64,000 nucleotides of DNA, taken from the NCBI GenBank assembly GCA_903813345.2, contig CAIIXF020000008.1, positions 2,861,341 to 2,925,340 on the forward strand, given 5' to 3'. The DNA comes from Owenia fusiformis. Lineage: Eukaryota > Annelida > Polychaeta > Sabellida > Oweniidae. Positions 1 through 64,000 of this stretch are shown here, piece by piece (the stretch's first letter is position 1; every line of letters begins with the position of its first letter). The notes below the pieces were generated by a model. It searched no databases. It was not told the DNA's origin and saw nothing but the letters and a program-made list of their open reading frames with translations. A program made the position numbers and the translations under genes.

Positions 1-760
1 TGAAGTGGTTTTTCTGGAATCGTGATGACAAGATTTATCTACAAACTTCCAAGATGGCCGCCAGAATGCAAGATGGCTATCGGAAAGTTAAACAGCTCTA
101 TAACTTCTTACCATGTAACATGTGTGAAAATTTGAAGTAAAACTGTTACGTGGTTTTCATGGAATCGTGATGACAAGATTTATCTAAAAACTTCCAAGAT
201 GGCCGACGGAATGCAACATGGCCACCGAAAAGTTAGTCAGCTCTAGAACTTCATACCATGTAACATGTGTGAAAATTCAAAGTAAAACTGTGAAGTGGTT
301 TTTCTGGAATCGTGATGACAAGATTTATCTATAAACCTTCCAAAATGGCTGCCAGAATGCAAGATGGCCACTGAAAAGTTAATCAGCTCTAGAACTTCAT
401 ACCATGTAACATGTGTGGAAATTTGAATTAAATCCGTTTGGATTTCCTGAAATCGTGATGACAAGATTTATCTTAAAACTTCCAAGATGGCTGCCAGAAT
501 GCAAGATGGCCACCGAAATGATAATGAGGTCTAGGACTTTTTACCATGTAACATGTGTGAACATTTGAAGTACATCTGTTATGTGGTTTTTGTGGAATCG
601 CGATGACAATATTTATCTGAAAAAAATTCCAAGATGGCCACCAGAATGCAAGATGGCCGCCGCAAAGTTAATCAGCTCTAGAACTTCTTACTGTGTATCA
701 TGTATGAAAATTTGAAGTAAATCCTTCTGATGGTTTACCTGGAATCGTGATGACAAGAAA
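1..760. repeat. Tandem repeat, about 146-bp unit, five copies
   Basis: A diverged tandem array. Each unit contains CAAGATGGC twice, then AGCTCTAGAACTTC, CCATGTAACATGTGTG and GGAATCGTGATGACAAGA. The AAGATGG landmarks recur near 51, 197, 342, 484 and 630. The array probably starts left of the window. Short open frames inside it are repeat artefacts. Confidence 0.85.
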
Positions 761-1159
761 GTGAGACTTCAGAATGCCACCTTGTCTAACCCCGTTTTGG
801 TGCCTTTTGCCCCTGTTTACATCAATAGAAGAGGTGTTTTCTTTAAGAGGGAAGTCTGTTCTTTCAAACGGTACAATCATTTTATGTGGGAAAGTACCGG
901 ACAACAAAACATTTTTTCAGAGGGTCCAGATCAGGGACTAATGTAGATAAAGTTTGGCAGTAAGCAAGTTATTGTACATGTTCTACTCTAATCATCTTTA
1001 TGTATAATTTATCTATTACTCGGATGTGTATTCCAAATTTAAAAATAATTTAAAAAGTCTTATCGTTCTTTTCAGTTTGTTTATTTTAAATTAGTTCATT
1101 TGTGAGTTTTTTTTATAAATTAATATGATTAAATTATTTTCAAATTTTAGAAGAAAAAT

Positions 1160-1440
1160 TATTTCCCTTTCAAATCTGCGTCGATCTGTTATTTCAAAAC
1201 TAGAAAAGATCAAACTGTGTATTAGTAACCCAACGAACGTAGTTCCAGAGGGATATAGAAAAGCCGTCAGTCCGTTCATTCGTTCGTCTGACGGGCAATA
1301 ACTCAAATACCGGTTGACGGATTGGTTTCAAATTTTATAGGCTGATGCCTTATGGGGATAGAACTTCTGCTTGGAAAGGATTTTTCAATATTGCCACTCA
1401 ATTCAAAATGGCCGCCATTTTTCGTAAAAATATACTCAGT
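1160..1440. repeat. Dispersed repeat fragment (CCGT-rich family)
   Basis: It carries CCAACGAACGTAGTTCC, GAGGGATATAG, a short run of TCCGTTCATTCG and ATAACTCAAATAC. The same order of blocks occurs at 36,305-37,095 and, inverted, at 43,740-44,382. This copy is diverged and has lost most of the tetranucleotide tract. Confidence 0.6.
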
Positions 1441-1574
1441 GATAACTGAAATACTACACTCGGAGGAAGTGTAAATTGTCACTTGCTTTTTTGTAACTGT
1501 AATTCCTTACACAATTTATAATTATAATTATTATAATATAATTAATTAGAAACATATGATGTTATTGATCTTAC

Positions 1575-2559
1575 CTGAGTTTGTTCAATACATTTTCCAG
1601 GTTCTCAATCTCCGATATCAACTGTCTTTTCTCTTCCTTGTAACTTGCAATATGCTTTATCTAAACAAATAAATTAAAAAAACGTATAGATGGCGTTATC
1701 ATTACACACCGTACGTCGTTGCTGTTGCTACACATTTGTACATAGTATTATACTATAAATAGTTTTCTTATTTTAATTTTATTTTAATATAATGTAAATA
1801 ACTGTTAATTAAATGTTGTAAATTTTCAATATGAAGGAAATAAAACAATACAATACAATATATAAGATTTGACGTATGTCCTTAATTGATTGCGCAGTGT
1901 TAAATTTACACCTTCCTACGCCCCTGGACAGCGTAGCAAGATGGATTAGCTCCCTATCATGACATTGTATGTCCTGCATGTCAAACATCGAACAAATAAA
2001 CAAAGTGAATACTATCAACTGCAAATAGTTATACATGGACACTTTGGAGAGCCAAGCTAATAAATTGAAACTCTTATCTTATATTAAGTTTCAATTGATT
2101 CAATAGTTCTATTGTCATTTATCCTCAGAGAGGAAGATTCCGATAAATTAAAAAAAAAAATTACATAAATTCATGCCTACGAAAAGGAATTTGTTCATGT
2201 TTCAATGACAATGCGAAGAGCTCTAATTTCATGATTCTTCAACATTTCCTTATTTGGTATTAATATAGCAAGCCTTTCGCCAAGCCTCTTGCCTTTATTT
2301 TCATTTTCCCATTTGTTCATCTTCAAAAGTGATAAGACGGAAACGACTTGAACTAACTAGTACGATCAAAACATTTTGGAATGGAATTCGTAACTTGATG
2401 GAAGCACGCGGTGCCCTTAATATCCCCTCATATAATGGGCACCATTGATCTATGTCATCTGATCTTACTTACATGTTCACTTCGTTCCTTCTCCGCTTTA
2501 TCATTAACCATGTCTTTTGCGTTGTTGTTTTCAGTGTCGTGGTCTTCTGTGTAAGGCAT
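1575..2559 (-). CDS. Candidate gene, two coiled-coil-type exons (partial)
   Basis: Not recognised. Exon A (2559-2473) starts at an ATG, encodes 29 charged residues (MPYTEDHDTE... ...KERSEH) and ends at a strong donor, CAT|GTAAGTAAG. Exon B (1660-1575) follows the acceptor TTGTTTAG and encodes 28 residues rich in Glu, Lys, Leu and Ile with heptad-like spacing (EEKRQLISEIENLENVL), then donor CAG|GTAAGATC. The two exons join in phase 0, and B leaves 2 nt to be completed by a further exon toward position 1 that I could not identify. What is seen is a probable coiled coil. Upstream exons cannot be excluded, because the frame before the ATG stays open to 2646. Could also be a chance pairing of splice-like sites. 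Confidence 0.35.
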
Positions 2560-3596
2560 TGTACCACCATTAATATCCAAACTTATAGTTATATCTGCAA
2601 CTTTGTACGGAACAAAAGTGTAACAATAGAACGTATTCATACACATCTACAGAACATAATCATGCGAACGTACTCGTAGTCATGCGAACGTAGTCATGAG
2701 ATATTCAGCAACCTATTCATGATATTACAACATTAACATATATTTTGATAAACCGATTTTATGTTTTAAAAGTGCTTGATAGAACAGAAATCAGAACGCT
2801 GTGCTATCTTACCGATTTGAATTCGATCCCAGATGTTTATAAGGCGTCACTGAATCTGATGCAGAAATTGAAAATTTACCTTATAGAGTCAAACAATAAC
2901 ATTTGCTTTTATAATGTAAAAGACTAAGTTACCTTATATAAGTTGCATGTCACATTTAATTTCACCATTCTAGCGATCTTTCACTTGAAGATTTATTACA
3001 AAGCTACATCCTGGATTAGGGCTGACAATTGACTCTAAATCTTTATTGTGTTTTTCTTTTCTCATACTTTCGATTGTTAAATATTCATATATTGGCCCAA
3101 ACTAATGTCCAATCTAAATAATGTCCAATCTAACAATAGCTTACAAAATACAAAAGCAAACAAAGGATCGTTTCATTTACAATTCGAATGTTAATCAAAA
3201 CTTTATTGCCATTTCGTTTAATGTGGTTCATTTTGAATCTAAATCTCATAATATTTATGACTAATATTTGCTAATTTTACTTACAGACTTGTTTGCTTGT
3301 GTTTGGCTTCCTGTTGTTGTTCTTATAGTATATACATTTGCCGTAGGTTCTTACAATGGGCTCAGATAAAATAGTACAAAATAGTACTCAATTTCAAATC
3401 TATCAGGCTTAGTGCAAATTGAAATTAGATAATCGAACTATAAACGTTGATAACTTGGATATAGTCAAGTATCTTATTGCCAGTTTGTATACAATGTTTA
3501 GATAAATCTCCAATCGTCACTTGTGTCAAAAGATAGAAATTGTAAATATCTTGTATTCCTATGTAAGACTCATTCAAGGTCAGTTGTGTGGATGTA
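2560..3596. other. Non-coding stretch
   Basis: AT-rich sequence without a recognisable gene, RNA or terminal inverted repeat. It contains only short open frames and a few short direct repeats such as AATGTCCAATCTAA, seen twice near 3105-3135. Confidence 0.5.
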
Positions 3597-4400
3597 TTGA
3601 TTTGTAAATATTGTATTGTATTGTGTTGTATTGTAGTGTGTATCGTATTGTTTTTAAATATTGCATTGTATTGAATTGTATTGTATTGTATTGAATTGTA
3701 TTGTATTGCATTATATTGTATTGTATTGTAAATATTGCATTGTATTGAATTGTATTGTATTGGATTGTATTGAATTGTATTGTATTGTATTACATTATAT
3801 TGAATTGTATTGTATTGTAAATATTGCATTGTATTGAATTGTACTGTATTGTATTGAATTGTAAATGTTGTATTGTATTGAATTGTGTTGTATTGTAGTG
3901 TGTATCGTATTGTATTTAAATATTGCATTGTATTGAATTGTATTGTATTGGATTGTATTGAATTGTATTGTATTGCATTATATTGAATTGTATTGTATTG
4001 TAAATATTGCATTGTATTGAATTGTACTGTATTGTATTGAATTGTAAATGTTGTATTTGATTGTATTGTATTGTAAGTATTGCATTGCATTGCATTGCAT
4101 TGTATTGTATTGTATTATATTGTAAATATTGCATTGTATTAAATTGTATTGTACTGTATTGTATTGTATTGTATTGTATTGTAAATATTGAATTGAATTG
4201 TATTGTACTGTATTTTATTGTATTGTGTTGTGTTGTATTATATTATATTTTGTTGTATTGGATTTATTGTATTGTAAATATTGCAATGTACTGAACTGTG
4301 TTGTGTTGTATTGTGTTGTGTTGTACTGTATCGTTTTGCATGTATTGTATTGTATTGTATTGTATTTTGTTGTATTGGATTGAATGGATGTATTGTTTTG
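3597..4400. repeat. TTGTA/TATTG pentanucleotide microsatellite, about 0.8 kb
   Basis: A long imperfect pentanucleotide array, (TATTG)n on the plus strand, with TAAATATTGCATTG interruptions that themselves recur about every 75-110 bp, giving higher-order structure. The long open frames on both strands, including 221 codons on the minus strand, arise because a 5-bp repeat without stops stays open in every frame. They are not genes. Confidence 0.95.
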
Positions 4401-4939
4401 AAAATATTACATTGCAAATGTATTGAATTTCCATATTTAGAGTACATTTTAATAGTATTACATTTTTTCAGTCAATACAGTCATATACTTATGATTTACT
4501 ATATGATGTAATATTTACTGGATGTGACTTAACATACAATATACATGTAGGTAATATTGTAGTTCACGACATTTGCTGTCCGTGACATTACCTGAAAGTA
4601 AAATCATTAGATTTCTGTTGAAACATTTTTTGTTTTCATTTTGCTCCATTCGATACTTCAAAATCGAACTAAACTGCTAAAAGTATCATTCAACGTTTGT
4701 TCGATAAGGCTTTTCTAATATAATACCCCCCACTTTTGACAACGGATTGAACTAGAGGAATGTTAACTGTCAATGTAAACTAATAAATCATTGTAATCAA
4801 TAAACAACTTCTGTATGTTGAAAATTGAACTGATTTGATTTGGAATGAACAAAGCAGAAATTGGTATTCTGATTTTTACATTACAAACAAGATATAGATA
4901 TAGCCTTATAGAGTAAACCGTTGCCTGTCATATACATGT

Positions 4940-5175
4940 CACAGGCGGATCCAGAAGCCAGGAAAGGGGAGGCCACATTTCAAATCAGAATGAAATTTTT
5001 TGAGCCCCTCAGTCCAAAGATTAAGGCCATTTATTGATAATTTGGCCTAAAATTGCCCCAAAAAGACCAAGTAATGCCAAAAAAGCCCACTAATTAAGGC
5101 CCTACAGAATGTTTGGGCCCAAGGGGGCAGGAGGGGGGGGGGGCGGTCCCATGCCCCTCCCCCCGGATCCGCGCG
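4940..5175. mobile_element. MITE-like element with GGCGGATCC ends
   Basis: The left end reads CAGGCGGATCCAG and the right end CCCCCCGGATCCGCG, an inverted pair. The interior has GC-rich runs (a G tract near 5130 and a C tract near 5160). No coding capacity. Probably a non-autonomous DNA transposon. Confidence 0.5.
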
Positions 5176-6488
5176 GTTTTCTTACTTCTTGCTCTCTTGC
5201 GTAACCAGGATGAGTCAGACGAGGTAAAACTTTTAACATCCTTTCGGAAATATTCCTATATCAATGTTCAGTTGTACATTATTTGTATATTTCTACAATT
5301 TTTAATCTTAGGCCATCAATTTTTGATTCAATTTCGAATTTTGAATTGATCTCATCACACAAACGCGCTTGCCTTGTTGCTTTAGTTGAACAGCTTTGGA
5401 AATATTTCCGCCTCATCGCTTTTTTCTTGCAATTGGCTACGCCACTGTTGCTATTTTCTTTTTCTTGAAAACAGTTTTATATCTTGTCATCTAATGGAAA
5501 TATGATATAATTATATATAACCATTATATACCGTTGACTGATAAACTGATTATAAATGCATACTGCACTATATGATTTATCAACATTTATATATTCGGTA
5601 CAAACCAGTTGAATGATAAGGCTGTAGAATATGAAACACGACACGTACATTATGATCAAACTCTCATTGCGATGGCTACAGGTTGAGTGCAAGTTCTACA
5701 CAAATTCAATTCCAAGTAAAACCAGTCAGAAAGGAACACTTGATATCAATATACACCTACAACAATACGTTATTAATCTACATGGGATGTCAGTTTTAAT
5801 TACATTCCTTAGATTTATGGCCACTTGCATTCCTAATATTCGGATTTCTTCGAAGTACTTTTTAGATTGTTATCCGTTGCTTTGATATTTCATATTTCAT
5901 TTACGTATTCTAGAATGAAGTCGTGCATCTACTGAAGATTTATGAACTGACGCAATCTGATGTAATCGTGGGAAAGTGCTTTATACAATTCTAGTTTACT
6001 TAAAATGTCTGATAGATATCCGACTGTATATTCTTACTGTTAGACTTTGATGAAGTACCAACGTAAAAGGTTTCTTTTAACACTATCAACAACATGATTC
6101 TAGCCATTTGCAACACATAGCAACGGGAAGAACAACGTGATAGAGAGCACAGATATATTTGGTGCAACAAAAAGTATTTACGTTTCGGAGAGTGATCACT
6201 TGTGAGTGAATTGTATTATATTAATTAAAGCACTTTTTGGAGCGCTGCTATGTTTGTGATTTTCATTATATTTAACTAAATCAAAGATCGTTATTTCTAA
6301 ATGGATGAACATGTTTATTACTCTCTTGTGGTTACACATTTAGAGAGAATTAAGTATTGCTAGATATCAAAAAGAGATCTCAAATGAATGGAAGGTACAA
6401 TGGAAGATCTAAATCATACTATTTTTGCAACCAATGACTTTTGTATGATGAATTAATCTTGCAGTTATTTCGAATATAAGTAGCAACT
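5176..6488. other. Non-coding stretch upstream of the GPCR
   Basis: AT-rich DNA with no supported gene. It should contain the promoter and 5' UTR of the GPCR that starts at 6489. I see no unambiguous TATA box or initiator that I would assign to it. Confidence 0.4.
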
Positions 6489-7562
6489 ATGTGTTTTATT
6501 ATGGACAAAACAGATTTAAATTCGTCATCCATTTACGAATCTTCAAGGAATCTAAATGCGTCGTATTTGGACGAGCAAGAAGGATCCATTTTGTTACAAT
6601 ATGCAAAGGCAACATTCCACGCCATCGTTGGAATAATTATCATTGTGGTCAATGTTATTATCATAGTTGTCATCGCCAAGACAACCAAACTCCAGAATCC
6701 ATCCGGGTATTTTATGATGTCACTCTCTGTGGCGGATTTAGGTGTCGGTTTGTGTGTACCCTTCACCATATACTCTGCATTTCACCATGATTGGCCCTTA
6801 GGATCATGTCTGTGCAAGATATTAGGCGCTTGTCTATGTATCTGTGTCGGATCTTCAATATGGTCGATATGCGTTTTGAGTTTTGATAGGTGTTTATCAT
6901 TGATTGAACCCCTGAAATATGGAGTGATTATGTCTCCCAGGATATACGTATCACTGATTGTATTCAGTTGGCTTTCTGCTACCATAGTGTTCTCTCTCCC
7001 GTTATTTGGCCTGGATACTTACCAGTACAGCCACAATGAGAGAATATGCGGACTTCCAAGTTTAGAGAATAGCACCATGATGGTTATCATCGCCTCGTAC
7101 TTGGCCCCTGCTCTTATCTGCGTATATATCTTCAATATGATAATTCTTTTGACAGCAATTAAGGCTAACAGGACCTGTAAACGCCTCTCTGAGTTGGACT
7201 TGCGTGGAAGTAGACGTCGACGCCTAAATGCATCAACCCGGAGAAGCAACATTAAAGCAGCGAAGGTTATATGTGGTATTGTACTCGTTTTCTCAATCAC
7301 GTGGATGCCTTGCATCATTTGGAATACACATCAAGCCGTGTCCGGCACCCCGATGCCCCCTTTAGCAGAATACATCGTAATGTGGCTTGGTATCTGTAAT
7401 AGCTTCTTCAATTTCTTCATTTACAATATCATGCATCTTGATTTTAAGAGAGGTTTGGAGAAACTTGGCTTTTGTAAGTGCAGCAGTGCTGTTAAAATAA
7501 ACAGTTTGATCAATTCACAAAGCATCAACGGGGTACACAGCAGTATCTTTAGATCCTCTTAG
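6489..7562 (+). CDS. Class A (rhodopsin-family) GPCR, orphan
   Basis: Intronless 357-aa seven-transmembrane receptor at the plasma membrane. Seen: an extracellular N terminus with NSS and NAS glycosylation sites; TM1 about 45-64; TM2 with the SVADL Asp at 83; TM3 with Cys109, likely disulphide-paired with Cys187 of loop 2; DRC at 133-135 in place of DRY; TM6 TWMP at 271-274 in place of CWxP; TM7 NFFIY at 308-312 in place of NPxxY; and a basic third loop (GSRRRR, about 240-245). Position 3.32 is Leu116, not Asp, so a classical aminergic receptor is unlikely. The ligand is unknown. An internal Met5 (MDKTDL) could also be the start. The length is normal for the class and there is no frameshift or stop. 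The gene converges with the C45 hydrolase gene; their coding ends are 386 bp apart. Confidence 0.93.
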   Translation: MCFIMDKTDLNSSSIYESSRNLNASYLDEQEGSILLQYAKATFHAIVGIIIIVVNVIIIVVIAKTTKLQNPSGYFMMSLSVADLGVGLCVPFTIYSAFHHDWPLGSCLCKILGACLCICVGSSIWSICVLSFDRCLSLIEPLKYGVIMSPRIYVSLIVFSWLSATIVFSLPLFGLDTYQYSHNERICGLPSLENSTMMVIIASYLAPALICVYIFNMIILLTAIKANRTCKRLSELDLRGSRRRRLNASTRRSNIKAAKVICGIVLVFSITWMPCIIWNTHQAVSGTPMPPLAEYIVMWLGICNSFFNFFIYNIMHLDFKRGLEKLGFCKCSSAVKINSLINSQSINGVHSSIFRSS

Positions 7563-7738
7563 ACAGTGTTCGGTGCAATTTATGTAAAACTGTTTGGTAA
7601 GGAAGAAATTTTACTGTACTGTACCATAATGCCACAACTACTTCCGTAAAATTATGCTATATTGTATTTGTTGTACAATTTTGCAGTTGATACAAGTATG
7701 TAGTAAGACTTATATTATTATGACAAGCAAAACTTTTA

Positions 7739-7744
7739 AATAAA
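7739..7744 (+). terminator. Polyadenylation signal AATAAA of the GPCR
   Basis: AATAAA lies 177 bp after the GPCR stop codon, on the same strand and before the 3' end of the convergent hydrolase gene. Confidence 0.5.
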
Positions 7745-7947
7745 TGAGAATTTTAACCGAATTCAATGGCTTGTATTACAGTCATTTTACTTTTGATAAT
7801 GCTGTTCTGTAGCGCCATTGGGTAGTAAAAAAGTATGATTTCTAAATAGTGTTCACGTAGGCCTACATGTGTCTTTGTCGAAGGTGTCGATAATTTTAAC
7901 AGAAAATGGGTGTGTATTACGTATTAGTGCCACTCATTTCCCTTATA

Positions 7948-8057
7948 TTATGGTTTATCATCCATTACTAAAGAAAATGGCAGGATAGCGATTGGTTCCG
8001 ATGTTTTGGGATTGTCTTTGTAAACCAGCACCCTTTTCCCGTTGAAGTCCATTACAG
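7948..8057 (-). CDS. C45 hydrolase last exon
   Basis: 110 bp: acceptor ATATTTCAG, then VMDFNGKRVLVY and a short tail to TAA at 7950-7948. The split codon T|CT completes the SVVMD-like strand typical of the family's C terminus. Confidence 0.82.
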
Positions 8058-11000
8058 CTGAAATATTGAAGAAATAACTATAATTTCCATTCATTTTTGT
8101 AGATCTGATTATCTATCCCGATCCCAGCAACTTTCTGAGACATTAAAGAGGGATAAAGAGTTTTCTCAAAACCACTACCCTAGCATTTTATAGGGGTGGC
8201 GGGAAAGTGTGCCTTTAGAAAACAGTTTATCCCGCCGATTCAGTGGATAACTGGGATAAATACATTTTCAAAACACTTTATCCCAGGATTCTTTGTAACG
8301 CCGGGATAAAGTGATTTGGAAAGTGTGTTATCCTAGCACTGCGTCAGAATTTTTGCACCAGGATAAAATGTTTTGAGAAAAAGATCTAAAGTAAATAGTA
8401 GATGCTATGAAGCCATCACACATTTTAATTTCTAGCTTATGATCTTTTCTTGTAATGATATCGAACAGCAAGTATTATACAAATTGCTAGTAGCACTGCA
8501 CCACAATATAACTTTTAAAATACTTACATGACCAGTTCGTGAACCACAGATGGCCTTCTCCATTTGCTCTATATATCGGGAAATCATCATGATTTTCATC
8601 TCCCATTATATTCAAAACACTTTCCAAATCATGTGGAGTTGGTAATTCATCAAATCTGGCTTGACGGATATCACAGAGTTGAACCCGTATACCTTTGTCA
8701 GGTAAGTGTTTTACACTGGAATATAGATACACATATGCCCTTTCATCAAAAATTATTTCATTCTCATTATGTCTAACTATACATGTAATCATCCTCTGAA
8801 TGACCTATTCGCTTTTACGCCAACATTTCCGTTTTTGAACGCACTGAATGAACTTTAAGCACAAGGATTGGTTAGTAATGGTAGTTGCCAATCTCCCTTG
8901 CTAGTACGCTGGAAAACTATAAATCAAATCCTACAGAGACGAGTCAAATTCCTTACATAGTAACTTACTGGTTGAAGTGTGAATATACACCTGCCGTTTC
9001 CTTTTCGATGATTTTATCTTGTGAGATAGTGACCACGCTTACAGATGACTTCGCTTCAGTGCTTGGGCCAACCTCAACATTGTATAAATTAGGGTCATCA
9101 ATAAAGCCTGCATTCACACTATAAGAACAACATATTTTTTATTAGGTATGATAAATTATTCGAATTACTTGTATATCATGGATGAACTCGCATATGACAA
9201 TTACTGTATAATTGACTTTGTATTGCATCTTGTACATTTTGATATTCATAGCATCCTTCATTTTTGCAACAGAGACGCACTCTCTGATTGATAAACTAGA
9301 AACTGCCTTTTCGATTCTTTTCCATTTGATGTGCATTTCTATTAATGGTATTGTTGAATTATGATAATTGTCGGGTAGGAGATTAAGACATTAATTTCTG
9401 TGTGAGTTCAAAGCTTTGCAATTGGATATTGGAGCTTTGTTTTCCTCATGGATAGTTGTGTTCTTACATGTTCATTTTTTCTCAAAGTGTTTAGTTGATT
9501 CTCTTATTACATCGAATATAGGCCACAATGGCAACAACGACCAAGTAATGCATAGGCTTTGTAACAGTATGAGGAACGTGCATGCTTATCTTACCAGAAC
9601 GTCCAGCCCCATCCAATACCATTGCCCTGGTCTGTTAAGATCCTCACTAGATCGTCCTTGTCCTTGGCATGCTGCATGGCACGATTCAGTATAAACGATG
9701 CTGCAAATCAATTATCAATAATGTAGTTGAATAATGATAAAAAGGTTAAAAAGCGACATAAGGTAGATACTTAAGTAGAGCTCGTGCCTACCAACAAAAT
9801 GTCTCACATGTTTCATTCTTAATTTAGATTGTCATGAAAATATAATAATAGTTTGAAAACTTCGCCTTTCTCTGGATTTGTGTATAATTTGGTATTGTTT
9901 TAAAGACTACAAATATTAAACTTAATGTAGTAATGTTTAAATTAAGTATCATATTACAGGGTGGTCAAAGAAATGGAATCCCTTAGGCTATTTCCTCATA
10001 TCTTTGTCATTTTATGAATTAACTCCCTGATATTTTACACATTTGTACATTTTTCAATGTCCTATCAGACTACTTCATATCATGTATATTTCATAACCAT
10101 AGACTGGTTGTGATAATGTTACAGCACTTGAAAGAACATGCTCCAATTGCCACTATTGCTCTGTAGGCAAAGCTGCACAGGTCGTCCAAAATGTTCCTAC
10201 CTGTGGGGACTGGGGATACGGCAAAGACAGAGTGTATAAGATTGACCCCAGGACAATTGCAGACCTCAAAAGTGAGATCATTCGTGTTATGCAGGTCTTA
10301 TCTGCTGACAAATGCATTAGGGTCATTGACAACTGTGCAGATTTGCCCACAGAACGATGATGGCCAAACCCGAAACATGCATGTTGTTCAAAACGCTGTA
10401 ACATTGTGACTATCAATCTGGTTGGTCATGAAATATGGCATACTGGTAGGAAATTGAATGATGTTACAATGTGTCAAATATCAGGGAGTAATTTCTTCCA
10501 ATCACAAAGATGTGAGGATAATGCAGGGTTTCAAGTTTTTGAGCACCCTGTACATAATTATTCTTATTATAGTTTTATATTATATATATTAGTTATATAC
10601 TAATGCGCAATGCAATGTATGGATAATTGAAAAGCTAGAAGAAGTCCAAAATGCAAAGGATTGCTATGACGTGGGAATTGTTGCATGAATAAGGGAAACT
10701 GTATGGCTGAAGCCATTATTGATTTATTTTGAACAACGCCAGGTTACGTGAATAAGCGAACCTGATTGATATCATTATTTATTCTTTGTTGAATATTTGG
10801 TCCATTCTTTAAGATTTAGTCCATTCTCTTAGATACCAAAGTATAACGAATATACCAATGATAGATCGACTTATATCATATTCGATAATCAGATAAGCAA
10901 TAAAATGATTATCTGATTTACGTGATTTTGGATGTAATTCACCGTTTAAGAAAACTAGGTCCTCAATATCACCACACATTCCATGTTGGTTTACATGAGC

Positions 11001-14000
11001 TGGGAGCTCAAGCATGGCTGAAATTATATAAATATATGGAGATGACAGCTTCATATAAAATGAGTGCTAAATGTGATCAAGAGTAGTAATAGTCATCTAT
11101 TCAGAATATTGGGCTCATAGAAATATCTTGTGACAAAGCAGTTGGTTGACCGAAAGGTTGGAAGCATGCATGTGTAACCCCAGAGAGGTGTAACCATGTA
11201 CAAATAAAAAATGCAGGGCTTGTAAAAATATATTTTGCCAAAGCAAACGATTGGGTAAAAGGCTGAGAGAATGCAGGTATAATCATAGACAGGTAAAGCC
11301 ATAGCTCATAAAAATGGTATTGTCAAAGCAGACGTTAAGAGGTTGAAAGAATGTGGTTGTGACCATACACAGCAATAACAATCGACTTACATAAAATAAA
11401 TAAATAGATAAATAAATACATAGATATGTAGAAATACAAAGCTAATGTGGAACAGAACACACAAATGTATGAATAAGGGGAACTGGCTGATGTCATTATC
11501 ACGTCATATCAGACTGATGTCATATCACACTAAGAATCGTTCAGTGATGAACTGGCAGATGTCATTATCTTTTCTTTAAAGAACGCTCGGTTTGCATGAA
11601 TAAGAAAATGGCTGACGTCATTATCAATTCTTTAGAGGACCAATGTCAAATATCAATTGGTAAAGTCCATTCTTTTAAATACCAAAGTATAACTAACCAA
11701 TGATGGATCGACTTATATTCCAGAATCGTGTAGGCAATAAATAGAGATTATCCTATATGAGGTTCAGGATATTGGGATTATCCCGAGGCCAATATAATAT
11801 ATCTGCCCGAGGGCCGTAGGTCCCGAGGGTAGATATATCATATTGGCCAAGGGATAATCCAAATATCCTGAACCGACTATAAGATGATCATACCATACCA
11901 TACCAACCACATTGTTCAATTGGCCAAAGTTCAGAAACTTTGCAACCAACCGTGGAATTATTTTAAAATATTCATGTCCAGTTTTGTATTCTTGTCCGTA
12001 GTCGGATTTTCGTTTACAGTATGCGAACGTTACAAAAAAGAACCAATACGGGAACAGCGATTATGACGTAGCGGGCAGATATACTATATCTGCCCGCTCG
12101 GAGCGGGACGTAAAGCTATATCTGCCCGCTGATGAAAATATAAGTTTTTACAAACCGGCTTTATGTACCAAATCACGTCAGATTATCAGTTAATGATTCA
12201 ATCTAATGGTGACACATTAAATTCTCGTATGTCCTATGTGAAGTTCCCGGGTGTATTATGTGATAATGTTAAAAAGCCCGGATGAGCCATATGATATTTC
12301 ATCTCAATATCACATAATGGCATGAAGACAATGTTGCTCTACTGATAGCATGCATTTGCCAGGATAAATGTTAAATGTACTTTCATTATCAAGACAGCTA
12401 TGAATTATTTTGTACTTGGAGTTTCTTATTTTTCATCAATAAAGATAAAACTTCTTGATTGTTCGGTTTGATTGTTTGGAATTATAACAGACTAGAATTG
12501 AGCAATAGTGGGCCATGATAAGGGGAATTTAGGCAGCCGATGTGGAAATAAACAACATTTCTCTCGTTTTAGTATGTTAAAACAGTATAGAGGACGATAT
12601 TAATTAATAATCTTTTGCAAAACATAGATAACAGTAATACAAAAAGAGACATTCAAAATGATGCAAACGATTACAATTTCCAGAATTTCGAAAATTTCAG
12701 CTGTTTTCATGTGATAAATGCATTATTACAAAAACAAGAGTGTGATCAAATATATGACCTCTCGGAAGAAATATAACACTCGGTTCTGCCTCGTATGACA
12801 TTTTTTCCTTGAGGTTTTATTTCAATATATCACACTCTCCATCTGTAATAATACTTTAACATATGATTTACGTGATTTTGGATGTGATTCACCGTTCAAG
12901 AAAACCAGTGCCTCAATATCACCACTCATTCCATGTTGGTTAACATAAGCTGAGAAGTCAAGTTCGGCTGAAATGATACATGAAATTAGGATAAGCGCCT
13001 TCTTAGGACTTGTTTTATGCACGTGCTCAATGTGTTCAAGAATAGCAATAGTCATATATTCAGAAAACAAGGCTTGTAGAAATGTCCTGACTCCTGAGCA
13101 GAAAACAAAAATGCAGGTATAGCCATAGGCATGCATAAATAAGAATACAGGGCTTGTAAAAATGTTGTGTGCCAAAGCAGACAATTAGCTAAAGGTTCGA
13201 ATGATGCAGTTTTAACCAGGGGTACATAACCATGGTTTGAGTCAAAGTAGATGGTAAACTGTTGCGAGTTTTTTTCATAGACAAGAACTTTATAACCATA
13301 GGTCTAGGAACAATAGTAATACAAATACGAGTACAGAGCTAACATATAGGATAAAGGGTAATAAGTATGCAAGGAAGCAAGATCAGTTATCATTGATTTA
13401 AATCTAATAAATATAACTTACTAATACCTTCGCAAGTAAAGAGCAATGAAATTTAATAAAGAAATACTGGCCTTAACTACAGTATACTATACTAATATAT
13501 GATACAGGGTGAGCCAAAAAAGGTAGCCCAAACAAATGTTAATAAACAAGTCATCCAGCATGGTTTTAAATTCATATTTGGCTTGACAGAACCTTGTAAA
13601 ATATTCTTAAATTCTATTGAACTTCATTGGTCTATTTCAAATGATCACGGTGTGATGGCTATACATAAACATCCTGAAAAATGCCAGTCTATGGAGGCAA
13701 ATTTGAAAGTACCGGATCACGCTCAGAAATATTTTGTGTAATGTATAATCACCCTTCTTGTCTTTTGTTTCAACTCTGATGATTCTGACGGGGCATAGCC
13801 AGGATTTAACATAGGGGTTCAACCCGGGGGCTCGTTTTTTAAGAAAGAGGGTCAAGTCGAATCGGAGGGTGGGGGGACTGTTTGCACGACCGAAATGGTT
13901 TTAATAAACCAATCAAATTACAGCAGAATATAGTACGTGCATCATCAAATAGCTAAAAGAAACGTGCTTTTAATTGTTCGAGCCAAAACAGAGCGTGGTT

Positions 14001-17000
14001 TGTTCCCGGCCTGTATTTTGTTGCTCTTTCAGAAAAGGGGGTTATTCCCAGCCAGGGGTTAGTTTCATAACGAAAGGAGGGTTCGAGTCGAATGGGGGGG
14101 GGAGGGTAGCACGAGCTCTACGAAACCCCTCGCACTGTGCCCATGCTTCTAGAGTTGTAGCCTAAGTGTGGACAATATCTTTGAAATAACTTATATTTTG
14201 ATGACACATTGTTACATCAATGATAAATGTACATTTGGTATTAAAACAATTTCCCATATAAGATTAACAACATAACAATATGCCATTTTAATATTTTTAG
14301 TGATAAGTCATATGGGGTGTCTTTATCACTATTATGTATATATGTTCACATGATTTTGATAAGCATGTTTATGGCCATAAAATCGTTACCATTAAAAGTT
14401 AAAACTAGATCAGTGAAACCTAGTAGAATGAAAGAACATTGAACAAGGTTTAATTGCGCCAAATCTGATTTTAAATCCATGTTTTTGGGCTCACCCTGTA
14501 AGACACGGTGATAATATATAGAGAGGAGTAGAGCAATGGTTGTGTCGCTACACACGTAGTTTAACGCCGGACCATAGTTTATTATCAAGGATTGCAAGAT
14601 CGTTAAGTGAGGACACCATGCCCATGCCAGAGGCCCAGGAACTCCCTTGCATTCTTGCTGAAATAACACAAATATTATTTGAAATTACCAAATGAGAAGA
14701 AAATAGGCACCAAGAACAGGAGTTGATATACAAGAGTAACACAAAGAGTAACAAAAGAACATTGGGAAACCAAAAGGCAAATGATTGACTGAAGCAAGGG
14801 GATATACTTTAATTAAATATCTGATTGGCAACTGAATATGGTGCACATTCCTTTTCAAAAGCACTAAATCCTGTTTGCAGTTGATGAATCAAGCTAAGAT
14901 AGAAAAGGCCCGAGAATAGGTGTAAGGGATAAGGTGATGCGACAGTGACTCTGTTATCGCGTTTCTTAATCAATTTCACTGCCAATTTCATAATGACCAT
15001 GCTCTGTATTAAAATATAGCATGGATATACTGTGTTCTGATTTGTAAGAAAATGATATCTAGATAGAATGCTTAATTATGTGTGAATTCTTTTTCCGGAT
15101 TATCAGTAAACATATTCGGCACTGGTTTCAGAGGCAGGGAAGCTTGGCATTTAAACCCTTGAACACATGCAATATTACACAACAACCTACTAAATAAACA
15201 ATGAGGGACCATTACATCTTGCAAGAACATCCCCTTTTCTGAAAAATATCCCAGTTGAAAGAAATCGTAGGAGAGAAGATTATTTGATTGAATTATTTTA
15301 CACCGATGTTCGATTGAATGTTCCCCAGTATTTAATAGTCTGCTCATTATTTATTCTTATATAAGCACCAGTTACTACTTAGAATTGCTATTTTCATTTA
15401 CTTGACTTCTTAGGTGGCAGTTCATCATTTGGGAACACCAAGACGTTAATATCCCCACACATCCCGTATTGATTAACGTGGGTTGGATAATTATTATTTG
15501 CTAAAATGAAAATAAGGCGAAATATGCATATTTTAATTTTCTCCATAAGATCGGGAAAAAGCTGAAATAATAAAATTATTAAAATCATGTGAGTCTACTC
15601 ATCCGTGATGCTCTGCACTTTGATCAAAATGTGTATACCGATTCAAAAGCCACCAAAGCAATGACGTTAAGCAAATAATCTGTAAATATATGAAAAACAT
15701 GCTAAAAAGTGCAACGTGAGTAATTACAGAGTTTTTCATTTATTCCTGCTCTATTGGCACAGAATACCACTGCATCTATGGTACCAGCAAATCCCTGACA
15801 TGTCACCCAACTTAGTAAGATGTTTCTAGCTAGAAAAGTAACATATTGGTTGATGTCTTTCATAGATAGAGCGACACCCCGTGGACTTCAGAGACTCAGA
15901 TTGAAAATGCCCATACTGATATATCCTTATTCAATATACTTCAATATCCACAATATAGCATGAATTATATCATAATAGAAAAATTGAAAAATCAGTCTCT
16001 TGCTTCTTCATCATAAATTTCCAAATATCATCTGAATTGAAATAAGAAGTACAAATCATATGCAATAATATAGACTTCTGCAATGCTTTATGATAGTATT
16101 AAAATCCATAGACATTTAAAAATGTATCTATGGTTACCTGGATGGCCCCCTATTGCTAATAATGTCTGTGGTGGCACTACATCTCCATTTGGCAGAGTGT
16201 ACTCTGCATAGTAGGCTAGTTGGATAAATGGTTTCATATTGGAAGCCCAGTCGTTGTTGTGGCCAATGATTTTCTACAATGTATAATGTTGGCTGAATAC
16301 TTAAAATATCAAGTAAATCAACAATTTCTCATGTATTCATACACTAGTCGACAAAGCTCATCTTAGCATAAACAGCTTCGGAATGGATTTGGTGTCAAAA
16401 AGGAATATAATTCAACATCGACATCCTGTGTCACAGTTGCATGAACAGTTTCTTGTACATCGACAGTTGTATTCTTATTCCATAGTTTTACAGTTAACAC
16501 GCCCTTATGTTACAATGTACGTCATGCAGTTTACATCAGGTAATTAGCATTTCTGTTAGAACTCCTCACCTCTTTGCCGTTGTTAACGAAAATGTCTGAA
16601 CATCCCTGAGCAGCTATGCTTTTCCCATATGCCGCAAAAATCTCTTTCTCCGCGAAGCCAAGTGCATCATCAAGTTGGCTCCATAGAATTGACATAATGG
16701 CCTGTAATTTTTATATAGTAGTTTTACTTTATTTACACGGCATTTATCGCCAAAAATCATTTACCTTGTTCAGATCGTATTTCATAGACTTTTCAGGATT
16801 GTGAATCTCAATACTTAATTTTGAACTCAGAAAATAAATACTTCATCTTCCAGGATTTAATCCACTAGAATCCTTCCTTTGAGGCATTGTTCCAGGGAAA
16901 GATATTATACATGTACTCTTGTAAGCCTAAATTTCTGAATAATTTTCCCAGTGTAAATTTTTAATGAGATATATTACAGTCGAAAAAACATTGTTCTTTT

Positions 17001-20000
17001 TAGTTACAGTGTTCAAATATTTACCTTTTCTTCAGTGATACCTGCTCCATCGGCAATACCTTTATTTTCATCAACATATTGCGGGTATTTTTCACGAGCA
17101 GCTTTCATCATACCCTCGCAGAAATCTCGCCCCTTTTTGGAATGATAGAACTCTAACATGGCAGACATCTTGGGCTCTAGCTCTTCATAGTAAGTTTGAA
17201 TTTCACTCTTGAAGAATTCGCCCTGCAAGTAAGACATTGTACTTAATTTATGTTTAGTCGATTCTGCCCTCCAGTTTGTTTTTACACACTGTACATCGAT
17301 CGAATAACCCAGATAGCATGGCAGGTGTAGTAGAAAGTATCCTAAAACTTGAATCCTCATCAGTCTTAGTAGATTAATTTTCATATCACCCTTGTGTATC
17401 TAATAGTTATGCAAATTAAATATGTCCTCTGTAAAAGAAAATGTTATCTGTCCAATTAGATTTCAAAGTTGATAATAAATAATTTTTGAAACCACATTTT
17501 AGATGCACTTTTACCTTCAGATTTCAAATATTATATCTAGACATACATGACTTTTTGAAATATTTATTTTAGATGTACTATTATTGCGTTCTTCGCTGTT
17601 GAAGATTGACAAGATTCTGGTGTCTGGGCTTATGGTATAACAGCGTTTATGCAGCTTGGAACCATAAAACCAATCACATAACTGGGCCGTAGTCAGGATC
17701 AAAAGTTTTCAGCCAAAATATTTTGAAATAAAATGTACAATTCCGTTGTTCAAAATGTCGGAGGAAGTTTCGTATTCGATTTTCTTCCACTGCATTTTAA
17801 CAGAGCACATATAGCAATATTAAAAGGAATATTTTCAGAATCATGCCAATTTTTCCCCTACAAGTGTAAGTATTCTGAAAAATAAAAATGAGATATGCCT
17901 AGCTACACCCATGTATGTATGTGATTTTTTCTGAAAACGTATTGTGGTGATGTTTTGTAGCACAGTGGCTGACCAATCTTACAACTAAGTTCAAAGTCAT
18001 TCTTGTTTAATGATAGTTTATATTGTAATCGGCTAGTGATTATTTGGATCGGACGATGAGGTATAGAACTAGCTGCACTTGTACCCATCTCACACTATAC
18101 CTGTTTTGCTTTACCACGTAAAACAATCATGTGTGCACTGGTACTCACCTAGTTACGCTGACGATACATCGGTTATATATATTTTACAAGTGGATCCAAG
18201 AGACCAAGTGGGCAAATCCATTATTTTGCAGGGGTGGCAGGATATACATGTATCAATTTTCACATATTCACATTGTCTTATTCATACCTGCCAACCTAAG
18301 ACCAAAAATTTGCGGTAGTTTTTTTTAATTGTGGTATTTTTGTGGTAGATCTTTTCAAAATGCGGTAGTTTTTGCAGAATTTTTCGACAAAATTGCGGTA
18401 GATTTTGAAAACAATTCGGTAGTTTTTGCGGTAGATTTTTGAAAAAACTACTTTTTTGGAAGTTTTTGAAAATGTGGTAGTTTTACGGTAGATTTTGAAA
18501 AAATGTGGTAGTTTAACGGTAGATTTTTGAAAAACTGTAGTTTTGCGGAAGAGTTTGTAAAATGCGGTAGTTTTTACGGTAGATTTTACGGTAGTTTGAA
18601 CAAAAATACTGTTAATTTCAGCAGAAATAAGGTAGATTTCCAAATACTTATGGTATATTTTACGGCCGTTCTTATAGAAAAAATTGAATTATAATAATGT
18701 ATTTCACGGTAGATTTCGGTAAAAATACGGTAGATTTTTACGGATGATTTACGGGAAAAAATGGTAAATTTTTTACGTTAGTTTGTCATTTTTACGGAAA
18801 AACGAAAAATTTACGGTAGATTCTCGTAAAAATACGGTAAGGATGGCAGATATGTGATTGGAGGCAGTTTTGATCAATTTTGCAAAGGGTTACTTAATTC
18901 TCATCTGTCTCAACAAAACGTACAGGAATATCCCAGAATTCATACAGTCATACTTCTCTTATGTAAACTATATCATTGATTGGCCAATGGTTCATCTATA
19001 ATCCTGGGAAATGACCTCTTCTGGAAGTAAAGCGTGGGAACATCTGATATGACCAGTTCCCATGCCAGTGTGTCACCTGTCATTTCTCTTGAATGATGTA
19101 CACTTTCCTCCAAAAGATTGGAAACAATTGTAGTACAGTAAAACCTGTATATTTGAACACTTGGCTAATCCGAACACTTCCTAATTTGAACATTTTTGGT
19201 CCCTTTTTCCTCCCATTGACTCAAATGTTAAAAAACCTTGAAATGTGAACACCTCCCAATTTGAACAGTGAACGGTAATGTTTGATAAATTAATCTATCT
19301 AATCTGAACACTTTTCACAAAATATCACATGTTCCATACAAAATTGCTCAAATATTTGAAAAAACCTTGAATGATCTCACTCATGGTGGGGCTTTCTAGG
19401 ATGACTCAATTCATTTGAATCGGATTTTCATGTCACTGTAATGCCATAAATATATGTAGTCAAAAGAACTATAAATATTTAATGAGAATTTGTTCCTATT
19501 TCTTCAAAATCCAAAATCTTGCAAATGCAAAACCTCACAATGTGAACACCTCCTAATCCGAACACTTTTAGCTGGTCCCTCGGATTAGACAGGTCTTAAT
19601 GTAGGTACAATCCCCTCTATATAAGTTACTGAAATCACTGGCTGGGAATTGGTGTTCGTTTACACACAGGTGTTCAATAGAGTAGACTCATGTGTTCACT
19701 GGGCATAGATCTTCACCAAAGAGGTGTTCATTATGACAGTTTTACTGTACTGAAATCAATCGCTGGGAATTCACTATATACAAAATTGAAATGTGTGTAT
19801 CATGCCACCCCTGCAAAATAATTGACTAGCCAACTTGGTCTCTTGGATCCACTTGCAAAATATACGTATATAACCCGATACATCAGCGTAACAAGATGGA
19901 AGAACTGCCTGGTTTCGTTTTCGGTAAGATATTTTTATTTCTCGATTCTACACCACTTATAAATCAAGTTGTGGACAATAATTTGGCTCAAACTTAAGGA

Positions 20001-22676
20001 AGATAGTCTAGTTTGAGAATATGCAGGCGGTTCTATGTTTGGTATATTAAAGCTGCTTAGCAATGTTATTTGGACCTATTTCTACCCATTGAGTTACTAA
20101 ATCAATCACTGGGTAATAAATACATATACATGAAGGCCGAGACATGTTATAGGTCATTAAGAATCACAATTCAAGGATAAAATACATGCTTCTTACCTGG
20201 CAAAAAGTAAGAGAAAGCTGTAAATCTGTGATTTCTAATTCTAGTCATGTTACCACAATAACTAAGTAGCTTACAGCAGTATATTTGCTTTTCTCATGGA
20301 CTCTAGATCCTCCTTTTTCTAACTATTGGGTTTGGGCAACGTGGCAATGTCCCTTAATCCCATAATATGAATATTAATTTGATAAATCTAAGGAATAATT
20401 TGAACTGGGAGGGAATTCTCCAATTTGTGTGATGTCATCAAAAGTTGTGTAATGGAGCACAAGGAATTTCTGTGGTAAATTATCTGAAAATAAATTCTCA
20501 ACTTAAATTGAGAATTCTCTGTTTATCCACAGAGTTAGGGGACATATCCTGCCTTCCCAGAAAGGTAAGATATTTTTCTTGGACAAAAAGATCAGGAATA
20601 TTGTCAAAAATCACTAAAAATCATGCTAGGCCGCTTTAACGAAGACGCAATTCACATATTTAGTCCATCGCTTTTGTTACGTTGAAATAAAAATATCTTA
20701 CCAAAACGAAGCCCGGAAGTTCTTCCATCTTGTTACGCTGACGTATCGTCAGCGTAACTAGGTGAGTACCAGTGAAAGGATGTGTCTCAAAAATGTACCC
20801 AAAATTATATGAACAGTAAAGATAAACTTAACCAAGAAATATTTTCAGATATTTTTGCATAGTCATATAATCAAAGCATTTAAGTTTTCTACCTAATACA
20901 AAATGTTTAGTTCAGTCTTGCCTTTTTAATATGCTTTAATATGCCCTTTTTATACCACATGTCCAATGTAACCTCTCATAGTTCGATGACAATGTGCATC
21001 CTTTACTACTACATTGTCCATCACATTTGATAATGTTTCTGGTGGAATGTTTCGAATTTTTCTTTAGATATTGGCCTGAATCAAGTTATTCTAGGTCTCT
21101 CTGCTTGGGATTAACATAAAAATGGTTCTTCAAGTTAACCCAGAGAAAAAGTCACAATGTTTTTATACAGGAAGATCAGACGTTCAAAAACAGCTTTAAT
21201 GGAAATTCTCGTATGGCCCTTGCTGCATGTTGAGGGGTTCAATCTTTTCTCATCCTTTGGATGATAATTTCAAATATATTTATATACTTTTCTCTATATT
21301 GTTTTAGAAAACACATCAGATACTTCTTTTGCTCTTGGTATCAGACATATCTTCGGAATGAAATGAAACATCTATCCAAACCTCTCATTGGAACAAAACA
21401 ACATAAACACAACGTATTTAGGTCTCTCAATATTGTAATTGTACAAAGGAAAGTTTGGTTGATTTTAAAAATGTATCTTGTTAATGGTTGAACTTAATTT
21501 TTATCTATTTTGGGGGGGTTTTGTTTGAAGTTTTTGCATACTTATTGTAAAATCAACCAAAATTTCATTTGTATAACTACAATATTGAGAGGTCTAAGAA
21601 AATGTTGTATATGCTATTTTGTTCCAACAAGGTTCGGAAAGACATTTTATTTCATTCTCAAGAATTGGTAGAAAGGAGCAAAAACAATTGCACTAAAAAA
21701 CAAAAAAATGTTAACAAAAACAGTTATATAAAATATATATAAATAATTTTTGCATTAAATTGTTGCCAATCGGTCAACATTACATAAAGGACCGTGTTTT
21801 TTACAGAATGTTTTCAATAATTGGTTTAAGAGGAAAACATTGTTGAGTTCAGTTCACCATATCGATACCTCTCCTTTCAAGATTTTCACACAATATATTT
21901 TTTATCAGAAAAGCTGCTTATTCGCAGATAAATTGAACCAGCAAATGCAATGACAATGTCATTCGTGCTTCTGCACGAAATTCGTCACAAGTCTCTAATG
22001 TTCTAATAAATACGAAGTTGAACACTCGGAATGATTGTTTTTCCATTATAACTTTTTAACGTATATATTAAAGGCTTCTAGTAATCATTATCCAAGATAG
22101 TCTGAATACCGATTAAAATAATTTTCACTTCAAACAGGTACGTCTTCCTTTATTTGATTTTCTAAAAAATTATATAAATAACTCTTGTCAATGTGAGGGA
22201 GCAAAATGATTTTAGAAGAATATTAAAATGTAATAATTGGCCATTAAAAACATGTACATGCATGTCATTACCGAACAAGATTGTTTGAATGATTATTTTA
22301 TTCCCTTTGGGCAGGAAATGATGAACCTCGTTTTTTCGAGGTATAGACTACCGAATAACTACATATGTCACAAACCATTATGTTTAGTAGCTAGTATTTC
22401 CTTAGAAACGTCTTATCATTAAAATGTGTCGAATCATATTTGTGCAAAGAAAAAAAGTCTGATTTCCGATTTCCTCTCTCTCTCTCTCTCTCGTTGAACC
22501 ATACTGTACGCCGTGTTTTATTTAGCGGTTCTGCGTAACTACATGTAGTACACCCGGGTTAGTATATCCCTGTGAAAATAGTAGACCGCAGGTTATATGC
22601 AAACTCATGAGCTCACCTTTTGGAAACCACATTCATAGTAGCTTCCTCGCAAGAACAGCAACGGCATGCGTGCCAT
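7948..22676 (-). CDS. Peptidase C45 / AAT-like Ntn hydrolase (tan / carcinine-hydrolase family), nine-exon gene with an alternative exon array
   Basis: Exons 5'->3': 22676-22617, 17222-17025, 16701-16570, 16273-16138, one of five alternatives (15829-15728, 15500-15402, 14657-14556, 12967-12872, 11017-10922), 9700-9595, 9118-8969, 8715-8528, 8057-7948. All junctions are GT-AG and all phases agree, giving about 391-393 aa, normal for the family. Seen: an N-terminal RGSYYECGFQKG block; GIADGAG (about 77-83); GCSD with Cys120 as the expected N-terminal nucleophile after autocleavage; GHNNDW at 134-139, the family's GHN/RNxDW signature; and the C-terminal DDFPIYR block. Family members cleave or form amide bonds (insect tan hydrolyses beta-alanyl amines; fungal AAT makes penicillin G); the substrate here is unknown. 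No signal peptide, so probably cytosolic. The promoter is not defined. Confidence 0.85.
8130..8375. repeat. Short degenerate repeat, GGGATAAAG motif
   Basis: Variants of GGGATAAA(G/T), AAAACACTTTATCCC and their complements recur about every 40-60 bp in the last intron of the hydrolase gene. No coding content. Confidence 0.5.
8528..8715 (-). CDS. C45 hydrolase exon 8
   Basis: 188 bp: acceptor TATTCCAG, donor T|GTAAGT. Encodes VKHLPDKGIRVQL, RQARFDELP and DDFPIYR, the usual C-terminal segment after the HxNH motif. Confidence 0.87.
8969..9118 (-). CDS. C45 hydrolase exon 7
   Basis: 150 bp, splicing TG|T and CA|T at its two ends. Encodes NAGFIDDPNLYNVEVGP and ends in GVYSHFNH, matching the family's N-strand, 'NVE' strand and HxNH motif. 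Confidence 0.87.
9595..9700 (-). CDS. C45 hydrolase exon 6
   Basis: 106 bp: acceptor GATTTGCAG, donor TCTG|GTAAGA. Encodes SFILNRAMQHAKDKDDLVRI, the family's xFLxRAxLxAxSxDEAxxxL block, then the start of the CVNAGF strand. Confidence 0.88.
9957..10550. mobile_element. Mariner-like element with long inverted ends and a transposase remnant
   Basis: TA target duplications at 9955-9956 and 10551-10552 flank inverted ends CAGGGTGGTCAAAG and (inverted) CAGGGTGCTCAAAA. The inverted similarity continues for more than 100 bp, through CCTCATATCTTTGTC and CTCCCTGATATTTTACAC. The interior, read on plus from about 10,180, has a decayed C-terminal transposase-like segment (PRTIADLKSEI, then CIRVID) typical of Tc1/mariner relatives and broken by stops. 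It sits in the intron between cassette 5e and exon 6. Confidence 0.75.
10905..11400. repeat. Duplicated segment with cassette 5e, copy 1
   Basis: The exon and the intron upstream of it on the minus strand resemble 12,860-13,360. Shared blocks include ATTTACGTGATTTTGGATGT, GGGCTTGTAAAAAT, CCAAAGCA and ATGCAGGTATA. Within 11,100-11,400 a unit of about 95-105 bp is itself repeated in tandem. Confidence 0.65.
10922..11017 (-). CDS. C45 hydrolase alternative exon 5e
   Basis: 96 bp: acceptor ATAATTTCAG, 2-nt start, donor C|GTAAAT. Encodes AHVNQHGMCGDIEDLVFLN. It is the cassette nearest to exon 6. Confidence 0.8.
11757..11880. repeat. Palindromic repeat
   Basis: GGTTCAGGATATTGGGATTATCCC pairs with the downstream arm GGGATAATCCAAATATCCTGAACC around CCCGAGGGCC...GGTCCCGAGGG. 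The long hairpin is followed near 12,070-12,130 by another short palindrome, TATCTGCCCGCT...AGCGGG. Probably a foldback MITE. Confidence 0.6.
12860..13360. repeat. Duplicated segment with cassette 5d, copy 2
   Basis: Partner of 10,905-11,400. Exon, donor and upstream intron blocks (ACAGGGCTTGTAAAAATGTTG, CCAAAGCAGACAATTAG) are shared, showing that cassettes 5d and 5e arose by local duplication including flanking intron. Confidence 0.65.
12872..12967 (-). CDS. C45 hydrolase alternative exon 5d
   Basis: 96 bp: acceptor TCATTTCAG, 2-nt start, donor C|GTAAAT. Encodes AYVNQHGMSGDIEALVFLN. Close sister of 5e, with Cys replaced by Ser in GMxGD. Confidence 0.78.
13505..14498. mobile_element. Mariner-type MITE, about 1 kb
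   Basis: TA duplications at 13503-13504 and 14499-14500 flank CAGGGTGAGCCAAAAAA and its inverse TTTTTGGGCTCACCCTG. Inverted similarity continues about 170 bp (for example GTGATGGCTATACATAAACAT against ATGTTTATGGCCATAAAA). No transposase remains. The interior has GGGG-rich blocks near 13,810-13,880 and 14,035-14,110. It lies between cassettes 5c and 5d. Confidence 0.78.
14556..14657 (-). CDS. C45 hydrolase alternative exon 5c
   Basis: 102 bp: acceptor GTTATTTCAG, 2-nt start, 1-nt end with a weak donor, C|GTGTGT. Encodes SWASGMGMVSSLNDLAIL, alignable to the other cassettes from GM onward. The frame meets a stop just past the donor, as expected of a real exon boundary. Confidence 0.6.
15402..15500 (-). 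CDS. C45 hydrolase alternative exon 5b
   Basis: 99 bp: acceptor CATTTTAG, 2-nt start, donor A|GTAAAT. Encodes THVNQYGMCGDINVLVF and an acidic/basic tail, one codon longer than 5d and 5e. Confidence 0.8.
15728..15829 (-). CDS. C45 hydrolase alternative exon 5a
   Basis: 102 bp: acceptor TTTTCTAG, 2-nt start, 1-nt end at T|GTAATT. It encodes a cassette with SWVTCQGFAGTID followed by VVF, alignable with NQxGMxGDIxxLVF of the other cassettes. The most diverged member of the array. Confidence 0.65.
16138..16273 (-). CDS. C45 hydrolase exon 4, GHNNDW exon
   Basis: 136 bp, starting in phase 0 after ACATTGTAG and ending 1 nt into a codon at CCAG|GTAACC. Contains KIIGHNNDW and then LAYYAEYTLPNGD. Its single overhanging G must be completed by an exon that starts with 2 nt, which all five alternatives do. 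Confidence 0.87.
16570..16701 (-). CDS. C45 hydrolase exon 3, catalytic Cys exon
   Basis: 44 codons in phase 0, ending GAG|GTGAGG. Contains AAQGCSDIF; the Cys after Gly is the predicted nucleophile exposed by autoproteolysis. Confidence 0.85.
17025..17222 (-). CDS. C45 hydrolase exon 2
   Basis: 66 codons, phase 0 at both ends, acceptor CTTACTTGCAG and donor AAG|GTAAAT. It encodes the helical N-terminal part with YYEELEPKM, the EKYPQYVDE region and GIADGAGITEEK, which is typical of the family before the nucleophile. The open frame continues upstream to an ATG at 17384, but that extension is intronic because the acceptor lies inside it. Confidence 0.85.
18296..18850. repeat. Minisatellite with GCGGTAGATTTT motif
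   Basis: Degenerate tandem copies of about 15-25 bp built from (T/G)(A/C)GGTAGATTTT and GGTAGTTTTT, with AAAAA spacers. The open frame on the minus strand here is a repeat artefact. Confidence 0.85.
19136..19747. mobile_element. TIR element nested in the foldback element
   Basis: TA duplications at 19134-19135 and 19748-19749 flank CAGTAAAACCTG and the inverse CAGTTTTACTG. The interior repeats CTAAT(C/T)(C/T)GAACACTT and AATTTGAACA. Resembles a pogo/Tc1-type MITE. Confidence 0.6.
21330..21665. mobile_element. Foldback repeat, copy 1
   Basis: CCTCTCATTGGAACAAAACA...CTCAATATTGTAATTGTACAAAGG...GGTTGATTTTA is mirrored after about 21,540 by AAAATCAACC...CAATATTGAGAGG...TGTTCCAAC. Further copies are at 39,515-39,775 and 60,840-61,120. 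Confidence 0.65.
22473..22493. repeat. (CT)n microsatellite
   Basis: Nine perfect CT units about 125 bp beyond the intron side of hydrolase exon 1. Confidence 0.9.
22617..22676 (-). CDS. C45 hydrolase exon 1 (start codon)
   Basis: Twenty codons from ATG 22676-22674 to AAG, then donor GTGAGC. It encodes the GSYYECGFQKG block that precedes the family's G-x-x-x-K helix. It joins in phase 0 to exon 2, which begins GEFFKSEIQ. The first intron is about 5.4 kb and contains nested repeats. The fit of motif, phase and donor is what fixes this exon. Confidence 0.8.
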
Positions 22677-23237
22677 CTTAATAAGTCTTTCTCGTCACCT
22701 GCTTTGTAGAGCAATGAAACCCACTTTCTCTAAAGCAGGTCAATGTGTTTTAAACGGCCTAGTGTACATAGTCTTGCACTTTGATCGGTACCTTCATGTT
22801 AATGTTTTACAATACAACATTATATACACTGTATCTTATACTAATCATTGATATATATGTCAAGTACACACACTGGGGTTGTCACTTCCACTTCAGTTGT
22901 GCGAGGACGAGGAGGTCATGAAAAGCACGGTTCACTTTTGAGCCTATGAGATCGACAAGGCGTCATTTTATTACCGTTTATTGTAATATATATATTAGGA
23001 TTGTACTTATATTATTTATCATTTTTTAATTTTGGGATTTTTTAGATAAGATGAATTTAGACATCATGACATCATGAATGGATCCCGATCAATAGCGCAG
23101 CCTGCTACCATCACTGGTCCCCACCTGTTATACAGACGTTAAATCTTTGTAACGGAATTGATGAATTTCCATCGGAAACATTTCATTTCATCATTTTCCC
23201 CAAGAAATGGGTCGATTTAAAAATTTTATCTAAATTT

Positions 23238-23540
23238 TTTACCCGTATGTTATTAGTAACATTCGGTTATTGAAAAGCGACTGTATACGTCCAATGGCTC
23301 CAAATGGCTCCAATAATCGAGTGAGAATTCCTCACTTCAGCAACCAGGACGTTAATAAGCTACAATGTTCCAAGAGACGTTATGAAGTTCACCATATGAC
23401 GTCCTGGTTGCTGAAGTGAGGGATTCCATGGATTCTCACTCGATTATCGGAGCTGCTGGATATATTTGCTCGTGACTGACTAGCTTTATAATAACCGGAT
23501 GCTACTATTAACCCGGGCTATTAACATACGGGTAAAATAA
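23238..23540. mobile_element. Foldback element with two nested inverted repeats
   Basis: Outer arms: TTTACCCGTATGTTATTAGTAAC against CTATTAACATACGGGTAAA. Inner arms: AATCGAGTGAGAAT...CACTTCAGCAACCAGGACGT against ACGTCCTGGTTGCTGAAGTG...ATTCTCACTCGATTATCGG. No coding content. Confidence 0.75.
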
Positions 23541-24870
23541 TTGGATACAAATCAACCTCCTTCTTCATGAAAGTAATGGAAATAAAAATATTACTTCGAT
23601 GGAAGACCATCCATTTTGTCTTTATAATTATAACCAGGAAGGGACCAGAGATCATTGGCCCCATCATTGATGGTACATGTAGGCATTGACACGGCTGCGA
23701 CTTCATCTAAAATGGAGGTAAGTTCATCGTACTCTCTGATAATGAGAGGCATTCACTACGTACAAAATAAACACTTTCCATGACGTTAACCTCATTTTCA
23801 TCAAAAAGGCAATCTTTGGTATAGCTGAGTTTTTCATGTTAATTGCTTGATCCATTAACAAGGACTGACTGCCTTATTTATCAATGTACACCCCCCTCCA
23901 TAAGTTTGGCAATCGGCGGTTTCCATTGGAAAGCGTATCAAAGCATTTCAATATTTGATTCTCAATTTTGTTTCTTAACTACAAAAGATCGGAAATAATA
24001 TAATCGCATAGAGAAAGATGAATTTGCCTTTTGTTGATATCATACACAAACACATCTTAGGCTTAATCAAACCCCACATGTTAACAACATCTACGAAATA
24101 TTTCATAATCATAAGAAACATCAACTCGGGAAAATGAGGTGAATTTGATGTTATTTTGTCATTCGTAGATTGTACCTGTGAACCCTGAAAATTAGGTTGA
24201 TTGCATAGGTATTGAAAAACATTGATCATCCTTTTAACAAAAAACAGTTGATCCAGTGAAGTTTTGAGTTTTTTTGTACTTTGTACAAAGGAATTAGTAG
24301 TACCGTACGATAGGATCATCCTATTTCCTCACTGGGTTCACAAACGGAAGTCTCCATAAGATAGCATGTAGAGAGAAGTCTGTCTCTGTTTGAAGCTTGA
24401 CCTTATTTCCCAATTACAAAACGGAGAAACTTGTTAAAATTGCTCAATAGAAACCTGCTTCAAATCATTGTCCGGAAGGTTCTTCCGATTACAAACTTTT
24501 TCGAGGGAGTGAACTGTCCAAATACTTATTTTGTGAGATAGTTTCCATCATAAATAAAAAGTTATGCGAATGGGATCTATACTGTCACAAATGTCTGCCA
24601 AGTTAATAGCTTTATAATTGTGTAATGATTGATTGCTTGTTTGATTTGATGAACAAGATCAGAGACGGGATATTGCGCGCGGGATCCAGTCTCTACTATA
24701 TCTTTAGATAAATAGAGGCTCTGATATGTTTACGATTTTGAGTATTAAATGGCAAACTAATGCCGAAAATTAACCGGACCAATATTTCTCACTCATTTAT
24801 AAAAAGGAAATAAGGCGATCAAATATGATTTATACAGGCAATTTGGTAAATGTCCATTTTTCTGAATTAG
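23541..24870. other. Non-coding stretch
   Basis: No supported gene. Contains CACCCCCCTCCATAAGTTTGG at about 23,889, shared with the foldback at 47,605-47,777. Confidence 0.4.
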
Positions 24871-24880
24871 CCAATGTCAA

Positions 24881-24888
24881 TATAAATA
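24881..24888 (+). promoter_or_regulatory. TATA box of the small secreted-protein gene
   Basis: TATAAATA 62-69 bp before the ATG at 24,950, with CCAAT at 24,871-24,875 just upstream. The spacing fits a short 5' UTR of about 40 nt. Confidence 0.55.
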
Positions 24889-24949
24889 TCTAAGTTGCAA
24901 ACCAGTTGAAAGCTCAGATGAAAACTAGAAGCTAGACGATTCAAAGAAT

Positions 24950-27026
24950 ATGAAGTTGATTCTGATACTCAGGTAAGAGGAGTGACTCTTTTGATACATT
25001 TCATGACACGTCGCCAGACATTATCAGACGAGGCAATTGTTTCACCAAAATTCCAAATAAATATATTTTTCAGACATTTTTTCATCTACAACAAAGTGTT
25101 AACATTCTAAATCAGCCGCGTCTGATAATTTTTACCTCGCCTGCTAAAATTATAGAACCTAACTACGCCTCTGCATTTTGTATATTGGCAAAACGTTTAA
25201 ATCTAATCTTTTTTGCTCTGATTATTTAAAAATTATTTATTTACATTTAGTGCTATGTTGGGATGTGCCTTTGTGAGTGGTTATACAACAGAACGACCGA
25301 ATAACAACTGTGAGTAGGAATCAAACAGCACTCTCCGGTAAAAATCGCACTCTCTGGTAAAAATCACATACAGGTAGGTCATAAAACTGCATCTTAATCA
25401 CAATAACGTCGCAGTATTGCAAATTTGTTCTTATTGATTAATTTGACTTTTTCAGGTGACCATGGATTCTACACAGTATGACCCAAAAAGAAATCAAATC
25501 CAGTGTCCATTTTGTTGCATCTGTATCACAGACCTAGTTTTTAGAGCAATTTTGTGCTATCTCCATACAAATGATCTATGTTTTGGTTCAAATTAGTTTT
25601 ATGTCATAGATATACATTCAGTTGGAACAAAACTGAACCAAGAAATATATATTTCTATGGAGATAGACAAAATTCCACTTCCCACTTTTAATTTTTTACC
25701 TTAAACCAAGAGCCATTAACACTCTATCATGTTATATATTTCATTGTTTTTGATTATTTTTCATTTTAAGTCATGAAAAGGTTTTGAATTTGATAAAAAA
25801 AATCACCGCATTTATGCTACTAAGTTATTTTTTCTGAACAATATAATAATCATTCATCAAAATACGTTCAAGCAAACTACAAAAGCTTTTATCTCAAAAG
25901 TGCATAAAATGCAGTTGGAACAAAATTGCAATAATGCGACGAATTTACAAGAATTGTCCTATCCATTATGGTCTATTAAGTTGAATCCCATACATTCAGT
26001 CGTCTACCATGGCTGCATGGCTGATGTCAGCTTATCTCAAGTTTCTTCATAAACTGTCACACAATTGAGATGTCAGGGGGAGAATTTGTGTGCAGTCTCA
26101 CGAACAACCTAGACAAGAATGTTCCTAAAAACACGGATGATGTGAAACACATTCCACTAGCTGAATATACTATCACGAATGAGCTAAGTCGATGGACTTA
26201 AAAGATTGAGCCTTCTTCATGGCCTTCGTATTTAAATAATTTGCCAAAATATCACGATTTTTACCAGGTCGTGCGGATTTTACGGGAGAGTGCTGTTTGA
26301 TTCCTACCTGCGTATTACTAAAGCTATAGGAAATAAGCACACAAGCTACAGACTACTATACTCGGACAGTGTTTGAGTAACTTCGTTTTTCTTTTATAGC
26401 TTACAGAGGCCAACATCGACGGCCACCTCCGTCTTGTTTGAGGGCTTCTGTACTTTTGCCCGGAATGATAAAGACGTGTGTTAGTTCAATTATAAAGAAA
26501 AATGAATTTAGAAGCTATTTGGATCTGGATGTTTGCCAATTGTAAGTGCGCTTACTTGCAATCCTACCAATAATGAGAAGCAAAATAGAGTCAATCTTCA
26601 AAAACTAGAAAAGATGCTCCATTCTAGATGAAACCAACAATCCACCTTTTAAATAATCACTAGAATTGAATTGAATTGAATTGAATATTAATATTTTCTG
26701 TGTATTTTTGGAAAGATATAAAACATAGAGAATTTCACTCACTTCTTAGGTGGATCACAAAACTATTTTTTTTTCTTTTTGGATCTTTTTCAACTGTATT
26801 CATTTTTACATGATTTTTCTTTAGCGTTAAGAAATCTGTTACTATGGGTTTGTCCTGTATGGTCAAAGAATTCAACAAGCAAACGGACTGCCCCATGGAG
26901 GTCGTGGAAGAAATTATGGGGATGAACTCGGAGAACAATATGGCGATGAAATATGTGGAATATATGTTTTGCGGTGGATCTAATCCATTTGGGCCACCAA
27001 GCCCCAGTCCTGCAAGCCCAGCATAA
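24950..27026 (+). CDS. Small secreted Cys-containing protein, about 119 aa, four exons
   Basis: Not recognised. Exons 24950-24972, 25251-25309, 26400-26475 and 26825-27026 join in phase. Exons 1 and 2 create a signal peptide across the first junction: MKLILIL, then SAMLGCAFVSG. Its two-exon form argues against chance. The mature part starts near GYTTERPNNN, continues with RGQHRRPPPSC, then an acidic and Met-rich segment (MEVVEEIMGMNSENN) and a Pro/Ser tail (GPPSPSPASPA). It has four Cys after the signal peptide, no membrane span and no recognised domain. Donors: CAG|GTAAGA, ACT|GTGAGT, GAC|GTGTGT (the weakest). Acceptors: ACATTTAG, TTTTATAG, TTCTTTAG. A TATA box precedes and AATAAA follows. 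Could be a secreted peptide precursor or an effector; no function is claimed. The exon 3 donor is the least certain point. Confidence 0.6.
25313..26312. mobile_element. TIR element in the second intron of the secreted-protein gene
   Basis: The left end AGGAATCAAACAGCACTCTCC is mirrored by GAGAGTGCTGTTTGATTCCT at the right; inverted similarity extends through GGTAAAAATCGCAC. The left end lies 4 bp after the exon 2 boundary. The interior is AT-rich and non-coding. Confidence 0.7.
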
Positions 27027-27216
27027 GGCGCATGTTGAAGCAACGCCATTTTACGAAGGAAATATAAAACTATTATTTTAATATGAACACCATTTCCCAA
27101 AAAGTTCTCAACGAAAACACATATTCGACCTCGCAAGACGGGTTAAGTATCTTGTCAAAATAATTATAATTTTTCATACTAGTATTTAAATGTGAAACTT
27201 ATGGTGAAACGAGCCA

Positions 27217-27222
27217 AATAAA
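27217..27222 (+). terminator. Polyadenylation signal AATAAA
   Basis: AATAAA 191 bp after the stop codon of the secreted-protein gene, same strand. Confidence 0.5.
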
Positions 27223-28132
27223 GACATAAATTAAGTATTTTGATTTGGTAATGATTGGAGTTGTTGGATATCACCATTTTCCGGTAGATTGCAGATTAAG
27301 ACTTGGTAAATGTATTGACTAGCTATTTGGGCCCTTCACTAAACTATTACCCCTGTATCAAGCAAAAAAGAAATTGACCCCCTTCACTACTTAACTGTTT
27401 CCTCTCTCTCATGCCATTGTTAAATGTAAATGTGACAAGAGATAATTAAATATAATGGTTATTGTATCGATCTATAAAATACCAAATATATCTCTACATA
27501 ATGTATTTACTACTGATTTATCTAAAATGAAACGTACGATCACTTTGAGTTGAGATAAGTGTCCAATGGGAGGTTAAACAAATGGGCAGTTTGATAAAAA
27601 ATTAGTAGAATGGAATACATTTAAATGATATCGCATTATGTATCGTAAATATCGCACATTTAATATGGTTCAAATTTCATACAAAAACACGAGTGTTTAT
27701 ACCATATTTTTGTAATAAACAAACTGATCTCGATTAGAAGGGTATAAAAGCAATTTGCAGGTCAGTCATCAATCTCATATCGGTCAAAGAACAAGCAATA
27801 GAAGCTTTCCAAACAACTTCGCGATCTATCATGTAATTTTTACATTTGATATATTAAGAGAAAGGGCCTTTTTATCGATGTATTCATGCTGCTGAATCGG
27901 TCTTGGTGTAGGTTGGTTCTGAGAACTCCTAAACCCATTTTGATTTTTAATATGACAAGTATAGATATAACAAAAAATATACATCAGGTATAGAAGATAT
28001 ATTTTGTTAATCACTTTTAAAAATAAGCAAGATCTTAAACGCCTGCTCTACATGTTTAATCCTAATATCATCATGTTCAATAAAATACCAAATTACAAGT
28101 GCAAGCCTAACAGAGACATTTGCGCTAAAAAA
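27223..28132. other. Non-coding stretch
   Basis: No supported gene. AT-rich spacer between the convergent secreted-protein and TRIM-like genes. Confidence 0.4.
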
Positions 28133-30148
28133 CTATCTGTAAATGTTAAATGTTTTAGTGCCGTGTACCACCAAAGCTGGAGAGCCATCTTTGTTTACAG
28201 TGAAAGCATCTATTTGGTCGTTACATCGAAGCACCTCCGTGTTGACACTCAGACTCAGGTCTCTGCTGTATTAGAGGATGTTCTTGTTTCCCGATGTCTT
28301 AGCTAGGATATGTCCATACATAGCAGTCTGTACGTATTTTTCATAACTATGAAGAGTTCTATTGTGCCATGTCTTATGTTTCAATACCCCAGTATCACTA
28401 TACACCTTCAGTTCTCGATCACCCATAAAATACGCCACAACATCTCCGTTTATATTGAACACAACGTCACAAGGATAATCTAGCTGATCCAGTCTCATCT
28501 TCTCTTTGCCTGTCTGGTCTATGACGACAACAACCTTAGCAGCGTTATCCACTCCAGCGATGTCATTATTCTGGTTTAAAGCAATATGAGTATATCACAA
28601 AATCAGTGTAGACACTAAGGGGCTGAAACCTGCTGGTCAAAATGATATTACGGACCAGTTGCAATGTTATTTTCCTATACCTAGTGAAAAAATCAACTGG
28701 TCCGTATCAAAAGTAACCAGATAATGACCAGTGGACCGGCTGTTAATGACAACACTGCACAAAATGTTTTAACGTCTCTCGCGGGCTTGCAGTTTTTATC
28801 ATATAGTCCGATTGTCGTATTTGTTGCAATAAGGACATCATCTCTGTTGATTTTCGCAACAGATTTTGCTTCACTTGTACAAGTGATGTTAAGTTTGCTT
28901 CATTTGAAGCGATTGCGACATCATAAGATGATATGCCTGACCTCTCCCAGAAGCGAAGATACTCGACCCCTCTGCTTCGTGATTTTTTTCATCGGGGGCC
29001 GATAACGACATAGGTGTCTCCCTTACTTGGTCTTCTACATCCAAAGAGACGCTGTCCAGGTACTGTTCGAATGTCTGTTTGTCATTGGCGAAGACGTTAA
29101 TTTGGAAGGTTATTGATTTGTAAGGGCGCTGCCAATCGTTGGACTCCCATGCGGTGAATGTATCTTTCAGTTTATCCCTCATTTTAATCAGTTGGACATC
29201 TGATGTATCTGATTTTAGTATTTCCAAAAGTCTCCTCTCATTGTTGTACCGACCCAATCGTCCCGACATGTCGTTTGATATTGTTTCCAAAAGTTCCACT
29301 TGATACGCATAATTATTTTTCAAATTTTGCAAGCAGTCGGCTTTCTTGGCATCAATTTCGGCCTGGATCTTTTGAAAATATGCATGAATTGAAATCGCCG
29401 TTTCGTCATGGTTTGCCCTACATTCCACCATAGTGTTCTCGATGAAATCTATATAATCTACAAGCGGACGCTTAAAGTTCGATTCACCTTTTTTTAGAAC
29501 GTCACTGATATCATTACGAATTTCTGTAGCTCTGTCTTCGGCGTCGATAATTTCATGATCCCTATGCTTTACTGCGATACATTTTCCACACACGACCAGG
29601 TTGTCATCTTTGCAATATAAATCAAGTTCCTCTTTCTTGTGTTTTGGGCAGTAATGCGTCAGTCTAGCTTCCCTGTAAAAACTATCTGTCATTTCAGGGT
29701 CAGCTTCACCCACATCTTCGGCATTAATGAGCTCTGTTTGGTGTTTCTCTGCATCTTGTATATTTTTATGCAACTCTATGCACCTGTTACAGTACGCTTG
29801 ACGACATGTTTTACAGTTCCATCTGGCGTTCTCCTTAGTGTCGCAGCTACTGCACGGAACTACCTTTAAAAGAGCATCAATCTTGGTCAGCATATTTGCG
29901 ACCCGTTCATCGACTGGGAAACCTTGCACGCCATCAACGGGAATTTCCGTCAGTTTATCACAGACCTGGCACTGGAATTTATTGTTTATTATTTTCCCCC
30001 TTACGGAGTCTCCGAGACATTTCCTGCAAAAACTGTGATGACAAGGCAGTATGATCGGATCTTTGAAATCATCAGTACATATGGTACAGTTTAAACAATC
30101 GTCCTTCAAACGCTGAAGCAGCGCTGCAAACATTTCACTATTCGCCAT
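28133..30148 (-). pseudogene. TRIM-type RING/B-box protein gene with decayed C-terminal half
   Basis: The ATG at 30,148 opens a 419-codon frame. RING finger about 21-62 (CTICTDDF, PCHHSFCRKC, CQVC); B-box 1 about 97-135 (PCSSC, CNRCIELH); B-box 2 about 165-205 (YCPKHKKEELDLYC, CGKCIAVKH); then a coiled coil to about 330. The family includes E3 ubiquitin ligases of the TRIM2/3/56 type. After about residue 403 the homologous C-terminal propeller-like region continues in another frame (EAKSVAKINRDD, IGLYDKN), needing either a tiny intron or a frameshift. It is then interrupted by a short MITE (28,632-28,735), resumes at DIAGVDNAAK, meets an in-frame TAA at 28,271-28,273, and the same frame runs on (DAFTVNKDG) to a TAG at 28,133-28,135. 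I read this as a decaying copy, though the RING/B-box half could still be translated. Confidence 0.75.
28632..28735. mobile_element. Short MITE inside the TRIM-like gene
   Basis: CTGGTCAAAATGAT and ATAATGACCAG form the ends, with inner arms GGACCAGTTGCAAT and CAACTGGTCC. It splits the propeller-like coding region. Confidence 0.6.
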
Positions 30149-30469
30149 GGTTGCTAAATATGTTTTAAGTCACAAGACTTGATAAGAGTTTATACTCCAG
30201 ACACTATCTATCGGCAGGGTACTCAACACAATTGAAGGTCGTCGGCTTACGTGTACATTAACTCCCCTAGAGGACAAAGTATCGAAATTAACTCATGGTT
30301 TTATGTTATTAGCAAATCATTCAATTTTGAAAACTAAATTCAATTTCTCTCAAACCCTGTCCTTGCCAATTACTGACATGTCAAAAACTGGTCGAGAACA
30401 ATCTTTAGGAAATTTAAAAAATGACATTCATATGGACTGTACCACGCGTTTGTACCACTTTGTACCATT

Positions 30470-31105
30470 TTGTACCATTTTGTACCATTTGTACCACGCG
30501 TTTCCAGTAGGTCAACTCCACGTAGAGGAATACGCAGAAATGTCGAGAATAGGAATTCAAATCGTCAATACCGCGATAGTGTTTTGATAATTGGTTCGTC
30601 ACTGATTAAAAATCTACAGCCGGGAAAACTAAGCAGTAGGTTTGATTCATATAAGTATACCGCTTATACGATTGAAGAAGCGTCGGATGTTGTTTTGGGT
30701 ATCAAAGAGAAATGTCACCCAAATGAAAGTCCAAGCTGCATAGTTTTTCAAGTCGTTTCGAATGATCTTAAATTTCTGAGCGTCGACGCGTGTATTAATC
30801 GAATGAATGGTCTTACAACTCTCACTAAAGAGCTATTTCCAGGAACGAAAGTACTCATATCGCTAGCACCAAATAGGGGAGATTCGGAAGAGCGTAACAG
30901 CAAAACAGAGTACATAAATGAGTACTTTTGGAACAGATATAACAAATCCCACGATATTAGAATTATCGATAATACAAATCTGTCGTTTTCAGACGGTAGT
31001 ATCATTCCACGATTCTTCAGTGCAGACAGGGTTCACCTTTCCGAGCAAGGAGAGAGGAGACTCTTTAACAATATTAAATATGCTATAACCAAGTGCCTTT
31101 ATTAA
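30470..31105 (+). CDS. LINE ORF1, SGNH/GDSL-hydrolase-like
   Basis: Block I is VLIIGSSLIKNL, with the Ser nucleophile in GSS; block V is DRVHLSEQG, with the Asp-x-x-His pair; between them is a Rossmann-like region with an SNDL-like segment. The true N terminus is probably upstream in another frame from ATG 30,378; the frames are separated by an 11-bp tandem repeat of TTTGTACCATT at about 30,449-30,497. A role in RNP or membrane association is inferred from related elements. Confidence 0.75.
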   Translation: MYHFVPFVPRVSSRSTPRRGIRRNVENRNSNRQYRDSVLIIGSSLIKNLQPGKLSSRFDSYKYTAYTIEEASDVVLGIKEKCHPNESPSCIVFQVVSNDLKFLSVDACINRMNGLTTLTKELFPGTKVLISLAPNRGDSEERNSKTEYINEYFWNRYNKSHDIRIIDNTNLSFSDGSIIPRFFSADRVHLSEQGERRLFNNIKYAITKCLY

Positions 31106-31295
31106 TACAGTCAATATTCGTTGAACTGAAAGTGTGTAATCGTAAAATATTGGATTTTAGTATCGCTGTATAATTATTGTATCATTTATTCATAAAATCA
31201 AAAATATGTAATTGTAACCATTTGAAGTATGCGGTAATGGATATGGTTAACTTGCGTCTAATTTCACTGTGATTACGCATGTAAAATATTGAGAT

Positions 31296-33446
31296 TTGTT
31301 CATACGGATACTAATCAGCGAAATGTTACTTTCTAGTCTAAGACTAGCTCATTGGAATGTCGAAGGACTTTTTGACAGGAAGAGAGAGATGTATAAGTAC
31401 TGTGATGAGAATTTTGTAAAGTTTATACACGGCTTTGATATAATCGGCTTAACAGAAACTCATGGTGATTGTGATACTGCGATATGCGTTCCAGGGTACA
31501 AACAGCTGATAAATAATTTTCGGGAAAAATCAGCCAATGCAACGAAAAATACAGGTGGTGTTACGTTTTTAATCAGCGAATGTGTTTTAGATGGTGTTAA
31601 GGAGGAACCAATAACTCATGATGATATAGCATGGTTAAGATTAGATAAAAATTTCTTTGGATTTGAAAATGATTTATTTTTAGCAGTTGTATATATCAAT
31701 CCGAGTAATTCATCATTGTCTATGGGACAGGTTGTTGACAAATTTGACATTCTTACTGAACAAATAGCAAAATATTCAAAATGTGGGAACGTTCTTATTT
31801 TAGGAGATTTAAATAGTAGATTTGGAATTGGAAATGATTTCATAGTCGAAGATGATGAAAAATACGTCCCCGTCTATCCGGAATATAACAATGATTGTGA
31901 TTCAAATCTACTTAATCGCTTTAATAAAGACAAAATCATTAACACACAAGGACGACAGCTGCTTGAACTATGTAAATCTTGTCAAATGAGAATTGTGAAT
32001 GGGCGGAAAATTGGTGATTTAGAAGGTAGTCTTACATGTCATAAATATAATGGAAGTAGCACGGTTGATATAGCGCTGGCGCAATCGGAAATCATGCATA
32101 ACATATGTACATTTAAAGTGCATGATTTTCAAGGAAACCTTTCTGATCATTGTGCCATTTCTTTGTTATATAATTCTGAATTTAGCAGAATTTGCAAACA
32201 TAAAACGAGGAAAAGTAAAGTCTATACTCAAACTCCATTACCTCCGAGATATATCTGGTCTTCAGAAAATAGCAAAGATTTTCACGACCAATTGAAAATC
32301 GAGATTACAAATAAACGCAGCCTGTACGATATGGATCATTATAGTAATGTAGATGATATGTTAAATAACTTAACTAAGTGTATGCACAATGCTGCGTCCA
32401 ATACGCTTGAAAAGAGGTTCGTCAGACATAAGAAAGGAAATAAACAAAAACGATGTAAAAAGTGGTATAATTTATCGTGCAAGCAACTGCATTCTGAAGT
32501 TCGAAAATTAGGCAAATGTTTACAAAATGATCCCACAAATCCTTATAAAAGAGGTATGTTCTTTAAAGTGAAAAAGGTTTATAAAAAACGATGTAAACAA
32601 GCTAAATATCAATATAAAGCGGAATTAATTGAAAAGCTTGAAAACGCTAGTTCTACAAATCCAACTGAATATTGGAATTTAATAGACAAACTAAAAGAGC
32701 CTGGTTCGAGAGTCACTCAAGACCGCGTTGAAATTAACGAATGGTTAGAATACTATTATAAATTACTTAACACGACCGACATATCAAATGTTGAGATTTC
32801 TTCTCGGATCGAGGAGATGCGAAAAGAACCATTCTTTTCAGAGTTAGATTTTGAGATTAAACAATCAGAAATCGAGACAGCAATTAAAGGCTTAAAAAAT
32901 AATAAAGCATCTGGTTTGGATATGATTTCGAATGAAATGGTCAAAAGTACCAAATCATTAATACTGCCATATTTGAAAATAATATTTAATACAATATTAA
33001 ATTCAGGAAAATATCCGGCAAGTTGGGGAGAGGGATATATCACTTCAATTTTTAAAAGCGGAGATCCTAGAAAATTATCAAATTATAGAGGTATAACAAT
33101 TAACAATGTGTTTGGAAAAATATTTAGTTCAGTATTGGATGCACGATTGCAGGTTTTCATAAATCATAATAATATTATGAATAAAGCTCAAATAGGATTT
33201 CAGAAGAAAGCACGAACAGTGGATCATATCTTTATTATCAGAACGCTTCATGATAAATATGTTAAACATTTAAAATCTCCTATTTATGGAATATTCATTG
33301 ACTTTAGAAAGGCTTTTGACAGCGTTTGGAGGGAAGGTCTTATGTATAAACTTTTGTCAGTTGGTATAAAAGGAAAGTTTTTTGAAATCGTTAGAAAAAT
33401 GTATCAAGATACCAAAATATGTATAAAAAAACAGTATTTCAAATAA
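31296..33446 (+). pseudogene. LINE ORF2, first part: endonuclease and N-terminal RT
   Basis: The endonuclease begins at LRLAHWNVEGLFD (best ATG 31,323), with LTETHG, LILGDLNSRFG and LSDHCAISL motifs. The RT begins near IKGLKNNKASGLD and includes FIDFRKAFDSVW. The frame closes at TAA 33,444-33,446. An A7 tract at 33,425-33,431 marks the shift: the homologous sequence carries straight on in the next frame, so one base has been gained or lost. Confidence 0.88.
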
Positions 33447-33465
33447 GAGGACTGAATTTAGAAAA

Positions 33466-34866
33466 GTGAATGCTGGTGTTAAACAAGGGGATCCAATGTC
33501 TCCCACACTATTCAATTTGTTTTTAAATGATCTGCCAGCGGTTATAGGTTACAATGACGCACCAATTTTACAAAGTTCAAAAGTAAACTGTTTGATGTAT
33601 GCTGATGATGTTCTACTTTTGTCTTTGAGCAGAAATGGACTTCAAAAGTCTATAGATAATCTTTCAAAATATTGTAAAGACTGGCATTTGTCAATTAATT
33701 TATCGAAAACAAAAATAATGAAATTTATTGGAAATGGTAGAAAATGTACAGAAATTTTTTATTTTGATGGGGATGAGATCGAGACGGTAAAATCATATAA
33801 ATACTTGGGTTTGACCATAAGTAGTTCAGGTACGTTTAGTAAATCCAAGGACTATCTGTATGACCGAGGATTAAAGGCAATTTATAAAATAAAAAGGTCA
33901 CTAGGCGATACAAGTTTAAAACCTTCAATAGGAATAAAGATTTTTGAACAATTGGTAGTTCCAATAATCTTATATGGATCTGAAATATGGGGCATGTCGA
34001 ATTACTTTTCTACAAAAGATTTGAATGAATGGTTTACAAATGGCAGACGATTTCCATCTGAGAAACTTCTGTTATCTTTTTGTAAATATATTCTTAAAGT
34101 AAATAAAAAATCAACAAATTTAGCAATTTATGGAGAGCTTGGGAAATACCCACTATATATAAATATATTCAAACAAGCTACTAATTTCTATAATCACATG
34201 TTAAATACGTCATACATCTTATTATCAGAAGCACTTACTACATCAAATGACTTATCAAAGATCAACAAGTCATCGTGGATGCTGAATTTTAAAAGTGTAA
34301 TGGATAAATTAGAGGTAGTATCATTTTCAGGAAATACTCCCAGCAATATCAATAATACTTTAGATGTAAAAGAATATACTATTGACGCATCCGAAGTTGT
34401 TTGTAAATCAAAAAATAGTTTTGAAGATTATTGGCGAAATCAATTGAATTCCGACCAGTGTCGCAAACTGAATACATACAAAATATTTAAAAGCAATTTC
34501 AGGTTCGAACCATATTTAGATTCAATTTCAAATGGGCATTTACGACGAAGTCTAACAAAGTTTCGTATCAGTAACCACAAATTAAAAATAGAAACGGGTA
34601 GATACGAACGCCCAAAATTAAAGATCGATGAAAGAATTTGCGAGGTTTGCAATTTAATAGAAAACGAAAAACACATAATGCGTTCATGTAAAAAATACAG
34701 TATATATAGAAAGAAAATGCTCGATAAACTTGTATCACACGGCAACCCAATTAAACACCTTTTCAACATGGAGGACGATTCACTTTTTTTCCAATATTGT
34801 ATGTCTTGTGAAAATAAAGAAATTGAAATTGTAGCAGAATTTATTCATAAATGTAATATAACATAG
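33466..34866 (+). pseudogene. LINE ORF2, second part: RT core and C terminus
   Basis: Continues the RT with GVKQGDPMSPTLFN and the catalytic MYADDVLLLS, then thumb and connection regions and a C-terminal Cys/His motif (CEVCNLIENEKHIMRSC) typical of this retrotransposon group. Only the frameshift at 33,425-33,431 separates it from the first part. Confidence 0.88.
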
Positions 34867-35107
34867 AAGGGTGTGATATATGACATAAACAATGGACGCG
34901 TATCACAATCACCATTCATGTGCTTATCCATGATGCATATTTATTTGTTCATTTATTTACTTATTTATTTATTATGAAGTGTTAATTTTGTGTGTTGTTA
35001 TATACTGTTTTCTGTTGTATTGATATATTGTAAAATTAGTGTTTACTTTGTGTACACTTAACCTTTTATGGGTATGAATGTGTAATAAAGTTCATAAATC
35101 TAAATCT

Positions 35108-36300
35108 ATGGAAGCCCATTGGAAATGGAGGGCTCATTGTTTTTACGAGAGATTATCTAATCTGTTTGTTCAAGAATTCACATGAGTTATTCTCAATCAG
35201 ATAATTCATATTCAAACAACTATATTTACGCTTATTCTTCAGCTCATTACATAAACTGAAATAAAGTAAGTTACATTGTAAATTTCAAACATCATTGTAC
35301 ATCAAAACGTATTTTAGTGTTGTAAATCGCCGAAATCGTAATTGAAAATCACATTTCGTCCCCTGCTTTGGATACACTATAGTAATAGCTATAATATAAG
35401 TGTTAAGATACGGTAATTTAAGATTCGATCCGATCCCAGCCAATCCGAAAACACTATTTTAAATAACGGCAGTGCATTTTATAACCAATAACCGCAGCCA
35501 AGGAATGGTTGTCAATGGTTGCCAAGGTGAAAATTGGACTCTTCAGATTGAAATTAAGGCTTTGCCAATTCGACCCTTGCACAACATTTTTTGCAATTGT
35601 TACGACCTGGTTACGATATGGTAGCGTGACTTTGGATCGCATGGATTGTATAAGACTGAATTTTTCGTAATTTTAATATGTAGTCAAACCAATTATTAGA
35701 AACATTTTGTAAAAAAGCACGGTTCTTCATGTAATGGTCACTGATTGACAACAATTTAATGCGATGGATCGGAGCAAATGTGACCCAGGCATTATACAAC
35801 GGCAAACTTTGACAGTGTTTGGGGATTAAAACTTTTCAACCCGAATGTAATGCTGTAAGGCCAAAATATAATTATTGGGTGAACATTTTCAGTTATCGAT
35901 ATACGGTTTCACAAATGCATTTCAATCAATTCCTTGAATATGTAATAAATAATATTGCAGTGTTCTTTCCTCGATAATATCTTTTTGTGAAGTTCAATCA
36001 ATTAAAAATATTTATTTGGCCATTGAAATGCGTGCGAATGTGAAACGAATGTTTATTTCCACTTTTGTTCAGTCTTCGTAGTAGTTTGCAACAACAACTT
36101 TTCGATTTAGCGCCAGAATAACTTGGCACACGGTACGTCATGGTCAGGTGACCTCAAAAAGTGCGCAAAATAACACCATTTCAGAGGTTGACAGTCTTAT
36201 CTTAGTAAATCGTGTTGTGTGGGGAAATATCACAAGCTTTGTAGTCAACATAACAAAAGGGATGCTATTTGTGCTAAAAACAAGATAATAAGAGATTCTT
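35108..36300. other. Non-coding stretch with repeat end
   Basis: No gene seen. Positions 35,741-35,800 contain CTGATTGACAACAATTTAATGCGA, shared with 60,802-60,826, and GGAGCAAATGTGACCCAGGCATTA, shared with 46,823-46,846. Confidence 0.45.
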
Positions 36301-36304
36301 TAAT

Positions 36305-37095
36305 TGGTTTTTATTATCCCAACGTTCGTTAGGGATATAGTGAAGCCCTCCGTCCGTCCGTCTGTCCGTCAGTCCGTCAGTCCGTCAGTCCGTCAGTCAG
36401 TCAGTCAGTCAGTCAGTCTGTCCGTCTGTCCGGAAGATAACTCAAATACTAGTTGACAGATTTTCTTCATATTTAGTGGAAATATGTATATTGGTGAATA
36501 GTTTTACGCAAAAATTTTTTTTCAAGATGGCCGCCGCTTTAAAAATGACGGGACTTTTTCGCAAAAATCATAAATTTTTCATTCTAAACCAAAGTAATTA
36601 ATATTATTGTTTGAAATTTTGGTAGTGTATTCACAACATTTATCTATTTCACATATATTCCGTGTTTTTCATCCTGACCCCCAGGGGCCATGTATGGGTG
36701 GACAGGAAAACAGAAATTTTCGCTAATTTTTAGATCTTTCTGAAGTATAGCTTTATTATACTCAAATGAAAGGCAATTAAGAGTAGATTGCAAATATTGT
36801 ATCTTTTTTCTGATTCGAGCCTCGTAAAATTCAAAATGGCCGTCTTATGTACGATTTCGCAATAATTTTTCGATCCCTTCAAAGTATGGCTATATTATAC
36901 TCAAATTGAAGGAATTTTGGAGTAGATCACAATTATGGTATTATTTTTCAGATTTGTACCTCAGAAAATTCAAAATGGTTGCTTTTCAGGAATTCGCAAT
37001 TCTAAAGTCTAATTTTTTCATTTTCAACCAAAGTAATGAGTATAGTTGATTGGAATTCGGTAATTGATATTTTGTTCGTTGGGATTTGCTACTCC
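36305..37095. mobile_element. Dispersed repeat with (TCCG)n/(TCAG)n tract, copy 1
   Basis: Starts TTATCCCAACGTTCGTTAGGGATATAG and ends CGTTGGGATTTGCTACTCC, with the ends inverted over TCCCAACG/CGTTGGGA. Contains CCGTCCGTC and CAGTCAGT tracts, then ATAACTCAAATAC and CAAGATGGCCGCC. An inverted relative lies at 43,740-44,382. Confidence 0.7.
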
Positions 37096-37238
37096 GCGGA
37101 GTTGCCGTTATCTAGTTTTATTTATGTTTATTTTATCCACCAGAATTGGTGTGTTTACATGTGTTATATAAATTATTACATAAGGGGTTGAGATTATTAT
37201 GTTACATACAATAATAAACAAGAACACAAATGTGTACA

Positions 37239-38802
37239 AAATGTCCCCACCAATGGGTGATCCCATCAAATGGTTATCCTGAAAATGAGTAGACAAGACT
37301 TTACCAAAATTTTTTTAATTGATTCGTCACACAGTTAACTAGAAAACATGTAAACAAGACTTTACAGACAAGATTTTAGGATGGAAAATCCAAAATGGCT
37401 GCCTTGACATTCACCCAGAATGTCAAAAAACTAATCTGTTCCTAGATTTTCATACTAAGAATCATCCCTGAAAATATGACATTGACCTACCAAATGGTTC
37501 ACCTGAAAACGCGTAGACAAGACTTTACAGACAAGATTTTAGGACAGAAAATCCAAAATGGCTGCCATGACATTTACACAGAATGCCAAAAAAACTAATC
37601 AGATGTAGATTTTCACACTAAGAATCATCCCTGAAAATTTGAAATTGATCTACCAAACGGTTCACCTAAAAACGCGTAGACAAGACTTTACAGGCAAGAT
37701 TTTAAGACGGAAAATCCAAAATGGCTGCCTTGACATTTATCCAGAATGCCAAAAAACTAATCAGATCTAGATTTTCATACTAAGAATCATCCCTAAAAAT
37801 TTGAAATTGATCTACAGAACGGTTCACCTGGAAATGCATAGAAGAGACTTTACAGACAAGATTTTAGGACAGAAAATCCAAAATGGCTGCCTTGACATTT
37901 GCCCAGAATGCCAAAAAACTAATCAGTTCTACATTTTCATACTAAGAATCATCTCTGAAAATTTGAAATTGATCTACCAAACGGTTCACCTGAAAACGCG
38001 TAGACAAGACTTTACAGACAAGACTTTAGGACGGAAAATCCAAAATGGCTGCCTTGACATTTACCCAGAATGCCAAAAAACAAATCAGATCTAGATTTTT
38101 ATACTAAGAATCATCCCTGAAAATTTGAGATTGATCCACCAAACGGTTCACCTGAAAACACGTAGACAAGACTTCACAGACAAGATTTTAGGACGGAAAA
38201 ATCCAAAACGGCCGACAATAAAAAAGTGATTATGTGTTTTTGCTGATTTCTTCTTACAAAATTATCACATATTACTACTGTTAACAATAACATAGGCTTT
38301 TACAACAAAGTAGATCTGAAATTATTTATAAAGCTACTAAATAGTTAAAGTATGAAAACTCAAAAACACCATTCAATATGATACAAAGTATTATCGTGCG
38401 CTAACTTTTCTTAAGACATTCAAAATGGCTGACATGACTGAGCTAACAGGTCCAAAACCTAATCAGATCTAGAATGAAGTGAGCTGAACAAGATGTTAAA
38501 GTTTTAAAAGCAACTGTGAAGCCGTTTTTCTTAAAGTTTGCAGACAAGGATTTTAGCATTTGACTTCAAAATGGCCGACAGGACGTAGATATCGAGTTAA
38601 AATTTTTTCATCCACATCTGTATGCACTCATAAGTTATCCCTGAAAATTTGAAGGTGATATCTGTAGCGGTTTTGGAGAAAACTCCCGGACGTACGGACA
38701 GACGGACGGACAGACGGACGGACGGACGGACGGACGTACGGACGGACAGACGGACGCGCCTAGGCTGACAATATGGCCCCACACTATGTGGTGGGGACAT
38801 AA
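37239..38802. mobile_element. TIR element with internal minisatellite
   Basis: The ends ATGTCCCCACCA and TGGTGGGGACAT are inverted. The interior is an array of about six units of roughly 163 bp at 37,300-38,210 (AAAATCCAAAATGGCTGCC, CACCTGAAAACGCGTAGACAAGACTTTACAG split across units), followed by diverged sequence and a (CGGA)n tract at 38,690-38,760. No transposase. Confidence 0.75.
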
Positions 38803-38839
38803 AAAACAATTTAAATGTTTATGTACAACTAATTCCTGG

Positions 38840-39068
38840 TGTTGACGGACGTCAGGCTACCGCGTTGACGCCGTCAAGTTACTACTGTATCTGTTACATG
38901 CAATAAGAAAAACAAGTTCTCCACCTAATATTTGCTGTTGACGGACGCCAGGCTACCGCGTTGACGCCGTCAAGTTACTACTATCTGTTACATGCAATAA
39001 GAAAAACAAGTTCTCCACCAAATATTTGCTGTTGACGGACGTCAGGCTACCGCGTTGACGCCGTCAGT
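38840..39068. repeat. GC-rich tandem repeat, three copies of about 95 bp
   Basis: Each copy begins TTGACGGACG(T/C)CAGGCTACCGCG and TTGACGCCGTCAA forms an imperfect palindrome with the start. An AT-rich spacer with CAATAAGAAAAACAAGTTCTCC follows. Much richer in CpG than its surroundings. Confidence 0.85.
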
Positions 39069-39514
39069 TCACCTACACTTTACCTATTACCCTTTAGCTA
39101 CAATATGATATTGTCCACCTATCATTTATCAAACCAAATCTCATTAAAGATTATGGTTAACTAATCAAAAAACTACATTTGGTCTTGCCTCATACATTCC
39201 ATAAATTGACAGAGCTATCTTAATATATTGATCCTCTGTCAGTACATTATTTTCGCCAAATAAAATCGGTAATAACACGTCATTCGGTGGGAGAGGGGTA
39301 TCAAGGTACATCTGAATAAGAATATTCTCAATATCCTTTCGTTTTGCCTTATGCCCCGGACATTCTATAGTACCATATGAACTAAATTCTCAATAGCATC
39401 GCCACATACCAAGCATAGATCATTTATCTTGCCACCCGACCACCGTTGAAGTACAAGGTTTTAGTACAACTTTAACATTATTTGATTTTTAGTGAAATTG
39501 TTTTTTTGTTCCGT

Positions 39515-39775
39515 TCTACCAATTCTTGCGAATGAAATAGATTATCTTTCCGAACCTTGTTGGATCAAAATAGCATATACAACATTTTCTTAGACCTCTC
39601 AATATTATAGTTAAACAAAGGAAAATTTGGTTGATTTAACAATAAGTATTCAAAAAATTAAAACAAAAAATCCCAAAATAGATAAAAATTAAAGTAAACC
39701 GTTTATTTAATTAACAAGATACTTTTTTAAATCAACCAAATAGATGTTCAATTCAGTTCGCCATATCGATACCAA
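39515..39775. mobile_element. Foldback repeat, copy 2
   Basis: Inverted relative of 21,330-21,665: CCGAACCTTGTTGGATCAAAATAGC, then CCTCTCAATATTATAGTTAAACAAAGG, then GGTTGATTTAACAATAAGTA. Confidence 0.65.
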
Positions 39776-39800
39776 TCCTTTCACTTGTCTCTGAATCTAA

Positions 39801-40043
39801 TTACAAACAGGGACATTTTAGCTCTTGACCTGGAAATGTGACGTAGGCGAAACACTTTGGACAGCAGTTAGGGTCATTAGCCCATTTTTTATGCAAAAAG
39901 TAGAGGCGTGAATTTCTAATTCTGGGCAATAGACAATGGCATTCACTTTTAAAAAACTGTTCACATGGATTGCAGATGTAATGTTTACAGGGCAAAAGCA
40001 AAAGACAAGGGGAAGTACTAGGACATCCAAAGCAAAATGTTGA
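39801..40043 (-). CDS. RING-finger-like terminal exon (partial gene)
   Basis: After the acceptor GACACTTTCAG a frame of 80 codons runs to TAA. It carries CFGC, PCKHYICNPC and CPKC in RING (C3HC4) order with a long spacer before the last pair, ending GQELKCPCL. No upstream exon was identified, so this may be the last exon of a gene or a stranded fragment. The Zn ligands are intact; a ubiquitin-ligase role would be inference only. Confidence 0.45.
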   Translation of the reverse strand, partial: STFCFGCPSTSPCLLLLPCKHYICNPCEQFFKSECHCLLPRIRNSRLYFLHKKWANDPNCCPKCFAYVTFPGQELKCPCL

Positions 40044-41073
40044 CTGAAAGTGTCATGTCAAATTGATGGAGGAAATTCAAATAAATAATTTACTTTGAGG
40101 CGATTAAATAATGCCTTGGTTTATCTTAAATGACTGCGATTTTATGGTTATTTTACGAAACATCCTCAAAATGTCGGTCTCATCTCTGGAGGCTAATTTG
40201 AACATACCAGGTGACTAGATGCTCACAGATATCATGTGTAATGGCTCTAATCCTCCTCCTTATCACTTGTTTCAACTCTCTGATGCTTCTCCAGGGGAGT
40301 TTGTGCAGGATCATAGGCTTTCAATTAGAGTTGAAAGCCCATGGCAGGATTAACTATGAAATTCACCGCCAAGTTCACTGTCTAGGATATTGTTACAGAC
40401 ATTCACATATAAAAAATATCTAGAAATTAGACCAGATCTCTCTGAAAAGATGAAAACATCAGTTTGCTCAAATTTCATCACCCTCGTGTTGTAACGCACC
40501 CCGCGCGTTCAACTGTCACGCTTAATTTGGTACGTACCCTGTGTCGAATGGTAAAATATGATAGGTAGTGTAATAGTAGATCAAACCAGGGTGATATAAA
40601 TGACCCCCCTAGGTTCCAATACACCGTTGGAAAGATGAAAAGGGCGAGCTTTAAGAATCTGACCTCCATTTGAATTTTTAGTGACTGAAAAAGTAGTTAT
40701 TAACAATTTCATCAACAAGGGGTTATTTGTTAATTTTATGAAAATCAATTTCAAAACGACAAATACCCCTTTGGCCAAAATGGATTATTTTTAGGTTTAC
40801 AATAACTAATTATTTAATGTCAAACTATACTTTGGAAAATATTTTAGAGTTGGAATCCAGATAATCTGAGCTAGGGCACATCAAGTGCAGTGACCCAGTT
40901 ATGCTACAAAATCCGTCAGAAATGAAAAATTAAAATATTTTCGTTGATCGTTAAATAAGTCTGGTTTTATTTAACATAATATATTATTTATCACGTTTTC
41001 GAATGTCAAACAAACAATACACATGTTTCCTCAGATGTAAGTTTTGAATATTATAGAGTCAATATATATTGAG

Positions 41074-41610
41074 TCACTGGTGATCCACTCGATTACGCTG
41101 GTTACCAAAACGGCTCGTTTTGGTAACAAAATGTCGGAACATCCGGAAGGTACGATTTTTCTCGTTTCCTTATTTTACACGTTGTAGGCAGAATTCCCAT
41201 GACATTTTTTAACACAAACGTGTATCAGTATCATATGTTTAAGAAAGTGTACATATTTGCGAACAAATAGTTCAGAAGACAACAGAATCGTCGATTTACT
41301 TCCTCACTTAAGTTACATAAACGGTTTGGGTTAAAAGTGCAGATCTTAACTGTTTTTCGAAAAAACGTTTATGTAACTTAAGTGAGGAAGTAAATCGACG
41401 ATTCTGTTGTCCTCTGAGCTATTTTTTCGCAAACATGTACATTTTCTAAAACATATGATACTGATGCACGTTGTGAGAAAAAACGTCGTGGGGATTCTGC
41501 CTACAACGCGTGAAATAAGGAAAAAAGAAAAATCGTGCCTTCGACGTTCCGACATTTTGTTACCAAAACGGTTCGTTTTGGTAACCAGCGTAATCGAGTG
41601 GATCACCAGT
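41074..41610. mobile_element. Foldback element with subterminal palindrome
   Basis: The left arm ACTGGTGATCCACTCGATTACGC, then GGTTACCAAAACGGCTCGTTTTGGTAAC, is mirrored at 41,560-41,610. The arms are about 250 bp and include AGTGAGGAAGTAAATCGACG/CGTCGATTTACTTCCTCACT near the centre. The layout parallels the element at 58,681. Confidence 0.8.
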
Positions 41611-43430
41611 GAGAGTCAACGTTATCGTTTCAAATTATTAGTCGAAAAATATTTCGTACGATTTCACATGTGCAGTCCTTCCCCGATGCCCTCACTATAG
41701 GGCAAAGTTTGTAACTTTATTTAATATGTTTTTTCAAGAAAGGGATGTCTAATAATCACGATTATTATGGCAGAAAGATATCCAGAGGGGGATCATCCGA
41801 CCCCCCCCGTACACATTAGGGCTAAACGACAATGGACAACATAACCGAGAAACATTCTTCAACACATTTTCAGAAAACAGAAAGCAAACATTAAACCATC
41901 AACTCTTGAAGTGTGTTAGCGTAATTCGTCACACAACTTAGCTTTAACTAAAATATAAAACGTTTTCAAGAGTCATGTGATTTTTGTCTTATATGCCTAA
42001 TAATACCTCTAAAACCAGGGCAACATAAAAAGCATCCAGTTATAAGAACTATTGTTCCGTGTTTGAAAATAGTCACGTATCAAAATATGAAAATGAAATA
42101 CAACACAAACCGTTATTTGAAGTGTATGTAAGCTTGAACCTATGATACACCTTAGGCATTGTCATTGTCATATTGCATGTTCCAATTTAACTGAGTGAAA
42201 TAAATTATCTTTGAATTAGACATCGAGGGCACTTTAAACAAACTTATGATCAAACATTTTGTCAAATATTTGAATATACGATCCTCCCACTTAATCAGCA
42301 TATCGACCTGACTTACAATATATTAGTGCAAAATTGATTATTTATAACAATCAACATTTCTCATCTCTATTATTTTTATTTCACACAATGTTTGGTGTCC
42401 ATATTTGCTGTTCACACCTTTTTCGCTTTTTGCACATCATATTCATCAATTTACATCCTCCGAACACAGGCCTCCAGAACTCGTACCTCCTTCTTCCATG
42501 ATCAATTTATAGACTTTCTGTTTCTTATTGGCTAAACATAAAAATGGAATACTTCATTCAACAGGATTTCGGTGAATTATTACCCCATTGAGGCTTTGTA
42601 GACATACTTGCTCTATGATATTTGCTCTATTTCCATCATGGTTAACCATGACATCTCATCCCAGAGATGCCATGAAATATAATGAGCTTGATTTGGCGAT
42701 CCAGGAGAGCCCAAAATTGAGGATTTTTGAGATCTTTCATCCCAGCTCATATTTCATTTAATTGGGGGTCATTAAACTTGTGTACACGTACCTGTGCTAA
42801 TATCTGCTGTTAAATACAATGCCTATTATGTAATGTATTGACATTAGGTAAATGATTATATACCGCGAGCAGTTCAAAAACGCAGCCCTATTGACAGTTA
42901 TAACTCTTCCCATCTGAGTGATAATATGCTCATATCACAGAATATGCCCCATAAAATCAGAGCATGTTTCAGGTGAAAAAGAAAGATGTTATGAGTATCA
43001 CAATTTTCTTTAGAACTACATTGCTTCAGACAAAAACATTTTCTCGGCATGAGATACATGTGTGAATTTTCCCGTTCCTGCTGCGACAAATAAAAAGAAT
43101 AATGCGATTTTTAGGTCTCTAGTCCATGTGCTTTAAGAACTGCCTGGCAAATACTTCGACTTTTTTGAAACTTCTGTTACTATTATGAGCTTTGTCTGTT
43201 TAATATGTACCTGATATATATGTACCACCACCATCTAAAGATATACGTCTCATTAAAACGTCTTTATTAGCCTTGTCTTATTTTCTTGCCTTCAATGCGA
43301 TATTATGTCTTCTTGTGATCATACTCCTACCAACATATCTTAGCCACCTGCATCGTTATAAGGAACATGTCCATGCATTCCGATCAAGGATTGTAATTAG
43401 CCCTGTATATAAGGAAATACTGTTTCAATT
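41611..43430. other. Non-coding stretch downstream of the class C receptor
   Basis: No supported gene. The part next to 43,430 is expected to hold the 3' UTR of the receptor. Relics of its lost C-tail coding sequence may extend to about 43,270, because short stretches recall the paralogue's longer tail. Confidence 0.4.
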
Positions 43431-46400
43431 TTATTCGATCTGCCCAGCAGCAAGAGCAACACTTGGCATTTCCATCGACTTAGAACCACCCAATCCTGGC
43501 ATCTGCCCTTCTCCAGCAACCGTCTCGAGGAAACCAAATGCTGCACCGATTGGTGAAAATAACTTCTGAGAAAGTCGGTCACCCCCTCTTGCTATCACAG
43601 TGGCCTAAACATAGTATTAATGTATGCACTAAACATGTGAATATAGTACAGCTGTAGCATTATTTTTTTTGTTCATACTCACACCAGTTTAAATGAACCC
43701 CGAATGAAATAAGATGTTCATCATGCTTTATGTCAGAAAGTTGAAACTAGAAATCGGCAACTCTTTATATAGTATAATGTAACCATGCTTTGAAGAGATC
43801 TCTAAGTAATAGCGAATTCTTCCCCTAAGCAGCCATTTTGAATTTCCTGAGGGACGAATCAGAGAAGCAGCGGCATAATTGTGATAAACTCTAAAATTCC
43901 TTCAATTTGAGTACAATATAGCCATACTTTGAAAAGATCAGAAAATCATTGCAAAATCCCACATTACGCGGCCATTTTGAATTTTACAAAGGCCTGAATC
44001 AGAAAACTGATATATAATTTGCATTCTACTCTAAAGTGCCTTTCATTTGAGTAAAGCTATACTTCAGAACGATCTGAAAATTAACAAAATTTCCTGTTTA
44101 CCCGACCCCCCCCCCCCCCATACACGGCCCCGGGGAGTCTGAAATACATCGAAAATATGTGAAAGAGATAGTTTGTAATGTATAAAGTTTTTCACAAAAT
44201 AGTCCCACCATTTCTTACGCGGCGGCCATCTTTGCGCAAAACTATTGACCATATACATATTTCCACAAAATATGAAGCAAATCCGTCTACTATATTCGAG
44301 TTATTTTCCGGACGGACGGACGGACGGACGGACGGACGGAGGGCTTCACTATATCCTTACCGAACTTCGTTCGTTGTGATAATTACCTTTGGAATGAAAA
44401 TCAGCAATGTAGTCAGTATCGTTGTGAATAAAATCAGACATCCATAAATGATGAACAAAGCATACGTTTCAGTTGGGATCAAAAACGATACAACAACAAG
44501 AATAATGCTGACCAACAAACTCGTGAAGACGGCGATAACAAACTCAGAGAAATGAACGAAGCCTTTCTTCACAGACATGAACCTGAAAATACAGAACGTA
44601 TCTTTATTCATAAGTGCATATGATGCCTGCACTCGGGTAAAGGCACTTTCTCCACATCCATTGGGCAACAACGGAAACACTTTCTAGAACAGGGATACTA
44701 TGCCACAAATCTGCCAACCGTTGTTTGAATTATCATGCAAAAGAATGAACACAAGCTTTCTCTTTCTCGATAGCATAACAAAATTATAAGTTTTACTTCG
44801 GATATTTGTATCCATTCTGTCATTTCAAACAAAAATTAGAAAAATATTATACCAGCCTAAATTAAAAATGATATCTTGAAGAAAATGAACAGGTCAAAAA
44901 TCAGGCTGTGATCTTTACTGATTTCTTAATGACATTACTTACAGAGCAGGCCATACGATGAATCCACCCATCAGTAACACAATTGCCTTGTAACACAGTG
45001 TGGCGATGAGGAAGTATGTCTGGTACGTTGATTCACAAGTGATCATTACCATTATTGTTCTGACTCCCGTGTCGTCATCAAACTGAGGAAAGTTAACGAT
45101 CAGATAATGATTCAGTTTCAATCTATAGTAAATTTTAGAAGAATCAAATGTCCCTTTAAATGCGTTATCCACGATGCGTTTTTCAATCATTCATTCGTAT
45201 GACTTCAACACAGCAAGGATGGGAAAGGTAAATAGTGATAAAATGTTTCTATATGTAATAGTTCCTTGGAATAAAATCATTTTTAGGTAGTAGGCCTACT
45301 TACCGTCGAGGCAATTTCCTTTTCTCTTGGAATCATTGGATCCGTGACGAACCACACCGAAACCAATATGACATCAGCAACAATAAGCCAGAAAAAGATG
45401 AACATCAGCCATGTTTCTCGTATCACTTTCTAAAGACCATGAAAACAAGATTAATTAACAACGACATAAGATTTCTGTGAATGAATGAAGAAAATATAAT
45501 CTGAGTCCTAAGACATTAAAACGCTCAAGCTAGACTGATCTCTCTTATCACATTGCGATTGAGGAATAGTTTTCCATGCACCGGTAGAGTTTCCAAATCA
45601 TCTGTTCCTAATAATAGTTATAATTACTTAAAATAACTGCACTAATATCAGTGTAAAATCATTGCTTAGAATCTGAGACTAACATAAAATATATTCTATG
45701 TTAAGTTAGTCTCAGCTTAGAATATATCATGACACATCACGACACTACTATGTATTTTCATTTGAATGTATGTTAACCATTCTTATTCATCTCATTTGAG
45801 GAACCGATTCTGTTTATGGAAGTGTTTGGGATTCTCGAATGTTCTAACGTGTGCTATCTCGAATATCAAATCATAAACAAACTTGCCGTTTTTTCCTGGG
45901 CAAAAAATTTGTAAACACCCCACAGTTTAACCGCCATTCCTCCACTGAAGAAGGTAAATCCAAATATTAGTAGTCCCGTGGACGCCTAAAACAAAGAAGA
46001 CAAAGTTCTTATGATTTATATTTTCTGGAATATTCAAGCGATCCTCGGAAGAAGTGAGTAGCTCCCATAATTCTTTCATAGTCTATCGTATTCGGGGATT
46101 CCCCATTATACGATCTCCAATCAAATTGCAGGACTGTGATCACGTGAACAATCATGAGCACATGCTTTCTCAGTGCCGCGCATGCGCAAAGTAATATTTG
46201 GAATCGTTGAAATGGCGTTTATTTCAGTTTAACATCAGTTCAACATCATCATTTCAAAACTACGGAAATACTCGATCCAAACTTTCAGAGAATACTAATA
46301 AAACACAAGCGAACATTGAGAGATCCGTTTCAATGGCAAATGAGGCCTGTTTATAAAATACGGATTCTGGAGGCGTATCGTTATTAACGAATCGTTAATA

Positions 46401-49400
46401 GCGAATCGGGGATTCGTTTCTACACCGCATCGTCAATGGAATAACGAGACCCCCATTCGTACTCCTAAAATCAATCATGGATAACGGATCGTTAAAAATC
46501 ATGACGTCATCGCGAATCGTTAACTTTCGAGAAATGTAAAAATCGTTATTAACAATTGAATTAACGATTCGTTAATAATGAAACTTTCGAGAAACGGTCT
46601 CCTGTATAGCTGCATTTAATTGTATGCCTCTTTCGCAAGTGACATAATCTCGTGATTCGGGCCGTGATTCATCGACCGGCACCCGGCCGATTGCAGTATT
46701 GTGTTCAAAACTGATTTCAAATTCCTTCATATTGACCAAACATGTACAAGTTCTCAGGAGTTCACATCTGACCTAAAATTTTGAACAAAAAACTCAATCG
46801 GCCAGGCGCCGGCCGATGAATCGGAGCAAATGTGACCTAGGCATTACCATACATATATCCCCGTGTAGGGGCTCTGGATGAACTCCGGTCTGAATGTCAG
46901 CAATGTGAATCAAAACGTAAAGGTCCAATATGATACATCCAACAATAATTACGCATGTCATTATCGGCCATTCGTCCTTGATGATCCTGAAAATACGTGC
47001 ACATTGTCCATTCATTTAAATAAATATTTCCAGATGCAGGCACAACAGCCAAGGTAACAAGACACACTGTGATAAATATCGCACATAGATTCAAATCGGA
47101 GACATTTTATTAATGGTAATATAAAATCTGACGAATAAATAGGAAGAACAGATGGTAGCAAAATTATCAAAAATATTGAACGCCCTGCAACCAACACGAC
47201 TAAAATTGATAGTATTGGCCCACCCTAAAAAACACTATATGTAATATAAATATATGATCAAATCATTTAATGATGGCTGTTGATATTTAAAAGTCACTCC
47301 ACTATACTGTACTCTTATGTTACTTACACATGGTTGCGATGATAAATTGCGTATACGATGTAGATAGACGCCAAGAGTATACCAATGGCTGCGATGACAG
47401 AAAGCACAATAATGGCAGTGCTATTAATACGCTTGCGTTCATATTGTTTGATTTCCTGGTCGAGTGGAGCAGCTCCGCCTGTGAAATGATATAATTTTGA
47501 GATTTTCCCAAAAATAAGATTAGTTTACCATATGTTCGTCAAAATGGTACTATCACGCCCCAATCATACACTGAGTGTATGATTGGGGCGTATTGGGGTG
47601 TATTACACTCCCCTCTATGAGTCTGGCAACCCGAATTTTTCATTAGATAGTAATTCATCAAATATTTATCCGAATCAATAATCCAAATAATTATCTTATT
47701 GATAAAATTGATTCGGATAAAATCTGGCATCTTACGAATTCACGACCCCGGTTGCCAAACTTATGGAGGGGAGTGTACATTGGTTGATTACAAATATGAT
47801 CGTTGAATACGCTCTTAGTCCGAAGAGTCTCCACTGGATAGAATAAACATACATTTTGTGGCCTGTTTGAATGGCTATGAATCCCAAGTTCCGATGTGTC
47901 TCCTCAAGAAGACAATAGAGTGACAATTTTTGTGCAAATTTTCTTCTTGGAGCGAAAATTTTTAAATCGTTTTAACGATTAATTTACGATAGGTGACGCA
48001 AAAAACGAATCATATGACACGAAAACAATGATTCACACGCCAGATGGCGTAGTGAAAGGAGGTTTTACGACAAACGAAACCCGTTTAGCTCAGCTTCAAT
48101 TTTGCTCTCGCAGTCGAACGAATCTGAAACTTCTTTCGTCGATATATAGTTGAGTGATTTTTTCCAGGCTCCGGTATTTTGACAAAAGTAAGTTCAGGTA
48201 ATAGCCATTCCTCGGGGGAGGTTTGAGGCACCAACGATTTATTTTGGAGTTTTTCTAAGGAATTATTCCCGATTTCCGGCTACTGCACCTTTAAAATAAA
48301 TTGGACAAAAACAGTTGTGCTCGAGAAATAAAATGATTTTACCACTCCCTTCTATTTATAGAGATTCACTTTGTTCGTCATTTATGAAGAAAACTACAGT
48401 TATGATCTTAATAAGTACCCTACACATCTGTATATTAAACACCTTTTGACTCCCATATAACGTCATCAGGCTGAGTTATCACTACCTTTCTCTTATCTAC
48501 TTCGACATAACCAATGCTTGTCGACAATTCGCCTTCAGCTGAAAAAAAGGATACAGGCAATGGTACATGGTTTCCATAATATCTCTTTACAATTGCATTG
48601 ATGGACACTCCGTATAACCGCGGACACTGGGGCCTTGATCTGATGGATAGTTTAAAATCTCAAAATCTACAAAAGAATGTCACGATGTTTATATTCTTAT
48701 TTATTCCATAGTTAGCATGATATTCATAGGATAACATGTGAAAAACGAGGCTAAGTGTCAACATCGCCGGATCGTTTGGAAAATTCGAATTAAATGACTT
48801 AATTTCCGACGATTCTGATGATGACTTTAACTATGGAATAAAAAGAACATCCTATGATTTACTCGTGATATGATTTTAATCCACTCATGGCATGGTTATT
48901 GATATCTGCACTCTCTCGCTACGCTCCCTCGTGCAGATATCATATCCATTCGTGGATAAAAATCATATCACTCATAAATCATAGGATATCCTCTCTATAT
49001 CAGCTATTGGGATAAAAATGAAGCTTGTCCACAAAGAAAGTATTCATTTCATCCAATATACTGTAATTCGGAAATGGTGTTTCCCCGCCCTTGTCCTTGC
49101 CTACTACTTGGCTTATAAAAAGGTAATACAAGTTGTACTCTTATTAGTATAAAAGTAGTACTCTTCGAAACCAAAATATAGACATGTACTTACAAGATAT
49201 AAGTCCAATATAGGTCTTGAATTGTCTGAAGCCCCGAGTATTGTTATAATAGAAATGACCCTAAATAACAATGTAAAAATATATAAACGTGATTGATTGA
49301 TAAAAATTGGTAATGTTGTGCTACATGAGGCTCATATTTAAATCACGTTGCATTAAAACCTCACATCCATACACTTGCAAAGAAGTAAAGAACGCAAGAA

Positions 49401-52400
49401 AAAAGAAAAACGCATTTACATATAATGAATCATTTACTACATTCTCACCGATATTCCTTGAAAGTCCACATCTAGGAGATTACCATACAATGCATCGAGT
49501 AAGGGTTTGGTGCTGTTTTCATTGAATTTATAATTCTTAACTTCATTGACTCCATACTCGTGTATGGTTGCATTAATTCCAAGTGCGATTGCCCAAATGG
49601 TATCATACAAAAGTGGCTGGAAGTAGCGTCTCATTTCTAAAGTGTTTTTTGGACGGACAATAGGTTTCAAGTCAGTATATGTCTAAAAGAGAATACAATA
49701 ATCTTGACAATAATCTACGCGCCAGTTCATCTAAAGTGATTAGTTGTAACTGAAACTACACATTTTCCCAGTTCATTTTATGCATGTTTTAGGCAGAAAA
49801 GACCTTAATTTTAAGATATTTATACAAAAGACGTCTAAAATATCTCTCAAATTGAAGACTATTAGAAATATTCCATTCTTCATTAAAAAAGTAGTACTTT
49901 TCCCACGAGTATGGAATTACCAAGACTTCATGGAAAAGCTGCAGTTTGTTTAAGCAACTACCTATATTCAATATATATCAGAACTGGAGATACAAAGTCC
50001 CCCGAACTGCACCCATTTATCACATTGGGATCATACTTATTCAAATGCTAAATAAGTTAATTCGGAGTTAAAATGTAATAACCTGGTTTGTTTTGAAGTG
50101 CCGCTCGTTGTCGTATTTTCCCAGAAGGGTCGATACGGATAGAGAACAACCCAAGGCACCTTCAAGAACCTCAAACATTTGGGATTTTGTACATTCGAAA
50201 TCTGCCTCGTCAAAAGTATTCCATTGTTCTTGAACGGTTGGGAAGTAAGAGAGAATAACGTGGTGTTTTCCATAGTATCCACGCTTGTACAACTAAAAGA
50301 TGATGAATTGTAAATTACTTCACTTGTACCTTTCCATAAAAGCACGTCAACTGCAAAGGCTTTCAAATCGTCATTAGGACACATATACTGACGAACTACC
50401 ATGTTTGGACATCTCAGCTCGTCGTTTATATTGATAAGAGTAACAAAGAGGTTTTGTGAATTTGTTTCAAATTAATTTTCGGTCATTTATTTTCAAAACT
50501 TATGAACTCTAAAAATTCCATTTGCCTTAAGATAAGTTTTGGAACAAAACAATGAGCATTTTTTCTATTATTTTTTCTTGCGTTCCTGAAATTGCCACTG
50601 GCTATCATCAGCAACTTTTGGGGTTAAAACTATAATTTTAAAAAATGCATTCGAAAAAGTTTTTCAAAGACGTCATTAATATCAATTGTAAATTTTATTC
50701 TGCGACAGTTTCGTTAAAGTGGTACAAAGCTGGTAAAAAAAACCTTAGTAACTTCCTTTCAAGACTGTATATCTGTATGAGTGTTGCTTAGAGGCTCGTT
50801 TTATGTCAAACGTTTATTATGAATATCATACGTATGCCAAAATGCGTATATTACCTTACACAGCAGATACTGAAGAGGAAACCTAGGATTGATGTTTGCA
50901 CCCAGATGAGGAGCGAAAGTAACAAAGATCCGAATGTCCTGAAAATTAAGACATACATTTCACTGTGGACACGTCCATCTATTAACATGCCACAACATCG
51001 TTGAACATAGTATGAGTATGATGGCCAGTTTCAAGTTATTGCATAATGTATACACTGTCATGACAACGTTTTGCCAACTGGACTTGCTGTATAAGCTTCA
51101 AATTAATTTCAGCATTATCTCAAATTACTTCCAAAGACATTGCAACCAATTCTACAATTAATCGTTATATTCCTAACTATTGACACAGCGAATACTTATA
51201 TAAAAAACAGACATTAAAAATATCTAGTACACAAACATTAAAAATATCTAGTACACCCATGACTACAAGTCCATTCTTTATCAAATCAATATCAATTACC
51301 TTAAGTGATTCCCAAATGACATCAGGCGATGAACCATCAACATTAAATATCACTTCGGCTCCGACTTCTACACCCCGCGCCTCAAGCTCTTGTCTCAACA
51401 GACTAGCCATCTATTGAGGAATAACACCAATAAAATTGAAGCTAAATGAAAAATATCTCAACTTTTAAAGTCAATAAGTAGGTATAAGACGGGTCCTTGC
51501 ATAGGGGAACGATTTTAACAATTGTAAATCAAACATTTAATGGTAAGCATATAAAGTGGTCGTGGGCGGGCCACATTGTGGCAAAATTTAAAACTTGACC
51601 CAAAACATAATCCTTGAAAGGAGAAGCAATAAGCCATCAGCGACGCTGCGTACCACGACTCCTCGACCATTCAATCACAAGAGGATGAAACCAATGGGTA
51701 CATTCACATATGTTGTACACGGCGATTTTATCATAATTTTTCATACGTACCGCTTTCGACCGTTCGATATTGAAAACCAGCAGTCCTATCTTCTCCCATT
51801 TAAAACGTTCTATGATTACATCGAAGGCAAGGACGCAGTCTGAAGCTGCAGCATGTACTTTGGAGTGGTATTTGTTCATTGCAGCGTACTGTATGCTATC
51901 ACCCATCCCGAACTGAAAATGGAGCAATGTTCAATGAAACACTTACTTTGAGTCTTCTACCTGCAGTATGTTGTCCTATTAGATCAGTCCTTCAAATCAT
52001 GCACGTGGAATTAATGATCAAATGATTATGGAAGAAAGATGTCCATGGCAAAATTGAGCGTCTTTAACTTGCCGCGCCATCTATGCCCTATATGATGGTG
52101 TAATGAATAAAGTAATTTTTAAAGTTTAAACTTCGGTGAATCGTTCAAGGGAAGCAGGCTTAACTGTCCAGAGCTCTCATTCTTCAACATTATTATCATT
52201 CTCACTTGTGATGACTGATAAATTAAGTTGATTATAGGAGAAGAAAAACTTGGAATCCCTTTAACCAGAGACATATAAAGTTGCTTTAACAGACGATAAC
52301 GTCCAAATGCCTTTATATTCGCTAACGATGTAATAAAATTAATCAATAAATCCGAATCGAATGGATGTGAATTATGGTATAACATTACACAAACTGAATT

Positions 52401-55185
52401 TCACAACATGGAACTGGTACAACGAAACCAAAAGAACCAAAACCAAACTGCCAAAAGAATACAGGGATTTGACATTAGGACCCCAAGTTCTATTGTTCTT
52501 AATACTACACTAGGTCCACTCTCTGTTGAAAATTATATTATTAAAATGGAAGTTCCCTTTTCTCGGTTCATTACTAAGAGCGGAACAACACAGTATTCAA
52601 AAACAAATCCTACTTACTAGAATTTCTAGCATGATTATCAGAAACTCATTAAGAATGGGATTCTTACATGACATTTTTAAACTTAAAGATATATATCCCA
52701 TATTGTATAATGTATTTGATGAATATATTAACACATGTGTTACCCTTTCAAAGCCTAATATTGGAACAGAATTGTTAATGGTCAAGTATATTTAAAGCAA
52801 GAAGAAAGCTGGCGTCACTCGCTATGCTCCACTGATTCTTACAATAGATACACTGCGGAGACTTGGAGTATATTTCCAATTTTATACATGGAAACTGGGG
52901 CAACTTTTAACATTATTTATATTGGAACCTGAAGGTGACAAAATTCAAGTACCATGTCTTATCATGTCTTATATACACGTTATCCCCCCTCCATCCGATC
53001 CCCCCTCCATCCCAAATTAATTTGTTTCGATTATTTTTTTTCTAAACGCATGGCAACTAACTTTAAAAAGTGAGGAATGTCATTAGTATTGTGATAATAA
53101 CGTCCCTTATACCTATTTATTATAGGTCGTGTAGACCATTGTTGCCCGATTTATAGCAAAAACATTGACGTTTGCACGTTTGTGATGATGCGCCTTTCAT
53201 ATTTATATAGATCTCATATCATAGAAGAGTACCAGTTAAAAAAATACTAGATGACCTAACATATTTTGCCATGCACTGCACCTGACAATTCAGTTGTAAA
53301 TTTTCTCTTGAAAAAATAAATCTTCCAAATTTGTTGTGTTTTCTTGCAGAAATCGCCTAATCCCCCCTCCATCCCATTTGTACGATCTGAGGGAGGGAGA
53401 GGGATAATCTGTACGAAGGCATCATAAACACACTCAGTGTGACTGAATTTTTAGTTGTGATCAAGAGATTTTTCTCGAAACATTACTTGGCAGTAGGACA
53501 GACATGCTAAACAACTGTGAGCAAGTTACTTGGGAACAGTTTACCTTACTGTGTTCTGTTAAAAATAGATCGCATGTTAGATATGTTAATAGAAGTAACA
53601 GAATGAAAACGTTCAAAGTAAATCGCAATAGTGCACATATGAATACTTTAAGGTTGTACACAATTGGCGTTCATGAGGTTTATAATTTTTGATTATGTAT
53701 TTTATATGTTCAACTTATGTGATCGTGAGTTTATAAATAAATCTGTTTGTAATCTTCATTTATGGAGAAAATAAAGGTAATACATACATTGAAATGGAAT
53801 TTGAAGTTATTATTAAGAGAAGTCCAAAGCAATGGTACATTGTATGATCCTCGACAATTTGGCAATCTCAGTAGTACAGCACACTATTTTGATAGAGAAC
53901 TTGAATGATCTAAGTGAACTGTATTTTGGCAACGAAAGCAAAGAAAATGAAAGCATCTACCAGGTTTAACAGTCATTGTGACATCAACCGAATACATTTT
54001 GAAAAACGTTGAACTCAATGGATTTACTCGTATTGTTGAATACTCCTCCAATATTATTACTCAATGTCACTAATGTTTTAAACTAAAATTGTTCAATCTA
54101 ACTAGATTTATTCCTGCAATAATTCCACCTAAAGTATATATGACGATTCGTAACGAAGCTTTCATTGATTGGCCATGGGGAATTGGCAGGATCGTGTTTT
54201 CACAGTCGGTAATCGGACAAAATGAGTGACTGCATGGGGGAGGGGTGATTTCTTCTAGAACATTAAAAAACCTACAATATTTATTTTTCATGAAATAGTT
54301 TACCAATAAATCGCTAAAAATAATAGGTGCGCGGTATGGTAAAATATTTTACGTGTTCTGTGATTTCTTGAGTCACAGGCTTCGTTTTTATTATTATATA
54401 ATATTATATAATATAATAAGAATATACTTTCAAGATACAATGAGCTGAAATCTTACAAGTTCGATATATTCAGTAAACAATTGAACTTGGCATTTAAGGC
54501 CTATATCTAGTTTATCCAAATATTTTCTCTATTGGTAATATTAAAAGGAACAAATACTTGGTTTTATTTTCGTCAATTATATTAACATAAAAATAAAGAT
54601 GGTCTACCGTTATACATCCCCATTTGCCACACAATGGTTCTGTCGAATCCTGGCCAGTGAAAGGAAGGAACATTAACGGAGTATTTATCCCTTCGCAGAT
54701 ATAGTTGAATAAGTTGCTGGTAATTCCAGCAACATTGTTGTCCTGAAATAAAACGTCGCGATTTATTTAATATGTAGGCCTATCATTTCTGATAATTTCC
54801 CCTTTCTACGTAACAGCTAAATATTATACGGTATAAATTCCCAATTGCTAGTCATTTTCATTGTCATTTTCATCTAACACGTACTCACATCTGATACACA
54901 TTGGTCTAATTTCAACTGAAACAATGGAAACATTTCCTTGTAACTGTTAACATCTTCGACAGCTTTTTGTGCAAATCTGCACCCGTCATCTAGCCAGTCG
55001 GTGTAATTAACAACAACATTTCCAATCAACAAGACTTCTCTATCGTCCACAGCAGGCACATCCTTGACAACACTTGTTGTTGTTATTGTTGGTGATGTTG
55101 TATTGTCTGCAATTCCTTGTGAGGTTAAAACGCAAATGATTAGAACATGAAGTGTAGAGCGAATGATGCACGTGTTGAGTTCCAT
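43431..55185 (-). CDS. GABA-B-receptor-like class C GPCR, complete, 17 exons, about 838 aa
   Basis: Exons: 55185-54889, 54742-54608, 53883-53788, 51912-51751, 51410-51300, 50938-50855, 50292-50083, 49682-49449, 49260-49194, 48538-48443, 47478-47328, 46986-46848, 45985-45887, 45429-45304, 45082-44943, 44582-44387, 43604-43431; all phases agree. A signal peptide (LHVLIICVLTSQGIA), then a Venus-flytrap domain to about 497 (GKHHVILSYFP, PLLYDTIWAIALGIN). Seven TMs: TM1 in exon 11, TM2 12, TM3 13 (FGFTFFSGGMAVKLW), TM4 14 (WFVTDPM), TM5 15, TM6-7 16 (FIPK); then ATVIARGGDRLSQ. This order is diagnostic of GABA-B-type receptors. The Glu preceding the conserved P-L-x-Y-D of vertebrate GABBR1 aligns to Phe, so GABA binding is doubtful. 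Intron 13 is GC-AG. The start could also be ATG 55,212. The C-tail is short (stop at 43,433). Confidence 0.87.
43740..44382. mobile_element. Dispersed repeat with (GGAC)n tract, inverted copy
   Basis: Read on minus it repeats the 36,305-37,095 order: CGAACTTCGGTAAGGATATAG, (CCGT)n, ATAACTCGAATAT, AAGATGGCCGCC. Its end lies about 5 bp from the donor of receptor exon 16. Confidence 0.7.
46330..46615. repeat. Repeat rich in GAATCGTTAA motifs
   Basis: AACGAATCGTTAATAGCGAATCG, GCGAATCGTTAACTTTCGAGAAA and ACGATTCGTTAATAATGAAACTTTCGAGAAA recur in both orientations inside an intron of the class C receptor. Confidence 0.5.
46660..46846. mobile_element. MITE-like hairpin abutting a receptor splice donor
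   Basis: GATTCATCGACCGGC...CGGCCGATTG is mirrored by CAATCGGCC...GCCGGCCGATGAATC. The right flank GGAGCAAATGTGACCTAGGCATTA also occurs at 35,771-35,796. The last bases form part of the donor of receptor exon 12 (ATG|GTAATGCC on minus). Confidence 0.55.
47605..47777. mobile_element. Foldback MITE in a receptor intron
   Basis: ACACTCCCCTCTATGAGTCTGGCAACC is mirrored by GGTTGCCAAACTTATGGAGGGGAGTGT; inner arms pair ATCCGAATCAATAA with a downstream TTGATTCGGAT. A related end lies at about 23,889. Confidence 0.7.
48700..48995. mobile_element. Nested inverted-repeat element in a receptor intron
   Basis: TTATTCCATAGTTA is mirrored by TAACTATGGAATAA at 48,830-48,842; then ATCCTATGATTTACTCGTGATATGA is mirrored by TCATATCACTCATAAATCATAGGAT, with TGATATCTGCAC/GTGCAGATATCA inside. 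Confidence 0.65.
52110..53700 (+). mobile_element. LINE remnant, 3' half of ORF2
   Basis: The 52,400-52,620 frames read MELVQRN...AKRIQGFDIRTPS, then LGPLSVENYIIKM and FLGSLLRAEQ, the post-RT region of a LINE. Fragmentary ends continue past 53,480 (KHYLAVGQTC). Broken by stops, frameshifts and an insertion at 52,980-53,420. Lies in receptor intron 3. Confidence 0.7.
52980..53420. mobile_element. MITE with CCCCCCTCCATCC ends, inside the LINE remnant
   Basis: TATCCCCCCTCCATCC at the left, and TCCCCCCTCCATCCCATTTGTACGATC followed by GAGGGAGGGAGAGGGATAA at the right, form inverted ends. It interrupts the LINE frame. Confidence 0.55.
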
Positions 55186-55189
55186 TATG

Positions 55190-58100
55190 TAGTGCTGAAC
55201 GAAGTACGGCACGGTATGGAAATAGATGGCTAAATGCTATAGGTGGGTAGAGGAGCAATGACGTTAAATATTTGGTTACACTTAACATTCAAGGAGGATT
55301 GACTCCCAGGGATCCAACTTGATATTCTGCCATATTTGGCGTTGTCGTGATAAAAAAATTCGAATTCAAACAGCCGCCATCTTATTCACTGCAGAATTTC
55401 AATCGCGAATTTTCTTCCCAACAAAAAATTCCAAAACACACAGGGAGTGATTAAAATATAATTGGTTCGAATCGTGAATTTATAGGCAGATATAATGTAA
55501 AAAAAACAACGACATTCTGACATATTCATTGTTGCGCACCTGGGAGCCAATCCTCCTTGCTTGACATCTAAGTGAGCGTAAATACTTTTGAAACGATGGG
55601 ATGTGACTGGAACAAATTGTTTGGGTCAATTTCGAAAAAATTAGATAAGAGTGTCTCGGTTTATTGCCAAGTTTATAAGCCAATTCATTATGGCATCGCC
55701 TTACATTTACAGGTGATTTTTGGATACTGACTAGAGCAAATTCCATTTCAAAATGCAGTTGGGTCTCAATTTCGATTTCAGTTTCGCAATCATGAGGTAA
55801 TTTTCCATCATTCGATACCCCACACGTTGAATTTTGAGAACTCTATTGTTGACCTGCTTTCCGGACACCATATCTTCAATCGGAAAGACCAATAAAAAAC
55901 AGATCACGGACTTGACTTAAGTTTCTCGGAAACTTCTACTTCCTTACATGTATAGTATACCAGGATTGGTAACAGGAATTCAAAAATTGACGTTTTATTT
56001 CTGATTCTCGCCTTAAGGAGTGAACAGCCACTATCTTACGGTAATTTGGTCAAATTTCAAAAATTGATTTGGCGACTTCAAATAATAATGAAATAAATTT
56101 TTATTCAGGCTGTATAATGATGTCTTTATTTTCGCTCATTTTTAATTCCATTTTAAAATAGAGCCGATTTAATTTGGATATGTCTAGTGTTTGCATGAAA
56201 AAATGACATATTATCATCGCTTATACCCGTTTCGAATGTGAATCTCTTAATTAATAAAGCAATATGAAATATAAATCGTAATTAATCTCTAAAATTGTGG
56301 AATGTAATTGGTTTACGCGATGTTAATGTTATCCATTCATCCACTGTATGATTTAAACAAACGTTGTGCTTTTATCCGAAAAATGCGAGCCCTACCCAAG
56401 TCTGTTTATTGAAAAAAAATATATTAAAAAATTAAGAACAATTCTAAGAGCGGATTTTTAATAAGATAAGTTTTGAAGATCAATGTAACTTTGAATAAAG
56501 TTTAAAATGATATATGACACACCATGGAGACATTGGAATATGCCTGCCTAGGGGGAGGGGAGCCAATACTTTCGGGACACCCTGTAATTTTAACAATTCG
56601 AAATAGCACCAGAGAATTATGGATTCCAGCATAGTTCTTGTTTATTCAATCATCTGGAATTTCATACAATTAAAGTCCATACTTGCCGTTTACAAATTTT
56701 TACACATCATGTTCATCAATTAAATAAATATAATAGTACGCCGTTTAAGATTAGTTTAGTCCATTCCACAAATGAACAAAATATAGCTCAAGATAATCCA
56801 TGCAATGCAAGGTACATATCAAGTACAACAATATACGTGGAAATTTCATAACGTATCGTTCTACTGTTTTGTATAATAGAGCTAACCAAAAAACCAAAAA
56901 AGGCCTTAGTTAAGCGTTTTTCTCCTGTTTAAGAACCCCCATCAGGCCCGCAGCCAGGGGGGGGGGGGTCGATGGGTTCGAGCGACTAGTGATGACTACA
57001 TCAATTTCATTCAATGTACCATAAAGCCACGTCTCTCCTCTTTGCAATGATACATGTATGTCACAAAATGTTACCTTCTACCTCGAAATATCGCACGAAC
57101 CCCCCGAGCCCCCCCTGGCTACGGGCCTGAACAGTACCCTTGAAATCATTTTTTCAGAAGTATTCTTAATTACTGAGAGGATCATTTCATTTATAATTAT
57201 TTCCATTAGCCTGGATGCACATGCGTTGTTGACAAACCTAGTCCATAAAAACGTGTTCCAAACCTCCCTTTGGTATCCCTTGAAGATTTGCTCAAGCCGT
57301 TGAAATCAGTCCCTTATCGGACTCAAACTTATGACCTCTCATATGATGCTTTTGCACCCCAAAATAGTGAATATTGGTGAGTACTGGTGAATATTGTATG
57401 GTGAATATGGGGCAGTAACAACTTGTGTGAACCCTAATTCTTCAAGAGTAGTATGAGCAGTTTGAGTAGTGGAAAGGAGCATAGCCATAATGGAGGATAA
57501 CTCCCCGCTATTTTGAGTCATGATTGTGACTTTGAGAGTCTGACCAATGATAAGAAAATAGAGCAAAGTACACTCGTATATCACAATACAGAGGTTTATT
57601 TTACTCGACCCGCTAATGTACGTCATTTGTCATGTTGCTATAGTAATAATAATTATCCATTGTGACATCAGATGACAATGAAACTGTTTTATCCGACCCA
57701 AAATCCCTTTCCACATTTACCTTGAAAATTTCAAGTAAATTGGTTGAAACATAATGAAATGACAGATAAATTCCCAGAACTTAGTGATCACCCTGTATTA
57801 AAATAGTTTTCGGTGAATCTTTTACTGAATAGATATCCTGAAATCTGAAGGCAAAATCATACATTTTGATACAACATTTGTTTAATGAAATCCAAATCAA
57901 GAGTTAACATACATTTAAGGGTAAATCCCAACATATCTTTAAAGAACATATTTTTTGAAACGAGATATGTTAGGAGATAATTCATTGAGACTTCAGAGTT
58001 CAATATGTCAAATTCTGAAACATGCGATTCCCACACTTCAATACTGAGGGAAGATGATGATTTGAAAAGTTTTAAATCAAAAGATTTTTATTTGGTATTT

Positions 58101-58680
58101 CGTTTTACGAGGAGTGTTCATAATGACCTTATAAATATAATATGTAATATTCATATAAATGTAATATTCATTTAATATATAACTTACATATAAAAGTCTT
58201 TATGGCTACACGAATACTCTCAATTGGTACTCAAGATATCCATTGTGCTCCGTAGACGTAGTAAAATTAAACCTTTTTTTAAAATCCCAATGCCTTGCAA
58301 CAAAGAATACATAGTGCTCAAAATACATATTTGTTCTTTCTTTGAATTGAACATAAAAAATAATCTGTACTTTAAGGCAGAATCACATCTATGGGGCTGA
58401 CAAGTTTCTAAGTAACATGAACAATTGACCTACCAATCTATTCCTTATGATCTCAAATACAATATCTCCCAAAGGATTCACGATATGAACTATAAATTGG
58501 TGAAGTTATAATGGATTTCCTGAAAAAGTGTACACTATGGGGATTTTCAGAAAATAGGCATGAAAAGGAATGACATAAGCCTGAAATACTCTTAGATTGA
58601 AACAATTTTTTGTTATGCTGCTCGCTAGATCTGATTCTCTCTTTAATAACTTTGAAAACATTCCATTCCCTATCAACGTT
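55190..58680. other. Intergenic region between the receptor paralogues
   Basis: Contains a MITE (56,945-57,129) and solo mariner-type ends CACCCTGTA at about 56,577 and 57,787. The minus-strand frame at 57,339-57,626 (TQNSGELSSIMAMLLSTT...) follows a fair acceptor and could be a lone exon, but I cannot connect it to anything. Confidence 0.4.
56945..57130. mobile_element. MITE with CAGGCCCGxAGCCAGGGGGG ends
   Basis: The left end CAGGCCCGCAGCCAGGGGGG is mirrored by CCCCCCTGGCTACGGGCCTG at the right. No coding content. Confidence 0.75.
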
Positions 58681-59074
58681 CGCTGGTACTCGCCTAGTTA
58701 CGCTGACGATACGTCATCGTAACAAGATGGAAGAACTTCCAGGGTCTGTATTCGGTAAGTCATTTTTATTTCTCGATTGTTCACCACTTATAATTCAAGT
58801 TTGTTTTGGACAATAATTTGGCTTAATAATTTGTCACATTGGCAATATTCATGAAGATCGTCAACCTAACAAAAGCGAGGGACTAAATATGTGGATTGCG
58901 TCTTTATTAATACACCAAACATAGAACCGCCTGCATATTCTCAAACTAGACTTCCTTAACTTTGAGCCAAATTATTGTCCACAACTTGACTTATAAGTGG
59001 TGTAGAATTGAGAAATAAAAATATCTTACCGAAAACGAAGCGTATCGTCAGCGTAACTAGGTGAGTACCAGTGA
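58681..59074. mobile_element. Foldback element, compact relative of 18,137-20,776
   Basis: CTGGTACTCGCCTAGTTACGC is mirrored by GCGTAACTAGGTGAGTACCAG. Contains GTAACAAGATGGAAGAACTTCC, then TTTATTTCTCGATT and GGACAATAATTTGGCT, with the complement of these blocks in the right half. Confidence 0.8.
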
Positions 59075-59508
59075 AGTTGACCGAGTCTAATAGTTTCATG
59101 TAGGATAGTTTGCTATATAATCCATGCTTTTTAGAACTTTTTTGTTGCCTTTATAATGGTACATGGTAGTTCACGATAACATAGTGATGCATAGTTTATT
59201 TACAGCAATAATATTCATTATATTCAATGATTAATTCGACCCCTCATTCAATGAACATCTCTATTTAGCCCAATCAGAGAGTGAGAAATATAACAGTGAA
59301 TAATAAAACAAATACTTCATTCTACAGGATTGTTGGTGAAAACTCATTGTCACTTTGTGGTCCAAATGCACGCCAGCTTTCCAATATTTCTTACATAGAA
59401 AACATTCAGATATGTGATTTTATGATAACTTGCTAAGATATATGTCTCATTTAATAATTCTCTTCATTAGCCTTAATCGTATTATATTATCAAGTCTTTA
59501 TTAAGATA

Positions 59509-62500
59509 TTATGCCTTTTTATTATCATAGTAGTAACTATTAAGATCTCCATCTCCACCTGCATCGTGGTTAGATAAAGCAGATCCAATCTTTCCATGGT
59601 GCTGATATTCCTTGTACAAGGAAGTTTTGTATCCATTTCTTTCGATTTTTCCGGCAGCAAGAGCAACTCCGGGTATTTGTGAGGATTGAGCAGCACCCAA
59701 TCCTGGCATCTGTCCTTCACTAGCAACAGTTTGAAGGAAACCAAATGCTGCACCGATCGGTGAAAATAACTTCTGGGAGAGTCGGTCACCCCCTCTTGCT
59801 ATCACAGTGGCCTAAACAAAACATAAATGTATGCTTTTAAACATATGAACATACAGCTCGATTTCCATCCTCACACAAGTTTAAACTGAATCAAATAATA
59901 TGCCCATCATTCTTTAGGTCAGACAATTGAAATTACCTTTGGAATGGAAATCAGTAAAGTAGTCAGAATCGTTGTGAATAATATCAGACATCCATAAATG
60001 ATGAACAAAGCATTCGGTTCAGTCGGGATCAAAAACGATATAACAACCAGAACAATGCTGACCAACCAACTCGTGAACACAGCGATAACAAACTCAGAGA
60101 AATGAACGAAGCCTTTCTTCACAGACATGAACCTGAAAATAAAGAAAGCATCTTCATCGATAGGCATAAATGATGTCCGAGCTCGAGTAGATATTTTAGC
60201 TGTCATCCATTAGGCTTTTGGGACCAAACCTGAAATAGTGGCCATTTTAACTAGACGGTCATATTGGAAAATAATGTCTTGAGCAGCGATACTATGCCAT
60301 GGAATCAAATCTACCAACCGATGTTTGAATTATCGACCATACATACGAATGTCTTGTTCCATGGGATAACAAAAATTGCGATTAAAAATTTAGGAACAAA
60401 TTGCCAAGTTTTACTTCGGACATTTTATACTTCAGAAAAATCATAAAATTGTATTGTGACTTGTTTATACCTGTCAACGTTGAATTTAATGGTATTTTGA
60501 TCCTTTGCATGACTACATAGTTACTTACAGAGCAGGCCAGACAATGAAACCACCCATCAGTAACACAATTGCCTTGTAACACAGTGTGGTGATGAGGAAG
60601 TATGTCTGGTTCGCTGATTCACAAGTGATCATTACCGTTATTGTTCTGACTGCTGTGTCGTCGTCAAACTAAGGTAAGTGAAAGGACGGTCAGATAATGA
60701 TTCAGTTTCAATCTAGAGTAAAGGATTGGTATCGATATGGAGAACTGAATTCAACAACTTATTCTCTTAAACCAATTCCTGAAAACATTCTTTGAAAAAA
60801 CTGATTGACAACAATTTAATGCGAAAATAATTAATATGTATTTTATATAACTGTTTTTGTTAACATTTTTTTGTTTTTAGTGCAATTGTTTTTTGTTCCT
60901 TTTTACCATTATCATAAACCATAAAAACTAAGACAAACCTTTAATTTCATTAACAAGATACTTTTTTTGAATCAACCAAACTTTCCTTTGTGTAATTACA
61001 ATATTGAGAGACATAAACACAACGTGTTTGTGTCGTTTTGTTTCAATGAGGTTCGGATAGATGTTTCATTTCATTCCGAACATATGATACCAAGAACAAA
61101 AGAAGTGTCCAATGTGTTTTCTAAAACAATATATAGAAAAGTATATATATTCTTTTCAAATTATATAGTTACTATTCAAAAGATGACCATTAAATTGACA
61201 ATGTGTAAAATTTTCAGAATTTTTTGATGACTGGTTTACAAACAATATTTAAAAGATCCCACCTCTTCCTGTTAGCTCAAAGAATACAAATTATATAAGA
61301 AAAAATTTAAACACGTTTGAAAAGATTCTGAAAGACTTGGCTAAAAAAGAAATGCTGATAAATCGCCCGCTGAACTTATGAGTGAATTAAGAAATGTTAA
61401 CTCTTTGTGTTTATCACCTGTAACTCATTTAGAACTTTTAAGCTTATTAGGGAGTTGAAGGATCAGGTCAGGTGCATCAGGTGATGACGACATATGACAC
61501 AAACTCATAAAAACATGTGATGAAACGCAGTTCATTCCCCTCTCACTCACATTTTCAACTTATCTTTTACCAAAGATCTTTTTCCAAACTCTAAATGTTG
61601 CTAAAGTTATTCAATTTTTTTAAAAAGGGAAACATGATCACATTTCTATTAACAGACTAATATCAAAGACTGATATACGAGACTTTCTGAATATCTCAAA
61701 AATATAAGATAATAAACAGCAATATGGATTTAGGAAAAATCGATCCACTTGGCCATTTTGAATTTTGTTGAAACAATAAGAGTTTTTCTGGAATCTAAAA
61801 CTCATTGTATTGGACTATACCTCGACATGTCTAAAGCTTTTGATACACGATATTATGACATCTTATCACAAAAATGGATTTCTATGGTATACGCGGTATC
61901 TCCGCACAATGGTTCAAAAGTTCTGTGGTTCAACCGTAAGCAATATGTATCATATAACAATACTAATTCACCTAACATACAAACAATATCATGCAGAGTT
62001 CCTCAAGACTCAATTTTAGGACCGTTGCTTTTCATAATTTACATGAATGATATACATCTTTGTTCCGAAAAATGATTCTGTACGAGATGCAGACGATACT
62101 AATATTTTAGTAGGTCAAAAAAGTCTCAACACTTTGAAAAATCCTCCACAGCGAAGTCAAACGTGTGAATCTGCAGTGGTTTAAGCTAACAAATTATAAT
62201 TTCAACAACTAAATTAATAAACTTTAAAACTCAAAATAATAGACACAACTATGATATCTCAAACAAAATCATCATGGATGATAACACTGTAAACTGAAAA
62301 AATCAATTTCCTTGATGCAACTATCGAAACATCATATTCATATGCTTTAAAATGGATTATCGAAAATTATTGGAACATTACATAAAGTAAAACATCTACT
62401 GGATATTGCAAGTCTCAAAACCCTCTATTACTCCCTTATTTATCCTAATTTTAATTCTGATATAACAATGTTGGATGCATGTACCTGAAACTCTATTAAA

Positions 62501-63290
62501 TAAGCTTCATTCAATTCAAAAGCAATCCGTGCGCATGCTCAGCAAATCAAATAAATATAGAGATCCCACAAACCACTCTTTATCGGACATGAATTGCAAA
62601 AGAGTAATAATGACTTAATAAATGAACGTTATTCTTCTTATCCAACCACAAATTATAGCAACCATGACCGCGACACACGAAACAAATTTGAAAATTTAAC
62701 ACAAACATAGGCAAACTCCTCCAAAGCAAAATCATCAAAATATGTTCGACATCTTTTAACTCAGAACCAAAACCCTAAGTTGCTAACGTATTTTTGGGGT
62801 TGATTCAAATAATATTCCACCACACAATTCCATTGAGCATTTTCTGGCACTTTTGATCTTCAACAATTCTTATCTTTGGTTTTATCTTTTGCATGCACAC
62901 CAACCCTATCAGGGAACGGGGACAAATCGGAGGAGGCCAAAACAGCTTAGCATTATAGGTAAAATTGCACGAACTAAATCATCATAATAATTCCTTGAAT
63001 TTTCCTTTTCATATACTTATACTTATTTGTCATCTTCAATTGCTAACTAGCATCATTTTTTCTTCTGTTATAGGGGACACTATACTCTTTTCAGTGTCTC
63101 ACACCCTTCATCATCAATGTATTCTTGTTTGACATGTAAAGATAATAAAGTTAAACTGACTTACAGTCGATGTTATTTCCCTTTCTCTTGCAATTATTGG
63201 ATCAGTGACGAACCACACCGAAACCAATACGACATCAGCAACAATTAGCCAGAAAAAGATAAACAATAGCCAAGCTTCATGCATCACTTT
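59509..63290 (-). CDS. Second GABA-B-receptor-like class C GPCR, 3' part only
   Basis: Exons 63290-63165 (126 bp, TM4), 60668-60529 (140 bp, TM5), 60132-59937 (196 bp, TM6-7) and 59811-59509 (303 bp, TAA). The first three match the paralogue's exons 14-16 in length, phase and most residues (FWLIVADVVLVSVWFVTDP, CYKAIVLLMGGFIVWP). The last exon shares ATVIARGGDRLSQKLFSPIGA but runs 43 codons longer, with a GKIERNGYKTSLYKEYQHHG tail and a Gly/Asp/Asn/Tyr end. The 5' exons lie beyond the window or in unexamined intron. A LINE remnant and a mariner-like element surround exon TM4. Same strand, head-to-tail with the complete copy: a tandem duplication. Confidence 0.85.
60840..61120. mobile_element. 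Foldback repeat, copy 3
   Basis: Shares AACCTTTAATTTCATTAACAAGATACTTTTTT, CAATATTGAGAG and ACATAAACACAACGT with 21,330-21,665. Confidence 0.6.
61240..63155 (+). mobile_element. Decayed LINE in an intron of the second receptor
   Basis: RT motifs remain: ILNFVETIRVFLESKT, LYLDMSKAFDT and VPQDSILGPLLFIIYMNDI (consensus GVPQGSILGPLLF), with many stops and frameshifts. The 3' end AAGATAATAAAGTTAAACTGA lies within about 10 bp of the TM4 exon. A family different from the 30.3-kb element. Confidence 0.8.
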
Positions 63291-63425
63291 CTAAAACCAT
63301 GAAAACAAGATTAATTGTATTTCCAAATAACAACGACATAAGATTGTGAGAATATGTGAATAACACATTGATACCATTTCTGACGGCATTATATCATCCT
63401 AAGAAAAAATACTTGGCCAACAATA

Positions 63426-64000
63426 CAGGGTGGGCCAAAAAACGCCACTTTTTTTCAAGACACTACAACTTTTTTATTTTCCAACCCACATACCCCAAAT
63501 TTCGCAGTTATATAGTGCCAGGGGTTCTTAGTAAGAATACAATGTAACAAGTCCTTCAACTTGGATTATATTTTATCTAAAAGAGGAGTTCAATTGGCCC
63601 GGCACCCTAATTGATGATATATTTTAGTTTTAGTTGCCTTGCTCATATAGCAGTATCAAAGAAATGTTAGCTAAGTTTTTTTCAACATGTCTTAATTGCA
63701 AGCTTTAGTTGAGCAATTTTCTAGATTGGATGCCTTCATACAATCTCCTGGAGGCCTTCCCATACCCTATACTCACTGGGGTTTGCATTAGGGCTATTAG
63801 CTTGGCGATCACCTGGCCGTATCAGTTCAGGAACATATTGCAAATTATGCTTATTTCTCATGGCACACCACATGTTTAAGTGAGACGCTGGTGACATATT
63901 TTATTCAAGTTAAAGTGTATAATTCATATTCCATGCTAGATAACAACCTCAAGTTTCATTTGGTATGCAAATTATGATTTTGCATCAAAAATTAAAAAAG
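63426..64000 (-). mobile_element. Mariner-like element, runs off the window
   Basis: The end CAGGGTGGGCCAAAAAACGCC follows a TA at 63,424-63,425. On the minus strand near 63,740-63,830 is a decayed transposase motif, NSPNANPSEYRVWEGLQEIV, recalling the NSPDLNPxDYxVWG block around the last catalytic Asp of mariner transposases, with stops. The other end is beyond 64,000. Confidence 0.65.

Follow-up and report, generated by a model that had tools for sequence, protein, structure and literature searches.

In Owenia fusiformis, an intact C45-family gene with nine exons carries five homologous versions of its exon 5, and the reading that we prefer, at a probability of roughly 60%, is that exon 5 was duplicated to give five cassettes of which one is spliced into each protein, producing isoforms that differ in substrate preference. 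The gene lies on the minus strand of the window, the stretch of 64,000 nucleotides of contig CAIIXF020000008.1 that was analysed, with the five cassettes situated between exons 4 and 6. As judged from this arrangement, one gene could yield five enzyme forms.

Structure of the array gene

The exons and cassettes are as follows, in positions of the window; bit scores are those of the isoform carrying the cassette against the family model NF040521.

22617 to 22676, minus strand: exon 1, with the start codon, MARMPLLFLRGSYYECGFQK, phase 0; kept in paralogs A and B, donor GTGAGC
17025 to 17222, minus strand: exon 2, acceptor CAG, CAG and TAG at the same position in the array gene (W), A and B
16570 to 16701, minus strand: exon 3, with the autoproteolytic nucleophile in its Gly-Cys motif
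16138 to 16273, minus strand: exon 4, containing GHNNDW; phase 1 at its end
15728 to 15829, minus strand: cassette C1, 102 nt; 80.2 bits
15402 to 15500, minus strand: cassette C2, 99 nt; nearest to exon 5 of paralogs A and B, which have one each; 82.9 bits
14556 to 14657, minus strand: cassette C3, 102 nt; most divergent, with the weakest donor (TAC/GTGTGT); 84.4 bits
12872 to 12967, minus strand: cassette C4, 96 nt; 83.3 bits
10922 to 11017, minus strand: cassette C5, 96 nt; arose from C4 by tandem duplication, or C4 from it; 82.6 bits
9595 to 9700, minus strand: exon 6
8969 to 9118, minus strand: exon 7
8528 to 8715, minus strand: exon 8
7948 to 8057, minus strand: exon 9, including the stop codon

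The anatomy of the array agrees in full with an earlier sequence-only reading, which had placed five cassettes of 102, 99, 102, 96 and 96 nt, with AG acceptors and GT donors, between the end of exon 4 at 16138 and the start of exon 6 at 9700. Each cassette consists of 2 nt, whole codons and 1 nt, as that reading had it, and is free of stops in this frame. Any one of them completes the protein, all five isoforms reading through at 391-393 aa. The cassettes are homologous neighbours of similar length and the same phase between two constitutive flanks, as in clusters of mutually exclusive exons; for C1 and C3, the case for homology comes from their motif, their phase and length, and their family scores, not from pairwise identity.

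A scan from exon 4 to exon 6 returned 34 open exon-like segments, 14 of which carried the cassette motif (derived from the five cassettes themselves), and all 14 were boundary variants of the five. In 91 kb of control sequence (both strands of 18501-64000), a single motif match was found among 346 open segments, corresponding to about 0.07 expected in the exon 4-to-exon 6 stretch.

An ATG at 17384, followed by a signal-like peptide, was considered as the start and rejected, as this sequence is intron: exon 2 begins at 17222 and exon 1 lies at 22676-22617. Paralogs A and B have stops at the place of this peptide yet keep the acceptor, and its first residues, at least 26 of them, weakly match 15 scattered genome sites (15 of 54 matches listed, E 0.004-1.7).

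Family membership and the position of the cassettes

Assignment to the C45 family, made at first from the letters alone, is upheld by profile searches, in which all five isoforms match NCBIfam NF040521 over positions 12-312 of 313 (E 1.7e-22 to 9e-24). The isoform scores, 80.2-84.4 bits, fall just below the curated cut-off of 85, a value exceeded by paralog B (91.0); paralog L004 scores 62.0. Four isoforms reach 17.7-21.2 bits with Pfam AAT, below its cut-off of 23.2. The gene has both a Gly-Cys nucleophile and an N-x-D-W motif, and G, C and D are invariant across 7 aligned rows, aligning with the GC and QNWD of penicillin acyltransferase. The relationship of the array gene to the C45 autoproteolytic acyltransferase/hydrolase family appears clear. 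A PDB search with single sequences gave no matches, and in a search for bacterial relatives 67 stretches fitted the patterns, none of which was confirmed.

The cassette aligns to a segment of penicillin acyltransferase lying after the nucleophile Cys and after the NxDW motif, both of them constitutive. Penicillin acyltransferase (2x1c, 2x1d, 2x1e) and the NF040521 proenzymes belong to the same profile family and share with the array gene the Gly-Cys, the NxDW and the core on GFNSAGVAVNYNALH, where the cassette core was placed by a distant profile alignment (hhalign E 3e-4, probability 38%); however, they have one fixed segment where the array gene has five alternatives. At the cassette position aligned with Asn167 of penicillin acyltransferase, C2 and C3 have Asn, C1 has Asp, and C4 and C5 have Glu.

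Such an alignment suggests that the cassette segment lies near the active-site pocket, and the most likely role of the array would be that of alternative exons tuning the pocket of one enzyme. Exon 4 would be spliced to a single cassette, and this cassette in turn to exon 6. The resulting proteins would have the conserved Cys and Asp motifs in common, as well as most of the fold, and would vary in a single segment made of a strand plus loops, close to the active site. Since the isoforms vary in this segment, they would differ in substrate preference.

Splice signals

The cassette donors (GTAATT, GTAAAT in three cases, and GTGTGT) pair poorly with U1, at -0.8 to -1.9 kcal/mol, against -5.0 to -10.2 kcal/mol for the seven constitutive donors (exact two-sided p 0.0025), and that of C3 is very poor. 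However, exon 5 also has a weak donor in the paralogs A, B, L004 and L005, which have one cassette each (-1.6, -4.2, -1.0 and -4.6 kcal/mol, respectively), less markedly so in two of them. In each paralog it is the weakest of the donors computed, and donor weakness is therefore no peculiarity of the array. Among the five cassettes, C2 has the acceptor with the best pyrimidine tract (14/17); the C2 donor is no stronger than those of C4 and C5.

Divergence and probable use of the cassettes

The cassettes have diverged to very different extents. C2 retains 74% amino-acid identity to exon 5 of paralog A and 71% to that of B, and C1 and C3 share 18-24% with the other cassettes; in ungapped, left-aligned comparisons, the nucleotide identity of C1 and C3 to any other cassette is at most 47% and 39%, respectively, and both are intact. 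Under neutral substitution, the probability that an exon at 45% identity would have kept its frame and both splice dinucleotides is about 0.005, a value that presumes death soon after duplication and in which indels are uncounted.

Exon 5 is the part of the gene with the fastest amino-acid change. In three comparisons, using C2 or its A or B counterpart, nonsynonymous changes per site in exon 5 and in the other exons were 0.131 vs 0.038, 0.150 vs 0.033 and 0.181 vs 0.048 (Fisher p 0.0014, 4e-5 and 5e-5). Between C4 and C5, omega is 0.58 on about 14 changes, too few to decide and not distinguishable from 1.

It is unlikely, but deserves weighing, that C2 is the working exon, the four others being copies that go unused or died recently. 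C2 is the cassette most similar to exon 5 of A and B, and its acceptor tract is the best; one exon 5 suffices in A, B, L004 and L005; all of the extra cassettes are weak in their donors; and the C4/C5 omega would also fit. However, the C2 donor offers no advantage over those of C4 and C5, and the four extra cassettes retain their frame and both splice dinucleotides. In addition, C1 and C3, divergent as they are, give isoforms that outscore in the family model all ten decoy exons drawn from introns of the array gene and its paralogs (72.8-77.2 bits).

Possible control of cassette choice

Every cassette length is a multiple of three, and the reading frame is thus unable to enforce exclusion, as the sequence-only reading had argued: all ten cassette pairs stay open in frame through the whole of exon 6, and the form that skips exon 5 is open to the stop codon. 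With a shortest inter-cassette intron of 227 nt, there is no steric bar to joint inclusion. All five donors are GT and none is of the minor type, which gives no sign of exclusion by mixing of major and minor spliceosomes. These same features would permit several cassettes to be used non-exclusively, with pairs included or exon 5 skipped to give in-frame insertion and deletion variants, a reading that we regard as improbable. Part of the conserved Ntn core would be present twice with two cassettes and missing with none; the form without exon 5 has a lower score in the family model (76.7 bits), which splits it in two; and tandem exon duplications often end in exclusive splicing (PMC6071210).

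Splicing of the cassettes one at a time is what we infer from the sequence. A docking/selector pairing system, proposed earlier as something to look for in the introns, did not emerge above the level of shuffles, 6 of 40 and 2 of 20 of which were as strong in two arrangements that each span four of the five cassettes, and the power of this search is low as it was made without cross-species conservation. Inclusion may instead be limited to one cassette by the weak donors, through enhancer dependence or competition, rather than by frame, steric spacing or minor-spliceosome mixing. A more specific form of the preferred reading, held tentatively, is a five-way specificity switch, where swapping the Asn/Asp/Glu-varying segment would turn one catalytic frame into five enzymes whose substrates differ by tissue or stage, and where the choice would be made by weak-donor competition and not by RNA docking.

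Origin of the array

The earlier proposal that only exon 5 was duplicated stands, in that the six introns hold no relics of seven other exons beyond chance. The search compared exons 2, 3, 4, 6, 7, 8 and 9 (exon 1 being excluded) with the six introns; one of the 42 comparisons (exon 2, first intron) was unmatched by 60 shuffles, a level expected by chance, and in all of the remaining comparisons more than 2 of the 60 shuffles reached the score. The absence of such traces between the cassettes argues for exon duplication and not for tandem genes. Exon 5 would have undergone several tandem duplications, of differing age, and the C4/C5 duplication unit is about 330 nt and confined to the surroundings of the exon. 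That the cassettes are what is left of whole genes copied in tandem, with their other exons decayed, is very improbable given the missing relics and the small C4/C5 unit, even though the family has near copies on one chromosome and the stretch 15299-15189 is weakly exon 4-like in protein (35%, E 7.9), a likeness not upheld in DNA.

A transposon origin of C1 and C3 is unsupported, the single genome match of each in DNA searches being itself. A repeat lies between C4 and C5, at about 12186-11725.

Relation to known arrays

The array is a known kind of system in an unusual host gene and of unusual size. Most multi-exon exclusive arrays in Drosophila encode non-enzymes. PMC6071210 gives exclusive arrays in Dscam (48, 33 and 12 exons), MRP (8), Mhc (5 and 3), TepII (5) and Pfk (3), which resemble the array gene in having several homologous exons for one slot between constitutive flanks. 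Among the 126 fly clusters described there, 102 have two exons only, and arrays that reach five exclusive exons are uncommon, Dscam, MRP, Mhc and TepII being the only ones (PMC6071210). Competing RNA structures are reported in the same paper for Dscam, MRP, Mhc, srp and 14-3-3zeta, whereas none was found in the array gene.

For an enzyme, the precedent found is coq-2 of nematodes and other rhodoquinone makers, where, according to PMC8659336, a swap of exons 6a and 6e in one slot, similar in kind to that proposed here, changes active-site residues and substrate. In contrast, coq-2 alternates two exons rather than five, encodes an unrelated enzyme, and has had both its exclusive splicing and its substrate switch demonstrated (PMC8659336). 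No description of an array of alternative exons in a penicillin-acyltransferase-like or Tan-like gene was found in the one open library searched, among the matches listed and as far as titles and the starts of abstracts convey. If used, the cassettes would form an exclusive array in which no docking system is evident. They would also amount to a natural swap experiment, showing how specificity in an Ntn hydrolase depends on one small segment, and the single-cassette paralogs of the same genome would serve as controls.

Exon 5 in the paralogs

Each of the four paralogs scanned (A, B, L004 and L005) has one exon 5 (of 99, 99, 102 and 102 nt), which occupies the corresponding slot and has the same phase, and no second array was seen in these or in the part of a C7 gene that was covered. 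An exon-by-exon genome search with Pfam AAT gave one weak match, on genome sequence C3 (not the cassette), and none above the cut-off. The gene on C7, a fifth and distant one, has one exon-5-like frame, NYHGFAYSMNILMP, picked by eye; the motif scan there, which is blind to the NYHGFAYSMNILMP form, returned two opposite-strand stretches in four boundary variants. The family of the array gene has three near copies on one chromosome.

Exon array in the C45 gene

The minus strand of the window carries one complete gene of the C45 family of autoproteolytic acyltransferases/hydrolases, with nine exons and with exon 5 in five versions, the cassettes C1 to C5. This is a real exon array inside an intact gene. 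Exon 1 was located through its conservation ahead of two paralogs.

Exons of the C45 gene
22676-22617, minus strand, exon 1, kept upstream of two paralogs
17222-17025, minus strand, exon 2
16701-16570, minus strand, exon 3, holds the nucleophile Cys
16273-16138, minus strand, exon 4, holds the NxDW motif
15829-15728, minus strand, cassette C1, 102 nt
15500-15402, minus strand, cassette C2, 99 nt
14657-14556, minus strand, cassette C3, 102 nt
12967-12872, minus strand, cassette C4, 96 nt
11017-10922, minus strand, cassette C5, 96 nt
9700-9595, minus strand, exon 6
9118-8969, minus strand, exon 7
8715-8528, minus strand, exon 8
8057-7948, minus strand, exon 9 with stop

An alternative start, the ATG at 17384 with a signal-like peptide, was rejected: the peptide has weak matches at 15 other sites in the genome, and stops at the same place in the paralogs rule against it.

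The sequence-only reading had placed the five cassettes at these positions, each with its own acceptor and donor and with 2 nt of a split codon at its start and 1 nt at its end, and had stated that any one of them completes the protein; both points are borne out, all five having AG/GT borders and the frame being open from ATG to stop with every cassette (391-393 residues). Between exons 4 and 6 there are 34 open exon-like segments, and the cassette motif occurs in 14, all boundary variants of C1-C5, with no sixth cassette of that form, whereas 91 kb of control sequence gave one motif among 346 segments; as the motif was derived from C1-C5 themselves, the scan indicates a low chance rate and is not independent proof. 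The C45 model (NCBIfam NF040521, curated cut-off 85 bits) was not made from the cassettes in this analysis, and scores the isoforms with C1 to C5 at 80.2, 82.9, 84.4, 83.3 and 82.6 bits, versus 76.7 for the form that skips exon 5 and 72.8 to 77.2 for ten decoy isoforms. The decoys carry non-motif open frames from the segment scan, picked by length (27-37 residues), five from introns of the window gene and five from introns of three paralogs. Because the isoform scores exceed those of the decoys, C1 and C3, though very divergent, look like genuine C45 segments.

Predicted splicing of the cassettes

Most likely, the cassettes are alternative exons, used one per transcript, that would tune the specificity of the enzyme. 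Reading frame does not enforce such exclusion, as had been noted earlier, since all ten cassette pairs and the skipped form stay open. The docking/selector base-pairing then proposed as a check does not stand out from shuffled sequence, with 6/40 shuffles as strong for a dock in the exon 4 intron and 2/20 for a dock in the last intron (four of five cassettes in each case). Systems of this kind are already known. What makes this array a worthwhile target is its host gene, the presence of five cassettes and the seeming absence of docking signals.

The cassette acceptors are ordinary. Predicted U1 pairing of the C1 to C5 donors is -1.4, -1.8, -0.8, -1.9 and -1.9 kcal/mol, as against -9.6, -6.8, -10.2, -8.0, -8.0, -5.1 and -5.0 kcal/mol for exons 1, 2, 3, 4, 6, 7 and 8 (exact p 0.0025). 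In the genome searched (498 Mb, intron-bearing, apparently of an animal, with the window on contig C8), four paralogs scanned have a single exon 5 each.

Exon 5 of the paralogs
C8:2.646-2.657M, paralog A, single, 99 nt, same phase
C8:2.661-2.670M, paralog B, single, 99 nt, same phase
C8:18.35M, paralog L004, single, 102 nt, same phase
C8:19.01M, paralog L005, single, 102 nt, same phase

In all four the exon 5 donor is the weakest computed: -1.6 in A and -4.2 in B versus -4.9 to -9.6 kcal/mol for other donors, and, against four constitutive donors each, -1.0 versus -5.1 to -7.4 in L004 and -4.6 versus -5.1 to -5.5 kcal/mol in L005, the margin being small in B and L005. A facultative exon 5 may thus be old in the gene family, or the donor weakness may have no relation to the array.

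Origin of the array and constraint

The claim that only exon 5 was duplicated stands, because relics of exons 2, 3, 4, 6, 7, 8 and 9 in six introns do not exceed chance (1/42 comparisons surpassed all its 60 shuffles). A candidate exon 4 relic at 15299-15189, a weak protein match (E 7.9), was not borne out. C4 and C5 share a unit of ~330 nt around the exon, with pieces 76-80% identical and 86% identity over the exon and its edges (dS 0.25, dN 0.15, omega 0.58). In a tree of nine exon 5 sequences, weak with 35 columns only, C4 pairs with C5 (support 0.91), C1 with C3 (0.80), the latter pair joins L004/L005 (0.92), and C2 adjoins the A and B exons (0.66-0.71).

A repeat at 12186-11725 lies in the intron between C4 and C5, the two youngest cassettes, and recurs in numerous copies across the genome (2,146 first-look candidates; the best among 40 scored, 94-96% identical over its longer piece); its age could help date both. 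By eye, the introns C3-C4 (14500-13500) and C5-exon 6 (10550-9950) hold apparent elements with inverted CAGGGTG-like ends.

In simulated neutral decay, with substitutions only and 'intact' meaning the frame and both splice dinucleotides, the probability of remaining intact was 0.13-0.15 at ~78% identity, 0.03-0.04 at 63% and ~0.005 at 45%. C1 and C3 match any other cassette at no more than 47% and 39% of positions, which argues that both had a function over most of their past, present function not being implied; the test is weak for C4 and C5.

Protein segment encoded by the cassette

When the profiles are aligned (E 3e-4, probability 38%), C5 HVNQHGMCGDIEDLV falls on GFNSAGVAVNYNALH of penicillin acyltransferase, downstream of the nucleophile Cys and NxDW motif. 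One cassette position, counted onto Asn167 of that enzyme, differs among the versions: C1 has Asp there, C2 and C3 have Asn, and C4 and C5 have Glu. For acid ceramidase, which is also an Ntn amidase, one report models the oxyanion hole with a side-chain Asn and the Glu 225 backbone (PMC5915598). We infer that the cassette may shape substrate choice, in line with a survey that places residues of exclusive exons at or near functional sites (PMC7954323). The Arg of FPIYR in the window gene aligns with that of SICRAYEEGK in penicillin acyltransferase, and is Met in the distant paralogs L004 and L005 and Lys in A.

Paralogs and possible gene conversion

The A and B proteins are 89-90% identical to the window protein, and in the stretch from exon 4 to exon 6 their introns can be aligned with those of the window gene (W) only along short exon flanks. 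Synonymous divergence among W, A and B ranges from 0 to 0.48 over constitutive exons (for exon 9, of unequal lengths, two comparisons leave out the last codons), and these exon-to-exon jumps suggest gene conversion between copies. Around exon 4, 16317-16104 is 95% identical over 215 nt to B (L003 2694-2908), the exon being free of synonymous change; the two genes lie ~200 kb apart, inverted, and are more diverged elsewhere, a pattern suggestive of patchy conversion. The last exon of B (L003, exon 9 near 8400) has 109 rather than 110 nt to the aligned TAA, its final residues apparently frame-shifted.

In each of the three pairs, exon 5 changes most rapidly at the amino-acid level, with 0.131 versus 0.038, 0.150 versus 0.033 and 0.181 versus 0.048 nonsynonymous changes per site relative to other exons (Fisher 0.0014, 4e-5 and 5e-5). 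Because synonymous changes, too, are more frequent there in W-B (p 0.003), though not in the other two pairs, less conversion at exon 5 may lie behind part of this contrast.

Neighbouring features, by eye
6480-7562, plus strand, 360-residue open frame resembling a rhodopsin-type G-protein coupled receptor, just past the last exon of the C45 gene on the opposite strand
28889-30169, minus strand, 426-residue open frame resembling a RING/B-box (TRIM-type) protein
31293-34866, plus strand, two long overlapping open frames resembling the endonuclease and reverse transcriptase of a non-LTR retroelement
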